The position numbers and the translations under genes are program-made. A DNA stretch of 64,000 bases from DHVE2 group archaeon (lineage in GTDB: Archaea; Thermoplasmatota; Thermoplasmata; Thermoplasmatales; Aciduliprofundaceae), in NCBI GenBank assembly GCA_027023265.1, contig JALVVV010000001.1:1-64000 (forward strand), in the 5' to 3' direction. The notes below the pieces were generated by a model. It saw only the letters and a list, made by a program, of their open reading frames with translations. It was not told where the DNA came from and made no database searches. Of this stretch, positions 1 to 64,000 are shown piece by piece (position 1 is the stretch's first letter; every line of letters starts with the position of its first letter).

Positions 1-729
1 GTGGCAATGAACGATGAGTTTCCAGACGCTTTGTTTAATATAGGTAGCAGAGTTGCAGAAGGAGAGCCATTTGAAGTGGCGACACAGAATGTTGTCAATC
101 TCATGAGAGGAAGCTCAATAGAGATACTATTTCGCAGGATTCTCTATTCACTCAAAACTACCAGAGATAGTCTGTACGAGATACTGTTTGGAAACGATGG
201 CATACTGAAAGATAAATCCACAAAGGTTATCAACACAACAATGAGAGTTACATTAGATGCTATGAAAAAAGATAACATAACTGCGGGTAACATGATCATA
301 AGCATAGCCAATCACCTCAGGGACATGAAAGGCGTGGAAAAAGATATGATGACAAAGCTAAAGAGCGCTACCAGTATGATGCAAATGACTGCGCTGTATT
401 TTGCACCAATAACAATTGCTGTTACCCTTGTCTTATACGCAGTTATTCTTGGAAAACTGGAAGCGGTTTCAACACTATTGCCAAATAATAACATGTTCAG
501 CATTGGTTTCTTGAAAATGCAGCACATATCCGCCTATGATTTCTCCATAATAATGATTGTGTACGTGTTCTTTACAGTGCTGATAACCGGGTATTTCTAC
601 ACATACGTTATGTACGGTAACGACAAAATACAAATAAAATTCGAGCTTGCAAAGATGATGGTCGTTGCGCCGATTTTGTACACGATATCGCTGTACTTTC
701 TAAAGGTGTTCTTTGCTGGATTTATGTAA
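1..729 (+). CDS. TadC/FlaJ-type membrane platform protein (partial, C-terminal part)
   Basis: The frame is open at the first base of the window, so the gene probably begins upstream and the GTG at position 1 need not be the start. What is visible is a soluble helical section (about residues 1-120) followed by three membrane segments near 128-150, 180-203 and 216-240. This is the arrangement of the type II secretion F domain in TadC and FlaJ, the inner-membrane platform of type IV pili and archaella. The pilin-like gene facing it fits a surface-filament locus. Whether it serves a pilus or the archaellum cannot be told from this fragment. Confidence 0.7.
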   Translation: MAMNDEFPDALFNIGSRVAEGEPFEVATQNVVNLMRGSSIEILFRRILYSLKTTRDSLYEILFGNDGILKDKSTKVINTTMRVTLDAMKKDNITAGNMIISIANHLRDMKGVEKDMMTKLKSATSMMQMTALYFAPITIAVTLVLYAVILGKLEAVSTLLPNNNMFSIGFLKMQHISAYDFSIIMIVYVFFTVLITGYFYTYVMYGNDKIQIKFELAKMMVVAPILYTISLYFLKVFFAGFM

Positions 730-745
730 TCAATTATTTTTTATT

Positions 746-1207
746 TTATCCTCTTAGAACCTGAATATAATAAGTATATCCAAGTACCGATACTGAAAGT
801 CTATCTGAGTTTATATCTGGTGGAAGGTACACCTCTCTAATATTTAAATGGGCATATCCATGAATGTCTGTTTCTCCTGATTCTGTGGTTATACCGCATC
901 CTGAAATAGTAACCCACACATTTTTTTGAGGAAGGCCGTTTTTCATAACCAAAATGCTAAGGATGGGGGAATTGTTGTAAGAATCGTAGTATGCGTATCC
1001 TCTGCTATCGATTATGGTGCAGTGTATCTCCTTTATTTCTTTACCATCTATGTAATAATAAACGTGCAACTTACTGTTGGGTGGTGGCATAAACAGGAAA
1101 AAATTAAGGATTACGGCCAGAGATACCATGGCTATCACAGCAATCACGGCTACATACAATATCAATCCGTTAATGCCTCCATATTCCATTTTAGCTTTGT
1201 TCCCCAT
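746..1207 (-). CDS. Pilin-like single-span protein with extracytoplasmic beta domain
   Basis: The product is 153 residues, or 147 if the start is the internal Met at base 1189. Its short charged N-terminus ends in Gly-Gly, followed by one long hydrophobic stretch (about residues 13-40), resembling a class III (prepilin-type) signal. The rest is beta-rich and lacks catalytic motifs. The piece around GETDIHGYAHLNI looks like a carboxypeptidase-regulatory/Ig-like module. It converges on the secretion-platform gene with 16 bases between the stop codons. I infer a minor pilin or pseudopilin. A simple membrane-anchored surface protein is the alternative. Confidence 0.55.
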   Translation of the reverse strand: MGNKAKMEYGGINGLILYVAVIAVIAMVSLAVILNFFLFMPPPNSKLHVYYYIDGKEIKEIHCTIIDSRGYAYYDSYNNSPILSILVMKNGLPQKNVWVTISGCGITTESGETDIHGYAHLNIREVYLPPDINSDRLSVSVLGYTYYIQVLRG

Positions 1208-1383
1208 ATTTCTTACAAAGGATTATCCTATTTTAATATTTTCTCATGTTTTTTCCAATTTCAGAATATCGAGAAATATAAAAACTATTGCTGGGCAATT
1301 GCGTAGTCAAATGCACGATGCAAAATAGAACTGACAATCAAATATATGGAAAAATTTTAAAAGAGGAACAGCATGCTTACGGT

Positions 1384-2352
1384 ATGGAAGATGTCTGGGT
1401 TGAAAAGTACCGTCCCAAATCATTGGACGAAATCGTGGGTCAGGAGGAAATAGTAAGGAGGCTAAAGTCATACGTGGCTACAAAAAGTATGCCTCATTTA
1501 CTTTTTGCAGGTCCCGCAGGAACTGGAAAGACCACATCCGCTATTGCCCTTGCACGAGAGTTATTTGGAGATAACTGGAGAATGAGCTTTCACGAATTAA
1601 ACGCCAGCGATGAAAGGGGCATAAATGTGGTGCGTACTAAGATTAAAGAGTATGCCAGGACTGCTGCTCCAAATGACGTTGGGTTCAAGATCATATTCTT
1701 GGACGAGGCGGATGCGCTCACCCCAGATGCGCAGGCAGCACTTCGTAGAACAATGGAGATGTATTCAAGAACCTGCAGGTTCATCCTTTCGTGTAACTAT
1801 TCATCGAAAATCATTGATCCGATTCAATCAAGATGTGCCGTGTTTAGATTCACTCCTTTGAAGCCGGAAGCTGTGAAGGCAAGGTTAAGGTACATAGCTG
1901 AAAAAGAAGGAAAGAAAATAGATGACAGGGCTTTAGAGGCAATATACTATGTATCTTCCGGAGACATGCGCCATGCCATTAACGTGCTCCAGATGTCTGC
2001 GGCAATATCTGATGAAATCACAGAGGATGTTGTTTACAAAGCCACGGGACTAGCAAAGAAAGAGGATGTGGAAGGTCTTGTGAGAAAGGCAATAACAGGA
2101 GAGTTCTTAGAAGCCAGGAAAATGCTTATGGATATGTTCGTTGAATATGGATTATCCGGAGAGGATATTATAAAGCAGATTCATCGTATAATCTATGATT
2201 TACCGATAGATGATCGCCTTAAGGTTGAGCTTTTAGACAAAACAGGAGAGATAGAGTTCAGGATGGTAGAGGGGGCTAACGAAAGGATTCAACTGGACGC
2301 GCTGCTTGCATATTTTACCCTTGCAGGTCATCGTGCGGAATTAAACAAGTAA
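1384..2352 (+). CDS. rfcS: Replication factor C small subunit
   Basis: The product is 322 residues from the ATG at 1384. The frame is open further upstream, but homology to RFC begins at this Met (MEDVWVEKYRPKSLDEIVG). RFC-S forms the clamp loader with RFC-L (encoded at 33615-34934) and opens the PCNA ring at primer ends. Visible motifs are Walker A GPAGTGKTT near residue 43, Walker B LDEADAL near 105 and the SRC arginine-finger motif near 148. A C-terminal helical collar domain follows. A TATA-like AATATAAAA lies near 1275. The last 12 bases overlap the tail of the convergent phosphomutase. Confidence 0.95.
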   Translation: MEDVWVEKYRPKSLDEIVGQEEIVRRLKSYVATKSMPHLLFAGPAGTGKTTSAIALARELFGDNWRMSFHELNASDERGINVVRTKIKEYARTAAPNDVGFKIIFLDEADALTPDAQAALRRTMEMYSRTCRFILSCNYSSKIIDPIQSRCAVFRFTPLKPEAVKARLRYIAEKEGKKIDDRALEAIYYVSSGDMRHAINVLQMSAAISDEITEDVVYKATGLAKKEDVEGLVRKAITGEFLEARKMLMDMFVEYGLSGEDIIKQIHRIIYDLPIDDRLKVELLDKTGEIEFRMVEGANERIQLDALLAYFTLAGHRAELNK

Positions 2353-3654
2353 TCGATGGACTTCCTTCATTCCAAATTCTACCAACGCTCTGGCTTTTTC
2401 TTTAGATATTGAATCTGAAAACACGCGAATCACATCTTCGGTGCCCGATGCACGGATTAGCAGCCATGAATCCTTGTAAATAAGTTTTACACCATCTACG
2501 GTAACTACTTGCTCAACATCATCTGGTGGGTTATTTTTAAACTTTTCCTTCAAAGCATCCACAATGGCCCATTTTTTCTCTCGTACAACAGGTATTTTTT
2601 CTTTGACCTGATAAAAACGTGGAAATTCGTTGGCCAAATCATTTATTGTCTTTCCTTCCCTGTTCATTATGGTCAACATTTTGACAATACTCAAAAGCGA
2701 GTCTCCCCACAGGTTAGGTGGAAAAACGTACTTTCCTGTCTCTTCATATCCAAAATCCGCCTTGTTTTTTATCATTGCCTCTGCAATCTCAGGGGGTCCT
2801 ATGGGACAGTATATGACATCTATGCCGTGCTCCTTCCTTAACACGTCTACAAGAGAAGAAGAGTTTATAGGCGTAACCATCTTTTTTGCAAACCTGCTGG
2901 CAAATATTGCACCTGCTACATCTTCGGATATGAACTCTTTCCTTGCGAATACCACCCTGTCCGCGTCAACATCCACTCCCGCGCTCAAATCATAATTTGC
3001 GGAAAGTTTTCCCATCTCCTTAAGGGTGGTACTTCTAGGCTCCGATGGTCTGTCGGGTACGTGCTTTCTGGTACAGTGGATACAGTCAACTTTTACGCCC
3101 AAGTTCTCCATTATTGTGTTCCAGAGCCCGCACGCGGTTCCGTTTGCAAGGTCAAGAAGTACTGAGAAACCATCTATGCCCTTTGCATGCTCTTCTATGT
3201 ACCTTGTATATGTCTCTATGGCATCATCTTTTTGAGAATCCTTTATTCTTTCCCAACTTGCTATTTTAAATTTACCCTCTTCGTATGTGTTCTCAATTAG
3301 CCGAGATTTATCCCAATACAGGTCTCTTCCCAGAGAATCCACTGCCACAATTCCCAAGATATCTGGGGGTGTATGGGAGCCAGTCACTATTATGCCTCCA
3401 TCCATGAAAAGAGACACGTATCTGGCAAAAACGGGGAGGGGTACAATTCCCAGATCGTGAACTTCTGCCCCAGTGGACATCAATCCCGCAGCTACAGCGC
3501 GAGATATCATCTCTGCTCCGTGCCTGTTATCTCGAGCCAGAGCTATTTTCCCACCAAAAACCGTGCCGTACGCTTTGCTAACCCCAACTGCAAGCTCGGG
3601 AGTAATATCCCTGTTCGTTATCCCCCTTATTCCCGCAGTTCCAAAAAGTTTCAT
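2341..3654 (-). CDS. Phosphoglucosamine / phosphomannomutase family (alpha-D-phosphohexomutase)
   Basis: The product is 437 residues and carries all four blocks of the alpha-D-phosphohexomutase family. These are the catalytic serine loop TGSHTPPD near residue 93, the metal loop DVDADR near 230, the sugar-binding loop GYEETGKY near 300 and the phosphate-binding RASGTED near 401. The family interconverts hexose 1- and 6-phosphates. Archaeal members act on glucosamine, glucose or mannose phosphates, and the sequence does not decide which. It converges with rfcS, with a 12-base overlap. The active-site loop has Thr-Pro-Pro where bacterial GlmM has Asn-Pro, a change common in archaeal homologues. 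Confidence 0.88.
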   Translation of the reverse strand: MKLFGTAGIRGITNRDITPELAVGVSKAYGTVFGGKIALARDNRHGAEMISRAVAAGLMSTGAEVHDLGIVPLPVFARYVSLFMDGGIIVTGSHTPPDILGIVAVDSLGRDLYWDKSRLIENTYEEGKFKIASWERIKDSQKDDAIETYTRYIEEHAKGIDGFSVLLDLANGTACGLWNTIMENLGVKVDCIHCTRKHVPDRPSEPRSTTLKEMGKLSANYDLSAGVDVDADRVVFARKEFISEDVAGAIFASRFAKKMVTPINSSSLVDVLRKEHGIDVIYCPIGPPEIAEAMIKNKADFGYEETGKYVFPPNLWGDSLLSIVKMLTIMNREGKTINDLANEFPRFYQVKEKIPVVREKKWAIVDALKEKFKNNPPDDVEQVVTVDGVKLIYKDSWLLIRASGTEDVIRVFSDSISKEKARALVEFGMKEVHRLLV

Positions 3655-3745
3655 GGGGGAAAATGCTATTTCTTTATAAATTATTTTTCTATCCTTTCAA
3701 AAACAAACAGGAAGGTAAATATACGGCAAAAACATAATCATTATT

Positions 3746-4570
3746 ATGAGGTTTTTGGTACTCCATGGTGGGGCGTCGCTTCGAGAGGAGCTAAAGCCAA
3801 AGGTGGAAAAATTTGCAGAGCTTGCTTTTGAGAAGGAAACTGCAGTGGATGCCGTGGTGGAAGCAGTGCGTCTTATGGAGGATGACCCCGATTTCAATGC
3901 AGGAACTGGAAGCAACATACGAATTGATGGGAGCATTCAGATGGATGCGGCGGTCATGACTCCACATGAGCTTGGGGCAGTTATAAATATAGAGAGGGTA
4001 AAAAATCCCGTTTTGGTTGCAAGAGATGTAATGCAGAAATCACCACACATTATACTTTCAGGAGACGGTGCTGTGAAGTTTGCAAGAAAGATGGGATATC
4101 CGGACTATGACCCGCGCACGAAGTACAGGGAAGATAAGAGAAAAAGCATTATTGAAAAACTGAAAAATGGGCAGATACCCGAATACTACCATCCTGAATT
4201 TTTTAAGGAATTTTTGGGGGATACCGTGGGTGCGGTTGCATTTATTGATGGGAAATTTGCTGCTGCGGTTTCAACGGGAGGTACGGCCCTCACTCTTCGC
4301 GGGAGAGTTGGGGATTCTCCAATACCTGGTGCGGGTATCTACTGCGGAGAAAAAGGAGCGGCAGTTGCCACGGGGATTGGAGAAGAAATTATAAAGAGAA
4401 TGGCAAGTTTAAAAGCGTACAATATGATAGGTGATTATCCTCTACACAGTATATGCAGCAGAATAGTAAAAGAATTTGGAGAGGTTCCCTTTGGGATAAT
4501 CATGGTCAGCAGAGAAGAAACCTGCGGACTTTCAAATCTCAAGATGCCGTATGCAATAATTTCAGAGTAA
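3746..4570 (+). CDS. Plant-type isoaspartyl peptidase / L-asparaginase (Ntn hydrolase)
   Basis: The product is 274 residues. The N-terminal strand MRFLVLHGGA and the motif GDTVGAVA mark the threonine-type Ntn-hydrolase asparaginase family. These precursors cleave themselves before the Thr (near residue 160 here), which then becomes the nucleophile. Downstream STGG (near 177) and the GAGIYC stretch fit the substrate pocket. The reaction is removal of N-terminal beta-aspartyl residues or hydrolysis of asparagine. It starts 91 bases from the divergent phosphomutase gene. The length is typical for an archaeal member. Confidence 0.88.
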   Translation: MRFLVLHGGASLREELKPKVEKFAELAFEKETAVDAVVEAVRLMEDDPDFNAGTGSNIRIDGSIQMDAAVMTPHELGAVINIERVKNPVLVARDVMQKSPHIILSGDGAVKFARKMGYPDYDPRTKYREDKRKSIIEKLKNGQIPEYYHPEFFKEFLGDTVGAVAFIDGKFAAAVSTGGTALTLRGRVGDSPIPGAGIYCGEKGAAVATGIGEEIIKRMASLKAYNMIGDYPLHSICSRIVKEFGEVPFGIIMVSREETCGLSNLKMPYAIISE

Positions 4571-4609
4571 TCGGTAAATTTAAATTCCTTATATACATAT
4601 GGACACATC

Positions 4610-5002
4610 ATGGGCAAGGATGATATATTAAACGAGATTACTGAAATCAAAAGGCAAATTGAAAATATTAACACCAAGATGGATAGGGTTATAAAAAAGC
4701 AGATAGATTTAGAGCGCAAATTTAACGAATTAAATAAGCTTCAAAATTTAATTACAACTTTACCTGCGAAGCTCAACACAACGTCCTTTCAGGTAATATC
4801 ACAGTTAAAGGACGAAATTGATGATATTGAAGACGAATTTGAAGAGCGGTTAGATGATACAATAGGGAGATTAGACGCACTGGCCAACGTTGACCGACGT
4901 CTGGATGTATTTGAGGAGAATTTAAGGGCGTACATGGAAAAAATGAGGTACATGCTTTTAGAGCTTGAAGACTCAATAAAACGGAGGGATGAGAATGAGT
5001 AA
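4610..5002 (+). CDS. Coiled-coil protein of unknown function (first of a pair)
   Basis: The product is 130 residues and almost entirely heptad-like and charged (about residues 5-50 and 65-125), with no Cys, signal or membrane span. A TATA-like TAAATTTAAA lies near 4575-4585, so the message may be nearly leaderless. Its last codons overlap the first codons of the next gene, which also encodes a coiled-coil protein. The two are probably co-translated and may interact. I do not recognise a family. Confidence 0.7.
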   Translation: MGKDDILNEITEIKRQIENINTKMDRVIKKQIDLERKFNELNKLQNLITTLPAKLNTTSFQVISQLKDEIDDIEDEFEERLDDTIGRLDALANVDRRLDVFEENLRAYMEKMRYMLLELEDSIKRRDENE

Positions 5003-5999
5003 TGAAGAGAAAAAACCTATGATTTTAAAAACACTAAGCGAAGTCAGAAATAACTTACCAAAAGGCGTAAGGAAGAAGATTCCCGATGCAGAGCATTATA
5101 TTGATTTGGCCATGGCCATGGTAAACCAGTACATAGAGATAAAACAAAAGTTAGAAAAAAGCATAAACAGACTTGATGATATTACAAAAGAGCTGTCATC
5201 TGCAACAAAAAACCTGGATGAGAATATAGTTAAAAGGGCAGAGGCTGTGGAGCAAAAAGAAAAGGAATTGACAGAACTTCTTCAAAGAATGACGGATATA
5301 GAGACGAGGATTCAATCCATAAGCGAGAGAGAAGAAAAATTAGTGGAGAGGGAAGAGCACTTGAAAGAGTGGGAAGCAAAGCTTCAGGAAAAAGATGCCA
5401 CGGTGGATAGGATAATAAACACAAACACTGAAATTGTGGAACAAATCAAGGACCGTAGTGAGCGTTTATCTGTGCTTTTAACAACAATAATTGAGGAAAA
5501 GAAAAAGTGGGAAGAAGAAGTAAAAGCCAAGGAGGAGGAACTTCAAAAGAGAGAGAATACCATAGAGATGCTGAAGAATAATTTAGAAATAAGGGCAAGA
5601 GAAATAAGTGCCAAGGAAGACGAGCTCTCTGAACTGGAGCGCAAGAAAGATGCGTTGGAAAGAGAAATAGCCGAAATGAACAAGAGAAAGATGAGCGAAA
5701 TAACAGAGAAAGAAGAAAAATTAAACGCGTTGAAGGAACAGCTGGACAGTAGGGAGAAGGAGTTATTAGGTCTTTCGCGCATACTTGCAGAGAGAGAAGA
5801 GAAGCTCAATCTAAGGAAGAAGGAACTGGAGAAATGGGCAGATGACCTCAGAAAGAAGGAGGAAATTTACAGAAATTATGAGCACGAAATCCAAACATTG
5901 AAGGAGGAGGTAAAGTTCCTAAATGACAGAATAGCAGAACTTACAAAGCAGAAAAACGAATTGGAGAAAGATCTTGCAGTTCTAAGGTCCCAAATATAA
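4995..5999 (+). CDS. Long coiled-coil protein of unknown function (second of a pair)
   Basis: The product is 334 residues from the ATG at 4995. An ATG two codons upstream is in frame, but GGAGG at 4983-4987 is 7 bases from 4995 and only 1 base from 4989. Residues 1-50 look globular and helical. From about 55 to the end it is an uninterrupted Glu/Lys-rich coiled coil with heptads. It overlaps the preceding 130-residue coiled-coil gene by 8 bases and ends 49 bases before tRNA-Cys. There is no ATPase head, so it is not an SMC/Rad50 protein. A structural or scaffold role is only a guess. Confidence 0.72.
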   Translation: MSNEEKKPMILKTLSEVRNNLPKGVRKKIPDAEHYIDLAMAMVNQYIEIKQKLEKSINRLDDITKELSSATKNLDENIVKRAEAVEQKEKELTELLQRMTDIETRIQSISEREEKLVEREEHLKEWEAKLQEKDATVDRIINTNTEIVEQIKDRSERLSVLLTTIIEEKKKWEEEVKAKEEELQKRENTIEMLKNNLEIRAREISAKEDELSELERKKDALEREIAEMNKRKMSEITEKEEKLNALKEQLDSREKELLGLSRILAEREEKLNLRKKELEKWADDLRKKEEIYRNYEHEIQTLKEEVKFLNDRIAELTKQKNELEKDLAVLRSQI

Positions 6000-6048
6000 C
6001 TTATTTTTTTGGAAAATCTAATAAACCCCTTTGCAATCACCCTTACAG

Positions 6049-6120
6049 GGGCAGGTGGCAGAGAGGTGATGCGCGGGACTGCAGATCCCGTTTACTCGGG
6101 TTCGAATCCCGACCTGCCCT
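6049..6120 (+). tRNA. tRNA-Cys (GCA)
   Basis: A complete 72-nt cloverleaf. The acceptor stem GGGCAGG/CCTGCCC ends in discriminator U73, a known tRNA-Cys identity base. The anticodon stem CGGGA/TCCCG encloses CTGCAGA, giving anticodon GCA. The T loop TTCGAAT is present. There is no intron and CCA is not encoded. It lies directly beside the accessory patch that starts at about 6121. Confidence 0.95.
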
Positions 6121-6192
6121 CTACCCGATAATTATTGGTTTTTGTTATAAAATTTTTGGAGACTGTTCTATAGCGAGAAATCTCGAATTTGT

Positions 6193-6283
6193 GAATCCCA
6201 TAGGATTTATTAAAAGCTTTCGGTGGGATTCTATACCCGGGTATAGGGCATTTCCACCATGGGTTAAGAATCCCAAAGGATTC
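6193..6283 (+). promoter_or_regulatory. Cluster of palindromes before the tiny ORF at 6298
   Basis: Three symmetrical elements lie in 91 bases. GAATCCCA (6193-6200) is inverted as TGGGATTC (6224-6231) around a TATA-like TTTATTAAAA. A perfect 16-bp palindrome CTATACCCGGGTATAG occupies 6231-6246. GAATCC-CAAA-GGATTC occupies 6268-6283. The recurring AATCCCA half-site looks like an operator for a dimeric repressor. A perfect ribosome site (AGGAGGTGAT) follows directly. Confidence 0.55.
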
Positions 6284-6297
6284 AGGAGGTGATAGGT

Positions 6298-6393
6298 GTG
6301 GTAAAAAGAAAGTATGAGTTGGAAATTTTGTGGGAGAACGGACTGTTAACCAAGAGGAAAATTACAGAGATGGAGAGGAAATATCGAGGGTGA
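6298..6393 (+). CDS. 31-residue small protein, related to the product at 6824-7054
   Basis: A GTG start lies 4 bases after the ribosome site AGGAGGTGAT (6284-6293). The product is short, basic and acidic mixed. Its segment KRKYELEILWENGLLT aligns with KRKYxLxILWDVGILT-like sequence near the start of the minus-strand protein at 6824-7054. It is either a genuine micro-protein or a copy shortened by an early TGA. No family is recognised. The good ribosome site and the upstream palindromes argue that it is, or was, expressed and regulated. Confidence 0.5.
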   Translation: MVKRKYELEILWENGLLTKRKITEMERKYRG

Positions 6394-6506
6394 TGGTGCT
6401 GCGTGGAAAAGACGCTGTGGCTGCTTGAGGGAATGATAAAAGAGTAATGGATACCACCCCTATAAAATTAAATATCATGCAATACCATGTATATGCTGGA
6501 GCCTGT

Positions 6507-6734
6507 ATGTTGCTCGTTAAGTTTGAAATATACAATGACGGAGAATACTGGTGTGCCCGTGGGATAGGAGTAGACATATTCACGCAGGGCAAGACATTGG
6601 ACGAGCTTATGGAAAATATCAAAGAGGCCGTGGAAGTGCACTTTGATGAAGCCCTTGAAAGTGGCGAAGATGTGAAAATAATCTCCATATCCGAGCTTGA
6701 GGTGCATTCTTTTGCCAAAGCTGCCGGTAGTTAG
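6507..6734 (+). CDS. hicB: HicB-like antitoxin
   Basis: The product is 75 residues from the ATG at 6507, chosen because GGAG lies 5 bases upstream. The frame stays open further 5'. The sequence EYWCARGIGVDIFTQGKTLD followed by ELMENIKEAVEVHFDEALE is the HicB partial RNase-H fold: a short sheet, then one helix. HicB proteins neutralise HicA mRNA interferases and often repress their own operon. No DNA-binding C-terminal domain is present. The next reading frame begins inside its last codons and encodes the start of a HicA. Confidence 0.75.
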   Translation: MLLVKFEIYNDGEYWCARGIGVDIFTQGKTLDELMENIKEAVEVHFDEALESGEDVKIISISELEVHSFAKAAGS

Positions 6735-6906
6735 CGGGGACCAGTTAATAAAATTGCTTCTGAAATTAGGATACGAGATTGTAAGGCAGAGGGGGAGACC
6801 ACCCGACGTTTCAATGTATATCTTCATGCAGGCACTGCCTCTTTGCTCTCCACGGGAAAAAGCGGCTCGTCGTTCTCGTCCCAGACCTGAAAACTCTCTG
6901 GTTTAG
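6712..6906 (+). pseudogene. hicA: Broken HicA-like toxin gene
   Basis: Translation from a TTG at 6712 (GAGGTG 7 bases upstream) gives PKLPVVSGDQLIKLLLKLGY then EIVRQRG, which is the N-terminal half of a HicA double-stranded-RNA-binding fold. HicA normally continues with Gly-Ser-His, the His being essential. Here the frame runs into unrelated Pro/Arg-rich sequence after a GGGGGAG run. A +1 shift at that run restores a more plausible ETTRRF continuation. The 3' part is then overrun by the convergent gene at 6824. I read it as a frameshifted and truncated toxin, leaving HicB as an orphan. Confidence 0.6.
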
Positions 6907-7054
6907 CCTCTTCATTTCCTTTCAGATAGTACTTCAGTAAAATGTATTCACTGCCGTGGCGCTCTATCATTTCCTCCTCTGCCTCAGATATAGTTATCTC
7001 TGTCAAAATCCCTACATCCCATAAAATCCCCAGCTTATATCTTTTCCCTTTCAA
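6824..7054 (-). CDS. Small protein of unknown function, relative of the 31-residue product
   Basis: The product is 77 residues from a TTG at 7054, preferred over the upstream in-frame ATG because GGAGGTGAT lies immediately before it. The start KGKRYKLGILWDVGILTE matches the tiny protein at 6298. The remainder is acidic, with no Cys and no membrane segment. The two relatives face each other across the HicAB remnant, both with near-identical ribosome sites. The family is unknown; a small regulator is possible because of length and palindromic surroundings, but this is not shown. Confidence 0.6.
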   Translation of the reverse strand: MKGKRYKLGILWDVGILTEITISEAEEEMIERHGSEYILLKYYLKGNEEAKPESFQVWDENDEPLFPVESKEAVPA

Positions 7055-7079
7055 AATATCACCTCCAGGGTACAAAATG

Positions 7080-7169
7080 CCCCCGTTGCTTTAGTCAACA
7101 AACCGATACGTGCCCCCGCAGCATGGGTTCGGGGGCAACCGAAAGCTTTATAGGGAGCAATTGCCCCCG
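7080..7169. promoter_or_regulatory. GCCCCC-rich inverted repeats upstream of the 77-residue gene
   Basis: TGCCCCCG occurs at about 7079 and 7111. The 9-bp arms CGGGGGCAA (7130-7138) and TTGCCCCCG (7161-7169) flank a TATA-like AAAGCTTTATA. The arrangement resembles a repressor-bound promoter. The inner block has a counterpart near the right end of the integrated element at the same distance from the tRNA-derived repeat (see the entry at 29014). Confidence 0.5.
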
Positions 7170-7239
7170 GTTTTTCAAGTAGAAGTAGAAAAGAATCTGA
7201 AAAATCGTTTTTATTCAGCGTTAAAAATGTTGGAAAACC

Positions 7240-7255
7240 AGTGGGGGCACTGGGA
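7240..7255. repeat. Distal attachment site (duplicated tRNA-Trp 3' end)
   Basis: This is the left copy of the 16-bp direct repeat. It matches the last 14 nt of tRNA-Trp (read on the minus strand) plus two flanking bases. The similarity to the tRNA stops directly after GGGA, so it is a fragment and not a tRNA gene. Confidence 0.85.
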
Positions 7256-7275
7256 CCAGAAATACTGTAAACGAT

Positions 7276-8268
7276 TTAAGCATTTGCCTCACCTGCCTCT
7301 AAATTTGCTGATATATGTTCTTCACCCTGCTCTTTCTTCTTTCTCTTGACCTTTTCATACTCTCTCCTAAAGAAGTCGATGTCGTACTGTGCGTAATACT
7401 TCAGAAGCACATCCACGGTGTGCCCTGTTTGTGTGGCCAACGCTTCTACTCTCATTCCTGCTCTGACACATCTACGGATGTAACTTCTTCTCATCTTGTG
7501 AAGCCCAAAATCCTTTTGAAGTTCTGGGTCAATTGCGCCTAGTCTTTTATATATTCTATTATAGAGAGTTCTTGCTCTCTTATCCACAGGAACTATGACA
7601 TCTCCTTTCTTCACTTTGAAAAACAGAGAGTTTAGGATATTCTTCCCCATTTTTCTGCGATATTCCATGTACAAATCGTATTTTTCTTTGTATCTCTTAA
7701 GAATATCCAAGAGCTCCTCGTCCTCTATAGACACCGTCCTAGGGTTTCCCATCTTCCCGACTTCTGGCCTTATATGAATTATTCTCTCTTTGAAATCAAT
7801 GTCTGTCCAGAGTAGTTGGGCTGCTTCGGCTGCACGCATCCCAGTGTAGTTTATAATGTAAAGATATACTTTGTTTTGAAAGCTTATGATATCATCCTCA
7901 GAGAAGACATTCAGTAGCTTCTCGATTGCCTCTTCTTTCATATATTCTCTCGCTGGTTTCTTTCTTTTTGGTTTTCTCATTTTCATTCGATATACGCGGG
8001 TATTTTCGCTGTACTCCAGAAAACGTAAAACATCCCCATAGGTTCTGCTTATATAGTTCTTAGAATAGTTTTTCGATTTCATCCACCTAACAAATCTTCT
8101 CATGTCTTCTTCATTCACCTTCTTAGGGTCTGGCAGGTTGCTTCCTTTCTGAGACAACCAAAATTCCTCAAAGAGTTTCAGTCGTTTTTTGTACGAATAC
8201 ACCGTCTGTGGGTCTAGGTACGTCTCTATTTCGTCTATAAATTCCTTCTTTTTTTCTTCCCATGTCAT
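7276..8268 (-). CDS. int: Tyrosine recombinase / integrase of the element
   Basis: The product is 330 residues, started by an ATG behind GAGGTGAT. The N-terminal half (to about 105) is a SAM-like core-binding domain. The catalytic half shows the Arg in TGMRAAEAAQLLW near 145, His-x-x-Arg as LHKMRRSYI near 257, TGHT near 285 and the nucleophile in LLKYYAQY near 294. It would catalyse integration and excision at the tRNA-Trp 3' end. The gene lies directly beside the distal attachment site. It is divergent from the winged-helix gene at 8414, and two operator-like sites lie between them. Confidence 0.92.
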   Translation of the reverse strand: MTWEEKKKEFIDEIETYLDPQTVYSYKKRLKLFEEFWLSQKGSNLPDPKKVNEEDMRRFVRWMKSKNYSKNYISRTYGDVLRFLEYSENTRVYRMKMRKPKRKKPAREYMKEEAIEKLLNVFSEDDIISFQNKVYLYIINYTGMRAAEAAQLLWTDIDFKERIIHIRPEVGKMGNPRTVSIEDEELLDILKRYKEKYDLYMEYRRKMGKNILNSLFFKVKKGDVIVPVDKRARTLYNRIYKRLGAIDPELQKDFGLHKMRRSYIRRCVRAGMRVEALATQTGHTVDVLLKYYAQYDIDFFRREYEKVKRKKKEQGEEHISANLEAGEANA

Positions 8269-8286
8269 TTTATCACCTCATATTTT

Positions 8287-8367
8287 ATAACTGGTAGTTA
8301 CCAGTTATATATTAGTAAATACAAAGTCGTATTTAAAGATTACTAATAATTTGTAACTGTAAGTTAT
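8287..8367. promoter_or_regulatory. Paired operators between integrase and winged-helix regulator
   Basis: The sequence ATAACTnnnAGTTAC occurs twice, at 8287-8301 and, on the opposite strand, at 8353-8367. The first copy is part of a larger dyad with 10-bp arms (8287-8296 and 8299-8308). Between them is a nested inverted repeat, ATTAGTAAATAC against GTATTTA and TTACTAAT. The spacing between the divergent genes suggests that the adjacent winged-helix protein represses one or both promoters here. Confidence 0.65.
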
Positions 8368-8413
8368 AATTTTAGAGCTACAATATAAATAATAGTTGCT
8401 CATTACATGTCAT

Positions 8414-9028
8414 ATGTCAGTAGTAGATGCGCTGAATGAAAAAAACGCACTGATAATATTGAGAGAATTAAGAAAATACAGGGAGCCTGTATATTTGTCT
8501 CATCTACAAAAGGTAGTAAAAAATTATCATGTTCTGAAAAATACTGTCTTTAAACTAAGTGAAGTAGGGTTAATAAAAATTATAGAGGGAGAGTACAGAG
8601 GCAGACCTGTGATGAGTTTAACCCTAACTGAAAAGGGTAGATTAGTTGCAAATAAACTTTTTGAAATTTCTTCAATAGATGAATCAGAGAAAGATACTCT
8701 CAGTAGCTACGATTGGAAAGAGTCGTTAGAGTTTATAGAGTTTATAATCAAGCATGTAGACTTCCAAATAGAGACAGAAGACAGGCCTGATGTGTTATCT
8801 GTTTTTTTGATATCTGATGAGAATCTAGATAAGGAAGAGAATGTGAAAATTATTGGCGGTAAAAAATATGCCATTGTTGAACTGATAAATAATCCAAATG
8901 GTGCCCGTCCATATTTGTATTGTACTACATGTGAATCAGATACTTGTCACCACATAAGCTTTATATGGGCAAATCCTAAGACCCGTGAAAGGGTAATTAA
9001 TGAAATCTCAAAATGGCATTGCCGATGA
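8414..9028 (+). CDS. Winged-helix transcriptional regulator with C-terminal Cys/His cluster
   Basis: The product is 204 residues from the ATG at 8414; a TTG six codons earlier is less likely. Residues 5-80 form a winged helix (LSHLQKVVKNYHVLKNTVFK as recognition region, then the wing GEYRGRPVMSLTLTEKG), similar to MarR/PadR-type or archaeal DUF24-like regulators. The C-terminal part carries CTTCESDTCHH, a possible metal site. It is divergent from the integrase and faces repeated ATAACT...AGTTAC sites, so autoregulation and control of excision are likely. What the Cys/His cluster senses is unknown. Confidence 0.75.
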   Translation: MSVVDALNEKNALIILRELRKYREPVYLSHLQKVVKNYHVLKNTVFKLSEVGLIKIIEGEYRGRPVMSLTLTEKGRLVANKLFEISSIDESEKDTLSSYDWKESLEFIEFIIKHVDFQIETEDRPDVLSVFLISDENLDKEENVKIIGGKKYAIVELINNPNGARPYLYCTTCESDTCHHISFIWANPKTRERVINEISKWHCR

Positions 9029-9182
9029 GAATTCTAAATTAGGAGCTTTAATACTTATTATGTCTTTAGATTCTATAAAGTGGCTCTATTGCCAAAATTA
9101 AATTGTAAAATAGTCTCTTAAAAAACTTCGGAGAAAATATTATGATTTACCAAGGGATTATCTCCTTAGAGGTGTGTTAACA

Positions 9183-11534
9183 ATGGGGTGCAAATATGGA
9201 ATAAGCCGTACCGTGGAGTATTGGGATGGAACAAAGAAGAAGCTTAATAGCGAGCAATTGATGGAATTTCTAAAAGAAAAATTGAATTTTTGGAAATGGG
9301 CGGTAAATAATTCAGATATATCTGGATTTGACATCATTCATGAAGAAAATTGGAGAAAAAGAAATTTGAAAGAAATTAATGAAATTGTAAGAAAAATGCT
9401 TTCATTAAAAAATTTACAAGACATTCGAGATGCCCTAAAAACCCTCTTTTCTGCAAAAAATGAAAAAAGATTGATATGGTCCACATGGGGTGGCTTTTAT
9501 AGCTACATAGATAAGGGTCTCGATGATGATATAATATATCTAGCGAATCTTGTGAAGGATATTGCCACATCTGAAGATTTTAATGAAAAATGGGTAGAAG
9601 AGTTAAGTGATAAAATGATTGCATTCAATAGCAATTTTAGAAATCTGCGGAATTTAAAAGGCACCGTTAGGAATTTACTAGGTGAACTATTTGGAAAGAT
9701 TCACATCGAAATGCATCCCATATATAATGGAAATGCCAAGGAGTTTATAAATACATTTTTTAATTATAATTCATCGTCATACATGGATTTTGAGCAATGT
9801 TTTAATATTGTTAAAGAGGAGTATATTAAGAGTGTGGGTCGACTTATGTCACATGATATGCCTCTAAATTCAGAGATTGATGCCATGTTTAACTTCTATT
9901 TTCATAAAGGTGATATGGGTGAGAAACAGTGGAATGAAGTAAAGAAAAAATGGTATTTCGGGGTTTATAACGGTGAAAAACCCCATGTTGTGGAGGGAAA
10001 AAAGATGGAATATGTATATGCTGAATCCAATGAAGAAATCCCCTTTGAAAAGGACATAGAGACTCTATTAAATGCAAAAAACCAAATAATTCTCTATGGC
10101 CCTCCAGGAACTGGCAAAACATGGATTGCCAGAGAGTATGTAAACAAAAAGATTGAAGAGTCAAAATACAAGACCTCCACTAATAGAACCTCTCTAAAGA
10201 ATGAATTGGGCTATTATTTGTTGGTAATGAATACTTCTACGTACCCTATTAAAAACATTGTACTTGGTATGGAAGAAGAGTTTACTGGAAACGTGAAATC
10301 TGCCTTTGAATCCCTAAATGTTGGAGATATTGCATTTGTGTATGTTGGTGCTCCAGAGAAGAGGGTGTATGCAATTGCCAGATGCTCCGAGAAAATTGAT
10401 GACCACCATGCAAAGTTCAAAATATTGAAAATTGTGAAAGGACCAAGCTATCAGGATATGAAGAGTGAAGAACCCATAATGAGTAATCCAGGAGTAAGAA
10501 GTATGCTGAGGGGTACACTCTTTGCTTTGTCTCCAGATGAGGCAAACTGGATAGCTTCCAAGATAAATAGGAATGTGCTTGAGGATTTAGGATTGCTAGA
10601 AACTCTTAGAGAAGAAGAGTATAAGTACTCGGAATTTGTGACTTTTCACCCATCTTTCTCCTATGAGGACTTCGTAGAGAGCATAAAGCCAAGTTCTGAA
10701 GATAATGAGTTAAAATTCAGGATAGAGGAGGGGGTATTCAAGAAAATGGCCAGGGATGCTTATAACGCTCTATTGGACTATGCTGAAATTGAACAATCAA
10801 AGAGATGGTTTGAGAATAAGGGACTACCGAAATTAGATGAGAGTGAGGAGAACAAAGTTAAGGAAAAGATTAAAGAAGGTGATTTCCCGAAGTTTTACCT
10901 GATAATTGATGAAATCAACCGTGGGGATGTAAGCAAAATATTCGGAGAGCTCATTACATTGTTAGAAAAGGATAAGCGTCTGTTCATGGAGCACGAAATG
11001 AGAGTCAAACTCCCATACTCCAAAAAAGAATTTGGTGTACCACCAAATCTCTACATCATAGGTACAATGAACACGGCAGACAGGAGCATAGCGCTTATGG
11101 ATGTGGCTCTGAGGAGAAGATTCGCTTTCTTGGAGATTATGCCAGATATGAGTGTTGTTGAAAACCTAGTAATAAATAAGCTACCTGATGATTTGAAGAA
11201 TTTGGCAACGAAGGCATTAGACGTACTTAAAAAAATTAATGAGAGAATCAGAGAAAATTACGACAGAGACCACCAAATAGGGCATTCTTACTATTTGCAG
11301 CTAAAAAATGCAAAGACAGAGGATGAGCTTGAGAGCAAACTGAAATATATCTGGCTCTACGAAATTCTTCCCTTGCTCCAGGAATACTTCTACGGCTCTG
11401 AAGATAAACTGGCCAAAGTGCTCTATAAATGTGAGAAGAAGGAAAATGTTGATTTTATAGAGTGTTATAAAGATAAGATTAATTCGAGTATAACAGAGTT
11501 TTTTGATTCCATACTTAAATCCAATAGCGAGTGA
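9183..11534 (+). CDS. mcrB: McrB-like AAA+ GTPase with an inserted EVE-like domain
   Basis: The product is 783 residues from the ATG at 9183, with GAGGTG at 9169-9174. McrB is the motor of McrBC, which cuts modified DNA. The N-terminal 290 residues have no recognised family and are the likely target-binding part. Walker A GPPGTGKT lies near 305, Walker B IIDEINRGD near 572, and the McrB-specific NTADRS with ALRRRF near 630. Between Walker A and Walker B, about residues 343-466, sits a beta-rich module (VGDIAFVYVG, YAIARC, ending in a Trp/Ile helix) that resembles EVE/PUA-like readers of modified bases. It overlaps the mcrC reading frame. Confidence 0.85.
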   Translation: MGCKYGISRTVEYWDGTKKKLNSEQLMEFLKEKLNFWKWAVNNSDISGFDIIHEENWRKRNLKEINEIVRKMLSLKNLQDIRDALKTLFSAKNEKRLIWSTWGGFYSYIDKGLDDDIIYLANLVKDIATSEDFNEKWVEELSDKMIAFNSNFRNLRNLKGTVRNLLGELFGKIHIEMHPIYNGNAKEFINTFFNYNSSSYMDFEQCFNIVKEEYIKSVGRLMSHDMPLNSEIDAMFNFYFHKGDMGEKQWNEVKKKWYFGVYNGEKPHVVEGKKMEYVYAESNEEIPFEKDIETLLNAKNQIILYGPPGTGKTWIAREYVNKKIEESKYKTSTNRTSLKNELGYYLLVMNTSTYPIKNIVLGMEEEFTGNVKSAFESLNVGDIAFVYVGAPEKRVYAIARCSEKIDDHHAKFKILKIVKGPSYQDMKSEEPIMSNPGVRSMLRGTLFALSPDEANWIASKINRNVLEDLGLLETLREEEYKYSEFVTFHPSFSYEDFVESIKPSSEDNELKFRIEEGVFKKMARDAYNALLDYAEIEQSKRWFENKGLPKLDESEENKVKEKIKEGDFPKFYLIIDEINRGDVSKIFGELITLLEKDKRLFMEHEMRVKLPYSKKEFGVPPNLYIIGTMNTADRSIALMDVALRRRFAFLEIMPDMSVVENLVINKLPDDLKNLATKALDVLKKINERIRENYDRDHQIGHSYYLQLKNAKTEDELESKLKYIWLYEILPLLQEYFYGSEDKLAKVLYKCEKKENVDFIECYKDKINSSITEFFDSILKSNSE

Positions 11535-11539
11535 TACGC

Positions 11540-12901
11540 ATGGTCCACATCGAGCTCAAGGAATACGATGAAATAGAGCTCGAAATAATACAGGAGAATC
11601 TGTGGGATGGTAGAAAAGATACTATTGGAGACAGAACTTTAGATTTGATCATAGAGTTGAATGAGAAATTTGTTGATGTAGACACTGGCGTGAAGAAAAG
11701 ATTTCTGGATATTGTTGTGTATCCAGGAAAGAATAAAGTCAAAATAAAAGCAAAAAATTGGGTTGGATTTGTAACTGTGAATAATCTAACAATCAACATT
11801 CTTCCAAAGTTCAACAAAGAAGAAGAGAAAGAAAGGGTTATACGGAATCTCGTAAAAATGTTGCAGGTTGCATGGGAGATACCAATTAGAGATGTGGAAA
11901 TTTCCTCTTTGAAACTAGAAAAGGATTCAATATTTGAAGTTCTTATCACCATATACTCCGCCAAACTGCTGGACATGCTCAAAGAGGGGATGTACAGAGA
12001 ATACGTTAGAATATCCGATGACCTGAAATATGTTAAAGGCCAAATTGACTTCTCAAAATACTCCAGAAGATGGGAAAGGCGGCATATCATACCTGTGAAT
12101 TATAACGATAGAAATCCTGATAATATTCTCAATAGAACCCTAAAATACGCAGCACATATAGCATCATTCTACACAGCTAATTCGGATAATTTTGCAAGAC
12201 TGAAAATGATAGAGAACCTTATGGACTCTGTTTCTTCCTCGCCCGTAGCCTTATCTGAAGTGGATAGAATAGCGTTCACCAGATTAAATGATATTTACAA
12301 ACCTTTGGTGAATATGGCTAGGCTGTTAATTGCTAGTGCAAGTCCAGCATTCACTGGGGGAAATAGACATGTGTATGCGTTTTTGATTCCTATGGAAAAA
12401 GTGTTTGAGATTTTTATAGCTAAGATATTAGTGCAATATAAAGAGCGTATTTTTAAAGATACGAATGAAGAGTTAAAAATATATGTGCAGGGTGCTGATA
12501 AAACTAAATATTTGCTGAGAGATGTTGATACGAACCACAAAGTATTCAAATTGATACCTGATATTACCATAAAAATAGGCGATAAGAGGTACATTATAGA
12601 TACAAAATATAAGCTTTTAAACACTGAGGATGAAAAAAGATATGGGGTATCCCCGGATGATGTCTATCAAATGATGGCTTATGCAATTTCCTACGATGCT
12701 GAAAAAATTATGTTGCTGTATCCAAAAAATGTGGCAGACTTTGAAGGAGAAAAAACATGGGGATTTGAGAGCGTTGAGAAAAAGATGGCTAACAAAAAGT
12801 TACTGGTGAGAGATATTGACTTAAGAATAGACTTAATCAATGATTTTGATACGTTATTAAATAAACTAAAAAGCCATATAAATTCCCTTACGGGAGAATA
12901 A
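11540..12901 (+). CDS. mcrC: McrC-like nuclease subunit
   Basis: The product is 453 residues. It supplies the endonuclease of the McrBC complex and stimulates McrB GTPase activity. The N-terminal half is the McrB-binding beta-rich region. The C-terminal half has a PD-(D/E)xK core: LIPDITIKIG near 340 followed by IIDTKYK near 355. The ATG lies 5 bases after the mcrB stop. A GTG three codons earlier overlaps the stop and could also be used. The order mcrB-mcrC and tight coupling are typical. The type I restriction genes follow 46 bases later. Confidence 0.88.
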   Translation: MVHIELKEYDEIELEIIQENLWDGRKDTIGDRTLDLIIELNEKFVDVDTGVKKRFLDIVVYPGKNKVKIKAKNWVGFVTVNNLTINILPKFNKEEEKERVIRNLVKMLQVAWEIPIRDVEISSLKLEKDSIFEVLITIYSAKLLDMLKEGMYREYVRISDDLKYVKGQIDFSKYSRRWERRHIIPVNYNDRNPDNILNRTLKYAAHIASFYTANSDNFARLKMIENLMDSVSSSPVALSEVDRIAFTRLNDIYKPLVNMARLLIASASPAFTGGNRHVYAFLIPMEKVFEIFIAKILVQYKERIFKDTNEELKIYVQGADKTKYLLRDVDTNHKVFKLIPDITIKIGDKRYIIDTKYKLLNTEDEKRYGVSPDDVYQMMAYAISYDAEKIMLLYPKNVADFEGEKTWGFESVEKKMANKKLLVRDIDLRIDLINDFDTLLNKLKSHINSLTGE

Positions 12902-12947
12902 TTAAATAGATTGTCCTTATTATAATGATAGGGTAACGGTGGCCCCT

Positions 12948-15479
12948 ATGTTAAATGAAGCAGATACCCGTGCAAAACTCATAAATCCGAAGTTATATGA
13001 AGCAGGATGGGAAGAGGATAAGATAGGAAGAGAACTACCCATCACAGAAGGAAGAATAATTGATGATTATGGCAACAGAAAAGGTGCTTTGAAGCCCGAT
13101 TATATCCTTTTCCTTGAGAAGAACTTTCCCATAGCGGTGGTGGAAGCAAAAGATGTGAGCCACCATCGTGCAGCAGGGTTGCAGCAGGCTAAGAGATATG
13201 CCCAGATGCTTAATGTTCCTTTTGCATATTCTACCAATGGTCGTGAAATAGAAGAATATGATTTCATAACAAAGAAGCAGACAACCCTTGAGAAGTTTCC
13301 ATCACCCGAAGAGCTGTGGGAGAGATATTCTAAGTGGAAATTCGGCAGGGTAGTGCCTTTAGAGAAGGAGAATAATCCATTGGCTTATCCGTTTAAAATT
13401 GTTAGAGGAAGAAAACCGAGGTACTATCAGATTGCAGCTGTGAAGAGAATAATTGAGGCATTTCTTGACGGTAAAAAGAGGATATTGCTAACGATGGCAA
13501 CGGGTACGGGTAAGACCGAAGTTGCCTTCTGGGTAGTATGGAAACTTTACCATACAAAGAAGATAAGGCGGGTACTCTACATAGCAGATAGAACGATGCT
13601 AAGAGACCAAGCGTATAACCGCTTTGAGCCTTTTGGAAATAAGAGAGATATGATTATAGAGGGAAAAACACCCACAACTAGGGACATTTACTTTGCCACA
13701 TACCAGACGCTTTATTCAGAGAAAGATGGAAAGAGACTCTATAGAAACTACCCGCCAGATTTCTTTGATATGGTTATTATTGACGAGTGCCATCGTTCAG
13801 GTTATGGTCGCTGGAAAGAAATCTTGGATTATTTCTCTGGCGCAGTACACTTTGGTATGACTGCCACTCCCAGAATCAAAACTAATAATGAGAATATTGA
13901 CACTTACGCATATTTTGGAAAGCCTGTATATGTCTACAGCTTGGGGCAGGGCATTGAAGATGGATTCCTGGCGCCTTACAAAATCCACAAAATCTATATG
14001 AATGTAGATAAGAAGGGTGGAATTATATTAGGTGAGGTGGCCAGTGAAGGTGCCATAATCAAAGTTCCAGAAGATGTAGAACCCAAAGAGTTTTATTCTG
14101 TTGGAGAGTTTGAGAAGAGGATTATTCTCCCAGACAGGACAGAGGCTATGACGAAGAAGCTTGCAGAAATATTGAAAACCTATGGGCCACTGGATAAAAC
14201 GATTGTATTTTGTGTAACTAAAGAGCACGCCTTAGATGTGGTTAAGATACTCCAAAATGAGCTTGCTCCTGAGGTAATGAGCACGGGTATTGACGCTGAT
14301 GATTATGTTGTAAGAATAGTTGATGAAGAGCCTAATGTTAAGGAGCTCATAGATAAGATGGCAGATGCAGAATCACAGACACCAGTTATTGCAGTTACCG
14401 TAGATTTATTAAGCACTGGAGTAGATATTCCGCCTGTTAAAAACATTGTGTTCATGAAGCCCATTGCATCCAAGGTTCTTTTCAAACAGATTATGGGCAG
14501 AGGAAGCAGGGTGAGTGAAGATGCCGACAAATTCTATTTCAGAATAATTGATTTTGTGGATGCCACCAGACTTCTAGACCCTTGGGACTTGCCTCCTGAG
14601 TGGGAGCCTCCTGAGCCTCCCGAAGGGCCCTATGATTACTTCATCCGTGGGAAGGTTGTGGATGAGGAGGATGGAAGAGCCATTCCAAATGCCAGAATTA
14701 CCGTTCAGATAGGTGTTAATTCAATAGTTCCCTCCAGGACTGATGATAATGGAGACTTCAGAGTTAGTAAACTTCCAAGGGTTCCTGTCAAAGTGAAGGT
14801 TGAGGCAAAGAACTACAAACCAAGGACAGTAACCGTGGAAACCACACCCTCTGACGATAAGATTTCCGTAGTTATTGAGCTCAAAAAGAAGAAACCGAAG
14901 GAAGGAAAGATTGTTGTTGAAGGAATAAATGTTTACATTGAAGAGGAGATATATGTAGAGGTTGAAGGAAAGAAGCTCAATAAGGCCAAGTATATTGAAT
15001 ATGCCAAGGAGAATGTAAAAGCGAAGGTGCTTACTCTAGATGATTTGAGAAAGATATGGATTAACAGGGAGAGCAGAGAGAAGTTTCTGAAGGAGCTTCA
15101 ATCAAAGAGTATAAATCCCGACCTGATAGCGAGGTTGATGAATAGGCCTGATGCAGATGCGTTTGATATCCTTGCGCATATAGCATTTGACGCCCCTATT
15201 TTGAGCAGAGATGACAGAGCACAGATATTGATGATGGAGAAGCAGGAGATAATAAACTCATTTAATGAGGTAGCCAAAGAGGTACTTTTGAATCTTATTG
15301 AGAAATACAAGGTGGGTGGAATAGACGAGATAACTCCAGAGGCACTGGATACCCCTGATATGCAGAAGATAGGGAAGCTCCAAGAGATAATAAATGCCTT
15401 TGGTGGCATTGATAAACTACAGGAGGCTTTGCAAGAGATTTCTGAGGGCCTCTACGATATAGGTGGAGGGATTAACTGA
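12948..15479 (+). CDS. hsdR: Type I restriction enzyme R subunit with extra beta-sandwich domain
   Basis: The product is 843 residues from the ATG at 12948. Type I R subunits translocate DNA and cut it far from the target. The N-terminal nuclease has KPDYILFLEKN then VVEAKD. The helicase core has ATGTGKTEVAF near 186 and IIDECHRSGYGRW near 278, plus the C-terminal motif MGRGSRVSED near 518. Between the helicase and the C-terminal HsdM-contact region, about residues 563-650, lies GKVVDEEDGRAIPNARI with NGDFRVSKLP, a carboxypeptidase-regulatory-like Ig fold usually found in secreted proteins. The stop overlaps the hsdM start. Confidence 0.9.
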   Translation: MLNEADTRAKLINPKLYEAGWEEDKIGRELPITEGRIIDDYGNRKGALKPDYILFLEKNFPIAVVEAKDVSHHRAAGLQQAKRYAQMLNVPFAYSTNGREIEEYDFITKKQTTLEKFPSPEELWERYSKWKFGRVVPLEKENNPLAYPFKIVRGRKPRYYQIAAVKRIIEAFLDGKKRILLTMATGTGKTEVAFWVVWKLYHTKKIRRVLYIADRTMLRDQAYNRFEPFGNKRDMIIEGKTPTTRDIYFATYQTLYSEKDGKRLYRNYPPDFFDMVIIDECHRSGYGRWKEILDYFSGAVHFGMTATPRIKTNNENIDTYAYFGKPVYVYSLGQGIEDGFLAPYKIHKIYMNVDKKGGIILGEVASEGAIIKVPEDVEPKEFYSVGEFEKRIILPDRTEAMTKKLAEILKTYGPLDKTIVFCVTKEHALDVVKILQNELAPEVMSTGIDADDYVVRIVDEEPNVKELIDKMADAESQTPVIAVTVDLLSTGVDIPPVKNIVFMKPIASKVLFKQIMGRGSRVSEDADKFYFRIIDFVDATRLLDPWDLPPEWEPPEPPEGPYDYFIRGKVVDEEDGRAIPNARITVQIGVNSIVPSRTDDNGDFRVSKLPRVPVKVKVEAKNYKPRTVTVETTPSDDKISVVIELKKKKPKEGKIVVEGINVYIEEEIYVEVEGKKLNKAKYIEYAKENVKAKVLTLDDLRKIWINRESREKFLKELQSKSINPDLIARLMNRPDADAFDILAHIAFDAPILSRDDRAQILMMEKQEIINSFNEVAKEVLLNLIEKYKVGGIDEITPEALDTPDMQKIGKLQEIINAFGGIDKLQEALQEISEGLYDIGGGIN

Positions 15480-16915
15480 TGGATAGGGCAATGCTGAAAT
15501 CAAAGTTCAAGCAGGCATGTGATATCTTAAGGAATGAAATCGCTTCCGTAAATTACATAGTGCAGCTCTCTTGGATGCTCTTCCTAAAATTATACGATGA
15601 GCTGGAAGATGAAAGGGAGATAAAAGCCAAGTTGAGGGGAGAAGTATACAAAAGAAAGATACCTCCGCCATATCGCTGGAAGGATTGGGTTTACAAAGAT
15701 ATGAGAGATGAAGAGGTTATAGATTTCATAAATAACCAGCTGTTTCCCTTCCTGAGAAATCTGGATGGCGATGAGGAAAGTGAGCTCATAGCCACCATAT
15801 TTCGTGGAAAGGAGATTCAGAATTATTTGCACGATGGGTATGTTCTAAAGGATGTTGCCAAACTCCTTGATGCTTTAGAGCTGAAGACGAGAGACGATAT
15901 CTATGTTATATCCACCCTGTACGAGGAATTGCTTCCAGAGATTGGAGAGATGGGCAAGTATGCGGGAGAATACTATACACCTAGGCCAGTGATTAGGCTG
16001 ATGGTAAATATTGTCAATCCTAAAATCGGGGAGAGAATTCTTGACCCGTTTATGGGCTCTGCAGGTTTCCTTATTGAGAGCTATAACCACATTCTGAAGA
16101 GTAAGAAGGTATTCACCACGAAGGAATCCGAGATTCTCAAAGATATGTTCCACGCACAGGAGAAGAAGGATATTCCATATCTAATTGGGATTATGAATCT
16201 CATACTTCACAATGTGCCCACAAAGCATATTCACAAGGTAGATACCTTCGCAGAGGATGTTATGAAGATTCAGGAGAAGGATAGATTCCATATCATTCTC
16301 ACCAATCCGCCGTTTGGAGGCAAGTTTGATAAGAGATACAAAGCCAATTTCCCTATTAAAAGCTCAGATACGGAGTTAATGGCGTTGCAGTATGTGATGA
16401 GAAAAGTAAAGCATGGTGGGAGAGTGGGCATAGTTGTACCAGAGGGTGTACTTTCCAACACCACTGGGCCCTTTGTGAGGGTGAGAAAAGAGCTGCTCCA
16501 AAATTACAATGTGCATACCATAATCTCTCTCCCCAAGGGTGTATTCACCGCCACTGGAAAGACATCTGTTAAGACAAATCTCCTATTCTTTGACAGAACT
16601 GGCTCCACGGAGGAGATATGGTACTACGAGATTCAACCGCCAGAGGGAATGAAGAATTTCACAAAGACTAGGCCTATGATGGATGAGGACTGGAAAGACT
16701 GTCTTGAGAAATGGAAGAAGAGGGAAGTTGGGGAGAATTCGTGGGTGGTGAGCATTGATGATATTGACAACGATACCTACGAGCTCACACCCCGAAATCC
16801 GAGCAAGTTGAAGAAGAAAGAGTACAGACCGCCGAGGGAGATTCTGGAAGATGTTATTAAAGAGGAGAAGGAAGTTATGAATCTCCTTGAAGAGCTGCGA
16901 GGGTTGCTCAAATGA
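15479..16915 (+). CDS. hsdM: Type I DNA methyltransferase M subunit
   Basis: The product is 478 residues. With HsdS it methylates adenine in the recognition site and forms part of the restriction complex. An N-terminal helical HsdM_N region precedes the catalytic domain. SAM motif I is DPFMGSAGFLIE near 200, and the catalytic NPPFGG (the N6-adenine NPPF/Y type) lies near 281. The ATG overlaps the hsdR stop (TGATG). The 3' end overlaps hsdS by 4 bases, so the three genes form one tight operon. Confidence 0.93.
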   Translation: MDRAMLKSKFKQACDILRNEIASVNYIVQLSWMLFLKLYDELEDEREIKAKLRGEVYKRKIPPPYRWKDWVYKDMRDEEVIDFINNQLFPFLRNLDGDEESELIATIFRGKEIQNYLHDGYVLKDVAKLLDALELKTRDDIYVISTLYEELLPEIGEMGKYAGEYYTPRPVIRLMVNIVNPKIGERILDPFMGSAGFLIESYNHILKSKKVFTTKESEILKDMFHAQEKKDIPYLIGIMNLILHNVPTKHIHKVDTFAEDVMKIQEKDRFHIILTNPPFGGKFDKRYKANFPIKSSDTELMALQYVMRKVKHGGRVGIVVPEGVLSNTTGPFVRVRKELLQNYNVHTIISLPKGVFTATGKTSVKTNLLFFDRTGSTEEIWYYEIQPPEGMKNFTKTRPMMDEDWKDCLEKWKKREVGENSWVVSIDDIDNDTYELTPRNPSKLKKKEYRPPREILEDVIKEEKEVMNLLEELRGLLK

Positions 16916-18171
16916 AACTTGACGATTTCATAAAAGAGGAGAAAAAACCGTGGGAAGAGGATGGGATTGAGTGGCGAGAAGTAAAGATAAAAGATGTTTG
17001 TAAAAGAAGGAGCGAGAATGTTATTCCAGATGGGGATAAGGATATCTATGTTGGGCTAGAACACATTCAATCTGGGGAAATTGAACTTAAGAGATGGGAC
17101 TATAGCGGTAAAGTAAAAAGTACAAAGTACAGATTCTATCCAAATGATATATTATACGGTAAATTGCGGCCTTATTTAGATAAAGCAGTTGTAGCTACTA
17201 AAGAAGGGATTTGCTCAACGGATTTCATAGTTATTCAGGCAATTGAAGATAAAATTTTGCCATATTATCTCGTGTTCTTCCTCCACACAAAGTCTTTCGT
17301 AGATTATACCACATCAATGATGAAAGGCGTACATCTCCCAAGAGTATCTTGGAGTACCATAAAAAATGTAAAAATCCCGCTTCCCTTCCGCAACGGCAAA
17401 CCCGATTTGGAGACGCAGCGGAAAATCGTGGAGTACATAGAGGCAAACTTCTCTCGCATTGATGGCATAATTGAGAGGAAGAAGAGAGAGTTGGAGCGTC
17501 TGGATGAGCTCTGGGAAAGCGCACTGGAGCAGGCGTTCAGGCCGAAGGCGGGGGAGGAGTGGAGGGAAGTTAAACTAAAAGCTGCAACAGAAGATATTAA
17601 AAGTGGAGGAACACCAAGTAGGAGAAAAGAGGAATATTGGAAAAATGGCACCATACCATGGGTAAAAATTCAAGACATCCCTGAAGATGGATTTGTAAGT
17701 ACTACTGAAGAAAAAATAACAGAGATTGGGTTAAGAAATTCCTCAGCAAAACTATTGCCAGAGGGGACTATTTTGTTTACTATTTTTGCAACTATTGGAA
17801 GAGTAGGAATACTAAATATTAAAGCCGCAACAAATCAGGCCATTGCGGGAATAATCCCAAAGAGAGAGTATGATACAAAGTATATGTATTGGGTGCTCCG
17901 CAAATTCGGAGAAAATCTAAAAGATAGGGGTAGGGGTGGTGCTCAAAATAATGTAAATTTAACTTTCCTTAGAAATCTCAAAATTCCAGTTCCATTCCGC
18001 AAAGGCAAACCTGACTTAGAAAAACAAAGAGAGATTGCACAATATCTTGATTCTGTCTATGAGAAAATCAGGATGCTAAAGGAGAAAATCCATAACCAGA
18101 TAAGCCAGCTGGAGGAGATGAAAGAAAGCATACTGGAGGAGGTGTTTAATCATCAGGTATTGACTTCATAA
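16912..18171 (+). CDS. hsdS: Type I specificity subunit with two target-recognition domains
   Basis: The product is 419 residues. It selects the DNA target for both methylation and cleavage. It shows the internal symmetry of HsdS: each target-recognition domain is followed by a conserved helix with nearly the same lead-in, PFRNGKPDLETQRKIVEYI near 163 and PFRKGKPDLEKQREIAQYL near 362. The two variable domains (about 20-160 and 222-358) differ, as expected for a bipartite target. The ATG overlaps hsdM. The final 26 bases overlap the convergent gene at 18146. Confidence 0.93.
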   Translation: MKLDDFIKEEKKPWEEDGIEWREVKIKDVCKRRSENVIPDGDKDIYVGLEHIQSGEIELKRWDYSGKVKSTKYRFYPNDILYGKLRPYLDKAVVATKEGICSTDFIVIQAIEDKILPYYLVFFLHTKSFVDYTTSMMKGVHLPRVSWSTIKNVKIPLPFRNGKPDLETQRKIVEYIEANFSRIDGIIERKKRELERLDELWESALEQAFRPKAGEEWREVKLKAATEDIKSGGTPSRRKEEYWKNGTIPWVKIQDIPEDGFVSTTEEKITEIGLRNSSAKLLPEGTILFTIFATIGRVGILNIKAATNQAIAGIIPKREYDTKYMYWVLRKFGENLKDRGRGGAQNNVNLTFLRNLKIPVPFRKGKPDLEKQREIAQYLDSVYEKIRMLKEKIHNQISQLEEMKESILEEVFNHQVLTS

Positions 18172-18661
18172 CATCGTATATCTCCCCTTCTAATCGCTCA
18201 AGGCCCTCTATAAGGATTTGGCCTAACGAAACAATAATATCTGTGAGGTATTTATCCTGCTGCTTTATTGCTAGGGACTTAAAATTATTGTATTGGGTCA
18301 TATAATCATTGAAAATTTTGATACTGGTTACCATCTCCGCCATTTCATTAATAATTTTTGAATACTCATTTTTCTTCCTAAAACAGGCACTCAGGTTTTC
18401 AGGAATATCAATGCTCTCTAACAATGTTAAGGCGAGAATATGAATCCCCCTAGATTGTTTAATATTTTTTATATCTGTGTGTAGGAGTTTTTCGTTTTCT
18501 TTTATTATTTTTATGTTGTTTTTTAATTTCAATTTTGATTCTGATAATTTTTTCTTTTCCTTCTCGCACTCTCTATACCGAGTAAAGATATAGGTTGCAG
18601 CACCACCCAATATAGCGGAAACTGCACCACAAAGACAATTACACATAAGTCCCCAATCCAT
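18146..18661 (-). CDS. Membrane-anchored helical protein of unknown function
   Basis: The product is 171 residues. One hydrophobic segment (about 8-27, with CNCLCGAV Cys residues) is followed by a basic stretch and then a long charged coiled coil (30-75) and further helices. No catalytic motif is visible. It faces hsdS tail to tail and overlaps it by 26 bases. A TATA-like CATTTATT lies about 25 bases before the start. Small single-span coiled-coil proteins are frequent in defence islands, but any effector role here is inference. Confidence 0.6.
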   Translation of the reverse strand: MDWGLMCNCLCGAVSAILGGAATYIFTRYRECEKEKKKLSESKLKLKNNIKIIKENEKLLHTDIKNIKQSRGIHILALTLLESIDIPENLSACFRKKNEYSKIINEMAEMVTSIKIFNDYMTQYNNFKSLAIKQQDKYLTDIIVSLGQILIEGLERLEGEIYDVMKSIPDD

Positions 18662-18709
18662 GCAATCCCCATTACAAATAAATGATATTAATCTTTTGAA
18701 ACTTAAAAT

Positions 18710-19048
18710 TTAGTTGGGAGAGCTGAATAAAAACGCACCTATTGATACAAATACATCAACCCATCCCCCAACAGCAATAGACAATGCAATGCTTATTATT
18801 CCTGACCAGAAATGATATCCTGCAAACTCCATTAAAAATGTGATTGAACCAACACCTACTGCTATTAGAGACCCATACCCTGTTGATTTAGGTAAAAATC
18901 TACCGGTGGGGCGGTCTCTAAATAGTGATGGAACTCTCCTATCAATCGCCGGAAGATTTTTTAAGGAGAGTGCAAACTTTACAGGAGATAATATACCAAA
19001 TAGCATTGAAAGATACGAATATACCTGCTCAATGGGTATGACTGCCAT
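18710..19048 (-). CDS. Small multi-span membrane protein of unknown function
   Basis: The product is 112 residues from the ATG at 19048. That start is favoured because a strong TATA box (TGTTTATATATC, about 19069-19080) sits about 25 bases upstream, which would make the message leaderless. An in-frame ATG at 19081 would lie upstream of it. Hydrophobic segments are at about 10-25, 60-80 and 85-108, separated by an Arg/Pro-rich loop. It follows the same strand as the 171-residue membrane-anchored gene downstream. No family is recognised. Confidence 0.55.
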   Translation of the reverse strand: MAVIPIEQVYSYLSMLFGILSPVKFALSLKNLPAIDRRVPSLFRDRPTGRFLPKSTGYGSLIAVGVGSITFLMEFAGYHFWSGIISIALSIAVGGWVDVFVSIGAFLFSSPN

Positions 19049-19108
19049 GATTGTAATTTTAAAGATGTGATATATAAACATTGCTCCGAAATTTCAGTTA
19101 ACTAACAT

Positions 19109-19200
19109 ATCGTTTTAATCTAAAACGATAGGTTTTATGGCCTTTTACAGGCCTAAATCAGGTGCGGGGTATATAAAAAGAGGGTAGCTACCCCTTATAT
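19109..19200 (+). promoter_or_regulatory. Promoter of the second recombinase, dense in inverted repeats
   Basis: ATCGTTTTA (19109-19117) is inverted as TAAAACGAT (19121-19129). GGCCT-TTTAC-AGGCC follows at 19139-19153. Then come a TATA box (GTATATAAAAAG, about 19169-19180) and GGTAGCTACCCCTTATAT at 19183-19200. The last 18 bases recur upstream of the relaxase-like gene at 26019-26036 in the same orientation relative to transcription. They lie near the expected transcription start, as an operator would. Confidence 0.6.
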
Positions 19201-19222
19201 TGTGCAAAAATGATAGGTACTT

Positions 19223-19786
19223 ATGAACCCAATATTGAAGTCAGGAGTGCGGATACTCAGACCAGATGAGTATGTTTCACTTAGAAATGCTATAAAGAGC
19301 ATGGAGCATCAGATAATCCTTGATACTGCTCTCCTGACTGGAATGCGATGGGTTGAGCTACAGAGATTCAAAAAGCATCCAGAATGGTATGAGGCAAAAG
19401 GAGGGTACATATTTCTTCCTAAAGAGGCCTCAAGAAAGAAAAAGAGAACACTGAAAGAGAGGTATGTTTATCTCTCATCCCAAGGAAAGGCCATCGTTCC
19501 ATTCTTTCTGAAAATAGAGGGGAATATACCTTCCCGAATAACATGGAATGAAAATCTAAAACGCTGGGCAAAGAGTGCAGGGATAGACCCAATAGGTATA
19601 TCTGCGAAGACTACGAGAAAGACATGGGAGAGTTGGTTGGTGGCCACATATCCTGAGAGAATCCTCCTTATTGCTATGTCGCAAGGGCATACGGCAATAA
19701 CTGCGATGAAACATTATCTAAATTTACCTTTTGATGAGGAAATAAAAAAGAAGATTAAAGAATACACTTCAGGCTGGGGACCTTAG
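19223..19786 (+). CDS. Second tyrosine recombinase, catalytic core only
   Basis: The product is 187 residues. It corresponds to just the catalytic half of a tyrosine recombinase and has no N-terminal core-binding domain. Visible residues are Arg in LLTGMRWVELQRF near 42, Lys in the KKKRTLKERYV region, Thr-x-x-Arg as KTTRKTWESW near 134 (in place of the usual His-x-x-Arg), QGHT near 154 and the likely nucleophile Tyr in KHYLNLPF near 164. Such short forms occur on archaeal plasmids and viruses. It may resolve dimers, invert DNA or act as an excision partner. The gene opposite ends 2 bases from its stop. Confidence 0.75.
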   Translation: MNPILKSGVRILRPDEYVSLRNAIKSMEHQIILDTALLTGMRWVELQRFKKHPEWYEAKGGYIFLPKEASRKKKRTLKERYVYLSSQGKAIVPFFLKIEGNIPSRITWNENLKRWAKSAGIDPIGISAKTTRKTWESWLVATYPERILLIAMSQGHTAITAMKHYLNLPFDEEIKKKIKEYTSGWGP

Positions 19787-19788
19787 TT

Positions 19789-22700
19789 CTATGCTGTTGC
19801 GTCTTTCAATGCACGTTCTATATCTTTTATATTCTCCAATAAGCGGAATAATTTATATGAGTTAGAATATCTCTTATTTGTATCTAACTTTGTAATCTGC
19901 TTTTTTAACTGCGATAGTACCTTTTTATACATATCTATCCTGGGTATATCATCATTCACCTTGTCTAAAAGCATAGATTTCGTACGTTGTTTGTCAATAG
20001 AAGAAAGTGGTAAAATTGTTTGATGTAACATAGATAAATATACGTTAACCCCATCATTTAAAATATCACTATACTGCTCTAAAAACTCTTTCAGTTTAGA
20101 AAATAGAAAATCTAAAAACTTAACTCCCCAGAGATGTGTTCCTACATAAATAATCCTGCGGAATTCATCTATCACATACTCATCATACGATGGCTCAGTT
20201 TCCTCTTCTAGAGGTAAATCCTTGATATTGAACACATAATTGATAATATCAACAAACTCTTTGGGAATATCTCTTTCCTTCAATATACCAAAATACTCCT
20301 GAGGTTTACTTAACGTTAGGGGAAATATAAAATCTGATTTGCTTATATCTACGTATCCGCAAGGGAATGCCCAAGGAATATCTAAATCAAATATCGTGTT
20401 TAGACCAAAATCTGGAAATACAGAAATAATTGATGATATAATATATGGCGAAGGTATTTTTATGTCATCTTTTAGAATGTGATTACAATATTTATCCAAA
20501 TCCATGTTATGATACCAGTATTTAGGGTGTTTTCTGATTTCCAACAAATCTTTTATTAATTCTTGAGATTCTACCCCTTTGCAAGATAACCATATGTCTG
20601 AGAGAATCTTTAATATATCAACTTCCCATGGATAGGCATCTTCTTTTTTCATTAAAGAGTCCTTCAAAGCATATAGGAGTTTCTGCAAGTCCTCTATTAT
20701 GCCCGCCCCTTTGATATTACATTTTCCGATTCTGTGATATAAATAATCTCTCTTCACAAGGTAATTATACAATAGCTCTGCAATTTTTACACGTACATTC
20801 GGGGATTCGTTATCATCCCCTATGTAAGGTAAGGCCTCTGAAACAATTTTCCTGATATAATTATATATCCCATTATTTTGATTTTTCCGTGCCAAATAAT
20901 TCAAGGTTGACAAGGCATTCACTCTTTTTTGTTCGTCTTGTGTTTTATCAAGAATGACCATGCGTAAATACCCAAATAATTTCTCTTGATTGTGTCTCAC
21001 TATACAAGAGAGAACAGGATTTATTTTAGAATCATATGTTAGAAGTGGCTTTGAATTTAACGTTTCTTTAAACAGTACCATAAACTCATCAAAGTAAATA
21101 TTATTACAGTTTTTCTCCACGTAACTCCAGAACAGTATAGAATTGTCGGCATAAGGTGAATGTACCATATACAACATTATTTCAGCATACTCCCCATATA
21201 ATTCTTCAAATAATTCCTCGTTCGTGTATTTAACTCCAGCCATTCTATTTATCTCTCTCACCCAGTCAGAAGTTTTTAACCACACGACAATATATTTATT
21301 TGCATTTTCATTCTTTATCGCTTTTATAAGTATATTGAAAGCATCTTTAATTACCTCGTTATCATCCATCATCCATAATTTAGTAATTAGCCATAATGCT
21401 TCCACAATATCATGTTTATCATTCTGAGAAAGTGCCCATTCAATATGTGCGAGTATAATATCTTTTTTCTCCTTAGCCTTCAATTCTATGAGGGCCTCAT
21501 ATACACGATGAAGGCAAGGCTTGCATTTGTCTTTGAGGTCATCAGTTAGACTCACCAAATAATCAATTACTTCATCCCTATGATTAGGTTCTTTTCCTGA
21601 TTTTATCATCGCTTCAATAACGTCCTTAAAATCAATACGTATCCCATCATTTTGTTTATGCTGTTTATTCTGCTTAATAGTCCTAAACTTGGAGGCTATC
21701 TCATACAGATATTTGGCACCACACCCCAGATGGCCTAAAGCTTTAATCGCCTTATTTAAGATGTAATAACGATTATATGCACTTTTCCCAACCTTTCTAT
21801 AATCAATTATGTATTTCATAGATTTTAAAAATATCTGCTTAATAAGTTCACATGATTTTGGATTCTTATCTCCAAATTTAGTTAGGATATCTATTACTAT
21901 TTTATATGCCTTTACTATCTCTTCTAGGTCATCGTCTGAATTACCATACTTGTGAAATACCTCCTTATTAGGGTCACAAATATATGTTGGACTATAACTG
22001 TCGATAAAAGATTTCAGTACAGGTAACAGATGTTCGATATTTATCTTGTTTTTCCCAGCATTAATAAGCATAGAGTAAAGTGTAGATAAAACAGAATTCG
22101 CTAAACACGTATATTTTTTAGCTTCCTCTGAAGAAAGTATTCTTTTCACAAATGAAAACGCTTGGTCAGAGTAAAACAATTCAAGATTTTTAATAATCAT
22201 TGATTTTGCAAATATAATATCCTTTATTTCATCTTCTTTAGAGTATGGAGGACTGTAAGGACATGCTTCCTCTTTAATAATATTTTCAATATTCCAGAAT
22301 TTGTCCTCGTATGTGTTGTATATGTCGATTATGTGTTCAAGTGCCTTCTCACTCCCTGTCTTACCTAATAGCGATAGCACTGTAATAATTTCCGATTTAT
22401 CGCAAGATTTATTAAGTATATTCACAAGTGCATCAAAAGTTTCCTTTTTGAATGATATTTTATCAAAACTCAGAAGAGTGGTTATTATCTTTGTACGTAA
22501 GAAACTATGCTGTGTGTCTAATAGATATCTCTCAACGATACTTACAAAATCGACAGATTCATTTAAAACAGAAAATAAGAAGTCTACCAATTCGTATTTG
22601 ATGTGTTCTTCGGTATTTTCATTTTTGAAAAGCTCTATTGCTAACGGGAGATAGTTTTCAGCCATATCTGCTTTCTCTATGATATCTATAGCTTTTTTAA

Positions 22701-23787
22701 CTTTCACTAAATCATTTGACACTAGGAGATTACGCACACGCACAGATAACTCATCCAAATTAGATTCTTCTTGCACCTTTGAAGGTGTTTCTTTTGGGTA
22801 AATATTAGTATCTCCACTAAGGAATATATTCCTAATCTCTTCCTTAACAGACCCAACATCGGATTCTTTAGGTATAGCCTTTAGGACTTGCTTTATTTCA
22901 GACAATTGCTTTTTTATCTCATCACTAAACCCAAAGTGATGCTGTTGGTTTAAGAGCTTATCAACGTAAGTTCTAAAATTAATCATGTCTGCTGGTGAAT
23001 TGATTTCATCAATGTGTGCAATTGTGTTATCTTTTATTATCTTGTCCATATACTCATTTGTGATATCCCTCAGAGCGCCATATTTGGACTCAATAAACCG
23101 TGGCAACATAGCAAAATTGATGGTATCGCCACTCAGGAAAGTGATATTATTAGAAATTGGCAAAAATCTATGCTCCCCTACAACTAGATATTTAGAAAGC
23201 TCTTTGTACGCATATATGTTGGGGATATAAAGCCATCTTATTCGGTCTTTTCCGTTGCATACTTTGATATTAGTTTTATCTGGAAGGATAGGTACTCCAA
23301 ATATATACCTATAAATTTCCTTTGAGGATTCCTCTTCCCAATGAGCCAACTCACTCATATCTACTTTCCTTCCCTCAAAATTGGCTGTACGTAACCACTC
23401 CAAAATTAAGGATTTTAATTTACCTCTTTTATCATACAGTTGCTTAACAGGGTGCATGTCAATCTCTTCGCCATCTAATGTTTTCCACGTATCATAATAC
23501 CCTCGATTTTCATTATCCCCGGGGGTAATATTGCAATTTAACGTCAAAACCCCTCCTCTCTTCATGTCTACCTTATTTTTTAATTCTAATATGGCTGCGT
23601 ATTTAGGAGTAAATATAAGCATGTCGTATTCCTGTTTTTTAATTTTTAGATTTAGAAATATGTACATATCCTCTATCCGTTCGTCATTAGTGATATATGC
23701 TTCACACAGAGCTTTTAAAAAATCGTTGATTTGCTCCCGTTCCCAATCGCCTTGGGGTGGGTTTGCTTCATATATTCTGAACACCAT
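19789..23787 (-). CDS. 1332-residue NERD-like nuclease plus helical-repeat protein, coupled to viperin
   Basis: The N-terminal part (about 1-130) looks like a NERD nuclease domain. EYDMLIFTPKYAAILELKNK supplies Asp, Glu and Lys of a PD-(D/E)xK site, followed by conserved MHPVKQLYDKRGKLKSLI. From about 270 to 1330 the protein is a continuous series of paired helices of HEAT/armadillo type, with no second recognisable enzyme. The start lies 2 bases after the viperin stop, with GGAGG inside the viperin tail, so the two are translationally coupled. It is visibly AT-rich. I infer a nuclease effector or sensor working with the viperin. The family is not known to me. Confidence 0.8.
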   Translation of the reverse strand: MVFRIYEANPPQGDWEREQINDFLKALCEAYITNDERIEDMYIFLNLKIKKQEYDMLIFTPKYAAILELKNKVDMKRGGVLTLNCNITPGDNENRGYYDTWKTLDGEEIDMHPVKQLYDKRGKLKSLILEWLRTANFEGRKVDMSELAHWEEESSKEIYRYIFGVPILPDKTNIKVCNGKDRIRWLYIPNIYAYKELSKYLVVGEHRFLPISNNITFLSGDTINFAMLPRFIESKYGALRDITNEYMDKIIKDNTIAHIDEINSPADMINFRTYVDKLLNQQHHFGFSDEIKKQLSEIKQVLKAIPKESDVGSVKEEIRNIFLSGDTNIYPKETPSKVQEESNLDELSVRVRNLLVSNDLVKVKKAIDIIEKADMAENYLPLAIELFKNENTEEHIKYELVDFLFSVLNESVDFVSIVERYLLDTQHSFLRTKIITTLLSFDKISFKKETFDALVNILNKSCDKSEIITVLSLLGKTGSEKALEHIIDIYNTYEDKFWNIENIIKEEACPYSPPYSKEDEIKDIIFAKSMIIKNLELFYSDQAFSFVKRILSSEEAKKYTCLANSVLSTLYSMLINAGKNKINIEHLLPVLKSFIDSYSPTYICDPNKEVFHKYGNSDDDLEEIVKAYKIVIDILTKFGDKNPKSCELIKQIFLKSMKYIIDYRKVGKSAYNRYYILNKAIKALGHLGCGAKYLYEIASKFRTIKQNKQHKQNDGIRIDFKDVIEAMIKSGKEPNHRDEVIDYLVSLTDDLKDKCKPCLHRVYEALIELKAKEKKDIILAHIEWALSQNDKHDIVEALWLITKLWMMDDNEVIKDAFNILIKAIKNENANKYIVVWLKTSDWVREINRMAGVKYTNEELFEELYGEYAEIMLYMVHSPYADNSILFWSYVEKNCNNIYFDEFMVLFKETLNSKPLLTYDSKINPVLSCIVRHNQEKLFGYLRMVILDKTQDEQKRVNALSTLNYLARKNQNNGIYNYIRKIVSEALPYIGDDNESPNVRVKIAELLYNYLVKRDYLYHRIGKCNIKGAGIIEDLQKLLYALKDSLMKKEDAYPWEVDILKILSDIWLSCKGVESQELIKDLLEIRKHPKYWYHNMDLDKYCNHILKDDIKIPSPYIISSIISVFPDFGLNTIFDLDIPWAFPCGYVDISKSDFIFPLTLSKPQEYFGILKERDIPKEFVDIINYVFNIKDLPLEEETEPSYDEYVIDEFRRIIYVGTHLWGVKFLDFLFSKLKEFLEQYSDILNDGVNVYLSMLHQTILPLSSIDKQRTKSMLLDKVNDDIPRIDMYKKVLSQLKKQITKLDTNKRYSNSYKLFRLLENIKDIERALKDATA

Positions 23788-23789
23788 GT

Positions 23790-24716
23790 CTACTCAACCT
23801 CCTTAATGGTACCAGAACTTTTAACATTTACTCTCTGCCATTCGTAAATACCATCCCTTTTAACAAATTTATCAATATCCCATCGTGCCTCTCTTAAGGC
23901 TGCGTAGGGGTTATCAAATATTGTGTGTGTCGTGTACTCATATTTTCCGTAATTACTGAAAAATCTGCCATCAGGAAACATCATAAGGTATGACCCCTGC
24001 ATATATTCATTAGTTTCACCAACAACTTGGATACCTGACCTTTCTAATACTTCGTGTCTTTTCACAAATTTCCAGAATTCTTCCTCAGTGACTTTAAGTT
24101 CGTCTGAAAAATCATCATTGATTCCAGGAATGTGTAAATATTGGAAAAACTTTGCACGTTTAGGCATTATTTTGAGTAAAATAGGTACTAAGTTGTCATT
24201 TATGTTAAGCTTCGTTACCACCGTATTTGTCTTCAACAGAATTCCTAGCTCCTTTGCCCATTGAGCTACCTCCAGCACTTTGCTTACGTGATTTCCATAC
24301 CCTCTTCCTAAAAGCACCTCTGTCTCTTCACTGGGGGAATCTATGCTTATGCCTAACCAATCTAACACACTTGCTAATCGGATTAAATCCTCTCTTTTAA
24401 TAAGGCTTGCATTTGTAATCACCATTGTGGTTATTTCGCATTTCTTAGCTTCGCTAAGTAACCTTTCTAGCAGTTTGGGATATAGAAATGGCTCTCCCCC
24501 TTCAATTGTCAGTTTTGTAGTCCCCAAATTTCTAAGAATACACGGTATTTCATATATTCGGTCGTAATTGAATAATTCCAAATCACCTCTGAACCTAGCA
24601 AAACAAAACTTACAACGATAATTGCATCTGTCTGTGAGCACAAGATTCACACTAATAGGCTCTAAACTATCCAACGCAGAATCGACTGGTTTTTGGGTTT
24701 GGGTAACTAAATCCAT
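23790..24716 (-). CDS. Probable prokaryotic viperin (radical SAM antiviral enzyme)
   Basis: The product is 308 residues. The radical SAM cluster motif CNYRCKFC lies near 33-40, and GGEPFLYP near 74 binds SAM. Beyond generic radical SAM features it has viperin-like landmarks: NASLI near 102, GISIDSPSEETEVLLGRG near 120, KTNTVVTKLNINDN near 153, EEFWKFVKRHE near 203, and the ending in which a Tyr-Trp pair follows FVKRDGIYEW. Viperins turn CTP, GTP or UTP into 3'-deoxy-3',4'-didehydro nucleotides that terminate viral RNA synthesis. It has its own promoter and is followed immediately by the NERD-helical gene. No nucleotide kinase partner is adjacent. A related radical SAM activity is the alternative. 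Confidence 0.82.
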   Translation of the reverse strand: MDLVTQTQKPVDSALDSLEPISVNLVLTDRCNYRCKFCFARFRGDLELFNYDRIYEIPCILRNLGTTKLTIEGGEPFLYPKLLERLLSEAKKCEITTMVITNASLIKREDLIRLASVLDWLGISIDSPSEETEVLLGRGYGNHVSKVLEVAQWAKELGILLKTNTVVTKLNINDNLVPILLKIMPKRAKFFQYLHIPGINDDFSDELKVTEEEFWKFVKRHEVLERSGIQVVGETNEYMQGSYLMMFPDGRFFSNYGKYEYTTHTIFDNPYAALREARWDIDKFVKRDGIYEWQRVNVKSSGTIKEVE

Positions 24717-24720
24717 ATTG

Positions 24721-24735
24721 TGGGGTTAAACCCCA
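24721..24735. promoter_or_regulatory. Palindromic operator candidate in the viperin leader
   Basis: TGGGGTTAAACCCCA is a perfect 15-bp palindrome with a single central base. It lies 4 bases before the viperin ATG and downstream of a TATA-like AATATTTATAT at about 24765-24776. Bound protein here would block transcription of the viperin and nuclease genes. As RNA it could form a hairpin next to the start codon. Confidence 0.6.
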
Positions 24736-24790
24736 AAGCCAACATTTAATCTTAATAAAGGACTCATATAAATATTTTTCCCAGTTGTCA

Positions 24791-25360
24791 TCAGGAGTTG
24801 CACATATAATCCTGAGCTACAGCGTAATTGAAAATCAAAAAATCTTTCAGGAACTCCTCATCATAGAGTGCTGCTAGATTCTCATAGGCGTAAATCTCTG
24901 CGTATTCATCGGCATCGGATATACCAGAGGAGCTCTTTAGAGGCATGCCTCTCCAATATGCTCTGTGCCCAAGCTCGTGGAGAAGTACCTTCTGAATGAA
25001 TGCCACAACCACATTTTCCATATCTTTCTTTTCCAAATATGGAATAAATGCCAGAAGTTGCCTGTATATGGCCTCTAAATACCCTACGCTGAACTCATGG
25101 ATGAAAATTCCATAGATTACCTGTTTCTTTCCCTTAATTTCCTCTTCTCCCTGAGCAATCTCTGCCATACTGAACGGATGTCTTTTCTCGGTAGTAAAAA
25201 CAATGGCAGTATCTGGAGGAATGGTCAAAGATTTTAGAGCTTTAGCCACATATTTTTCATGTCTGTATGCTGGCCTATCTCCCTTAAGCCACCTAACCTT
25301 CTCAAGATATGGCACCAGCTCTTTAGTCGTTACTCCGAATATCCTATCTCTTTTTTCCAT
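24791..25360 (-). CDS. Zinc metallopeptidase-like protein (HExxH)
   Basis: The product is 189 residues. LLHELGHRAYW near 128-138 is the gluzincin HExxH signature, and DADEYAEIYAYENL near 158 offers the downstream Glu ligand. There is no signal peptide or membrane span, so it is cytosolic. In overall size it resembles ImmA/IrrE-type peptidases that cleave repressors of mobile elements. The gene begins inside the last codons of the relaxase-like gene (17-base overlap), so the two are co-expressed. Cleavage of an element-encoded repressor is an attractive but untested role. Confidence 0.7.
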   Translation of the reverse strand: MEKRDRIFGVTTKELVPYLEKVRWLKGDRPAYRHEKYVAKALKSLTIPPDTAIVFTTEKRHPFSMAEIAQGEEEIKGKKQVIYGIFIHEFSVGYLEAIYRQLLAFIPYLEKKDMENVVVAFIQKVLLHELGHRAYWRGMPLKSSSGISDADEYAEIYAYENLAALYDEEFLKDFLIFNYAVAQDYMCNS

Positions 25361-25994
25361 ACCTATTCATCTCCGCAATCTCCTCCCACATGTCCTTCTC
25401 TACCATGTTATATCTTCGTATAATCTTTGTTTTGTATTTCTCCAAATCAAGAATTTTGCTGGTGTCTTTGGTATTTCTGATTATCCTCTCAATTTTTATC
25501 ACATGGGCATTCTTCCCAACGGGCTCATCTAATCTTTTGAAAAATAGAACTTTCAAAGCCTCCAGCTGAGAAGGTTTGATGTATAGTCTTGAAGGTATTT
25601 TAGATACTTGAAAAATATGGAGGTGGGGATGAGAGGAATGTGTATGATACGCATAGATAGTGATTATGTTATCCTTTCCCGTGAGTTTCTCAAATTCGTA
25701 TAGTACATCCCTGTATATTCCCAGTAGCTGGGGAAGTGAGTACTTTCGTTCTATAGGTACTAATACTGTATGCCTCATTATCCCCGTGGCATCCCAAATT
25801 TCAAAAATTTTCTCCAGTGAAGGCTCCAAAGACCTTCGTGATTTGTCAGGGAGAGGATAAGATGCTCCTCCGATGGTGTAGAGCAAGGGAGAATATCTTT
25901 TATTGTCCACCAAGTGCCTGTTTTTCATGTATTTTATCCACTTGGTGGCATCGTCTCCCTTGCGTTTAACGGCCACCATTGTTCGGAGGAGCAT
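25344..25994 (-). CDS. HUH relaxase/Rep-like endonuclease
   Basis: The product is 216 residues. YHTHSSHPHLHIFQV near 116-130 has the three-His cluster of the HUH superfamily and resembles MOBP-type relaxases. Candidate nucleophilic tyrosines lie in KYKTKIIRRYNMVE near 190-197. HUH enzymes nick one DNA strand to start rolling-circle replication or conjugative transfer. At this size it lacks a helicase or primase domain. It shares an 18-bp promoter motif with the second recombinase and overlaps the metallopeptidase gene. A 13-bp inverted repeat spans its start codon. Confidence 0.7.
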   Translation of the reverse strand: MLLRTMVAVKRKGDDATKWIKYMKNRHLVDNKRYSPLLYTIGGASYPLPDKSRRSLEPSLEKIFEIWDATGIMRHTVLVPIERKYSLPQLLGIYRDVLYEFEKLTGKDNIITIYAYHTHSSHPHLHIFQVSKIPSRLYIKPSQLEALKVLFFKRLDEPVGKNAHVIKIERIIRNTKDTSKILDLEKYKTKIIRRYNMVEKDMWEEIAEMNRYGKKR

Positions 25995-25996
25995 CT
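25860..25996. repeat. 13-bp inverted repeat spanning the start of the relaxase-like gene
   Basis: AGATGCTCCTCCG at 25860-25872 is repeated as its exact complement CGGAGGAGCATCT at 25984-25996. The right arm contains the start codon of the relaxase-like gene (minus strand). In the mRNA the two arms could pair and hide the AUG. As DNA they could form a cruciform or nicking target. Confidence 0.55.
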
Positions 25997-26018
25997 AATA
26001 AATGTAAAGAGTGGTTAC

Positions 26019-26036
26019 ATATAAGGGGTAGCTACC
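26019..26036 (-). promoter_or_regulatory. Second copy of the 18-bp motif, before the relaxase-like gene
   Basis: Read on the minus strand this is GGTAGCTACCCCTTATAT, identical to 19183-19200. It ends 24 bases before the ATG of the relaxase-like gene; the other copy ends 22 bases before its gene. The shared sequence and spacing point to one regulator acting on both genes. Nearby AATTAG-rich repeats (26040-26115) have no assigned role. Confidence 0.65.
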
Positions 26037-26227
26037 ATAATTAGTAAAATTAGAAATCCCAAGTGCATAGGTCTTTTGCATAATTAGAGAAATTAGTTAG
26101 TTAAATTATGATTGGTCAAAGTTTTTTCAGAGTTGATGATGAGTTTTACGCATCAAAAATGCATCTTGTGCCATAATTATTATAATTTTCCCAGTGCTCT
26201 GTGTTCCCAGTACTGCAACTCAAAATT

Positions 26228-26264
26228 TTTATACCACCACGGTATTATACCTCTGTGGTATAAA
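26228..26264 (+). promoter_or_regulatory. 37-bp dyad over the promoter and start of the ATPase gene
   Basis: The segment is symmetrical about base 26246, with only three mismatched pairs. The outer arms are ATACCAC (26231-26237) and GTGGTAT (26255-26261), and the inner arms are GGTAT and ATACC. It runs into the A of the ATG at 26264, so it would overlie both the core promoter and the start codon. This is expected for a tight autorepressor site. Confidence 0.65.
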
Positions 26265-27586
26265 TGAAGTTCTACGACAGGGAGAAGGAGATGGAAATAC
26301 TCCGAAAGGCCACGAGAGTGGCAATCATAGGGCGAAGGAGAGTTGGGAAAACTAGGCTTGTGGAGGAGACCCTGAAGCCAATCACACTCTTCATCCCTTC
26401 CGAGAAAAATGAGGCACTCATTTGCAGAGACTGGATAACCGAGATAAAGAAGAGGAGATACATCCCAGAGAGTTTGAGCACAATGAAGGACATCGTGGAG
26501 TTCCTGATGGAAGAAGGTGAAACAATATTCATAGATGAGCTCCAGAATGCCATGAAAATCAATCCTTCATTCCTGTCAGATTTGCAGAGGCTGATAGATT
26601 CCCACAGAAATGCAAAACTGGTGGTCACAGGCTCCCTCATAAGCATGTCAAAGAAGATGGTTGAGGATTACCGCAGCCCTCTGTATGGAAGATTTGATTA
26701 CACCATAAAACTAAGAGAGCTCTCATTCTCCACGGTATATGAGATTATGCAGGATTTGGGCTATGAGATAGAGGATGCCGTTGTGATGTGGGCTGTATTC
26801 GGTGGTTTGCCAAAGTATTATGAAACCCTAGAGAAATTCAAAGTGCCTGTGATGGATTTCATAAGAATGATGTTCTACGAGGAGCCGTATCCCATGCTCA
26901 GCGAGGTAATGATGATGCTGAAGGAGGAGGTTGGCAGGGAGTACAAGGTGTATTTCAGCATTCTACAGGCCATCGCCGAGGGAAATTCACGAATGGGTGA
27001 GATTGCATCGTATATGGGGTTGAAGAGCACGGATATCAGCAAGTATATACACGCCCTTTACAACGATTACGAGCTCATTTCCCGCAGGAAAGATGCCTTT
27101 GGCAAAGGTAAGTACAGGTACTTCATATCCCAGAATCTCATTGATTTCTGGTTCAGAACCGTGTGGAAGAATTATCCGAAATACGAACTCGGGCAGGTGG
27201 AGTTTAAAGAAGAGGATATACGGATATATGTGGGCAGAAAATATGAGCAGCTAGTAGAACTATTCGCTCAGAATTTTGTAGATTTCAAGATTAAGAGCAT
27301 CGGTAAGCTCTGGGGTAAGTACGAGGGAAAAGAGAAAGGCAAGGAGAGCTTTGAGATTGATATCGCAGCAGTTGGAGAGATGAAAATATCTCTGTTTGAG
27401 GTGAAATGGTCGGAGCTGGATGATAAAGCAGTAAAAAAGGAATTAGAAAAGCTAAACGAGAAGGCGGAGGCCATCAAAGATAAGAGAGAGAAAGAACTGA
27501 TAATTGTGGCCAAAAAAGTGAAAAAGAAGAAAGAGAATGTATATGATTTGGGAGACATAGAAAATATTGTTCAAAATGTAAAGTAG
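26264..27586 (+). CDS. Archaeal AAA-type ATPase with C-terminal nuclease-like domain (DUF234 type)
   Basis: The product is 440 residues. REKEMEIL then IIGRRRVGKTRLVEETL gives Walker A near 24. Walker B is FIDELQNAM near 86, and the sensor is VTGSLISM near 125. A winged helix follows (230-280). The C-terminal part has FEIDIAAVG then SLFEVKWSE near 385, the D...ExK pattern of an inactive or active PD-(D/E)xK nuclease. This family is abundant in archaeal genomes and mobile elements, with unknown biochemical role. A long dyad overlaps its promoter and start codon. Its end overlaps the convergent small gene by 16 bases. Confidence 0.82.
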   Translation: MKFYDREKEMEILRKATRVAIIGRRRVGKTRLVEETLKPITLFIPSEKNEALICRDWITEIKKRRYIPESLSTMKDIVEFLMEEGETIFIDELQNAMKINPSFLSDLQRLIDSHRNAKLVVTGSLISMSKKMVEDYRSPLYGRFDYTIKLRELSFSTVYEIMQDLGYEIEDAVVMWAVFGGLPKYYETLEKFKVPVMDFIRMMFYEEPYPMLSEVMMMLKEEVGREYKVYFSILQAIAEGNSRMGEIASYMGLKSTDISKYIHALYNDYELISRRKDAFGKGKYRYFISQNLIDFWFRTVWKNYPKYELGQVEFKEEDIRIYVGRKYEQLVELFAQNFVDFKIKSIGKLWGKYEGKEKGKESFEIDIAAVGEMKISLFEVKWSELDDKAVKKELEKLNEKAEAIKDKREKELIIVAKKVKKKKENVYDLGDIENIVQNVK

Positions 27587-27801
27587 ATTACTCTTCTCTT
27601 TGTTTTGTGGTCTATTTTTCTCCTTTTTACTGAGTAATGCTTCTCTAAAATCAGTGTTATTCGTGTCTTTTCATGTCTGCTAAGGGATAATCCTAAGTAT
27701 CCTTCAATTTCATCATGTATTCTCATTTGCGTTGCAATTTTTTCTTTTAGGAGTACTTGGTCAGCGATTCTTATAATTAATCTCTTTGATATCTTGCTCA
27801 T
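27571..27801 (-). CDS. Small basic protein of unknown function
   Basis: The product is 76 residues, Lys/Arg-rich and mostly helical, possibly DNA-binding. The ATG overlaps the stop of the Rep-like gene, so it is translated from the same message. No family is recognised. Its tail overlaps the convergent ATPase gene. Confidence 0.55.
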   Translation of the reverse strand: MSKISKRLIIRIADQVLLKEKIATQMRIHDEIEGYLGLSLSRHEKTRITLILEKHYSVKRRKIDHKTKRRVIYFTF

Positions 27802-28772
27802 TCAATCTCACCCCTTATCGGCGGAGAATCAAAGGAAATTATATCATACTCTGCTGATTTTATATCACCTAATTCCTTTGAAATTTCTGCAATTATTTCC
27901 ATTATACTTTTGACTGTATCCATGGGGATACTCTTGGATAAAGATGAGATTTGGACATTCATTTCTGATATCTTTGATTCTATGTTTTCTAGTTTGTTTA
28001 TAAAAGTAGTGAATTCATATCTCCCTTCGATACCAAAATATAGAATACCTATCAAATCCTCAAGTGTTGCAATTTTTGGGTCGTTATGTTTGCTACTCAT
28101 GTGCGCTTCGAATCGCGTGGATTTGCCATGCTGGTAAATTCTTATGAGGGCATTTATGTATGCAGCCAATGTAATGCTTGTGTGTCCACTTATATATAAT
28201 TTCTCTATATCTCTACTAATGCCTGTTTGAATAACCATAAATTCATTCGAAGGGATTCCAAAAGTACCTATACTCCAACCAGCAAGAAAGAGGGATTCAT
28301 ATATGGAAAGTGGCTTTTCTGTCGTCTCTTTCACCCATATTTCAAGAAGATTCGGATGCACAGTGATTGTCAATGGTATTAATATATTATTTACCTCTAA
28401 TGTATAAAAAACAATTAATGAATGGTTTTTGGGATGCTGTTTTATTGGTGACCTAGGAAACTTATTTCTTAGGTAAGACTCTGTGTAAAATTCGTGGCAT
28501 TTGGTACCTCTATATTCCAGTTTTATTCCATGAAGTTTTAACTCTGGTTTAGCAAGCCCGTATTTGGTGACGATTGTTTTTTTACTACGATAAAAGCCCC
28601 AAAATGGCCTATCAATTTCCCCTTTCCGATAAAGCCTCCGAACTTCTTTTCTAACCGTGGAGACTTTTTCATGAATGTGTATTGCTATCCCTTTCACACT
28701 ATCTGGATAGGGTGCTATCGCATCCAAATATCTCTTTATTTTTTCACCCACAGTACTCTTCGTTCTAGTCAT
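27798..28772 (-). CDS. Rep-like winged-helix protein of the element
   Basis: The product is 324 residues from the ATG at 28772, chosen because AGGAGGGG lies 7 bases upstream. An in-frame ATG 12 codons earlier has no such site. The N-terminus (to about 55) is a winged helix (STVRKEVRRLYRKGEIDRP). The middle is a mixed alpha/beta domain with two possible metal-binding His (TVHPN, SGHTS) and no clear catalytic motif. The C-terminal 70 residues are a coiled coil. It sits at the tRNA-proximal end behind repeated AAAAGTGGCA sequences. Replication or partition initiation is a reasonable guess; a regulator is equally possible. Confidence 0.6.
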   Translation of the reverse strand: MTRTKSTVGEKIKRYLDAIAPYPDSVKGIAIHIHEKVSTVRKEVRRLYRKGEIDRPFWGFYRSKKTIVTKYGLAKPELKLHGIKLEYRGTKCHEFYTESYLRNKFPRSPIKQHPKNHSLIVFYTLEVNNILIPLTITVHPNLLEIWVKETTEKPLSIYESLFLAGWSIGTFGIPSNEFMVIQTGISRDIEKLYISGHTSITLAAYINALIRIYQHGKSTRFEAHMSSKHNDPKIATLEDLIGILYFGIEGRYEFTTFINKLENIESKISEMNVQISSLSKSIPMDTVKSIMEIIAEISKELGDIKSAEYDIISFDSPPIRGEIE

Positions 28773-28797
28773 AGATATCCCCTCCTTCTGACATGGT

Positions 28798-28885
28798 AAA
28801 AGTGGCATTCAAAATGGCAAAATGTTGTAGTAGTCTTACGGAAACCCCAGAAAATACATTGTTTTCGAAGACACGAAAAGTGGCA
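28798..28885. repeat. Iteron-like repeats upstream of the Rep-like gene
   Basis: AAAAGTGGCA occurs exactly at 28798-28807 and 28876-28885. A shortened form, AAAATGGCAAAAT, lies at 28811-28823. They are in direct orientation 26-113 bases before the start at 28772. No gene is seen in 28773-29118. The remainder of that stretch holds only the conserved block at 29014 and AT-rich sequence. Confidence 0.5.
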
Positions 28886-29013
28886 AAACGACCATGTCTA
28901 TAAATCACACACCTTAAAGGCTTACATCCCTTTGGAAATGACAAGCCAGTGTATGTAGGGGGAATCGCCCCTTTTACTTCATGGCCAAAGAAAGATACAT
29001 TTTCTGGCCAATT

Positions 29014-29045
29014 GACCGAAAACTTTATATGGGGCAGTTGCCCCC
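29014..29045 (+). promoter_or_regulatory. Promoter-like block at the right end, matching a block outside the left end
   Basis: GACCGAAAACTTTATAT is followed by the palindrome GGGGCA-GT-TGCCCC. About 25 of 30 positions match 7137-7168. In both places TTGCCCCC ends exactly 73 bases before the tRNA-derived repeat. The block contains a TATA-like core. It may be a recombinase arm site or a conserved promoter of an element end. Confidence 0.55.
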
Positions 29046-29116
29046 AAAATTCACAACTGATGCTGTATACAACGGGATTTTTAAATTTTATATCTCTGCA
29101 ATAATGTTTACCAAAA

Positions 29117-29132
29117 AGTGGGGGCACTGGGA
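29117..29132. repeat. Proximal attachment site within tRNA-Trp
   Basis: This is the right copy of the 16-bp repeat AGTGGGGGCACTGGGA, forming the acceptor 3' strand, discriminator and start of the T arm of tRNA-Trp. Because the repeat restores the full 3' end, the tRNA remains functional after integration. Confidence 0.85.
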
Positions 29133-29255
29133 TTCGAACCCAGATCCGCGGGTCACTCCTGCGGTCAGCGCTCCAGTTAGTCATCATCTTTCAGCTGACC
29201 CTCTTGTCATCACGTAACTGGAGCCCGCTAGGATGCCTGGTTACCCCATGCCCCC
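29119..29255 (-). tRNA. tRNA-Trp (CCA) with a 64-nt intron
   Basis: Exon 1 is 29218-29255 and exon 2 is 29119-29153. The acceptor stem GGGGGCA/TGCCCCC ends in A73. The anticodon stem GCGGG/CCCGC encloses C-T-CCA-G-(intron)-A. The T loop TTCGAAT is present. The intron sits after position 37, the usual archaeal place. A TATA-like CTTTATATT lies about 30 bases upstream (near 29282-29290). The 3' end is the integration site of the element. Confidence 0.93.
29154..29217 (-). ncRNA. tRNA-Trp intron acting as a box C/D guide RNA
   Basis: Box C is GTGATGA (29207-29213), D' is CTGA (29191-29194), C' is ATGATGA (29181-29187) and D is CTGA (29165-29168). The sequence before D (CTGGAGC) pairs with the anticodon region and places C34 at the fifth base from the box. 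The sequence before D' (GGGTCA) pairs across the intron-exon 2 junction and places position 39 at the fifth base. In Haloferax and relatives this intron is known to guide 2'-O-methylation at 34 and 39. Here position 39 is C, not U. Confidence 0.85.
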
Positions 29256-29432
29256 TTGGTATGGGGTATTTCTAACAAAAATATAAAGCTTACCGTTCTT
29301 GCTAATTTTACCCTCTTTAATCGAAAATATAGAGAATAAAGAATTACCTATCAATATGATAAACCTACCCCAAGATAGCTTCCTTCCTATAATAAAAATA
29401 ATGTATTTCGGCGAAAAGCTTTAGCAGGTAAC

Positions 29433-29540
29433 TTATCGCTTATTCGCCCTTCTCTGCCTCTTCAATCTTCGCATTTTTTTCTTTCTCCATTTCCACCTCA
29501 TTTTACCGCGTTTTTTCCAATCTCTTGAACTGCGCTTCAT
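29433..29540 (-). CDS. rpl41e: Ribosomal protein L41e
   Basis: The product is 35 residues and nearly all Arg/Lys/Trp: it begins MKRSSRDWKKRGKM and continues RWKWRKKKMRRLKRQRR. This matches archaeal L41e, the smallest ribosomal protein, a single helix between the subunits. A TATA-like GTTTATATTTC lies about 35 bases upstream (near 29570-29580). An internal Met at residue 14 would give the shorter eukaryote-like form, but the longer form resembles archaeal versions. It is easily missed because of its size. Confidence 0.88.
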   Translation of the reverse strand: MKRSSRDWKKRGKMRWKWRKKKMRRLKRQRRANKR

Positions 29541-29700
29541 CTTGACACCAATGCGGGATAATTGGAACTGAAATATAAACATTACTCATGATGTTCAGTA
29601 GTACATGGCTTTAATCGTAAAAATTTATTCAATCACTTGTTATTTTTACTGTCCTGCTTGTGAAAAATAAAAATTTTATAATCGATTACGATTACAACCC

Positions 29701-30921
29701 ATGAAATATCTGACCATGGATAACTTTGATTTAAGGGGTAAAACTGTTTTCGTGCGTGTTGATGTGAACTCTCCCATTGACCCTATGTCTGGAACAATCC
29801 TTGATTATTCCCGATTCGAGGCACACAGGCAAACGCTTACTGAGCTTAACGATTCCAAGGTCGTTATTTTAGCACACCAGAGCCGTCCCGGGAAGAGAGA
29901 TTACATTAGCCTGAAGCCGCATGCTCGTGCTTTCTCTCGAATTGTTGGCAAAAAAGTTGATTTTGTGGAAGATTTGTTTGGAGAGTATGCGAGAATACGA
30001 ATAGAAAATATGGAAAACGGGGATTATCTTTTGCTTGAAAATACAAGGTTTTATTCGGAGGAATACTGCTTGAAGAAGGGCAATCCAGAAGAAACAAATA
30101 TTGTAAAAAAGCTTGCACCCTTGGGTGATTTGTTTATAAATGATGCTTTTGCCGCGGCACACAGGGGACAGGTAACACTGGTTGGTTTTGCAAGGGAGAT
30201 GCCAATGTTAGCAGGGCGCCTTATGGAGAGAGAAATTAAAATGTTAACCCGTTTTCTGGAGATGAAAGATAGGCCAAAGGTGGCGGTATTTGGTGGGGCA
30301 AAGGCTGAGGATTCAATTAACGTTATGCGCAGTTTTTTAGAAAGGGATATAGTTGATAAGGTATTGACTGGAGGGGTTGTTTCCTACTTTTTCCTGTTAG
30401 CGAGTGGGTTTGAGCTTGGAGATAAGAGTATTGCATATCTCGAGAAAGAGTTTGATGATTACCGCTATTACGTGAATCAGGCAAGGATGCTTATGGATGA
30501 GTATGGTGATAAAATAGAAATTCCCTCGGATGTTGTTGTTAATGCAAATGGCCGTAGAAAAGCACTTCCAGTCAAGAAATTGCCCGTTAGTGATCCAATA
30601 TACGATATCGGGTTAGACACCGTTGTAAAATACATTGAAATTTTGAGGGATTCTAAGGGAATAATACTAAATGGTCCTATGGGTGTATTTGAGATTCCAG
30701 AATTTGAAGTTGGTACTAGGGAGGTTTATAGAGGGATATTCAAGTCCAATGCTTTTAAGGTTGCAGGTGGTGGCCATACTATTGCGGCCATAGAGAAATA
30801 CGGTTTTTCTAATGGATTTGACCACATAAGCACAGGGGGCGGAGCTCTTATAACTTTTCTATCAGGTGGTAAAATGCCTGTGCTTGATGCGCTGGAGGAA
30901 TCGTATACTATATTTTCATAA
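29701..30921 (+). CDS. pgk: Phosphoglycerate kinase
   Basis: The product is 406 residues. It interconverts 1,3-bisphosphoglycerate and 3-phosphoglycerate with ATP formation in glycolysis and gluconeogenesis. The N-terminal substrate site shows VFVRVDVNSPID near 17 and LAHQSRPGKRDY near 58, with LLENTRFYSEE near 111 and INDAFAAAHR near 145. The C-terminal nucleotide site shows FGGAKAEDSI near 199 and GGGHTIAAIEK then STGGGALI near 358-380. A TATA-like TTTTATAATC lies about 25 bases before the ATG, so the message may be leaderless. The type is archaeal. Confidence 0.95.
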   Translation: MKYLTMDNFDLRGKTVFVRVDVNSPIDPMSGTILDYSRFEAHRQTLTELNDSKVVILAHQSRPGKRDYISLKPHARAFSRIVGKKVDFVEDLFGEYARIRIENMENGDYLLLENTRFYSEEYCLKKGNPEETNIVKKLAPLGDLFINDAFAAAHRGQVTLVGFAREMPMLAGRLMEREIKMLTRFLEMKDRPKVAVFGGAKAEDSINVMRSFLERDIVDKVLTGGVVSYFFLLASGFELGDKSIAYLEKEFDDYRYYVNQARMLMDEYGDKIEIPSDVVVNANGRRKALPVKKLPVSDPIYDIGLDTVVKYIEILRDSKGIILNGPMGVFEIPEFEVGTREVYRGIFKSNAFKVAGGGHTIAAIEKYGFSNGFDHISTGGGALITFLSGGKMPVLDALEESYTIFS

Positions 30922-30923
30922 AA

Positions 30924-31670
30924 TCAAATTATTTTTTTGATTTTGAAGTATGCAAGCATTAAAATTGAAATTGCAAGCATCAACGATAGCGCGTAGTAGT
31001 ACCCGTAACTCCAGTAAAGTTCTGGCATTTGCTTGAAATTCATGCCGTATATACTGGCAATAAGACCAAGAGGCATCATAATGGTGGCGATCACCGTTAA
31101 TATTTTCATAATCTCGTTCATCTTGGCAGTTAACGTATTTTGCATTAGCTGTATCGCAGTAGTAGATGCTTCTATTAAATATTCCACAATGTCTATCATC
31201 TCATTAATATCACGCAGAATTCTGTGCATCTCTTCCTGGTAGTATCCATCGTCGATGGCGTTTTCAACGATATTTCTAATCCTTATGTAATCACTATGTA
31301 TGTGAAATAAATTTTTCTTTATGTACAAAATATTTCTAAGGAGATTCTGCGAGTATTCTGAAATCGATGCATTCTGCAATCTTTCAACTTTATCTTCTAA
31401 CTTTTCAAGGGTACGATATTCATTTTGAAGCACGGACCATGCTATTTCTGCTAAATTATCCCGTCTAGTGAGAAGTGTCTTTATCGTGTTTATAGTTTTG
31501 GAGTCACCACTTAAAATAATTTCGTCATCTTCTGTAGATATGCTTATGCTACCTTCATGGAACTTTTTATCATAGAAATGCAGGCGTATGAATAGAGTAA
31601 TAGAACCGTCCTTAAAGTCAATTCTATTCCCCCCGCTTACTTTTTCTTCGCTTATGCTGATTTTAGGCAT
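30924..31670 (-). CDS. CorA-type divalent cation transporter
   Basis: The product is 248 residues. A long charged helix (about 85-185) leads to two C-terminal membrane spans (about 190-212 and 223-243) joined by the signature YGMNFKQMPE. The GMN motif forms the selectivity filter of CorA Mg2+ channels, which work as pentamers. It is shorter than the usual 310-350 residues because the N-terminal cytoplasmic domain is reduced to about 80 residues. Its tail meets the pgk tail with 2 bases between. Confidence 0.88.
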   Translation of the reverse strand: MPKISISEEKVSGGNRIDFKDGSITLFIRLHFYDKKFHEGSISISTEDDEIILSGDSKTINTIKTLLTRRDNLAEIAWSVLQNEYRTLEKLEDKVERLQNASISEYSQNLLRNILYIKKNLFHIHSDYIRIRNIVENAIDDGYYQEEMHRILRDINEMIDIVEYLIEASTTAIQLMQNTLTAKMNEIMKILTVIATIMMPLGLIASIYGMNFKQMPELYWSYGYYYALSLMLAISILMLAYFKIKKII

Positions 31671-31704
31671 GTAATAAAAAAAGATGCATGGTACTTAAAA
31701 TTAG

Positions 31705-32268
31705 CTATTTCTTAGCTAATTTCAGGAAATTTTGAAATATTTTTTCTCCGAAATCTGTGTGCTCCACCTCTGGATGAAACTGAACTCCGTATATTGGCTT
31801 GTTGGGGTGCTTAACTGCCTGGTATTCGCAATTTCTGGACCTTGCAAGTGGAATTAGTATCCCTGGATCTTTTATTTCATCGTTGTGACTTTCCCAAACG
31901 ATTATCCTGTCTGGTATCCCCTCGAAAATCTCATCATGAGTGTGAATTTCCATTTCAGTTTTGCCGTATTCTGGTACTTTTGCGGGTCCTGCTTTCCCTG
32001 AGAAATGTTCTGCCATTAACTGTGCTCCAACGCATATTGCCAGGATGGGTATCTCCAACTCGTCAAAATACATATCCTGAAGCCCTAACTTGTCCTTTTC
32101 GTAAAATATACTTGGTGCGCCTCCAGACAGCACCACCGCGTCCACGCTGGAAAATGAGGAAATTGGCGTGTTATTTGGCACGATCTCCGCATTTGCGCCC
32201 AAGTCCCTGAGTACTCTCCACTCTCTATGTGTCCACTGTCCTCCGTTATCTACCACAAATACCCGCAT
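31705..32268 (-). CDS. guaAA: GMP synthase, glutamine amidotransferase subunit
   Basis: The product is 187 residues. It is a class I glutaminase that supplies ammonia for GMP synthesis from XMP. The nucleophile Cys lies in AICVGAQLMAEHF near 79 and the catalytic His-Glu in QFHPEVEHTDFG near 166. In archaea this subunit is separate from the ATP-pyrophosphatase subunit, which is not in this window. It lies 6 bases downstream of TFB and may share its transcript. Confidence 0.92.
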   Translation of the reverse strand: MRVFVVDNGGQWTHREWRVLRDLGANAEIVPNNTPISSFSSVDAVVLSGGAPSIFYEKDKLGLQDMYFDELEIPILAICVGAQLMAEHFSGKAGPAKVPEYGKTEMEIHTHDEIFEGIPDRIIVWESHNDEIKDPGILIPLARSRNCEYQAVKHPNKPIYGVQFHPEVEHTDFGEKIFQNFLKLAKK

Positions 32269-32274
32269 TGCGCA

Positions 32275-33207
32275 TCACTTTATTACTTCCATATTCAACG
32301 CTGCAGAGATTTCCTTGTACCTATTTCTTATGGTCACTTCCGTAACGCCAGCAACATCTGCAATCTCTTTTTGAGTTCTTGGCTGGTTTTCCATATTTGC
32401 CGCAATGTATATGGCTGCTGCAGCTACACCGGTAGGCCCTTTACCGGAGGTTATGCCCTCTTCCGTGGCCCTTCTAACAACTTCTTCAGCTCTCATTGCT
32501 ACATTTTTATCCAGCTTTAGCTTGCTACAAAATTGGTTTATGTACGATGTTGCCGTTGTTGGTTTTAGGTTCAGGTTAAGCTCTTTTGTGAGGTGACGGT
32601 ATGCTCTTCCTATCTTCTTTTTGTTAAGCTCACTCGCTTTAGCAACCTCATCTAAAGTTCTGGGCATTCCCACTTTTCTACATGCAGCATATATGCTTGC
32701 CGCGACTATACTCTCTATGCTTCTCCCTCTAATTAGATTCTTTTCAACAGCTTTCCTGTATATTATTGCTGCTGTTTCTCTAACATCTTTGGGAAGTCCC
32801 ATTCTACTTGATACATTGTTAAGCTCCTGAAGGGCTACAGATAGATTTCTCTCGGCAGCATTGCTAACCCTAATCCGCTGGTGCCATTTTCTCACTCTGT
32901 ATATCTGAGCCCTGTTTTTATGAGGAATTCTCTTCCCATACGAATCCTTATTGCTCCACGAAATTTCTGTGGCCAGTCCTTTATCATGAGATAAAAAGGT
33001 CATTGGAGCACCGGTCCTTGCCCTGGATGCCTCCTGCTCTTTGTCAAATGCTCTCCATTCTGGGCCTTGGTCTATAAAAGAGTCTTCAATTACACTTCCA
33101 CAGTCCGCACAGTAAAGTTCTCCTTTTTCATAATCCCATACTAAGTGTGTTGACCCGCACTCGGGGCATACTTTTATCATTTCTTCCTTAGGTTTTTTAT
33201 TAGCCAT
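32275..33207 (-). CDS. tfb: Transcription initiation factor B
   Basis: The product is 310 residues from the Met at 33207; the ATG four codons earlier overlaps the GGTGATGG that would serve as ribosome site. TFB binds TBP-DNA and recruits RNA polymerase. The zinc ribbon CPECGSTH...CADCGS lies near 12-35. The B-reader/linker follows, then two cyclin-fold repeats (about 115-205 and 210-305). The second ends in a helix-turn-helix ([19 protein letters not shown]) that contacts the BRE. A good TATA box lies at about 33253-33262. Confidence 0.95.
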
Positions 33208-33392
33208 ACCATCACCCATAAATAGTTTATGGTTAAGTCATGAGCGGTCATAATATATAAGCGTTTTCCCCAAACTTGTGATATTTGAAAACACACGTAA
33301 TGCTTTAATAATTTATAATCATTAATATTTGATTTATTCAAGAAAAACTTTTTTTCGTGCACAAAGGTCAATTGGTAATTTTAAGCGAAAAG

Positions 33393-33430
33393 CTTATATA
33401 TGTCGGATGTATATCATACATTTGTCAGAC
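33393..33430 (+). promoter_or_regulatory. Strong TATA box and dyad before the 46-residue gene
   Basis: AAGCTTATATATG (about 33390-33402) is a near-consensus archaeal TATA box. It is followed by ATGTAT-ATC-ATACAT (33407-33421) nested in a wider TGTC...GACA symmetry. The dyad lies where transcription should begin, so it may be an operator. Confidence 0.6.
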
Positions 33431-33456
33431 AAATAGTATCAAAGGAGTGATGAAAT

Positions 33457-33597
33457 ATGAGTATGAAAGATTGGGAAACAAAAGAAGCGGAAATAAATGC
33501 GATAATTGATGAAATAGATAATCTCATTGACGAAATTGATGCCCTGCTAAATGACGAGTTGATACTCGAAACACCACCTGTAGCAGTGGAAGCATAA
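33457..33597 (+). CDS. 46-residue acidic helical protein of unknown function
   Basis: The ribosome site AAAGGAGTGAT lies 6 bases before the ATG at 33457. The sequence has an acidic amphipathic helix, AEINAIIDEIDNLIDEIDAL (about 11-30), then a flexible tail ending in TPPVAVEA. There are no Cys residues and no signal. It has its own strong promoter, divergent from TFB, and it converges with RFC-L. The repeating I-D-E-I pattern slightly recalls the coiled-coil part of Pup, but there is no Gly-Gly-Gln end. I do not recognise a family. Confidence 0.65.
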   Translation: MSMKDWETKEAEINAIIDEIDNLIDEIDALLNDELILETPPVAVEA

Positions 33598-33614
33598 ATC
33601 ACGATGATCCACCT

Positions 33615-34934
33615 TCACCCTTTTTCTATTTCCTTCTGGATTTTTTGGGATTCTTTGAGTACTTTTTCCGGGTTTTTATCTGTCAGAAATCCAATCTCCT
33701 TTTCACTGAATCTCAGCACGTAGGTATAAAGTGCCCTAACTTCAGAGTCCAAATCATAAATTACACGGAAGTACGGTATTATCTTCTCTTTTGTTACTCC
33801 GGGAGATGCATGGTAAATCCTCCCAACCTTTGCGCTTACGCTCTCTCTTATATCTCTTTTTTCCTTGCTCTTGCTCATATTTTTTATCCATTCTGGAAAA
33901 CTGAGGTATCTCTCATGGTTATTGTATTTATCCGCTTTTGCAACGCTTACTGCACAAATCATATCGTTGGCGTAACTCCACAGCGCATAGTGCTGTCTTC
34001 TCATAACTCTTCCCAGGAAGACATCAGCGCGTGACAGGTACTCGTAGGCGCGTTCTAAATCTTCAACTCTTTTATACTCTCTGGGCATGTTTTCTTCTAC
34101 CCACATGCTAACAAAATCTGGTGTTTCATCAATATTTCTAATTGCTTCTCTGGCATGTTCAAATTTCATGGTTCTTAAAAGCTTCATAGTGCTGCTGTAT
34201 ATCTCGTTCCTCACGTCCCTTGTACCCAGTCTTTTTATGTCCTCGACTCTAAGTGCTTTTTTGCCCATGGCTAATGCTTGCAGGTCATTAATTGCCGCTC
34301 TCATATCCCCCCCAGCATTACCCGCTATGATTCTAAGTGCCTCTTTATCGCACATTATTCCTTCTATCTTGCATATTCTGTCAAGAACTTTTATCATTTG
34401 AGATGGCAGTAATGATTTGAATTTCACTACCTTACACATGCTCCTTAGCTTTGCACCCCACGTGCCTTTTATTATGGAATAGTAATCGTTTCCTATTAGT
34501 ATTATTGGCTGCTTGGAAACGCGTATGGTTTCCACTATTGCCTTTTTACCGCCCCGGTCATCTTTTCCCTCATACAAGTTATCTGCCTCGTCGAAAATAA
34601 TAAGTTTCCTTCCCCCCTCTTTTGTGGATAGAAACCTACCGTCGTCGGTAAATGTTTCATTCACCGCGCCAACCAATGCGATGCTTTTAATCCTCTCTTC
34701 GTTTCTAACATCGCTTGCATTTAGCTCAATTATTCCCCACCCCATATCATTCGCAAGGGCCCTTGCAGCAGAGCTTTTTCCACAACCAGGTTTTCCTACT
34801 AATATTACGGGCTTCTGACGTTTTCCCTTGTCCCATTCCATTGCCCATTTTTTGAGTTCGGCTATTGCCTGATTGTTTCCAACGATATCTCTAAGACTCT
34901 TTGGTCTGTACTTTTCCACCCAGGGCATATCCAT
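33615..34934 (-). CDS. rfcL: Replication factor C large subunit
   Basis: The product is 439 residues. It partners with RFC-S (1384-2352) to load PCNA. MPWVEKYRPKSLRDIVGN opens the protein. Walker A GKPGCGKSSAARAL lies near 47, and Walker B IFDEADNLYEG near 112. The C-terminal helical domain is longer than in RFC-S, as expected. The usual Lys-rich PCNA-binding tail is only weakly visible (ESQKIQKEIEKG). Confidence 0.93.
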   Translation of the reverse strand: MDMPWVEKYRPKSLRDIVGNNQAIAELKKWAMEWDKGKRQKPVILVGKPGCGKSSAARALANDMGWGIIELNASDVRNEERIKSIALVGAVNETFTDDGRFLSTKEGGRKLIIFDEADNLYEGKDDRGGKKAIVETIRVSKQPIILIGNDYYSIIKGTWGAKLRSMCKVVKFKSLLPSQMIKVLDRICKIEGIMCDKEALRIIAGNAGGDMRAAINDLQALAMGKKALRVEDIKRLGTRDVRNEIYSSTMKLLRTMKFEHAREAIRNIDETPDFVSMWVEENMPREYKRVEDLERAYEYLSRADVFLGRVMRRQHYALWSYANDMICAVSVAKADKYNNHERYLSFPEWIKNMSKSKEKRDIRESVSAKVGRIYHASPGVTKEKIIPYFRVIYDLDSEVRALYTYVLRFSEKEIGFLTDKNPEKVLKESQKIQKEIEKG

Positions 34935-35005
34935 ACCGGGCCATGATATTGGGGTTATTTAAGTTTCCCGCCATACTGGATATTTTTTCTTATTTACCAT
35001 CTTAT

Positions 35006-35551
35006 TTACGGATTATCCCTCCAGTACCTATCCGCCTCGCTAAACACGCATCCACAGTATCCTTGTCGATAAATTCCCGCTTCTCTTGCCATTTTCTCGC
35101 TCTCATCGAACCATTTTCTCATATCAATGTAGAGAAATTCTATGTTCATATTTTTTCCTATTTTCTCACCTATTTCCTTAACCAGTTCATGCTTCTGGTA
35201 TGGGGCAAGCAGTAGGGTTGTTGAAAATGCATTAAATCCATGTCTTTTTGCGTAGGTGGCAACCCTGTGCAATCTTTCAGCGTAGCAGAATTTGCAACGT
35301 AACACGTTGCTCTTCCTGCTCAGCATGGCTGCTTTGTATAGCCAGTCTTCAAGGGGATAGCTCAAATCTTCAATTGTTTTTATTCCCTTTTTTGATGTAT
35401 ATTTTCTAAATGCCTCTAATCGGCGTATGTATTCCCGGTATGGCTGTATGTTTGGATTGTACCAGAAAACGACAATTTCGTGCTCTTTGATGAGATGCTC
35501 GTACGGTGCTGCAAGGCAAGGAGCGCAACATGCGTGAAGGAGTAGCTTCAT
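35006..35551 (-). CDS. queH: Epoxyqueuosine reductase QueH
   Basis: The product is 181 residues. HACCAPC near 7-13, RCKFCYAERLH near 88-98 and QGYCGCVFSEADR near 163-175 are the Cys pairs of the QueH (DUF208) family. The family binds Fe-S and reduces epoxyqueuosine to queuosine in tRNA in bacteria that lack QueG. No other queuosine gene is in this window. An archaeon that makes archaeosine would not obviously need it, so acquisition from bacteria or use of a related nucleoside is possible. Confidence 0.85.
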   Translation of the reverse strand: MKLLLHACCAPCLAAPYEHLIKEHEIVVFWYNPNIQPYREYIRRLEAFRKYTSKKGIKTIEDLSYPLEDWLYKAAMLSRKSNVLRCKFCYAERLHRVATYAKRHGFNAFSTTLLLAPYQKHELVKEIGEKIGKNMNIEFLYIDMRKWFDESEKMAREAGIYRQGYCGCVFSEADRYWRDNP

Positions 35552-35744
35552 AACTATGATTATACGTTAGCCCCATAAATAGAATTTGGAATTGAGATAT
35601 GGGTGATATTTAAAAGTAATCATACATGCATTGTTAAATTTGGATGCCTATTTTTGAGCAAATATACAATGATGTGCAAATAAGCAATTTAACAGGGAAT
35701 TAGATTTTTACAAAGTCTTTTAAAAGATTTTCTTTTGAATTTAG

Positions 35745-35760
35745 AAACTTATATATAGTA
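35745..35760 (+). promoter_or_regulatory. Promoter of the winged-helix gene at 35791
   Basis: AAACTTATATATAGTA is a near-consensus archaeal TATA region. It lies about 30 bases before the GAGGTGAG ribosome site of the downstream gene. The preceding 35552-35740 stretch is AT-rich and shows no gene. Confidence 0.6.
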
Positions 35761-35790
35761 TGTATCAATCCCATATGTGAGGTGAGAAAT

Positions 35791-36150
35791 ATGAATGGAG
35801 GATTCTCAAAAGATGATGAAAAACTTGCGGAAGTGCTCCAAAAAGCTGGTTTGCCAAGAAATGTTGCTAGAACCCTTGTTTATATGCGCGATAAAGATGA
35901 AGTCAAGTCTATTGAAATTGAAAAGAACACCGATTTGAGACAGCCTGAAGTTAGCATTGCTATGAAATATCTTAGAGAAAAGGGATGGATAACCAAGAGG
36001 GACATAAAGAAGGAGGGAAAGGGAAGACCCGTTCACGGTTACAAGCTGGCAAAACCATTTCCGAAAATCATTGCCGAACTTGAAAAGGAGCTTCAGGGAG
36101 AAATAAAGAAGATTGAAAAGCTGATTAACGAGCTCGAATCATTCGCGTGA
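35791..36150 (+). CDS. Winged-helix transcriptional regulator
   Basis: The product is 119 residues from the ATG at 35791; GAGGTGAG lies 5 bases upstream, overlapping a possible GTG start. Residues 8-90 form a winged helix: VARTLVYMRDKDEVKSIEIE, recognition helix RQPEVSIAMKYLREKGWI, and wing KKEGKGRPVHGYKLA. This looks like archaeal TrmB/MarR-like proteins. A C-terminal helix (95-119) would dimerise. A strong TATA element precedes it. The gene converges with rpiA (12-base overlap). The target is unknown. Confidence 0.8.
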   Translation: MNGGFSKDDEKLAEVLQKAGLPRNVARTLVYMRDKDEVKSIEIEKNTDLRQPEVSIAMKYLREKGWITKRDIKKEGKGRPVHGYKLAKPFPKIIAELEKELQGEIKKIEKLINELESFA

Positions 36151-36819
36151 TTTGAGCACTTTTATTCCATTTTTAGAGCCAATTATTACTTCATTTGCAA
36201 GTCCGATAAAAAGCCCGTTTTCTACTACACCTGGAATCATGTTAAGCTCCTTTTCCAGCTCACCGGCATTTTCTATTTTTTCAAAGCTGCAGTCTATTAT
36301 GTAATTGCCATTGTCCGTCACGAATGCTTTATTTTCTTGCACTCTTAGTGATGGCTTGCATCCTAAACTCTCTAACTTTCTCATAGTTCTTGCGTATCCA
36401 AATTTAACCACTTCTACTGGCAGTGGAAATGACCCAAAGATTTTCCTGTATTTTCGCTCGTCTACCACGATGAGTTCGTACTTGGAATAATATGCCACCA
36501 TTTTCTCCCTGAGAAGCGCTCCACCCCCCCCTTTTATGAGCTCTAAATTTTTGTTTACTTCATCTGCCCCGTCAATAGTCAGGTCGATGAAATCGTACTC
36601 TGCAAGCTCACCTGTCTTTATTCCAAGCTCTCTTGCCAGGCGTTCAGTGGCTTGGGATGTGGGCACTCCTACAATATCCAAACCGTTTTTCACCATTTCT
36701 CCTATTTTCATAATAGTGTATTTTACCGTGCTTCCAGTTCCCAGGCCCACGACCATTCCGTCTTTAACTCGCTCTGCTGCTTTTTCTCCAGCAATTTTTT
36801 TAAGTTCTTCAACGTTCAT
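36139..36819 (-). CDS. rpiA: Ribose 5-phosphate isomerase A
   Basis: The product is 226 residues from the ATG at 36819; GGAGGT lies 6 bases upstream, while the earlier ATG abuts it. The enzyme interconverts ribose 5-phosphate and ribulose 5-phosphate. VGLGTGSTVKYTI near 23, DLTIDGADEV near 79 and GGGGALLREKMVA near 94 are the conserved phosphate-binding and catalytic loops. It lies downstream of, and overlaps, the winged-helix gene at 36822, in line with a three-gene operon starting at the KaiC-like ATPase. Confidence 0.94.
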   Translation of the reverse strand: MNVEELKKIAGEKAAERVKDGMVVGLGTGSTVKYTIMKIGEMVKNGLDIVGVPTSQATERLARELGIKTGELAEYDFIDLTIDGADEVNKNLELIKGGGGALLREKMVAYYSKYELIVVDERKYRKIFGSFPLPVEVVKFGYARTMRKLESLGCKPSLRVQENKAFVTDNGNYIIDCSFEKIENAGELEKELNMIPGVVENGLFIGLANEVIIGSKNGIKVLKSRE

Positions 36820-36821
36820 GC

Positions 36822-37484
36822 TCATACCTCCAGTGATGTTATTAGCGGGGATATGAATACTCCCATAGTAAAGGTTTCCAAACCTGAAATCTCTATTTTG
36901 AGCTCGTGATTTACCTCTCCCAAAACACGAACGTGAAAACCAGGATACTCCAATTTTTTCAAAATCTCCCTCTTGAAATTCATACCACGTTCCTCGTACT
37001 TCTCCGCTAACCTGAGCAATGAATTATTAGCGCACATATACGCTCCCCTGTATTTTTTCCTGTAAATGTAACCATGCTCTTCCAGCAGGGAGAGATACCG
37101 ATAAAGTGTTGATTTTGGCGCGTGGATTTTTTTTATTTCTTTGCATCCATCAAGGGCATATCTTACCAGTCTTCGGGCGATTGGAGAGTTCAAAAGCTGG
37201 AAGAAACTCAGGTCCACGGTATCTACAAGCTCCGGCACGTAATAGCATCTCTTCTCAAGGGTTTGATGCGCCACATATCCTTCGTGCATGAGCTTCCTTA
37301 AATGCCAGCTTGCAACCTTAACATCCACGTTGGCAGCTCTTGCTATTGACGATTCAGTCTGACACGGTCTTCTTGTGAGTTCCCTGTACACCGCTCTTCT
37401 TTTTTCGTTGGAGAATATATGCAATCCTCGCACTTCTTCAGTAGCCGAGTTTTTGATCTTTTTTTCCAGGTCAAGAATGCTCAT
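36822..37484 (-). CDS. Regulator with two winged-helix domains
   Basis: The product is 220 residues. The first winged helix (about 22-80) contains NEKRRAVYRELTRRP and VKVASWHLRKLMHEGYV and is ArsR-like. A second (about 100-150) contains KSTLYRYLSLLEEHGYIYRK. The C-terminal 65 residues form a small alpha/beta piece. The start overlaps the stop of the KaiC-like ATPase by 4 bases, so the two proteins are made together and may act as a pair. Its own end overlaps the rpiA leader. The DNA target is unknown. Confidence 0.78.
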   Translation of the reverse strand: MSILDLEKKIKNSATEEVRGLHIFSNEKRRAVYRELTRRPCQTESSIARAANVDVKVASWHLRKLMHEGYVAHQTLEKRCYYVPELVDTVDLSFFQLLNSPIARRLVRYALDGCKEIKKIHAPKSTLYRYLSLLEEHGYIYRKKYRGAYMCANNSLLRLAEKYEERGMNFKREILKKLEYPGFHVRVLGEVNHELKIEISGLETFTMGVFISPLITSLEV

Positions 37485-38353
37485 ACCAGCGCCTCTACTA
37501 TGGATTCAGCAAGGGCGTTCAGGTCCAAATCCACCAGATCTTCGTCTTTCATCGCACGGAGCATCCTCTTCATGCGACCGATAACAATGGGGGACTCGTT
37601 TTTCATTCTTTCGGTGAGAATGCGCTCCAGCTCTTTTACAAGGCCATTTCCTTTGCCGATATTATTTTTATGTCCGAAAACCACCACGCCCAGTCCGGGA
37701 ATTATGCGGTACTGATGGTAATCTTCGCTGTGTCTGCTCCCCCTCATCTTCACAACTTTAAGCTTTCTGGTGAAGTTGTCTCCCGCCCTGTATTTTAAGT
37801 GTATAACAGAATCTGCAAGGTACATCGGTATGACTGTCTCAGGTGATGAAAGATCTGGAGGCCCGTGCTCTTCCAGAGTGGCTACCAGAGTTCCTACCTT
37901 CCTTAGCTCTTTTAGCATGAAAGCCAACAATTCCCTTTGAGTGTATCTTGCCGGATTGGCCCAAACGACGGGTGTAAGCGGGTCTATGGCAACTCTTGCG
38001 TTTGAGCTTTTCCACGATGAAACAAAATCCGGCAACTCTTTTTTTATGAAGCTGCTGAACTCCTTTCCGCTGGCATCCACGAACACTAACTTTTCTTCCT
38101 GAATAAAATACAGTATATCTTCCCACCCCATATCAAGTGCGTCTCTTATAATTTGTTCTTTGTTCTCATCAAGACTTATGAATATGCATTCGCTCCCTTC
38201 CAACAAGCCCCGACGTATGAATTGTGTGGCAAATGTGGTTTTGCCTGCCCCCGTCGAGCCTATTATTACTGCTGATGAATTTAAATTAAGACCTCCGTCC
38301 GTGATAGCATCTAAACCAGGTATGCCACTTTTTACCTTTTCAACCATTGCCAT
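37481..38353 (-). CDS. KaiC/RadA-like single-domain ATPase
   Basis: The product is 290 residues. SGIPGLDAITDGGLNLNSS opens a RecA-fold domain typical of archaeal KaiC-like proteins. Walker A GSTGAGKTTFATQF lies near 33, and Walker B RVAIDPLTPV near 121. It lacks the second KaiC domain and the phosphorylation site. A TATA-like TTTAAATACC lies about 15-25 bases before the start; translation may begin at 38353 or at the internal Met at 38347. It is fused operonically to a double winged-helix protein, suggesting ATP-dependent signal output. Function is otherwise unknown. Confidence 0.82.
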   Translation of the reverse strand: MAMVEKVKSGIPGLDAITDGGLNLNSSAVIIGSTGAGKTTFATQFIRRGLLEGSECIFISLDENKEQIIRDALDMGWEDILYFIQEEKLVFVDASGKEFSSFIKKELPDFVSSWKSSNARVAIDPLTPVVWANPARYTQRELLAFMLKELRKVGTLVATLEEHGPPDLSSPETVIPMYLADSVIHLKYRAGDNFTRKLKVVKMRGSRHSEDYHQYRIIPGLGVVVFGHKNNIGKGNGLVKELERILTERMKNESPIVIGRMKRMLRAMKDEDLVDLDLNALAESIVEALV

Positions 38354-38460
38354 ATAATCTTATGCATGGTATTTAAACTTTAACAAAAAAAGTATCAACT
38401 GCATACCATCCTCACATGAAATGCAGGAAAAATATTTATCACCGACTACAATGACCACTT

Positions 38461-39906
38461 ATGGAGAGAAAGGACTTTGTGTACCGCACCGAGCTGGTAA
38501 AGAAATTGAGAGAAGAAGGCGTTGAGCCATACCCCCATTCCGCTAAAATAACTCACGAGATTGGTGATATAGTTGATAGAAGCGAAGAGTTCATGGGTAA
38601 GAAGGTAGCTGTGGCCGGTCGCATATATGGATTGAGATTTCACGGAAAGCTTGCGTTTGCCACATTGAGAAGCAATGGCAGGGACATACAGGGATTCTTC
38701 CGCTATGATGTTTTGGGGGAGAAGAAATACAAGTTTCTGAAAAAATACGTGCAGAGGGGTGATTTCATATGGTTGCACGGAGAGGTTATCCGCACAAAAA
38801 GAGGGGAGTTGAGTGTACTTGCAGATGATGTTCGTTTGATATCCAAATCTCTTTACGACCTACCTCATGAGTGGTTTGGCATAGGGGATGTGGAAACAAG
38901 ATACCGGCAAAGATATCTTGATTTGCTTTTAAATAGAGAGCCGTTTGAGCTATTTTGGAAGAGGGCAAAAATCGTGGAGGAGATGCGTCGTTTCCTGTGG
39001 TCCCGGGGTTTTCTGGAGATGGAAACTCCCGTGTTGCAGCCGGTTTATGGTGGTGCCAATGCAAAGCCATTCAAAACGCATGTGAACGCACTTGACAGGG
39101 ACTATTACTTGAGAATTTCTGACGAGCTTTACTTGAAGAGGCTTATTGTTGGAGGATATACGAAGGTATTTGAGATTTCCAAGGATTTCAGGAACGAAGA
39201 CATAGATACCACCCATAATCCTGAATTTACCATGATAGAAGCATACTGGGCATACGCTGATTACAATGATATGATGGATTTAACCGAGGAGATGATAAAA
39301 AGCATTGCAAAGGCTCTTGGTATTGAAAAGGTTAATTTCAGGGGCAAGGAGATAGATTTTACAAAGCCATTTAGAAGGGAGAAAATGCTTGATTTACTGG
39401 CAAAGCGCGGGATTACCAAGGAAACCGATGATGAGGAGATAAAGACCATGCTTGAAGAGTATAATATAAAGCTTCCTAGGTACGAGAGAGGACTAGCTCT
39501 CGGCAAGCTATTTGAAAGGGTATGCGAGGCGGATTTGCATGAGCCAGTTTTCGTTATTGATCATCCAAAAGAGACCACGCCGTTGTGCAAATTACATCGC
39601 AATGACCCTGATTTAGTAGAGCGATTTGAGCTATACGTGGGTGGTATGGAGCTTGCCAACGGATATACCGAGCTGAACGATCCCATGCTTCAGGAGAAAT
39701 TTTTCAAAGATGAAACAGAAAGGCGCACACTTGGCGACGAGGAGGCGCACCAGTACGATGCGGATTTTGTTGAGGCTCTTAGATGGGGTATGCCCCCAAC
39801 GGGTGGTGTTGGGATAGGTGTTGACAGGTTAACTATGCTGCTTACGGGGCAAGAAAGCATAAAAGAGGTGATACTGTTTCCCATGCTCGCACCGAAGGAA
39901 GAGTGA
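38461..39906 (+). CDS. lysS: Lysyl-tRNA synthetase, class II
   Basis: The product is 481 residues. The N-terminal OB fold (about 40-130) binds the anticodon. The catalytic domain shows motif 2 as FRNEDIDTTHNPEFTMIEAY near 243 and motif 3 as GVGIGVDRLTMLL near 446. Many archaea use class I LysRS, so the class II form here is a lineage marker shared with bacteria and some archaea. It has its own TATA box (AAAATATTTATC, about 38430). It converges with the carbonic anhydrase-like gene with 4 bases between stops. Confidence 0.94.
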   Translation: MERKDFVYRTELVKKLREEGVEPYPHSAKITHEIGDIVDRSEEFMGKKVAVAGRIYGLRFHGKLAFATLRSNGRDIQGFFRYDVLGEKKYKFLKKYVQRGDFIWLHGEVIRTKRGELSVLADDVRLISKSLYDLPHEWFGIGDVETRYRQRYLDLLLNREPFELFWKRAKIVEEMRRFLWSRGFLEMETPVLQPVYGGANAKPFKTHVNALDRDYYLRISDELYLKRLIVGGYTKVFEISKDFRNEDIDTTHNPEFTMIEAYWAYADYNDMMDLTEEMIKSIAKALGIEKVNFRGKEIDFTKPFRREKMLDLLAKRGITKETDDEEIKTMLEEYNIKLPRYERGLALGKLFERVCEADLHEPVFVIDHPKETTPLCKLHRNDPDLVERFELYVGGMELANGYTELNDPMLQEKFFKDETERRTLGDEEAHQYDADFVEALRWGMPPTGGVGIGVDRLTMLLTGQESIKEVILFPMLAPKEE

Positions 39907-39910
39907 GTTT

Positions 39911-40414
39911 TTACACTTTATATCTTCCATATTTGCCAGCTTTGTGCTCGTCCCTCAGTTTTTGATACACAAGTCCGTTTTCAACAGCCATCTTTCTTAT
40001 ATCTTCCCCTCTTTTTATAACTTTGGCAGGTATGCCGAGCACCAGAGAGTTTGGAGGTATCTTGGTATTTGAGGTTACTACCGCACCTGCACCAACTATG
40101 CTGCCCTCACCAATCACCGCGTTATCCAGTACAACGGAATTTATCCCTATGATGACGTTATCTTCAATTTTTGCAGCATGCACCATTGCCAGGTGCCCAA
40201 TGGTGACATTCTCGCCGATTATAGTGGGTGCATCGTGAGATACGTGAATAACAGCATTATCCTGCACATTGCTGTTTTTTCCAATCTTGATGTACGATAC
40301 GTCTCCCCTGATTACTGCACCGTCCCATATGCTAACACCTTCCTCAATTGTAACGTCTCCCACAATCACCGCGGTGGGAGCCACGTAAGCCGATGGATGT
40401 ACCTTGGGATTCAT
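39911..40414 (-). CDS. Gamma-class carbonic anhydrase-like hexapeptide protein
   Basis: The product is 167 residues. It is a left-handed beta-helix made of hexapeptide repeats with a C-terminal helix. AVIHVSHD near 54-58 and TIGHLAMVHAA near 72-80 supply the three metal-binding histidines seen in gamma carbonic anhydrases, which work as trimers. The acidic loop important for fast catalysis in Cam is absent, as in CamH-type members. CO2 hydration is therefore plausible but not certain. Confidence 0.85.
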   Translation of the reverse strand: MNPKVHPSAYVAPTAVIVGDVTIEEGVSIWDGAVIRGDVSYIKIGKNSNVQDNAVIHVSHDAPTIIGENVTIGHLAMVHAAKIEDNVIIGINSVVLDNAVIGEGSIVGAGAVVTSNTKIPPNSLVLGIPAKVIKRGEDIRKMAVENGLVYQKLRDEHKAGKYGRYKV

Positions 40415-40438
40415 ACATGGTGATGGTGATGATATAGA

Positions 40439-41671
40439 TTAATTTTCTCTAATTGCTACCGCGGGGAATATTGCAAGTATGATCATACCCACTGCGAACA
40501 GAGATGCACCCACTCCGAATGTATTGGCGAGCAATCCTATGAGAAATGCAAAACTCGCCGAAAATACCATTTTCAGCTGGGATTCAACACTCAGTCCAGA
40601 GGCCATAATCTTTGAAGATATGCTGTCGCTTACATAGCTCACGTTCATTGGCCTTCTCAGGTTGAATATGAAGTGGAGGGTAATGAATAATATTATGGAC
40701 ACTGTGAATATGGCAAGCATGTATGCAAGTCCAGCAAATAGCAGCGAGATTGTGCCTATTATGAAGGTAATATTGATTGCAAAGGCTATATTGCCAATTT
40801 TCTTCAGGGCCACATGCGATTTTTTAGATGCATACGAGGACAGCAGATATAGGAAGAAGTAAACCACTCCCACAATGATTGCAGTCCTCTTAGCATCTGT
40901 TAGATACAGAAATAGGGGGAGGGACACGGCAAATGTCTGTAGTATTGGCTGAAGGTAATCTTTGCTTGCTTTGAATCCAGAATCAAAAACTGCCGAGTTT
41001 AGAAGTGCCCGAAGTGCCTTTTTGTTTTTGAACATTCTTCCAAAGTCTTTAAGAGTGGAAATTGCTTGCTTCTTGCGGTTATTCTTTATTGATTTTTCTA
41101 TGTTTCCGTCTAACATCTTGGGATATGTGGCAAGATTGATGAAGTCTAAAATGTATGGCACGATTGTTATCAGGAATATAATGTGATAATCACCCGTGTA
41201 AAAAACAACTAATCCTGCTAAAAGTGAGTTTATTGCAGAGCCAAACTGCGATGCAGAGCGTGTAGCACCGTAATATTCAACTTTTTTTTCTTCTATGTTG
41301 TTTATCTTCAGGTACTCCAGAATCATAGCCTTATGAGTTCCCGACCTGAACGCATCCCCCAATCCGTAAAGTACCATCGCAAGAAGAAATGTGTAGAAGT
41401 TTGCAGTGAAGTAGAAAATGAGGAAAGAAATAATATATGCTCCAAAACCCATTAGCATGGACTTCCTTCTTCCAAACATGTCCGCGTATATACCAGTAGG
41501 AATTTCAAGTATGTTTGTGGAGATCTCCGCTACGGCATACAGTATTCCTATGTCCATATACGACATCCCTGAGCCCAAAAAGAACAGAATTAAAAAAGGC
41601 TCAAATAATCTCAGGTTTTTCAAAAACCCGTAAGCGGAGAACTTGTAGAACATCCTATCTTTAGGAATCAC
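40439..41671 (-). CDS. Major facilitator superfamily transporter
   Basis: The product is 410 residues with about 12 hydrophobic segments. The loop between spans 2 and 3 has GIYADMFGRRKSML near 60-73, the MFS motif A (G-x3-D-x2-GRR). A long cytosolic loop (about 185-210, rich in Lys/Asn) divides the two halves. The substrate is unknown. It resembles archaeal multidrug-type members. A second MFS gene lies at 56388. Confidence 0.85.
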   Translation of the reverse strand: MIPKDRMFYKFSAYGFLKNLRLFEPFLILFFLGSGMSYMDIGILYAVAEISTNILEIPTGIYADMFGRRKSMLMGFGAYIISFLIFYFTANFYTFLLAMVLYGLGDAFRSGTHKAMILEYLKINNIEEKKVEYYGATRSASQFGSAINSLLAGLVVFYTGDYHIIFLITIVPYILDFINLATYPKMLDGNIEKSIKNNRKKQAISTLKDFGRMFKNKKALRALLNSAVFDSGFKASKDYLQPILQTFAVSLPLFLYLTDAKRTAIIVGVVYFFLYLLSSYASKKSHVALKKIGNIAFAINITFIIGTISLLFAGLAYMLAIFTVSIILFITLHFIFNLRRPMNVSYVSDSISSKIMASGLSVESQLKMVFSASFAFLIGLLANTFGVGASLFAVGMIILAIFPAVAIREN

Positions 41672-41790
41672 CTCTGGAGTATCAATGACAGGTATTAATT
41701 ATTTTCAGAAACTATTACCGGGAAATATGGTCTTGCTTACTAATTTATATTTCTCAGAAAACTTAATGTTTTGAAAGTACATCATAGGGT

Positions 41791-42492
41791 ATGGAGCCCC
41801 GTTATAAGCTATGGTTTGAAAACTCTAAGGGATACGTGTTTGGCAAAGGTGCGTATGAGCTTTTGAAAAAAATAGATGAAATGGGTAGCATTAGGCAGGC
41901 GAGTATGGATATGAAAATCTCTTACAGGCATGCTTGGGGGATGATAAAAGAGATAGAGGAAAATCTGGGAATAAAGGTTGTTTCGTCTGAAAGAGGGGGC
42001 AAAGAGGGTGGTAAAACAAAATTAACAACTGAGGGGGTAAAATTGCTAAAAGAGTACGAAAGGTACGACAGTGTGTTCAGGTATGTTTGCAAGCACCCTT
42101 ATATAAAACCATCACTAACCGTAGATGCCATTTTAGTTGAAGATGAAAAGATACTGCTTATACGCAGGAAAAGAGAGCCGTATAGGGAAATGTATGCTCT
42201 TCCTGGCGGATTTGTAGAGTACGGGGAAAAAACAGAAGATGCAGTAATTCGCGAGATGAAAGAGGAAACGGGCTTGGATATTGCACCGATTGGTATTGTT
42301 GGGGTGTACTCGGATCCGGAGAGAGACCCACGGGACCATACTGTAACGATTGCATATATTGTTGAAAAATTGGGAGGTGATTTAAAAAGCGGGGACGATG
42401 CAGCCGATGCAAGATTTTTCCCTATTGATAAACTTCCTCCTCTTGCCTTTGACCATGAAAAAATAATAAAAGATTACCTAATGATTCGTTGA
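41791..42492 (+). CDS. ModE-type winged helix fused to a Nudix hydrolase
   Basis: The product is 233 residues. Residues 1-95 are a ModE/LysR-like winged helix (MGSIRQASMDMKISYRHAWG, then the wing GGKEGGKTKLT). Residues 105-233 are a Nudix domain with box GGFVEYGEKTEDAVIREM followed by KEETGLDI (GX5EX7REUXEEXGU). NrtR-type regulators have the Nudix domain first, so this reversed order is different. It may be a ligand-controlled regulator or a nucleotide-diphosphate hydrolase with DNA binding. The end overlaps the convergent small gene. Confidence 0.85.
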   Translation: MEPRYKLWFENSKGYVFGKGAYELLKKIDEMGSIRQASMDMKISYRHAWGMIKEIEENLGIKVVSSERGGKEGGKTKLTTEGVKLLKEYERYDSVFRYVCKHPYIKPSLTVDAILVEDEKILLIRRKREPYREMYALPGGFVEYGEKTEDAVIREMKEETGLDIAPIGIVGVYSDPERDPRDHTVTIAYIVEKLGGDLKSGDDAADARFFPIDKLPPLAFDHEKIIKDYLMIR

Positions 42493-42696
42493 GGACAGGT
42501 TATACATTACCTTTGTCCCCTTTAAGCTTGCATGTAGTAGCCTGACCACAGCAACGTACTCGTCTATGTCTCTCACTTCCATTGTCAGGTCGTACTGCCC
42601 GAATACGGGCTTGAATCCTATGTCTTTTACCTTTTTCAATACTTCAAGAGGATCTGGACCTTCCGAGCTAAAAAATAGTTTAATGTATATTTTCAT
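42478..42696 (-). CDS. Small ferredoxin-fold-like protein of unknown function
   Basis: The product is 72 residues with a beta-alpha-beta pattern (MKIYIKLFFSS, DPLEVLKKVKDIG, YDLTMEVRDIDEYVAVVRLL), similar in outline to Lrp/AsnC-type ligand domains without DNA-binding part. It is the last gene of the RNA polymerase cluster, 10 bases after nusA, and is likely co-transcribed. No specific family is recognised. Confidence 0.65.
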   Translation of the reverse strand: MKIYIKLFFSSEGPDPLEVLKKVKDIGFKPVFGQYDLTMEVRDIDEYVAVVRLLHASLKGTKVMYNLSSTNH

Positions 42697-42706
42697 ACCA
42701 ATCCCT

Positions 42707-43138
42707 TCAAGATATAACGAGGCTTTTTACCGGGAAGTGTCTGGTTAATATTTCCCTAGCCAGTTTGAGATTTCTCCCATCTCTGCCAATTGCTCTTGCT
42801 TTCTCTCTGGGATCAACGTACACAACAACGCTGAACGCTCCATCTTCATTGTTCACTTTCACATTCTTAACGTGGTATCTTCTGAATATGTTGTACGCGA
42901 ACTTGGCAATATCCGGTGAGAATTCAATGACCATAACATTTTTTTGTAGCATGTTTCTGAGCATTTGAATCTTTTCACCATGATTTTGAAGCACTTTTTT
43001 GATTGTTCTTGGGTAAACAATGAAAATTATTGTGTCATCTTTATCTATGCAATCTTTGACATCAACGTTGGTTGCTGCCTCAAATATAGATATGTATCTG
43101 AGTGTCTGTGCGTTTAGCTTTATGCTCATGTCCTTCAC
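42707..43138 (-). CDS. nusA: NusA-like KH-domain transcription factor
   Basis: The product is 143 residues. It has two KH domains and nothing else, as in archaeal NusA: IIFIVYPRTIKKVLQNHGEK near 35-55 and AIGRDGRNLKLAREIL near 115-131 (GRDGRN is the GxxG loop). Archaeal NusA binds RNA near polymerase and its gene is usually in the rpo operon. The start overlaps the rpl30e stop by 4 bases. Confidence 0.9.
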   Translation of the reverse strand: MKDMSIKLNAQTLRYISIFEAATNVDVKDCIDKDDTIIFIVYPRTIKKVLQNHGEKIQMLRNMLQKNVMVIEFSPDIAKFAYNIFRRYHVKNVKVNNEDGAFSVVVYVDPREKARAIGRDGRNLKLAREILTRHFPVKSLVIS

Positions 43139-43413
43139 TTCACCATGGCTGATAACTTGCTCTCCCCTTCAGATACGACTGTTACCACGGATACACTGAA
43201 GGGCTTGCCGCAAATAGCACCCAGATCGAAGCCATCGCCTTCAAATTCTATTATTGGAACGTTAGCCTCTATCTTCTCGGGTGCATTATTTGCCACTATT
43301 AACAGCTTGGCATTGCCACTGCTAATTGCCTTTTTCGCCTGTTTAACTCCGATGTATATCTTTCCAGTCTTTATTATTTTTTTAAGCTCCTTTGCAAGGA
43401 CGTCCCTATTCAT
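43135..43413 (-). CDS. rpl30e: Ribosomal protein L30e
   Basis: The product is 92 residues of the L7Ae/L30e fold: KTGKIYIGVKQAKKAISSG then LLIVANNAPEKI, and LGAICGKPFSVSVVTV. It binds the large subunit near bridge B4 in archaea and eukaryotes. It lies between rpoA2 and nusA, its standard archaeal position, with 5 bases to rpoA2. Confidence 0.93.
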   Translation of the reverse strand: MNRDVLAKELKKIIKTGKIYIGVKQAKKAISSGNAKLLIVANNAPEKIEANVPIIEFEGDGFDLGAICGKPFSVSVVTVVSEGESKLSAMVK

Positions 43414-43418
43414 TTAAT

Positions 43419-44972
43419 TCACCTCTTTTTTGGTTTGTATATGAGTACAACTGCACCTGTACCCAGGGTAACAGGCTGGCCTACTATTATATTTTCGGCC
43501 ACTCCGTTAAGTTCATCAACCTCGCCGGTTACACCTGCAGCAAGCAAGTGCTTTGAGGTTATTTCAAATGCAGCCCTGGCAAGCACGCTCTCTTTCTGGC
43601 CAGCTACACCGTGCCTGCCTATAGCCTCAACATATCCTTTCTGGGTCATAACATCCGCCACTAACATCAAATGGCGTATATCCACGCTCAAACCTTGCTG
43701 CTGGAGTGTGTCTAATGCTTCGTATATTATCGCATTTCTTGCAGCTTCCACCCCCAGCACATTGGCAATTTCAATTATGTTGTTGGTTTTAGTTCTTCTT
43801 CCATCCACGCCATCCATATCAAGCACATCTCTCAAGTTGGAGCCTTGAGTGTATATTACCCACTCATTTGTATCGCCAGATTTTCTTACAATTGCACGCT
43901 CTATCCCTTTAACTCCCTTAAGAGTAAGTTCGCTTATTTCCGTGGAGAGTCTGTTTAGATTCTTATATGAAGGCTCCGATAGTTTTACTTTTATATTCTC
44001 GCCTTCCACTTCAACAACTATTTTCAGCTTAATTTTAGCTAAGCTTTCCACGATGTTATCTTTTGTAACGCCCCTGTTTTCCATCTCCTCCATATTTGGA
44101 CGGATAATCACGGACATATCTGTAATATTAGTGACTATGTCCGCCACGTCTTTTATAAGCGTACTTTCTATTTTCTTTGCCAGTTCTTTTGCCCCGTCTT
44201 CGCTGTACCGCGTTTTTTCATCAAGATAAATGGTCATCATTGGAGTTGAAGGGTCCCTCCTTGCATCCACTATTTCTATCAACCTCGGAAGACCGAGAGT
44301 AACGTTCATCTCTGCTACACCAGCATAGTGGAAAGTTCTCAGAGTCATCTGTGTACCCGGCTCACCTATACTCTGAGCCCCAACGATTCCGACCGCTTCG
44401 TACGGATCTACCTGCCTTTTCTTGTATATCTCCACCGCTCTATCGACTATTCTCTTCAGTTCTGTATTTTTTATGTCGTACTTCTCCTCAGCTTTCGCTA
44501 TTTCGCTAACTATCGAGAATGGCAGTTCTACGCCGTAATCCTTTATAGCCATCTCATATATTTTTCGCTCTTCATCTGTCATATCCCTGAACTTTTTCAG
44601 CTCGAAGTCTGTTATGAGTGTGAGCGTTCCGTATGAATATTTTGAAACTCTCTTTATTTCTTCTCCATTCTCTTTTCTGAACTCGTTGAGGGGTATTGAG
44701 GCAATCTCCTGAATTTCTTCTAAATAGAGCAACGTTTTCAGGTTTTTGTTAGATCTCCTCATTATTCCCTCCAAGGGCTCATACTCCCTTACTTCCGTAA
44801 CACGCACACGATAATTCGCTTCTTTTCCTTTGAGTGTAATGTACGCGTAAAATGGTGGTTCAAGCTTTACCGGAAAATCCACCGCGTAATATACAGGAGC
44901 ATTGAGCATAAGTGCCTCTACGTTATTCATTTTATCTTTCCAGATGAGCACCAGCTCAGAATCGCCACTCAT
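43419..44972 (-). CDS. rpoA2: RNA polymerase subunit A'' with N-terminal extension
   Basis: The product is 517 residues, against roughly 380-400 in most archaea. The A'' core begins near 150: [20 protein letters not shown] near 195 leads into the trigger-loop and bridge-helix region, and ends in the jaw and cleft ([19 protein letters not shown] near 445). The first 120 residues form an additional beta-rich domain ([20 protein letters not shown] near 44) with PUA/EVE-like character. Its start overlaps rpoA1. The extension keeps frame and codon use, so it is not an assembly error that I can see. Confidence 0.92.
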
Positions 44973-47656
44973 TTTTTCTTCCTCCTTTCAAGATATTCCT
45001 CTCCAAAAAGGTCTACCAGTAACTCCTCCACATTTATTCCCTCGTTCCAGTTGCTCTTGGTGGGATCTACCCCATCTTCTCCATACTTAAACTGAATTAT
45101 GTTGTTGCCAGTATCCACAACAACTCCATCATCGCGGACTTTAAGGTCCTCCAGAGCATTTATTAGCCTTCTCTGCATATATCCAGAGCGAGACGTTCTC
45201 ACTGCAGTATCCACGAGACCTTCGCGACCTCCCATGGAGTGGAAGAAGTATTCTGTTGGATTCAGACCCTTCTTATACGATGATTCTACGAATCCGCGAG
45301 CTTTTGCACCAAGATCACCCCTCTTGAAGTGGGGAAGCGTGCGGTCCTGATATCCACGATGAAGCCTCTGTCCTCTCACAGATTGCTGTCCAATTGAACC
45401 TGCCATCTGTGATAAGTTCAGCATTGATGCCCTTGCCCCACTCCTTGCCATTATAACCGAAGCGTTTTCAAGACCAAGGTATTTAGCAGATATCTTACCT
45501 GCCTCATCTCTTGCTTTTGCCAAAACACCCATAATTTCCATTTCCAAGGTTTCTTCCAAGCTACGACCCGGTAATGGCTGCAGTTCTCCCTTCTTGTAAT
45601 GCTCTATAAGTTTCTCCACTTTATCCTCAGCTTCTTTTATAACGCTCATTATTTGCAATTTTGCGTCTTCAGGGATGTCTTCATCATCAATTCCAGATGT
45701 GAATCCTATGTAAGAAATCACACCCACAGCCAGCCTTGTCAAATCATCTATGAACTTGCGTCCCAGATTTTTATCTACTTTAACTATTTTATCCAAAAGC
45801 TTGCCTTTGAAAGAGCCAATGGCATTTTCGTCTATGGTTCCCGCCACTAACTTGCCATCTCTGATGACAACATAGGCGTCTATCGGGCACTTCTCCTTCA
45901 TACATGTTCCTCCACAAACGGAGGGATCGCATATTTTGCTTTTGAACTCTATGTTAACTCCTTTGTTAAGTATCAAAGAGAACAAGTCCTTGCCCATATA
46001 GTACTCTTTTCCATCGATTATCTTTGGCTCCGGCAACTCATCATAGTTCAGGTAAGACAGTATGTGAACTGCTTCAGATTTTGTAAACTTCGGATTTTTA
46101 TGAGTCAGTAAAAACATAGCTGTGATGTGGTCGTGAATTCCGCCTATTATGGGGCCTCCGAATCTTGGTGATAAAATGTGCTCCTGAACTAGCATTAAAA
46201 TCCTTGCCTCTGCTCTTGCTTCTTCACCCTGTATGACGTGCAAATTCATTTCATCTCCGTCAAAGTCTGCATTATATGGTGGACACACAGCCAGGTTGAA
46301 CCTGAACGTACGATACGGCATTACCTTAACGCGATGCCCCATCATGCTCATCCTGTGCAAAGACGGCTGTCTGTTGAAGAGTACGATATCTCCATCAGTT
46401 AGATGTCTTTCCACAACCCAACCCACTTCAAGTTTCTTTGCAACCATCTCAGAGTTCGTCTCGGTAATTTTTATTCTCCTGTTGTCTGGTCGTATAACAT
46501 AATTCGCCCCAGGCAAATATCTACCGTTTTCGTCACGGGGGTTCGGGCCCCTCATAATTATCTCACGCATTTTTTCTATGTTCTGCTCTGTCACGGCAAT
46601 AGGAACGGTCAGTTCCCTAGCAGCCTTCTCTGGCACACCTACCTCGTTGATAGAGAGGAATGGCTCTGGAGATATCACCGTTCTTGATGAAAAGTTCACG
46701 CGTTTACCGGATAGATTTGACCTAAATCTTCCCTCCTTTCCTTTTAACCTTTGAACAAGAGTTTTAAGCGGCCTACCGCTCCGATGCCTTGCAGGAGGTA
46801 TCCCTGCGGTCTGATTGTCGAAATAGGTTGTAACGTGATACTGAAGTAACTCCCAGAGGTCCTCTATTATAAGCTGGGGTGCGCCACTGTCCCTATTTTC
46901 CCTCAACCTCTGGTTAATTCGGATTATGTCCACAAGTTTGTGTGTTAGGTCATCTTCGCTTCTCTCTCCGGTTTCCAGAGTTATCGTAGGTCTTACATTT
47001 ACAGGAGGCACGGCAATAACTGTAAGAACCATCCACTCTGGCCTTGCGGTTTCAGGATTCACACCCATGAGTTCAAGGTCATCGTCAGGTATGCGCTCCA
47101 GTCTTTCTCTAATCTCTTTGGGGGTGAGCTTTCTACCCTCTTCCCTGAATGTGGTTGGTTTATCCAGCGTTATCTTTTTCTGCTCAGCCTGGCAGTGAGG
47201 ACATATTGGCCGGGAAGCTGCCTCGTCAATTATCCTTTTGTACAGTACAAACATCTGCATGGGCGAGGCACCCATCTTCTTTGCTTCCTCAATTTTCATC
47301 TTGTACATTTCTATTTCTTCATCGGTGAGCTTCAACCTGCCACATTCTCTACACGTTGCGTCTAAATAATTCTTTATGTTTTTTACAAAACCCACGTGGA
47401 TTACCGGCATGGCAAGTTCTATGTGACCAAAGTGCCCTGGACACTCGTCCACCTTTCCACCACAGGTTTTGCACCTCAAACCAGGTTCAATTACACCCAT
47501 ATGAAGGTCCATAAGACCCTTATCTATTGGAAAACCATCATCATCGTAGGTATCTGCGGTTATTACCTTAACTGCGCTCATTTTCCTGATTTCATCAGGA
47601 GAAAGCAGTGAGAACTTTATGGAATTAATCCTCTTGGTGAGTCCGAAAGCCCTCAT
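44969..47656 (-). CDS. rpoA1: RNA polymerase subunit A'
   Basis: The product is 895 residues. It is the catalytic large subunit, split from A'' as in most archaea. Zinc sites [17 protein letters not shown] (near 60) and CRECG...CPHC (near 100 and 150) form the clamp. The active-site motif [12 protein letters not shown] lies near 465 and holds the catalytic Mg2+. An additional [11 protein letters not shown] region lies near 585. It overlaps rpoB by 4 bases and rpoA2 by 4 bases. Confidence 0.97.
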
Positions 47657-50600
47657 TTCATATCACCTACCCTTAACCTCATTATCACACCAAGCGCCGC
47701 CAGCTCATCGCGCATTAACTTGAATGCGTAGCTTGTCTCTATTGGATAGATGTTCGTGGTGTTTCCGCAAACGGGGCACCGGAGTATCCCTTTTTTACGA
47801 TCGTATATTGCTATGTGACCGCAATCGGGGTTGCCGCATACGTAAAGTATGGTTCCGTCGGAATTGTCCAAAAGGCGGTCCTTGATTACCATGGCTGCCC
47901 CGTGCCCAATTAGCGTATCCCTTTCCATTTCTCCAAATCTGAGACCTCCCAAACGGGACCTTCCCTCCGTGGGCTGTCTGGTGAGTATCTGAACTGGACC
48001 GCGGGAGCGTGCATGGAATTTTCCAGCAACCATATGGTGTAACTTCTGATAATAAATGACGCCAATAAATATCTCCGCCTCTATCTTTTTGCCAGTTATT
48101 CCATCGTACATGATTTCTTTCCCGGTGTATTTGAATCCGTGGCGCACTAAAGCCTCCCTGAGAGCTTTCTCAGGCTCTCCGCTAAACGCGGTACTATCCA
48201 CAAATCTCCCTTCTAAAGAGCCAACTTTACCCCCAATCATTTCAAGCACGTGGCCCACGGTCATTCTTGATGGAATTGCGTGAGGATTTATTACTAAGTC
48301 AGGGATTATCCCGCTCTCTGTGAATGGCATATCTTCTTGGGGTATAAGTGCGCCAACAACGCCTTTCTGGCCATGCCTCGATGCAAACTTGTCGCCGAGC
48401 TCCGGAATTCTCATGTCCCTTACCTTGATTTTCACTAACCTGGAGTTGTTTTCGCTGACTGTTAGCAGAACAGAATCTACCCAGCCTTCCTCCTCTGGCC
48501 TCATTGTGACACTGCTCTCCCTTCTCTTCTGTGGTCCCAGTAGTTCCATTTCCTCATCAAGGAATCTCGGTGGCGAGGTCTTTCCAACCAGTACGTCTCC
48601 CCCTTTCACATGAACTTCCGGAGAGATAATTCCGTCCTCATCTAAGTGTCTGTAGCGTTCCTCTGTCATGGCTCCCCTCACGTCTGGCGTGGGTATTTCA
48701 AAGCGGTCTTCTTGACCTCCCGGATACCTGCGCTCTTCAGATTTATATGTTCTGAAGAATGTGCTTCTCCCAAAACCCCTCTCAACGGATGCTTTATTCA
48801 TAACAATGGCATCTTGCATGTTGTACCCGTGGTAAGATATGATGGCAACCACTGCGTTCTGACCAGCAGGCCTCTTCATGAAATTCACAAAATCCATGGT
48901 TTTTGTTTTAACTATCGGAGCCTGAGGATAATGCAGGAGGTGCCCTCTGGTGTCCGGCCTCCTTCGGTAATTAACTGCAGGAAGCCCAAGTGATTGTTTC
49001 ATCATCGCTGCACCCATCGTAATACGTGGAGAAGCGTTGTGGTGCGGATATGGTATGCAACCTGCGATGGCCCCCAGTATCAGCAGGGGGTCTATTTCCA
49101 TATGAGTGTGCTCCCGGGTCAAGAGTGATGGCACTTCAAATGTGTGCCCGCAATGTGCGCATTTGAGCACTATGTTTTCTTCCCCAGGATTTACCCATTC
49201 AACATCGTTCCTGCCAAGCGCACGACCACAATGAGGGCAGCGCTCTGGAACATCATATGCGTAAACGGCAATGTATGAATTTTCTTCCTCTTCCGCATCT
49301 ATCCATTCCATAACTCCTTCCTTGACCAAATCGTCAACTGTAATTTTACCCTGTTTCAACCTCTCGCGCACTTTGCTATCGTATTTAAGTCTGCCATTTT
49401 CCACGACCATTAATGGTCTTCTGATTCTGCCCCTGTCACTGTTTATTATCACTTCATTGGTGGTATCGTCGAACCTTATATTAATCTGGTGTGAAATAAG
49501 CCCCTTGCGTCTTTTCGCTCTTATTTCCCTCGTTAGTTCGGCACCATCTCTCACGTACCCTACCAGATTGCCATTAAGATACACCCTTGCAAATCCTTCT
49601 TTTTCCACATCCATTTGTTTTAGACCGAGTGACCTTAACGTCTTCATCACATTTTCTTCAGGGTAACCCTCAGATACATCTATTATCAGCGCCGCGTTCT
49701 TAACCAAACCGCAGTTTTGACCCTCCGGTGTTTCGTTGGGGCACAACCTACCCCACTGGGTCGGATGCAAATCTCTCGCTTCAAAATGTGGTTGAGACCT
49801 CGTGAGAGGGGATATCACGCGACGAAGATGGCTGAGAGTGCTCATATGAGAAGTCCTGTCAAGCAACTGCGATACACCTGTTCTTCCACCTACCCAGTTT
49901 CCCGTGCTCATGGCATGCATTATCTTTTGAGTGAGCACGTCCTGACGAACCGCAGCGCGCACCCTGATACCCTTCTTCCTGTTGTATGTTCTTTCCAACT
50001 GGTACTTCAAATCCTTCATCAATGCATCAAAAGCGGTACGGAAAAGTTCTTCAAGCAAATCCCCGGATAGTTTTATTCTCTTGTTTGATAGGTGATCTTT
50101 ATCGTCCTCTTTTCTAAGTCCAAAGTGAAGTTCCAGCACGCGACGTGCCATCCTCCCCAGATAATATGCCTTCTTTAATCTGCTGTCTTTATCTACTCCC
50201 AAGTGAGGTAGAAGGGATATGTCCAGGATTTGAGATATTTTCTTCTCCCGGTATTCCTTTGCCTGGCCAGCAGCAAAACGCTTCTCAAGGTATTCTATGG
50301 CATCTTTTTGCGTTCTTATTCCATTGGGGGGATACAGGTCTTTGTTCTCAACTTCCTCTATGTTTGCCATTGCAATGACGCTCATTTTCTCGTGACTCAC
50401 AATTGCTCTGTATATTTCGTTGTCCCTTTCCAGTCCAAGAGCTTTCATCACAATTATGAGGGGGATGGTTCCCGCAACTGCTGGAATGGACACGGTAAGT
50501 ATCCCGTCTGCTTTTTTTTCTATCATTGTTAGCGCCCTGTATCCTTCCCTCTGTGAGAATACCTTTGCAACCTCAATAGTGGTGTTGTATTTTTCTGTTT

Positions 50601-51264
50601 TCTCCACTAACACCCTGTTGGGAGCAAGATCTTCCAGGGAAACAAGGACTTTTTCGCTACCGCCAACTATGAAATAACCACCAGGGTCATCGGGGTCCTC
50701 CCCAACGTACTGTAACTTTTTACGGTAAGACCAGTTTAAGATTTCCTTGTCCTTTGAGATTTCATCCAAATAACTATCAATATTGTCTTCGTGTATTGTG
50801 CATATTTTTGATTTTACCATCACTGGGAAATCCCCTATTTTTATCATTTCTGGCTCTCTCTCTGTGCACCTTCCATCGGACTCACATTCTTCCACGGTTA
50901 TGTACAGATAAAGAGGCGCCAGATAACTCATATCCCTTAGCCTTGCTTCCATCGGAGTTATTTGCACCGTTGCACCTGTTGCCTCCTTAACTTCGGGTTT
51001 TCCTATAATAATTGTGGGCGCAGCATCTCTCAAGTCTCCTTCTTCAGCTACCCTTCCAAACCTTATCCTTATTTTTTTACCGCCAGTCTTGGTGGGGTCC
51101 AGCGTCATAACTCCCGGCGGATCTTCATCCGTTACCTTAGTGGTATCGACAATCTGCTGCATTATACTGTTAACATTGTCGGGCGTGGGTATCAGGTCGT
51201 TGTACGATGCAATATGGTGATTAACAACGCTCTTTTTAAACAGAGAATCTATAATGGTTCGCAT
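47653..51264 (-). CDS. rpoB: RNA polymerase subunit B (unsplit)
   Basis: The product is 1203 residues from the ATG at 51264, which has GGGTG upstream; a GTG three codons earlier is in frame. Methanogens and Archaeoglobus often split B into B' and B''; the single gene here is typical of Thermoplasmatales and Thermococcales. Motifs include [20 protein letters not shown], the active-site GHKGRHGQKG-like [20 protein letters not shown] near 1000, and the C-terminal zinc site CGNPDCGH...CPVCGN near 1150. Confidence 0.97.
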
Positions 51265-51276
51265 ATTTTTCACCCA

Positions 51277-51528
51277 TTAATCTCTCACTACAACTCTATA
51301 AACAACAATCCTCCCCGCAGTGGGGCTTTTTCTCACAATTTTTATTAAACTTCCTATTGGTATGTGGCCGTACTGTCTTTCTAAAATCCTGAGAACGGGG
51401 TCGCTTTTTCGTATCTTGGGAAGGTTCTCCTTTTTTACTTTTAGCTTCTCTAAAACTATCGCTTCCTCCTCTTCAGGCACTAAATAATGCTCCGGAACAA
51501 GCTCGTGCTCGAGCACGTTAAACTTCAT
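51277..51528 (-). CDS. rpoH: RNA polymerase subunit H (Rpb5-like)
   Basis: The product is 83 residues. LVPEHYLVPEEEEAI, LPKIRKSDPVLR and PTAGRIVVYRVVVRD match archaeal RpoH, the C-terminal assembly domain of eukaryotic Rpb5. It opens the polymerase operon and lies 12 bases before rpoB. tRNA-Lys lies just upstream. Confidence 0.96.
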   Translation of the reverse strand: MKFNVLEHELVPEHYLVPEEEEAIVLEKLKVKKENLPKIRKSDPVLRILERQYGHIPIGSLIKIVRKSPTAGRIVVYRVVVRD

Positions 51529-51551
51529 CTTTTCATCACCTCATGAGGGTA

Positions 51552-51624
51552 CGGGCCTGCGGGGATTCGAACCCCGGACCACCTGGTTAAAAGCCAGGTG
51601 CTCTTCCAGCTGAGCTACAGGCCC
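51552..51624 (-). tRNA. tRNA-Lys (UUU)
   Basis: A 73-nt cloverleaf. The acceptor stem GGGCCTG/CAGGCCC ends in G73. The anticodon stem CCTGG/CCAGG encloses CTTTTAA, giving anticodon TTT. The T loop TTCGAAT is present. There is no intron. It is divergent from tRNA-Ile with about 117 bases between, containing TATA-like elements on both strands. Confidence 0.94.
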
Positions 51625-51741
51625 ATGCACGCTATTGTTCGGACATATAGGGCATATATATAAACTTTGTCCCTGTAAAAATTTCCTTATGGGTGGAGAC
51701 CCAATAAAATTTAAATATTTAATGTTTATAATCCCCCACAA

Positions 51742-51816
51742 GGGGCCGTAGCTTAGCATGGTTGGAGCACCCGGCTGATAACCGGGAGGTCGCCGGTTCA
51801 AATCCGGTCGGCCCCA
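51742..51816 (+). tRNA. tRNA-Ile (GAU)
   Basis: A 75-nt cloverleaf. The acceptor stem GGGGCCG/CGGCCCC ends in A73. The anticodon loop CTGATAA gives GAT. The T loop TTCAAAT is present. AAATATTTAATG lies about 25 bases upstream as a TATA element. There is no intron. Confidence 0.93.
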
Positions 51817-51910
51817 CTTTATCAAAATGCTCTCTTCATAGTGATGATTGGTGTTATTGTTTTTGCAAAAATATATATACGTAATCCCAATGTCCATCTT
51901 GGTGAGTTAG

Positions 51911-52432
51911 ATGGTGCGCAAGCCAGGCAGGATGTATCGCAATCTTGAAGGTCCAGCATATACGAGGAGAGAGTATATGGGCGGTGTGCCCAACCCGAAA
52001 ATTGTGCATTTTGAAATGGGTAATGTTGAAGCTAAAGAGGATTTTCCCGTGGAATTGAGTTTAATTGTGGATGAGGATTGCCAGATTAGGCATAATGCCC
52101 TTGAATCGGCCAGAATTATCGCTAACAAGTATCTAAACAAGGTGGGGAGTGCAAATTACTTCTTGTGGATTCGCGTGTATCCCCATCATGTAATCAGGGA
52201 GCATAAAATGGCCACAGGCGCAGGTGCCGATCGTATCTCGTCTGGAATGAGCAAGGCTTTTGGAAAGCCAGTGGGCACCGCTGCAAGGGTAAAAAGCGGG
52301 CAAGTTGTGATGTCTGCGAGGGTGCACCCTGCGAATGTTGAGCGTGCAAAGAGGGCACTGAGAGAAGCATCCTACAAGCTGCCAACGCCATGCAGAATTG
52401 TAGTGACCAAAGGTGCCGAGCTAATAAAGTAA
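51911..52432 (+). CDS. rpl10e: Ribosomal protein L10e
   Basis: The product is 173 residues. [20 protein letters not shown] opens the protein, and [20 protein letters not shown] near 95 and [12 protein letters not shown] near 120 are conserved. L10e (the L16 counterpart) contacts the tRNA near the central protuberance. A TATA element and GGTGAG precede it. It is the first protein gene after tRNA-Ile. Confidence 0.96.
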
Positions 52433-52450
52433 TTGTAATAATTTCCACCT

Positions 52451-53185
52451 TCATTTTTCACTCTGAGATAGCATAATCCTTATAAAATTGGTTAGATGTT
52501 CTGCAAGGGAGGGATTATCCGTGTATCCGCATGCTTCCAGCGCGGGTGATGCCAGCAGCGCCCTTTTATTATCGCTTACCACGTCGGTGGCTATTAGCCC
52601 TTCTCTTCTGTATATGTTAGCATTTAGCGGGACTTTTTGATTTGGGGAAGTTATGATAATAACTCTTACTCCGCGATTAACTGCCTGTTCTAAATTCTTT
52701 AGCAATGCTTTTCTTATCTCTGAGAACACAGGAGTTGATATAATAAGCTCATAATCTGATAAATCCACGATTTCCATTAACTTTCTCAGCACTCTTTCCC
52801 TGCCATATATGGTGTAAACCAGCTGCGGCTCGCCTTTTTCCATAAGATACTCATGCACGAATTCAAGCTTGTCGAATAGCTCGTCCACTTCCGATACAAT
52901 ACGGTCTCTTATCTTTGATAATTCTTCCGGTTTGTATATTTTTGGTCTGCCTTCTGATGATACCACAAAACCCTTTTTTTCAAGGGAATCTAAAACCTTG
53001 TATGAGGATGTCCTCGGAATTCCTGCCGTTTGAGCTATAATCTCCGCGTTGCCCACTCCCAATACCACTACCGCCAGAAATGCTTTAGCCTCATACTGCG
53101 ATAATCCAATGTTCTGAAGCGATGAGACCATCTTCTTGTACTCGTCAAAGGCCTCTTCCATGTCCATAGTTGATAATGTCCTCAT
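52451..53185 (-). CDS. TrmB-family transcriptional regulator
   Basis: The product is 244 residues. The N-terminal winged helix (about 20-85) has LSQYEAKAFLAVVVLG, GIPRTSSYKVLDSLEKKG and the wing EGRPKIYKPEE. The C-terminal part has a phospholipase-D-like/TrmB effector fold (YELIISTPVFSEI, RGVRVIIITSP) that binds sugars in characterised family members. It converges with rpl10e with 18 bases between. The ligand is unknown. Confidence 0.87.
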   Translation of the reverse strand: MRTLSTMDMEEAFDEYKKMVSSLQNIGLSQYEAKAFLAVVVLGVGNAEIIAQTAGIPRTSSYKVLDSLEKKGFVVSSEGRPKIYKPEELSKIRDRIVSEVDELFDKLEFVHEYLMEKGEPQLVYTIYGRERVLRKLMEIVDLSDYELIISTPVFSEIRKALLKNLEQAVNRGVRVIIITSPNQKVPLNANIYRREGLIATDVVSDNKRALLASPALEACGYTDNPSLAEHLTNFIRIMLSQSEK

Positions 53186-53341
53186 TACATATTATTTCTT
53201 CTTTGGATATTTTTAGGGGGTTGACGATAAAAATACCTTGTATGAACCTATTTCACGAATGTGTGGTGTTTAATGTCATATTCTTTTTATTTGCAAGTTA
53301 GCATGGTAAATATGATATATCTTCCAGAGTTACGGTTTCTT

Positions 53342-53845
53342 ATGAGAATAGCGGTTGTAAGTGATACCCACGACAATCAGAATGCGGCTAGGGAAATTGT
53401 AAAATTAATAGGTGAAAGAGGTATTGACACCGTGATACATCTTGGAGATATCGTATCTCCTTTTACCCTGAGATTGTTTTCAGGGTTTAATTACTATGGT
53501 GTTTTTGGAAACAACGATGGGGAGAGATTACTCCTTAAAAAAATTGCAGATGAACACGGTATGCATATTGAGGAGCAGCCATTCACATTCGAATTATGCG
53601 GGAAAAAATTTTTGATTTACCACGGCTCAGGTAGCGTGGAGAAAACAAGGGGAATAGTGGAGAGCTTTGCAGAAAGCGATGCTTATGATTTTGTTCTTTA
53701 CGGACACACGCACATAATAGATGTTCGGAGAATTGACCGCACACTAATTCTAAATCCAGGAGAGGCATGCGGATATTTATCAGGAAAGCGCAGCTTTGCG
53801 GTTCTGGATACTGCAAATGGCAATGTAGATATTGTAGAATTCTGA
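53342..53845 (+). CDS. MJ0936/YfcE-type metallophosphoesterase
   Basis: The product is 167 residues from the ATG at 53342, where the calcineurin-fold core begins. Earlier in-frame codons add only unlikely hydrophobic sequence. Metal ligands are visible in VVSDTHDN near 6, HLGDIVSP near 34, GNNDGE near 54, YHGS near 92, and YGHTHI near 118. Members hydrolyse phosphodiesters, with natural substrates unclear. No partner gene is adjacent. Confidence 0.9.
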   Translation: MRIAVVSDTHDNQNAAREIVKLIGERGIDTVIHLGDIVSPFTLRLFSGFNYYGVFGNNDGERLLLKKIADEHGMHIEEQPFTFELCGKKFLIYHGSGSVEKTRGIVESFAESDAYDFVLYGHTHIIDVRRIDRTLILNPGEACGYLSGKRSFAVLDTANGNVDIVEF

Positions 53846-53956
53846 GTCTCTGTGCTGTTAAGCGCTAAGCAGTTTTCGTATTTTTCTCATTGAAATGTTC
53901 CTTTTTAGATAACCGTGAGAAAATGTTTTTAAAATAAGTGTAGATTATTATTAATT

Positions 53957-54017
53957 GTTCTCAGATGTGAGAACCACACCATGTCATCACCTGCGGGCAC
54001 AGGGTCTCCCAGGAGAC
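53957..54017 (+). promoter_or_regulatory. Two hairpins in the archaellin leader, one covering the ribosome site
   Basis: GTTCTCA-GATG-TGAGAAC (53957-53974) lies where transcription should start after a TATA-like TTTTTAAAAT at about 53926. GTCTCC-CA-GGAGAC (54004-54017) contains the AGGAG that would act as ribosome site for the ATG at 54024. Translation control of the archaellin is a possibility. Confidence 0.5.
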
Positions 54018-54023
54018 GAAAAT

Positions 54024-54893
54024 ATGAAAAAGATGTGGATGAAGGAGGAAGGAGAATTCGGAATAGGCACGCTGATAATATTCATCGCCATAATCATCGT
54101 TGCGGCAGTAGCAGCCACAGTACTCATTCAAACAGCGTACGTGCTGCAGCAGCAAGCCATGGAAACCGGCGATATTGCCAAGCAAGACGTGTCCACTGGG
54201 TTCAAGATAATTACCGTGGAAGGTATACGCGAGGACTACTTTTACACGGAGACCGTGGGTTCAGGAGATGGAAGCACCACTGAATTTACAAAGGTTCTAA
54301 GTCACTGGCCTGTGAATCCCCACTCGGTAACAGTAACCGATGGAACAAACGTGCTAAAAGATGATGGTACGGGTAGACTCGTGCTGGTGACAGGAAGCGG
54401 AGTTTCTGGCTGGATAGGGTATGATAACCACACCGTGCATCTCACTTACCAGACCGCACCGGCATCCGGTACAAATATTACGATAAAGTATGGTTCAGGG
54501 TATGGGCACACCATATCTTACCTTGAAATGAAAATAGGCCTTATGGCAGGAAGTCCGCCGATATCCATTCAAAGCGTCCTGGTGGAAGTCACTGATGGAT
54601 ACACAGATGCTACTTTAACGTACAACGCAACTGCGACCAACTACACGCAGTTAGACGGAAAACATTTCGGAGCGTTCATTGCAAGGGATATGCCGCCTTC
54701 GAACTGGGAAAGGGATCGCGTGATAACCTCTGGGGATGTTGTAGTGCTATACATAAACGCGTCGGCTGTTGGTCTTTACATTGCACCTCAGACCCACATG
54801 ACCATAAAGCTCGTTCCAAAACATGGCGTGCCCAATCTCGTTGAATTTACCACTCCCGCAACATACACCACAAAGTACGTGGAGCTGTGGTAA
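54024..54893 (+). CDS. flaB: Archaellin with inserted phage-tail-like Ig domain
   Basis: The product is 289 residues from the ATG at 54024. The class III signal (MKKMWMKEEGE) leads to FGIGTLIIFIAIIIVAAVAA, the conserved archaellin core helix, cut by the prepilin peptidase. The outer domain contains about residues 70-145 (TEFTKVLSHWPVNPHSVTVT, then VLKDDGTGRL, YDNHTVHLTYQTAPASGT). This closely resembles an Ig-like module common in tailed-phage structural proteins. The C-terminal strand section resumes archaellin-like sequence (ISYLEMKIGLMAGSPPI). It has a leader with two hairpins. The next gene is a FlaD/E-like protein. Confidence 0.88.
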   Translation: MKKMWMKEEGEFGIGTLIIFIAIIIVAAVAATVLIQTAYVLQQQAMETGDIAKQDVSTGFKIITVEGIREDYFYTETVGSGDGSTTEFTKVLSHWPVNPHSVTVTDGTNVLKDDGTGRLVLVTGSGVSGWIGYDNHTVHLTYQTAPASGTNITIKYGSGYGHTISYLEMKIGLMAGSPPISIQSVLVEVTDGYTDATLTYNATATNYTQLDGKHFGAFIARDMPPSNWERDRVITSGDVVVLYINASAVGLYIAPQTHMTIKLVPKHGVPNLVEFTTPATYTTKYVELW

Positions 54894-54895
54894 CC

Positions 54896-55240
54896 ATGCT
54901 ACTGCCAGATATAAAAGAGGACATTCGCACGGGTGTAATTGCGGAGCGATGGCTGGGCTACTTGCTGCAGCAAATGAACCATGAAGAACTCGGAAAACTG
55001 CTTGAATACTACGAGAAAGTGGGGTGGATATCCCCGACCGCAAGAAACAAGCTAATGAGCATTGCCATGGGTATAAAAAGCAGTGGAAGGGGGACATGGC
55101 AGGTATCCAGTAGAATCCACCTCACCTCTCTGCTATTCATATCGTACCTTGCGGGCATAGAACTGCCGAGGGAGTTGCACGAAATAAACGCGTACGCTCG
55201 GGAATTTATAGAGAATCCTGAGAGCTTTATTTCCGTTTAA
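54896..55240 (+). CDS. FlaD/FlaE-like archaellum accessory protein
   Basis: The product is 114 residues from the ATG at 54896, 2 bases after the archaellin stop. AERWLGYLLQQMNHEELGKL then YYEKVGWISPTARNKLMSIA (about 20-60) is the conserved FlaD/FlaE domain, which forms part of the cytosolic motor or chemotaxis interface of archaella. The rest is helical. The usual following genes (flaF, G, H, I, J) are not present here; the next gene points the other way. Confidence 0.78.
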   Translation: MLLPDIKEDIRTGVIAERWLGYLLQQMNHEELGKLLEYYEKVGWISPTARNKLMSIAMGIKSSGRGTWQVSSRIHLTSLLFISYLAGIELPRELHEINAYAREFIENPESFISV

Positions 55241-55794
55241 ATGCTAAATTTCTCTGCAAATAGTTTGGAAGTTTTCGGATCTATGTTGCAAATCCTTATT
55301 CGTTTTAATTTCGTACCTTCGTGTTCTTTTATAAAATCTCCGATTGCTCTGGCAAATATTGGCACTGCCCTTTCCTTTGGAAATCCGTAAACTCCAGTGC
55401 TTATTGCAGGCATGGACACGCTTTCCACACCGAGTTCGTCTGCTCGTAATAGTGCTGAATAAACGGCCATGTACAATAGGTCATCTTCATTGTTTCCTCC
55501 ACCTCTCCATATGGGCCCAACGGTATGTATCACGTATTTTGCTTTTAAATTTCCCGCAGAGGTCACCACCGCGTCGCCTGTTTTCACCGGTCCGTTTCTT
55601 TTTACAATCTCATCACTTTCTTTTTGAATCACGTAACCACCGCGCCTTACTATGGCTCCTGCCACCCCTCCTCCGTGTTTCAAGGTGGTATTTGCCGCAT
55701 TTACAATGGCATCTACATTCTCTTCAGTTATATCTCCGCACACTATCTGCACGGTTATTTTTCCAGCCTTAATTTCTTTAATCACCTCTGCCAT
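55237..55794 (-). CDS. Macro-domain protein (ADP-ribose binding)
   Basis: The product is 185 residues. VDAIVNAANTTLKHGGGVAG near 27 and AISTGVYGFPKERA near 145 are the two ADP-ribose-binding loops. Members bind or hydrolyse ADP-ribose and related esters (O-acetyl-ADP-ribose, ADP-ribosylated proteins). The size corresponds to a stand-alone macro domain. The stop overlaps that of the FlaD/E-like gene. It lies 4 bases after the archaemetzincin stop on the same strand and may share that message. Confidence 0.93.
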   Translation of the reverse strand: MAEVIKEIKAGKITVQIVCGDITEENVDAIVNAANTTLKHGGGVAGAIVRRGGYVIQKESDEIVKRNGPVKTGDAVVTSAGNLKAKYVIHTVGPIWRGGGNNEDDLLYMAVYSALLRADELGVESVSMPAISTGVYGFPKERAVPIFARAIGDFIKEHEGTKLKRIRICNIDPKTSKLFAEKFSI

Positions 55795-55798
55795 TTTA

Positions 55799-56302
55799 TC
55801 ACCTCAAATGCTCCTTGATTTTACACGCACATTCATCGCAGAATTTTGCAGGCTTTATGTCGGACTCAAATACTGTGTTTGAAAATCTCATGACGCATTC
55901 GTTTTTACAGTGCTTCAATCCAAATGTGTGCCCAAGCTCGTGCATTATTTCTTTTTTAATTCTTTCCATATACCTATGAGTATTCTCATGTTGCAGGCGA
56001 TACACGGAAATGAGACATGCATGTCCATCTGCTGATGCTAATCCTAACAGGAAGTTGAACTCTGGGTACGCGATATCCCTTGATACTATTCCAACTACCC
56101 GGTATCCCGGATATTTTAACAGTTGTTCCAAGATACATGCTGCGTTGTACTGCCCTCTATCTTCCATGTAGCATTTTTCAGGTAGGGGTATACGTGCGTA
56201 TACCCTGAATCTATATGCAAATACCCGTTCTAACTCATTTCTTATCATTTCCGTTATTGAAGGCGCAATGTCCCCAACAATTACAATATTGATTGTGTCC
56301 AC
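55799..56302 (-). CDS. amzA: Archaemetzincin metalloprotease
   Basis: The product is 167 residues. MHELGHTFGLKHCKNECVM near 120-138 is the extended zinc motif HExxHxxGxxHC with the further Cys and Met-turn typical of archaemetzincins. A second CDECAC cluster (near 154) may hold another zinc. It is cytosolic, with no signal peptide. The substrate is unknown in all archaea. Confidence 0.92.
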   Translation of the reverse strand: MDTINIVIVGDIAPSITEMIRNELERVFAYRFRVYARIPLPEKCYMEDRGQYNAACILEQLLKYPGYRVVGIVSRDIAYPEFNFLLGLASADGHACLISVYRLQHENTHRYMERIKKEIMHELGHTFGLKHCKNECVMRFSNTVFESDIKPAKFCDECACKIKEHLR

Positions 56303-56387
56303 AGCTCCGGTTAATATTCTGTGATAATTTAAGTTTAGCGTTATTACTTACACGGAAAATTAATAAATTTAAGGAACATGTAACTTT

Positions 56388-57578
56388 ATGAATGTAATTC
56401 CATTCAGAACTTTACCTAAGGGTGCAAGGAGATTGATAATTTATTATGCTATCGGCGAACCCAGCGTTGTTGGTATGCTCATATTCAACGCTTACCTTTT
56501 TCTCTCAGGATACTCGCCACTCTACGTGGGCTCAATAATAAGCGGTGCAGCCTTGATAACTGCTCTTATACTGCCAATTTTGGGATACCTTTCCGACAAA
56601 AAAATCAATGCCAAGTATTTTTCAGTAACCTCTGAAGGGTTAATGGGTGTAAGTTTCCTGCTTTACGGATTTGCGCAGAATGGGCTGTGGATATTTCTTG
56701 GCAGGGTGTTGTTTTCTTCTGCAATGATGTTCTCTTTTGTTTCAAGTGTCTACGAGCGAGAGCTCTATCCTGAGGAGCACATAGATGATGCGTATGTGTG
56801 GCACTGGATTATCCCCTCTGTTGGAGGGATGATTGTTTATATTGCATCTTTTCTGTATTTTCAGATTTTCCAAACTGTTTCCGCGGCACGTTGGTATTAT
56901 ATTTTCCTCGGTTTGATTGCACCTGTGTACATGGCATACGTTTACTTTGCGCTTCCAGATTTGCCTGTTTATAAAAAGAGGGAGAAGTTTAAGATTCCTC
57001 TTAATCTCATCGGCGTCGTGCTTGTATATCTGTTTGCCAATTTCACCACCTATTTTCTGTACGGGATTACTGTGGATAACATAGTGATAAACTACTTTGG
57101 CACCGGTTTAAGTGTAATTGTTTTTCTTGCACTCATCGATTCTGTGTTCTCTTTTTCATCTGGAATGATTAAGGCACATGTGCCCAGAAAATATTTTTCA
57201 GTTATGCCATACTTGGCCATGTCCGGCATAGCAATCTTCTCACTAATTTTGTTCATAAGCGGTTCTGCAGGTGTAAAAAGTCTCCCCATATTTTTGGTAA
57301 TTTACGCGGTAATTGGTTTTATGTGGCCACTCTGGCACATGAGCTTCAAGCCATTATTGCTTTTAAGAGTTCCCAAGCAGTACCGGGGCACTGTTTTTTC
57401 CAGTATATCTTCCTTAACAAGGATTGTAAATATACCTCTGGCATTTTTGATTGGCCTATCAATTTACGCTTTTGGCTCGTTTTTTCCAGTCCTTCTCGCC
57501 TCCATATTTGCTCTGTGCACGGTGCTTCTCCTAAAAAAAGTAGTGGGAGGTGGAATTAGCCCTTCACAACGCCCATAG
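56388..57578 (+). CDS. Major facilitator superfamily transporter
   Basis: The product is 396 residues with about 12 membrane spans. [11 protein letters not shown] near 66 is a weak motif A, and [20 protein letters not shown] opens the second half. It differs clearly from the MFS protein at 40439. The substrate cannot be inferred. The start is divergent from archaemetzincin with 85 bases between. The end overlaps rtcB in the opposite direction. Confidence 0.8.
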
Positions 57579-59010
57579 GTACAAGGCGAGCAACTATTTT
57601 TGATATCCCTGCCCCTTCCACAACTCTAACCACGTCGTCCACGTTCTTGTACGCGTCCGGTGCCTCTTCTGCTGCCACTTTATTGCTTGCGCTTCTCACG
57701 TATATGTGCTTTTTGCTCCACAGCTCCTTCTTGATTTCCTCACCCCTGAATTTTCTTAGGGCTGCATGTCTGCTCATGACCCTTCCAGCACCGTGGCAGG
57801 TTGAGCCAAACGTCTCCTCCATTGCCTTTTGAGTGCCGACCAGCACGTAAGACGCAGTACCCATGTCTCCGGGTATAAGAACCGGTTGACCAACATCGCG
57901 ATAAAACTCGGGTATCTCCGCTCTTCCTGCTGCAAATGCACGGGTAGCACCTTTGCGGTGAACATATACCCATGTTCTCTTTCCATCAACTACGTGCTCC
58001 TCACGCTTTGCAATATTGTGGGCTACACCATATATCAGGCTCATTCCCAGATCATCAGGTTCGGTGTTGAAAACCTTGCCAAAAGATTCACGTACCCAGT
58101 GCATTATTAGCTGCCTGTTCGTAAATCCAAAGTTTGCCGCTGCGCTCATCGCCGCAAAGTAATCTTCTGCTTCCTTGCTTTTTATGGGTGCACATGCCAG
58201 TTGCCTGTCCACCACATTTATCCCGTATTTTCTCGCCGCATTTTCCATAACCCGTATATAATCCGTCGCTACCTGATGCCCAAGTCCCCTGGAGCCCGTG
58301 TGTATCATCACCATAACCTGCCCCTCTCTTTCTATTCCAAATTTTTTTGCTATCTCTGGCATGAAAATCCTGTCCACCTTTTGCACTTCCAAAAAGTGAT
58401 TGCCCGCACCAAGCGTACCCAGCTGTGGGGCGCCTCTTTTTTTAGCTTTATCGCTAACTTTCTCGTGCATGGCGTATTTTATGCTTCCTCCTTCTTCTAT
58501 CCTTTTTAAATCTTCATCCCATCCATAGCCGTTTTCAACTGCCCATTTCACGCCCCTGTCAAGCACTTCGTTCAGTTCTCTAACGCTTAAGCGGAGTTTT
58601 CCCTTCTCTCCAACTCCAGACGGCACATTGGCAAAAATAGTATCTATTAGCTCTTTGAGCTTTGACTGCACATCTTTTTCTTCCAAATCTGTGCGAAGAA
58701 GCCTCACACCACAGTTTATATCGTAGCCGACCCCACCTGGAGAAATTATACCATCCTCTTCCCTGAAAGCAGCCACGCCCCCTATGGGAAAACCGTATCC
58801 CCAGTGAATATCAGGCATCGCCATACTTGCTTTAACAATTCCGGGAAGCGTTGCGACGTTTGCAACTTGTTCAGGAGCGTTATCTTTCTTGATTTGCTCA
58901 ATCATTTCTGCCGTGGCATATATGCGACCGGGCACATTCATCCCTTTCTTATAGCTTGCGGGTATTTCCCATCGGTACTCATCTATCTTCCTCAGAGGAC
59001 CGTTCCACAT
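57556..59010 (-). CDS. rtcB: tRNA-splicing RNA ligase RtcB
   Basis: The product is 484 residues from the ATG at 59010 (GAGGTGAG upstream); a GTG start nine bases earlier is less likely. RtcB seals 2',3'-cyclic phosphate and 5'-OH ends after tRNA intron removal, using GTP and Mn2+. [13 protein letters not shown] near 93, [11 protein letters not shown] near 200, [10 protein letters not shown] near 235 and the guanylylated His in [10 protein letters not shown] near 405 are visible. It would process the intron-bearing tRNA-Trp in this window. Confidence 0.96.
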
Positions 59011-59071
59011 TTTTCTCACCTCGCATATTCATATTTCCCTGCTATTTAAAGATTGGGTAAAATTCAACGAG

Positions 59072-59764
59072 CTAATTACCTGATGGACGTATGTCCACAA
59101 CTTTTTCCCTTTTCAAAAGTATGCGGTATATTTTCTCGGGAAGATGCAGTACATCTTCTTTTTTAAGCTCCAAAACCCTTCCGCTTGGCAGGGCAATTTT
59201 CACGCTCCTCGCTATTACCCTTGCCAGCACGTATCTCTCCTCATTCGCCTCTTTGGCCTGTTCATTAGAAATTTCAGTATCTCCGGCAATTTCTTCGTTT
59301 GGAAATTCCTCACTTAAAGGTTCCAAGGCCTTAGGCTCTTCGACAGCATCTTCTTTGATAACTATTTCTTCCTTGAGAACAACACTTTCCTGAGCAGACT
59401 TACCCTTTACCACTGTTTCTATAAACGAATTAACCAATTCTTTCAAATCTCGGTAAAGCTGCGCCTCTTCTTTAGTTAAGTTTTTGACGCTTATCGTCGG
59501 TGATATAACCGCTGCCAGCAATTTTTTCAATCTAATGTCCACAAAACTATCGTATGATTTTTTCGCTTTGGTGAGCTCTTCATTTAGTTTAGCAGCTAAC
59601 TCTATATCGTTAGATTCCACCGCTTCTTTGAGCTTTATCTGGAGTTCTTCAAATCTATCTAATGTTTCTTTATAAAATTTGGAATCTAATTTTACAAATT
59701 CCTTTTTGCTTCTTTTCTCGGCTCTTTTTAGCTCCTCTAACAGGGTGTCTATGGGTCTCTTCAC
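59072..59764 (-). CDS. GINS51-like replication protein
   Basis: The product is 230 residues. The N-terminal helical A domain (about 1-120, FYKETLDRFEELQIKLKEAV) is followed by an acidic linker (130-175) and a small B domain, VIARSVKIALPSGRVLELKK then EDVLHLPEKIYRILLKREKV. This order (A then B) is that of archaeal Gins51, part of the CMG helicase with MCM and GAN. It lies 62 bases downstream of rtcB on the same strand. Confidence 0.75.
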   Translation of the reverse strand: MKRPIDTLLEELKRAEKRSKKEFVKLDSKFYKETLDRFEELQIKLKEAVESNDIELAAKLNEELTKAKKSYDSFVDIRLKKLLAAVISPTISVKNLTKEEAQLYRDLKELVNSFIETVVKGKSAQESVVLKEEIVIKEDAVEEPKALEPLSEEFPNEEIAGDTEISNEQAKEANEERYVLARVIARSVKIALPSGRVLELKKEDVLHLPEKIYRILLKREKVVDIRPSGN

Positions 59765-59859
59765 AGTTTTGACTATGCGATGACTATATTTATTTTTTTG
59801 GAAGGTAGTTTAGAATTTTTTAAGGCAAAGGTTTAACTTGCAAATGGAGATACCCGCTC

Positions 59860-60531
59860 ATGAAGCGTATAGGGTTGATAGGCGGCACATCACCAGAATC
59901 CACTTTGTACTATTACGGGCTTTTCGTGGAAGAATCGCACAGGAGATTTGAAAAGAATTTCTACCCGGAGATTGTAATTTTCTCGGTGAATTTCAAAAAA
60001 TTCCGCGGTTTTCCAACATGGGAAGAGAAGAAAAATTACCTGTTAGAAGGAGTACGCGCGCTGGAATGCTCCGGTGCTGACATAATTGCACTAACTGCAA
60101 ACACACCCCATATGGTTTTCGACGACTTGCAAAGAGAAACAGACAGAAAGATGATAAGTATAATAGATGCACTGGCAGAAGAATCAAAGAGAAAGGGATT
60201 CAAAAAGCTTCTGCTTTTGGGGACAAAAATAACCATGACCTCTGATTTTTATATAGAACGATTAGAAAGACACGGACTTGAAGTTGTGATCCCAAATGAA
60301 AGTGAGATTAACGAGGTTGATCGTATAATATTTGAAGAACTTGCGCTGGGCAATCTTAAGAGCAAGGAATACCTTGTTAATTTAGTAAACAAGTACGCTT
60401 CCGAGGTGGATGCAGCGGTTCTTGGATGCACAGAGCTTCCTCTTGCCCTCAAAGAAGGGGATACAAAAATTCCACTTTTAGATACCGTAAAAATTCACGT
60501 TAATGCAATACTGCAGGAGGCGGTGGAATAA
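59860..60531 (+). CDS. Aspartate/glutamate racemase family protein
   Basis: The product is 223 residues. GLIGGTSPESTLYYYGLF near 4 and ALTANTPHMVF near 76 (the usual cysteine is Thr here) together with AAVLGCTELPLAL near 187 (Cys present) mark the family. With only one of the two catalytic Cys, amino-acid racemisation is doubtful. A decarboxylase/isomerase or lyase of the same fold, such as ygeA-like proteins, is possible. Confidence 0.82.
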   Translation: MKRIGLIGGTSPESTLYYYGLFVEESHRRFEKNFYPEIVIFSVNFKKFRGFPTWEEKKNYLLEGVRALECSGADIIALTANTPHMVFDDLQRETDRKMISIIDALAEESKRKGFKKLLLLGTKITMTSDFYIERLERHGLEVVIPNESEINEVDRIIFEELALGNLKSKEYLVNLVNKYASEVDAAVLGCTELPLALKEGDTKIPLLDTVKIHVNAILQEAVE

Positions 60532-60589
60532 AAACATACCCGCAAATATTCGGAGAAATACTTAAATAAGGACAATCTTAGGTAAAATT

Positions 60590-60751
60590 ATGGGATATGC
60601 TGAGTCAACTCTCGAAGAGGATATTATTTTTCACGAATCTGGAGAATACAGTGGTAGGATTTTGGATTTGAAAGATGTGGTGGTTTTTGAGGACGAGGAA
60701 GGAAAGCACATGCTGAAAAATACAGAAAAGATATATTTGAATCGAGTGTGA
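60590..60751 (+). CDS. 53-residue acidic protein of unknown function
   Basis: A TATA-like CTTAAATAAGG (about 60560) lies 25-30 bases before the ATG at 60590, consistent with a leaderless message. The product has a beta pattern (GEYSGRILDLKDVVVFEDEE) with no Cys residues or membrane span. It resembles small archaeal SH3-like or PRC-barrel-type pieces only in outline. The following 60752-60837 holds no gene. Confidence 0.55.
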   Translation: MGYAESTLEEDIIFHESGEYSGRILDLKDVVVFEDEEGKHMLKNTEKIYLNRV

Positions 60752-60837
60752 TAATTAGCATCGCACTGTTCTTCTCACTCCTTAGTTTCGCCATGGTATT
60801 AAGTTCATTAATTTAAATATAAAGGTATTCAATAATT

Positions 60838-61422
60838 TTATTGCTTTATTGTGATTATTGCCACGGTTTCATCATCACCATTTGACATCATTTTATCGTA
60901 CCTTATCTCTATTTTAGTAGAGAACTGCATTGCGAACTCCAGAAGCAGCTGGTCGAAAAAATAGTCCAATTTGGTTGGGGATTTGTAGCGTATCACTATA
61001 TTGTTGCCAGATAATTCAGAGTAAAGCTTGTCAGGGTTCTGTATTAATGGAATCCTGCGATGTATTTCATTTATGCTAAGAAGCAGGTCTCTATATGAAG
61101 AAAAACGAGAGAGTATTGCCGGGTACTTTTCAGTTATTATACGGTGCATAAATTTGGCAAACAGCCTCTCGCAACTATGGTACTCGCTTTCTGTGCCGCA
61201 TCCTATATTCTTGCCCACAACCTCTGCTAACTTCAAAAACACCTCATCCGGATAATTTTTTTCGTCTGAAAAATTTATAGGCGCGCCAAATTCCCGTTCT
61301 ATTTTATCCAGCTCAATAGTTCCGCCATGATACCTGGCGAATTCTATAACCGCATTCATCATCAGGCCAAGCATGACATCATAATCAAGCACCCCTTTAA
61401 AAGTTTTTTGAGAAATTGGCAT
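60838..61422 (-). CDS. H-NOX/V4R-fold-like protein of unknown function
   Basis: The product is 194 residues from the Met at 61422. The layout recalls heme-NO-binding (H-NOX) proteins: a helical first half with GVLDYDVMLGLMMNAVIEFA near 10, a YPDEVFLKLAEVVGKNIG section near 56, and a C-terminal sheet with VIRYKSPTKLD in place of the H-NOX YxSxR motif. The proximal heme His is not clear, so heme may not be bound. A related sensory fold without heme is likely. Confidence in the family is low. Confidence 0.5.
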   Translation of the reverse strand: MPISQKTFKGVLDYDVMLGLMMNAVIEFARYHGGTIELDKIEREFGAPINFSDEKNYPDEVFLKLAEVVGKNIGCGTESEYHSCERLFAKFMHRIITEKYPAILSRFSSYRDLLLSINEIHRRIPLIQNPDKLYSELSGNNIVIRYKSPTKLDYFFDQLLLEFAMQFSTKIEIRYDKMMSNGDDETVAIITIKQ

Positions 61423-61446
61423 ATACTTGCACAATCATGACTTGCT

Positions 61447-62397
61447 ATGGATGTGGTTTTTGGTCCCGTGCCATCTCGCAGACTGGGACGTAGTCTCGGT
61501 GTGAATAACATACCTGACAAGATATGTACTTACGCCTGCGTGTACTGTCAGATTGGAGCCACGCTCAGGATGTACTCTGAAAGAAAGGAATTTTACGAAC
61601 CTGAGGAAATATACATGGCAGTTAAGGCCCGTATTGATAATTCCGAAAAAGTGGATTATATAACATTTGTTCCCGATGGGGAGCCCACAATAGACAGAAA
61701 CTTGGGCAAGACTGCCACCATGCTCAAAAGTCTGGGAAAAGTCGCCATAATAACCAATTCCTCGCTAATTTATCGTGAAGACGTGCGCAATGACCTTATG
61801 AATTTTGATTATGTGTCGCTTAAACTTGATGCAATTACCCCGAGGATTTGGAAAAAGGTAAACAGGCCGTACAGGGAACTTGTTCTGGGAGATATTTTAG
61901 ACGCCATGTTAGATTTCCGCAAGGAATTCAGGGGAAAGGTGGTTACTGAAACCATGCTTGTTGGTGATATAAATTACGATGGTGAGCTGGAAAAACTTGC
62001 GGATTTTATTGGAGAATTGAAGCCAGACATCTCGTACATATCCGTCCCCACGCGCCCACCTGCAGAGCCCTGGGTTCATGCATCTGATGAAAAGACAATA
62101 ACCAAAGCACATGCCCTGTTTTCTCAAAAAGTGAAAACTGAACTGTTAATAGGCTACGAGGGCAACGAGTTTGCTACCACGGGAAATTTCGAGCAGGATA
62201 TTATGAGTATAACCGCCGTGCATCCTATGCGCGAAGAGGCTGTGCTTGCTCTACTTCATAAATGCAACGAGAGCCAAGAAAAGCTGGAAGAAATGATCAA
62301 AGAGGGGAAAGTAATAAAGGTGGATTATGCTGGAGAAACATATTATATGAGAGCACTACAAAGCAGAAAATATATGGCTAAAGAAGGAGCACGGTAA
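61447..62397 (+). CDS. Radical SAM protein with C-terminal winged helix
   Basis: The product is 316 residues. The cluster motif is CTYACVYCQIG near 27, preceded by GPVPSRRLGRSLGVN. This opening and the motif D-G-E-P-T at 77 are typical of the COG0731-type archaeal Fe-S oxidoreductases. The C-terminal 60 residues are a winged helix (REEAVLALLHKCNESQEKLE). The reaction is unknown. It starts 25 bases from the divergent H-NOX-like gene. Its end overlaps the ValRS gene on the other strand by 20 bases. Confidence 0.83.
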   Translation: MDVVFGPVPSRRLGRSLGVNNIPDKICTYACVYCQIGATLRMYSERKEFYEPEEIYMAVKARIDNSEKVDYITFVPDGEPTIDRNLGKTATMLKSLGKVAIITNSSLIYREDVRNDLMNFDYVSLKLDAITPRIWKKVNRPYRELVLGDILDAMLDFRKEFRGKVVTETMLVGDINYDGELEKLADFIGELKPDISYISVPTRPPAEPWVHASDEKTITKAHALFSQKVKTELLIGYEGNEFATTGNFEQDIMSITAVHPMREEAVLALLHKCNESQEKLEEMIKEGKVIKVDYAGETYYMRALQSRKYMAKEGAR

Positions 62398-64000
62398 CCG
62401 TGCCCACATGAAGAAGAGCCACCTCTTTTCCCCTGTACACTCTCGCTTTTTTCACGAAAACCATGTCCTCTGTAATTTTTACCCCGTTCACTTCTGCATC
62501 TCCACTCTGGATAGCATTCCATAGCTCTTCAGGGTTTGATGATTTTATGTAATTTATTATTTCCTTTGCTTTTTCCCTGTATTTTGGTCCTATAACTCCA
62601 AAGTTGGGTTTTATTTCGATGACCTTCTCCTCGGTCTTTCCTTCTATTCCCTCCTTCACTCTTGCCTTGAATGTACCCTCTATATCGCTGAAATCTGCAG
62701 AGATGCCGTCGAGCACGATTTCTTTAATCTCCCTCTTGTTCTCATTTTTCCACCTGCGAATTTCTGCGATGATATCTTTTACAATCTCACCCTTGTTTCT
62801 TGCGTCTTCGTCTACAAGCAAAGGTTCTGGCCATAACGTGATATGAACGCTCTTTTTTCCTTCCCTTTCTCTGAAAACTTCCTGGTATATCTCCTCGGTT
62901 ATGTGGGGCATGAACGGGGAGAACATCTTAACGATGCCCAGCATGACCTCGTAAAGCGTGTATTTGGTGCTGTCTTCATTGATGCGGTGCTTCACCATCT
63001 CAACGTAGTGGTCTGCGAACACGTGCCAGGTGAAATTCTCCAGGATTTTTATTGCCCTATCATAGCGGTATTCTTCCATGAGCTTGGTTACTTCCTCCAC
63101 GGTTTCGCTGTACCTTGTTAAGAGCCACCTGTCCATAAATTTCAACTCCGATGGCTTCTCAAATCCCGAGGAAATGGCATTCTTCACGAACTTGCCCAAG
63201 TTGTAGAGTTTGATTATCAATTTTCTCCCGCGCTTCACATCTTTGTAGCGGAAAGGCGTGTCTTCACCGATAGTGCAGTTTGCAGCGAAGTAGCGGAACG
63301 CGTCGGTGCCGTACTCATCGATTATCTCCAGGGGATCAACCACATTTCCCCACGAGGTATGCATGGGCCGTCCATCTGGAGCTAAGATGAAGCTGTCCAC
63401 GAATATGTTATCCCATGGCTTCTCCCCCGTCACGCTTTTACTTCTCAAAATTGTATAGAATGCCCACGTTCTTATTATGTCGTGACTCTGGGGCCTCAGA
63501 GACATGGGATATAAGTTTCTGAATTTTTCATCGTCGCGGGCCCAGAACGTGTTGTATAGCGGGGAAATTGAAGAATCAACCCAAGTGTCAAACACATCCT
63601 CGCTCCCATGCAGAGGAGCTCCGCAAACGGGGCATTTCTCGTAAGGCGGCGGGTCCACGGTGGGATCAACGTGCCTGTCCATCTTTTGCAGCTCCTCGAA
63701 TTTCGGCACGAAGGCATGGCCGTTCTCACATTCCCAGATTGGAATAGGGGTGGCAAAGTATCTCTGGCGCGAAACGACCCAGTCCCATTCAAGCGAGTCA
63801 ATCCATTCGTATAGCCTCTTCTTCATGAATTCTGGAATCCATTTAATCTCATCCGCTGTTGTGCGAACTTCTTCCTTTAAATCGGTTATCTTTATGAACC
63901 ACTGCTCCTTGTTCACAAATTCAATGGGCGTGTGGCAGCGCCAGCACACACCTACATTTTGCTCTATCTCTTCCTGTTTTATCAACAACCCTCCTTTTTT
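62378..64000 (-). CDS. valS: Valyl-tRNA synthetase, C-terminal part (runs off window)
   Basis: At least 540 residues are visible; the 5' end with the HIGH motif lies beyond the window. CWRCHTPIEF, DTWVDSSISPLYNTFWARDD and DIIRTWAFYTIL are ValRS landmarks. The class I KMSKS position reads RPMHTSWGN, lacking the normal Lys-Met-Ser pattern. The editing and anticodon-binding regions follow (MDRWLLTRYSETVEEVTKL near 300). Absence of the two Lys is unusual and might affect activation, unless compensated. ValRS rather than IleRS is inferred from the overall order. Confidence 0.9.
   Translation of the reverse strand, partial: KKGGLLIKQEEIEQNVGVCWRCHTPIEFVNKEQWFIKITDLKEEVRTTADEIKWIPEFMKKRLYEWIDSLEWDWVVSRQRYFATPIPIWECENGHAFVPKFEELQKMDRHVDPTVDPPPYEKCPVCGAPLHGSEDVFDTWVDSSISPLYNTFWARDDEKFRNLYPMSLRPQSHDIIRTWAFYTILRSKSVTGEKPWDNIFVDSFILAPDGRPMHTSWGNVVDPLEIIDEYGTDAFRYFAANCTIGEDTPFRYKDVKRGRKLIIKLYNLGKFVKNAISSGFEKPSELKFMDRWLLTRYSETVEEVTKLMEEYRYDRAIKILENFTWHVFADHYVEMVKHRINEDSTKYTLYEVMLGIVKMFSPFMPHITEEIYQEVFREREGKKSVHITLWPEPLLVDEDARNKGEIVKDIIAEIRRWKNENKREIKEIVLDGISADFSDIEGTFKARVKEGIEGKTEEKVIEIKPNFGVIGPKYREKAKEIINYIKSSNPEELWNAIQSGDAEVNGVKITEDMVFVKKARVYRGKEVALLHVGTVTVLLL

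Follow-up and report, generated by a model that had tools for sequence, protein, structure and literature searches.

The open reading frame P0001 of the window analysed here (the window being the whole stretch of 64,000 nucleotides), from a DHVE2-group archaeon related to Aciduliprofundum of deep-sea vents, very probably encodes a relaxase. The protein belongs to a family of bacterial enzymes whose archaeal branch, though known, is little described. Together with the overlapping gene P0002, coding for a zincin-like partner, and a hairpin that may act in cis, this MOBP-like relaxase probably constitutes the mobilisation module of an integrated element. The coordinates of the gene pair and its surroundings are listed in Table 1.

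Table 1 Features of the relaxase-like locus and its surroundings in the window.
Feature	Position	Strand	Remarks
Tyrosine recombinase (integrase), C-terminal-domain-only	19223..19786	+	
Viperin and 1332-aa NERD/HEAT module	19827..24807	-	~5 kb; between integrase and P0002
Putative zincin-type metallopeptidase gene P0002	24791..25360	-	189 aa; H128-E-x-x-H132
Overlap of P0001 and P0002	25344..25360	-	17 bp; plausible translational coupling
MOBP-like relaxase gene P0001	25344..25994	-	216 aa; Y22; H117, H122, H124, H126
Nested hairpin, candidate oriT/relaxase-binding site or translational control element	25860..25996	-	137 nt, 41 pairs
Intergenic region, relaxase to divergent ATPase	26001..26263		three 18-nt repeats
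Operator-like inverted repeat before divergent ATPase gene	26228..26264		matches elsewhere in family genomes
AAA_14-DUF234 ATPase, divergent from relaxase	26264..27586	+	syntenic in G206, G330, G174
76-aa and 336-aa genes between ATPase and tRNA	27571..28808	-	function unassigned
Intron-containing tRNA-Arg(CCT), possible attachment-site flank	29118..29255	-	

Reading of the ORFs in the window placed both genes on the minus strand, with outer coordinates exactly as claimed in the first-pass annotation and with P0002 overlapping the 3' end of P0001. The HxHxH cluster and the HExxH motif that had been ascribed to the two proteins are present as well, the former as HTHSSHPHLH within the segment Y116-H-T-H-S-S-H-P-H-L-H126 of P0001 and the latter as H128-E-L-G-H132 of P0002. 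Translation of P0001 could start at either M1 or M6. Comparison of the window with the sister genome G206 yielded dN/dS values of 0.12 for P0001 and 0.23 for P0002, and a value of 0.28 was obtained for P0002 against the genome G174. These ratios point to purifying selection on both genes, and the values against G206 argue for real genes and not chance ORFs. The length of the overlap is the same in G206 and G174; its sequence is identical in G206 and G330 and carries two substitutions in G174. As the overlap is conserved, translational coupling of P0001 and P0002 is plausible, and the co-translation assumed earlier stands to this extent. Additional to the first-pass annotation are a tyrosine (Tyr22) upstream of the HUH cluster, homologous operons of relaxase and coupling protein (T4CP) genes, and the hairpin within the 5' part of the relaxase gene.

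P0001 matched a single NCBIfam family, MobP3 (NF041499; E 3.2e-5, residues 108-155), so the earlier designation as MOBP-type is right in substance. The match is short, and its score of 23.7 does not reach the curated full-length cut-off of 150 bits; we therefore use the label MOBP-like by homology and not by cut-off. A Pfam profile search returned no match for P0001. Relatives at 19-34% identity are present in the same archaeal family, and the close ones score just under the curated cut-offs of PF03432 (Relaxase) and MobL. Weak matches from the same order (L010-L012, E 0.002-0.008) were dropped, being absent from the profile search. With an Aciduliprofundum relative as plasmid query, haloarchaeal proteins, several of them annotated as 'relaxase', and Bacillota MobP2 relaxases were retrieved; P0001 and P0002 as plasmid queries gave no relatives, and scans of viral contigs found none. 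Three haloarchaeal relaxases tested on Pfam exceeded the gathering score of PF03432. Profile-profile alignment of P0001 and its two nearest relatives with a profile of haloarchaeal plasmid relaxases gave 94.9% (E 4.7e-8), compared to 0.03-0.25% for the controls (ten column-shuffled profiles and one reversed).

Residues Y22, P80, H117, H124, H126 and E157 are invariant when archaeal and bacterial MobP2 members are included, with the three histidines covered by 9-10 homologues. The pattern of motif III, H-x-[DN]-x3-4-P-H-x-H, is matched by H117...H122-P-H124-L-H126, the D/N position being occupied by His119 in P0001 and by Asp in the relative from genome G400. Tyr22 is the candidate nicking tyrosine of motif I and is invariant in all aligned relatives. 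Rep proteins and Y1 transposases have their nicking tyrosine after the HUH cluster; relaxases, like P0001, have it before. An AlphaFold model of P0001 reached medium confidence (pLDDT 68), and its best PDB matches in Foldseek were the relaxase domains of R1162 MobA (prob 0.97) and pMV158 MobM (0.90). The top match superposes poorly (rmsd 15.1 over 215 columns, E 1.6e-3); the identity of the two best matches points to a relaxase HUH fold, which the medium-confidence model and the high rmsd leave tentative. Family profiles, profile-profile alignment, the fold match, the invariant tyrosine and histidines and the T4CP linkage of relatives together lend good support to the relaxase reading.

In the Aciduliprofundum genomes, at a second locus of G330 and on contig L039, a T4CP gene lies directly 3' of the relaxase gene or after one small overlapping ORF. 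The T4CPs next to the relaxases of Aciduliprofundum, a DHVE2 MAG and L039 match TrwB_AAD_bind at E 1e-35 to 1e-38, and in the Aciduliprofundum loci an RHH gene precedes the relaxase. Relaxase and T4CP genes follow each other in this way on the haloarchaeal plasmids inspected as well, apart from one small plasmid with unnamed neighbours; no T4CP adjoins the relaxase relatives at L036 and L037. L039 (JALVYB010000079.1) is a 94-kb contig binned as a candidate division WOR-3 bacterium. As the gene order of its relaxase-T4CP locus is of archaeal type, the contig may have been binned wrongly, or the element may have crossed domains.

In the lineage of the window, P0002 occupies the slot 3' of the relaxase where relatives have the T4CP, and no T4CP was found in the window genome (G000) or in the other genus-g1 genomes searched. 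A single element combining relaxase, T4CP and VirB4/T4SS, by which a self-transmissible ICE is recognised, was not found, the VirB4-like gene of G000 lying on another contig. Because of the missing T4CP, the P0001/P0002 unit would be mobilisable and not self-transferring by the standard route, and a coupling protein and a pore would have to be supplied in trans, by analogy with bacterial mobilisable elements. We favour this mobilisable-element reading with moderate confidence. The VirB4-like ATPase is encoded at 57299-58849 of G000:C54 (L091) and also occurs in G206:C60, G174:C64, G400 and G401; a multi-gene membrane cluster lies upstream of it in G000 and G206. Conservation of this ATPase in the genus, with no T4CP detected, may reflect a T4SS that was domesticated or a system for DNA import.

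The gene pair sits between the tyrosine recombinase and the tRNA-Arg gene (Table 1). In G206 and G174 the integrase gene directly adjoins the P0002 gene, and a relative of the recombinase is found near the Aciduliprofundum relaxase-T4CP locus of G357. The viperin module that separates the two genes in the window is absent from G206 and G174. It comprises a prokaryotic viperin (23790-24716, minus strand), detected by NF038283 with 225 bits (cut-off 180) and by PADLOC pVip at E 1e-66, and a partner of 1332 aa (19789-23787, minus strand) with weak NERD and HEAT matches, which may be a new viperin-associated defence protein. The window also contains a defence island on the plus strand (9174-18171), made up of a restriction-type pair (9174-12901) and type I hsdRMS. 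The restriction-type pair shares 69% DNA identity with genes near an A. boonei-type relaxase; G013, a relative in the family of the window genome, we take to be A. boonei. The divergent DUF234 ATPase also matches the PADLOC candidate PDC-S27.

A relaxase of G400 (L085 3231-3794, G400:C165) with 34% identity and the motif HSDTPYPHVH lies beside the same tRNA-Arg(CCT)-PGK locus, which suggests that this locus is a preferred site; neither a peptidase nor a T4CP gene adjoins the G400 relaxase. The window holds no second copy of the tRNA-Arg 3' end as an att repeat when up to three mismatches are allowed, and the tRNA-Arg locus is rearranged in G206.

The hairpin spans the start codon region and codons 1-45 of P0001. 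Its predicted stability is -63.3 kcal/mol as RNA (z -8.2), with a z of -8.1 as DNA. In a scan of 3192 folding windows over the 64 kb on both strands, the hairpin region accounts for the two most extreme folds (z about -7.9), followed by the tRNA-Arg region (z -5.1). Shuffling synonymous codons of the P0001 gene abolishes the fold, with none of 300 shuffles being as stable (z -6.4). Summed over three genomes, third-position changes number 6/138 in codons 1-46 and 82/494 in the rest of the gene (p 8e-5); the genomes compared are not historically independent, and recombination may lie behind the G330 contribution. G206 and G330 together have four substitutions in the hairpin, all of them in unpaired nucleotides, with 60% of the span paired; of the 12 in G174, whose relaxase ORF is broken, 6 hit paired nucleotides. 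The relaxase genes of relatives outside this clade do not contain the hairpin. Given a promoter-like TTATATG ~30 bp before the first ATG, a leaderless P0001 transcript may begin within the hairpin, which makes translational control as good a reading of this element as oriT.

The intergenic region between the relaxase and the divergent ATPase carries its three 18-nt CATAATTA..AATTAG-type repeats at 26036, 26079 and 26172. This region has diverged less than the adjacent coding DNA when compared with G330 and G174; in the comparison with G206 it is not less diverged than the relaxase gene. A tract of 478 bp around the relaxase start and the intergenic region (25818-26295) differs at two positions from L021 (G330:C5), a locus of a different genus, with flanks 8-9% diverged. 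As gene conversion or recent transfer may explain this tract, the case for an oriT does not rest on it. Selection on a cis site as the cause of the near-identity was set aside, since G206 has 14 substitutions in the same intergenic stretch. The segment 26216-26265, with the operator-like inverted repeat, has matches of 43-65 bp in many family genomes, suggesting a shared regulator.

Homologues of P0002 were found only in G000, G206, G174 and, truncated, in G330. Searches of Pfam, NCBIfam, PADLOC and PDB sequences gave nothing for the protein, PHROG gave a marginal hit to one unknown family, and the fold model of P0002 was too poor for an informative fold search. Downstream of the HExxH motif, D149/D151/E152/E155 are candidates for an acidic third ligand. 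HELGH and these residues (DADEYAE segment) are invariant in the only three close homologues available, a pattern compatible with a zincin. The last few codons of P0002 in the window differ from those in G206 and G174, and in G330 the truncated gene is fused in frame to a gene for a XerC-like chromosomal recombinase. In G174 the P0002 ORF is intact and the relaxase ORF broken, with MAG sequencing errors as a caveat; this mildly argues that P0002 may not act only with or on the relaxase. Two zincin-type neighbours of related relaxases are of interest here, i.e., an ArdC-like gene downstream of a bacterial MobP2 relaxase and, ~6 kb from the A. boonei-type relaxase, a zincin that matches ArdC/MPTase weakly. 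Homology of P0002 to the latter was rejected, as only the HExxH motif aligns, and no ArdC or MPTase profile and no recognisable ArdC ssDNA-binding domain was matched in P0002. By analogy, P0002 might tentatively be seen as an ArdC-like accessory in establishment or anti-defence.

The first-pass annotation had assigned the peptidase another task, namely to clear a repressor or to cleave the relaxase when transfer begins, which would make it ImmA-like. The co-translation implied by the 17-bp overlap would suit such a role, as would the acidic residues ~17-23 positions downstream of HExxH, which fit zincins of both the M78 and the ArdC type. Moreover, bacterial ICEs are controlled by ImmA/ImmR modules (PMC10233336). 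However, P0002 has no M78 match in Pfam at E values of up to 10, an assignment to ImmA was rejected on this ground together with the uninformative fold search, and no cI/ImmR-like HTH gene adjoins P0002. The nearest regulator candidates, the genes of 76 and 336 aa, lie 2-3 kb off, past the divergent ATPase, and neither scores above cut-off for any HTH family, and the persistence of P0002 in G174 slightly weakens the idea of repressor or relaxase cleavage. We consider an ImmA-like function distinctly unlikely. The metalloprotease ArdC of R388 is required by recipient cells to counter hsdRMS (PMC7213743); in view of such precedents and of the lack of a cI-like gene adjoining P0002, an ArdC-like role is favoured over repressor cleavage of the ImmA type.

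That P0001 is a rolling-circle replication initiator or a transposase instead of a relaxase is highly improbable. The HUH nuclease fold is common to all three, the third PDB match of the model is wheat dwarf virus Rep, and the hairpin with the nearby repeats could be a replication origin. This reading was nevertheless rejected, because the conserved tyrosine is N-terminal to the HUH cluster, the family matches of P0001 and its relatives are relaxases, and these relatives are operonic with T4CP genes. Alternatively, P0001 and P0002 could be remnants of a conjugative element whose T4CP was lost, without a present role in transfer. The failure to find a T4CP in the genus-g1 genomes searched would agree with this, as would the broken relaxase ORFs of G174 and G330, by which relaxase activity may be vestigial in the group, and the truncated, fused P0002 of G330. 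Since both genes are intact and under constraint in G000 and G206, and the hairpin substitutions of G206 and G330 avoid paired positions, we regard a pure relic as fairly unlikely. Very unlikely, in our view, is the specific combination of an oriT within the first 46 relaxase codons (a 41-bp hairpin) with a metallopeptidase that, from the T4CP slot, licenses or ends transfer by proteolysis.

For the favoured mobilisation module, the following course can be envisaged. P0001, a small single-domain MOBP-like relaxase, would bind the origin of transfer, and Tyr22 would nick one strand with a metal held by H117/H124/H126, leaving the protein covalently attached to the 5' end of the nicked strand. 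In the self-transmissible archaeal relatives, the coupling protein encoded by the next gene would hand the relaxase-DNA complex to the type IV secretion system. The element without T4CP would borrow the coupling protein and the pore from a co-resident conjugative element, and its module may be decaying in some lineages. The zincin-like P0002, presumably co-translated with P0001, might be an ArdC-like accessory that targets a host or element protein at an early stage of transfer or establishment. The 137-nt hairpin could serve the relaxase as a cis element, either as oriT or by limiting the translation of its own gene. Tyr22 and the candidate target DNA provide concrete objects for testing, and, if the hairpin is nicked, archaeal MOBP elements would gain a candidate origin of transfer.

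To our knowledge, archaea were long thought to be largely without relaxases. Among archaeal ICEs, that of A. boonei alone was reported to have a recognised relaxase (Guglielmini et al. 2011, PMC3158045), and earlier surveys reported none in thaumarchaeal ICEs; unknown relaxases or double-stranded transfer were inferred for archaea (PMC3158045, PMC6563490). The relaxase-T4CP locus of Aciduliprofundum encodes a homologue of P0001 (profile A8, E 3e-10) whose Tyr, Arg and His motifs are ordered as in P0001, and a sister locus contains a C-terminal-only tyrosine recombinase related to that of the window. Protein identity between the relaxases is only about 22-26%, however, and Aciduliprofundum combines an RHH gene, relaxase and T4CP with a VirB4 elsewhere in the genome, whereas the window has neither RHH nor T4CP and a metallopeptidase as the next gene. 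As far as searched, the P0002 partner and the in-gene hairpin are previously undescribed.

ArdC of R388 (PMC7213743) and the MPTase-PolyVal zincins (PMC5512222) are metallopeptidases of conjugative elements, as P0002 may be. ArdC counters restriction of the hsdRMS class, and the unit in the window lies near hsdRMS-type genes; P0002 differs in lacking a recognisable ArdC ssDNA-binding domain and in matching neither profile. Haloarchaeal plasmid relaxases, e.g., those of Halalkalicoccus jeotgali plasmid 2 (typed as MOBP by MOB-suite) and Haloarcula pelagica, are small single-domain proteins with the same catalytic pattern as P0001, but in their case the T4CP gene comes next, usually overlapping or abutting, and the loci inspected contain no peptidase partner. 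Bacterial MobP2/MobP3 (MobL), RP4 TraI and R1162 MobA share the order of tyrosine and HUH cluster with P0001, but are much longer proteins, whose full-length cut-offs P0001 does not reach. The comparison ties the A. boonei-type proteins, the haloarchaeal plasmid relaxases and the P0001 branch into one archaeal relaxase family.
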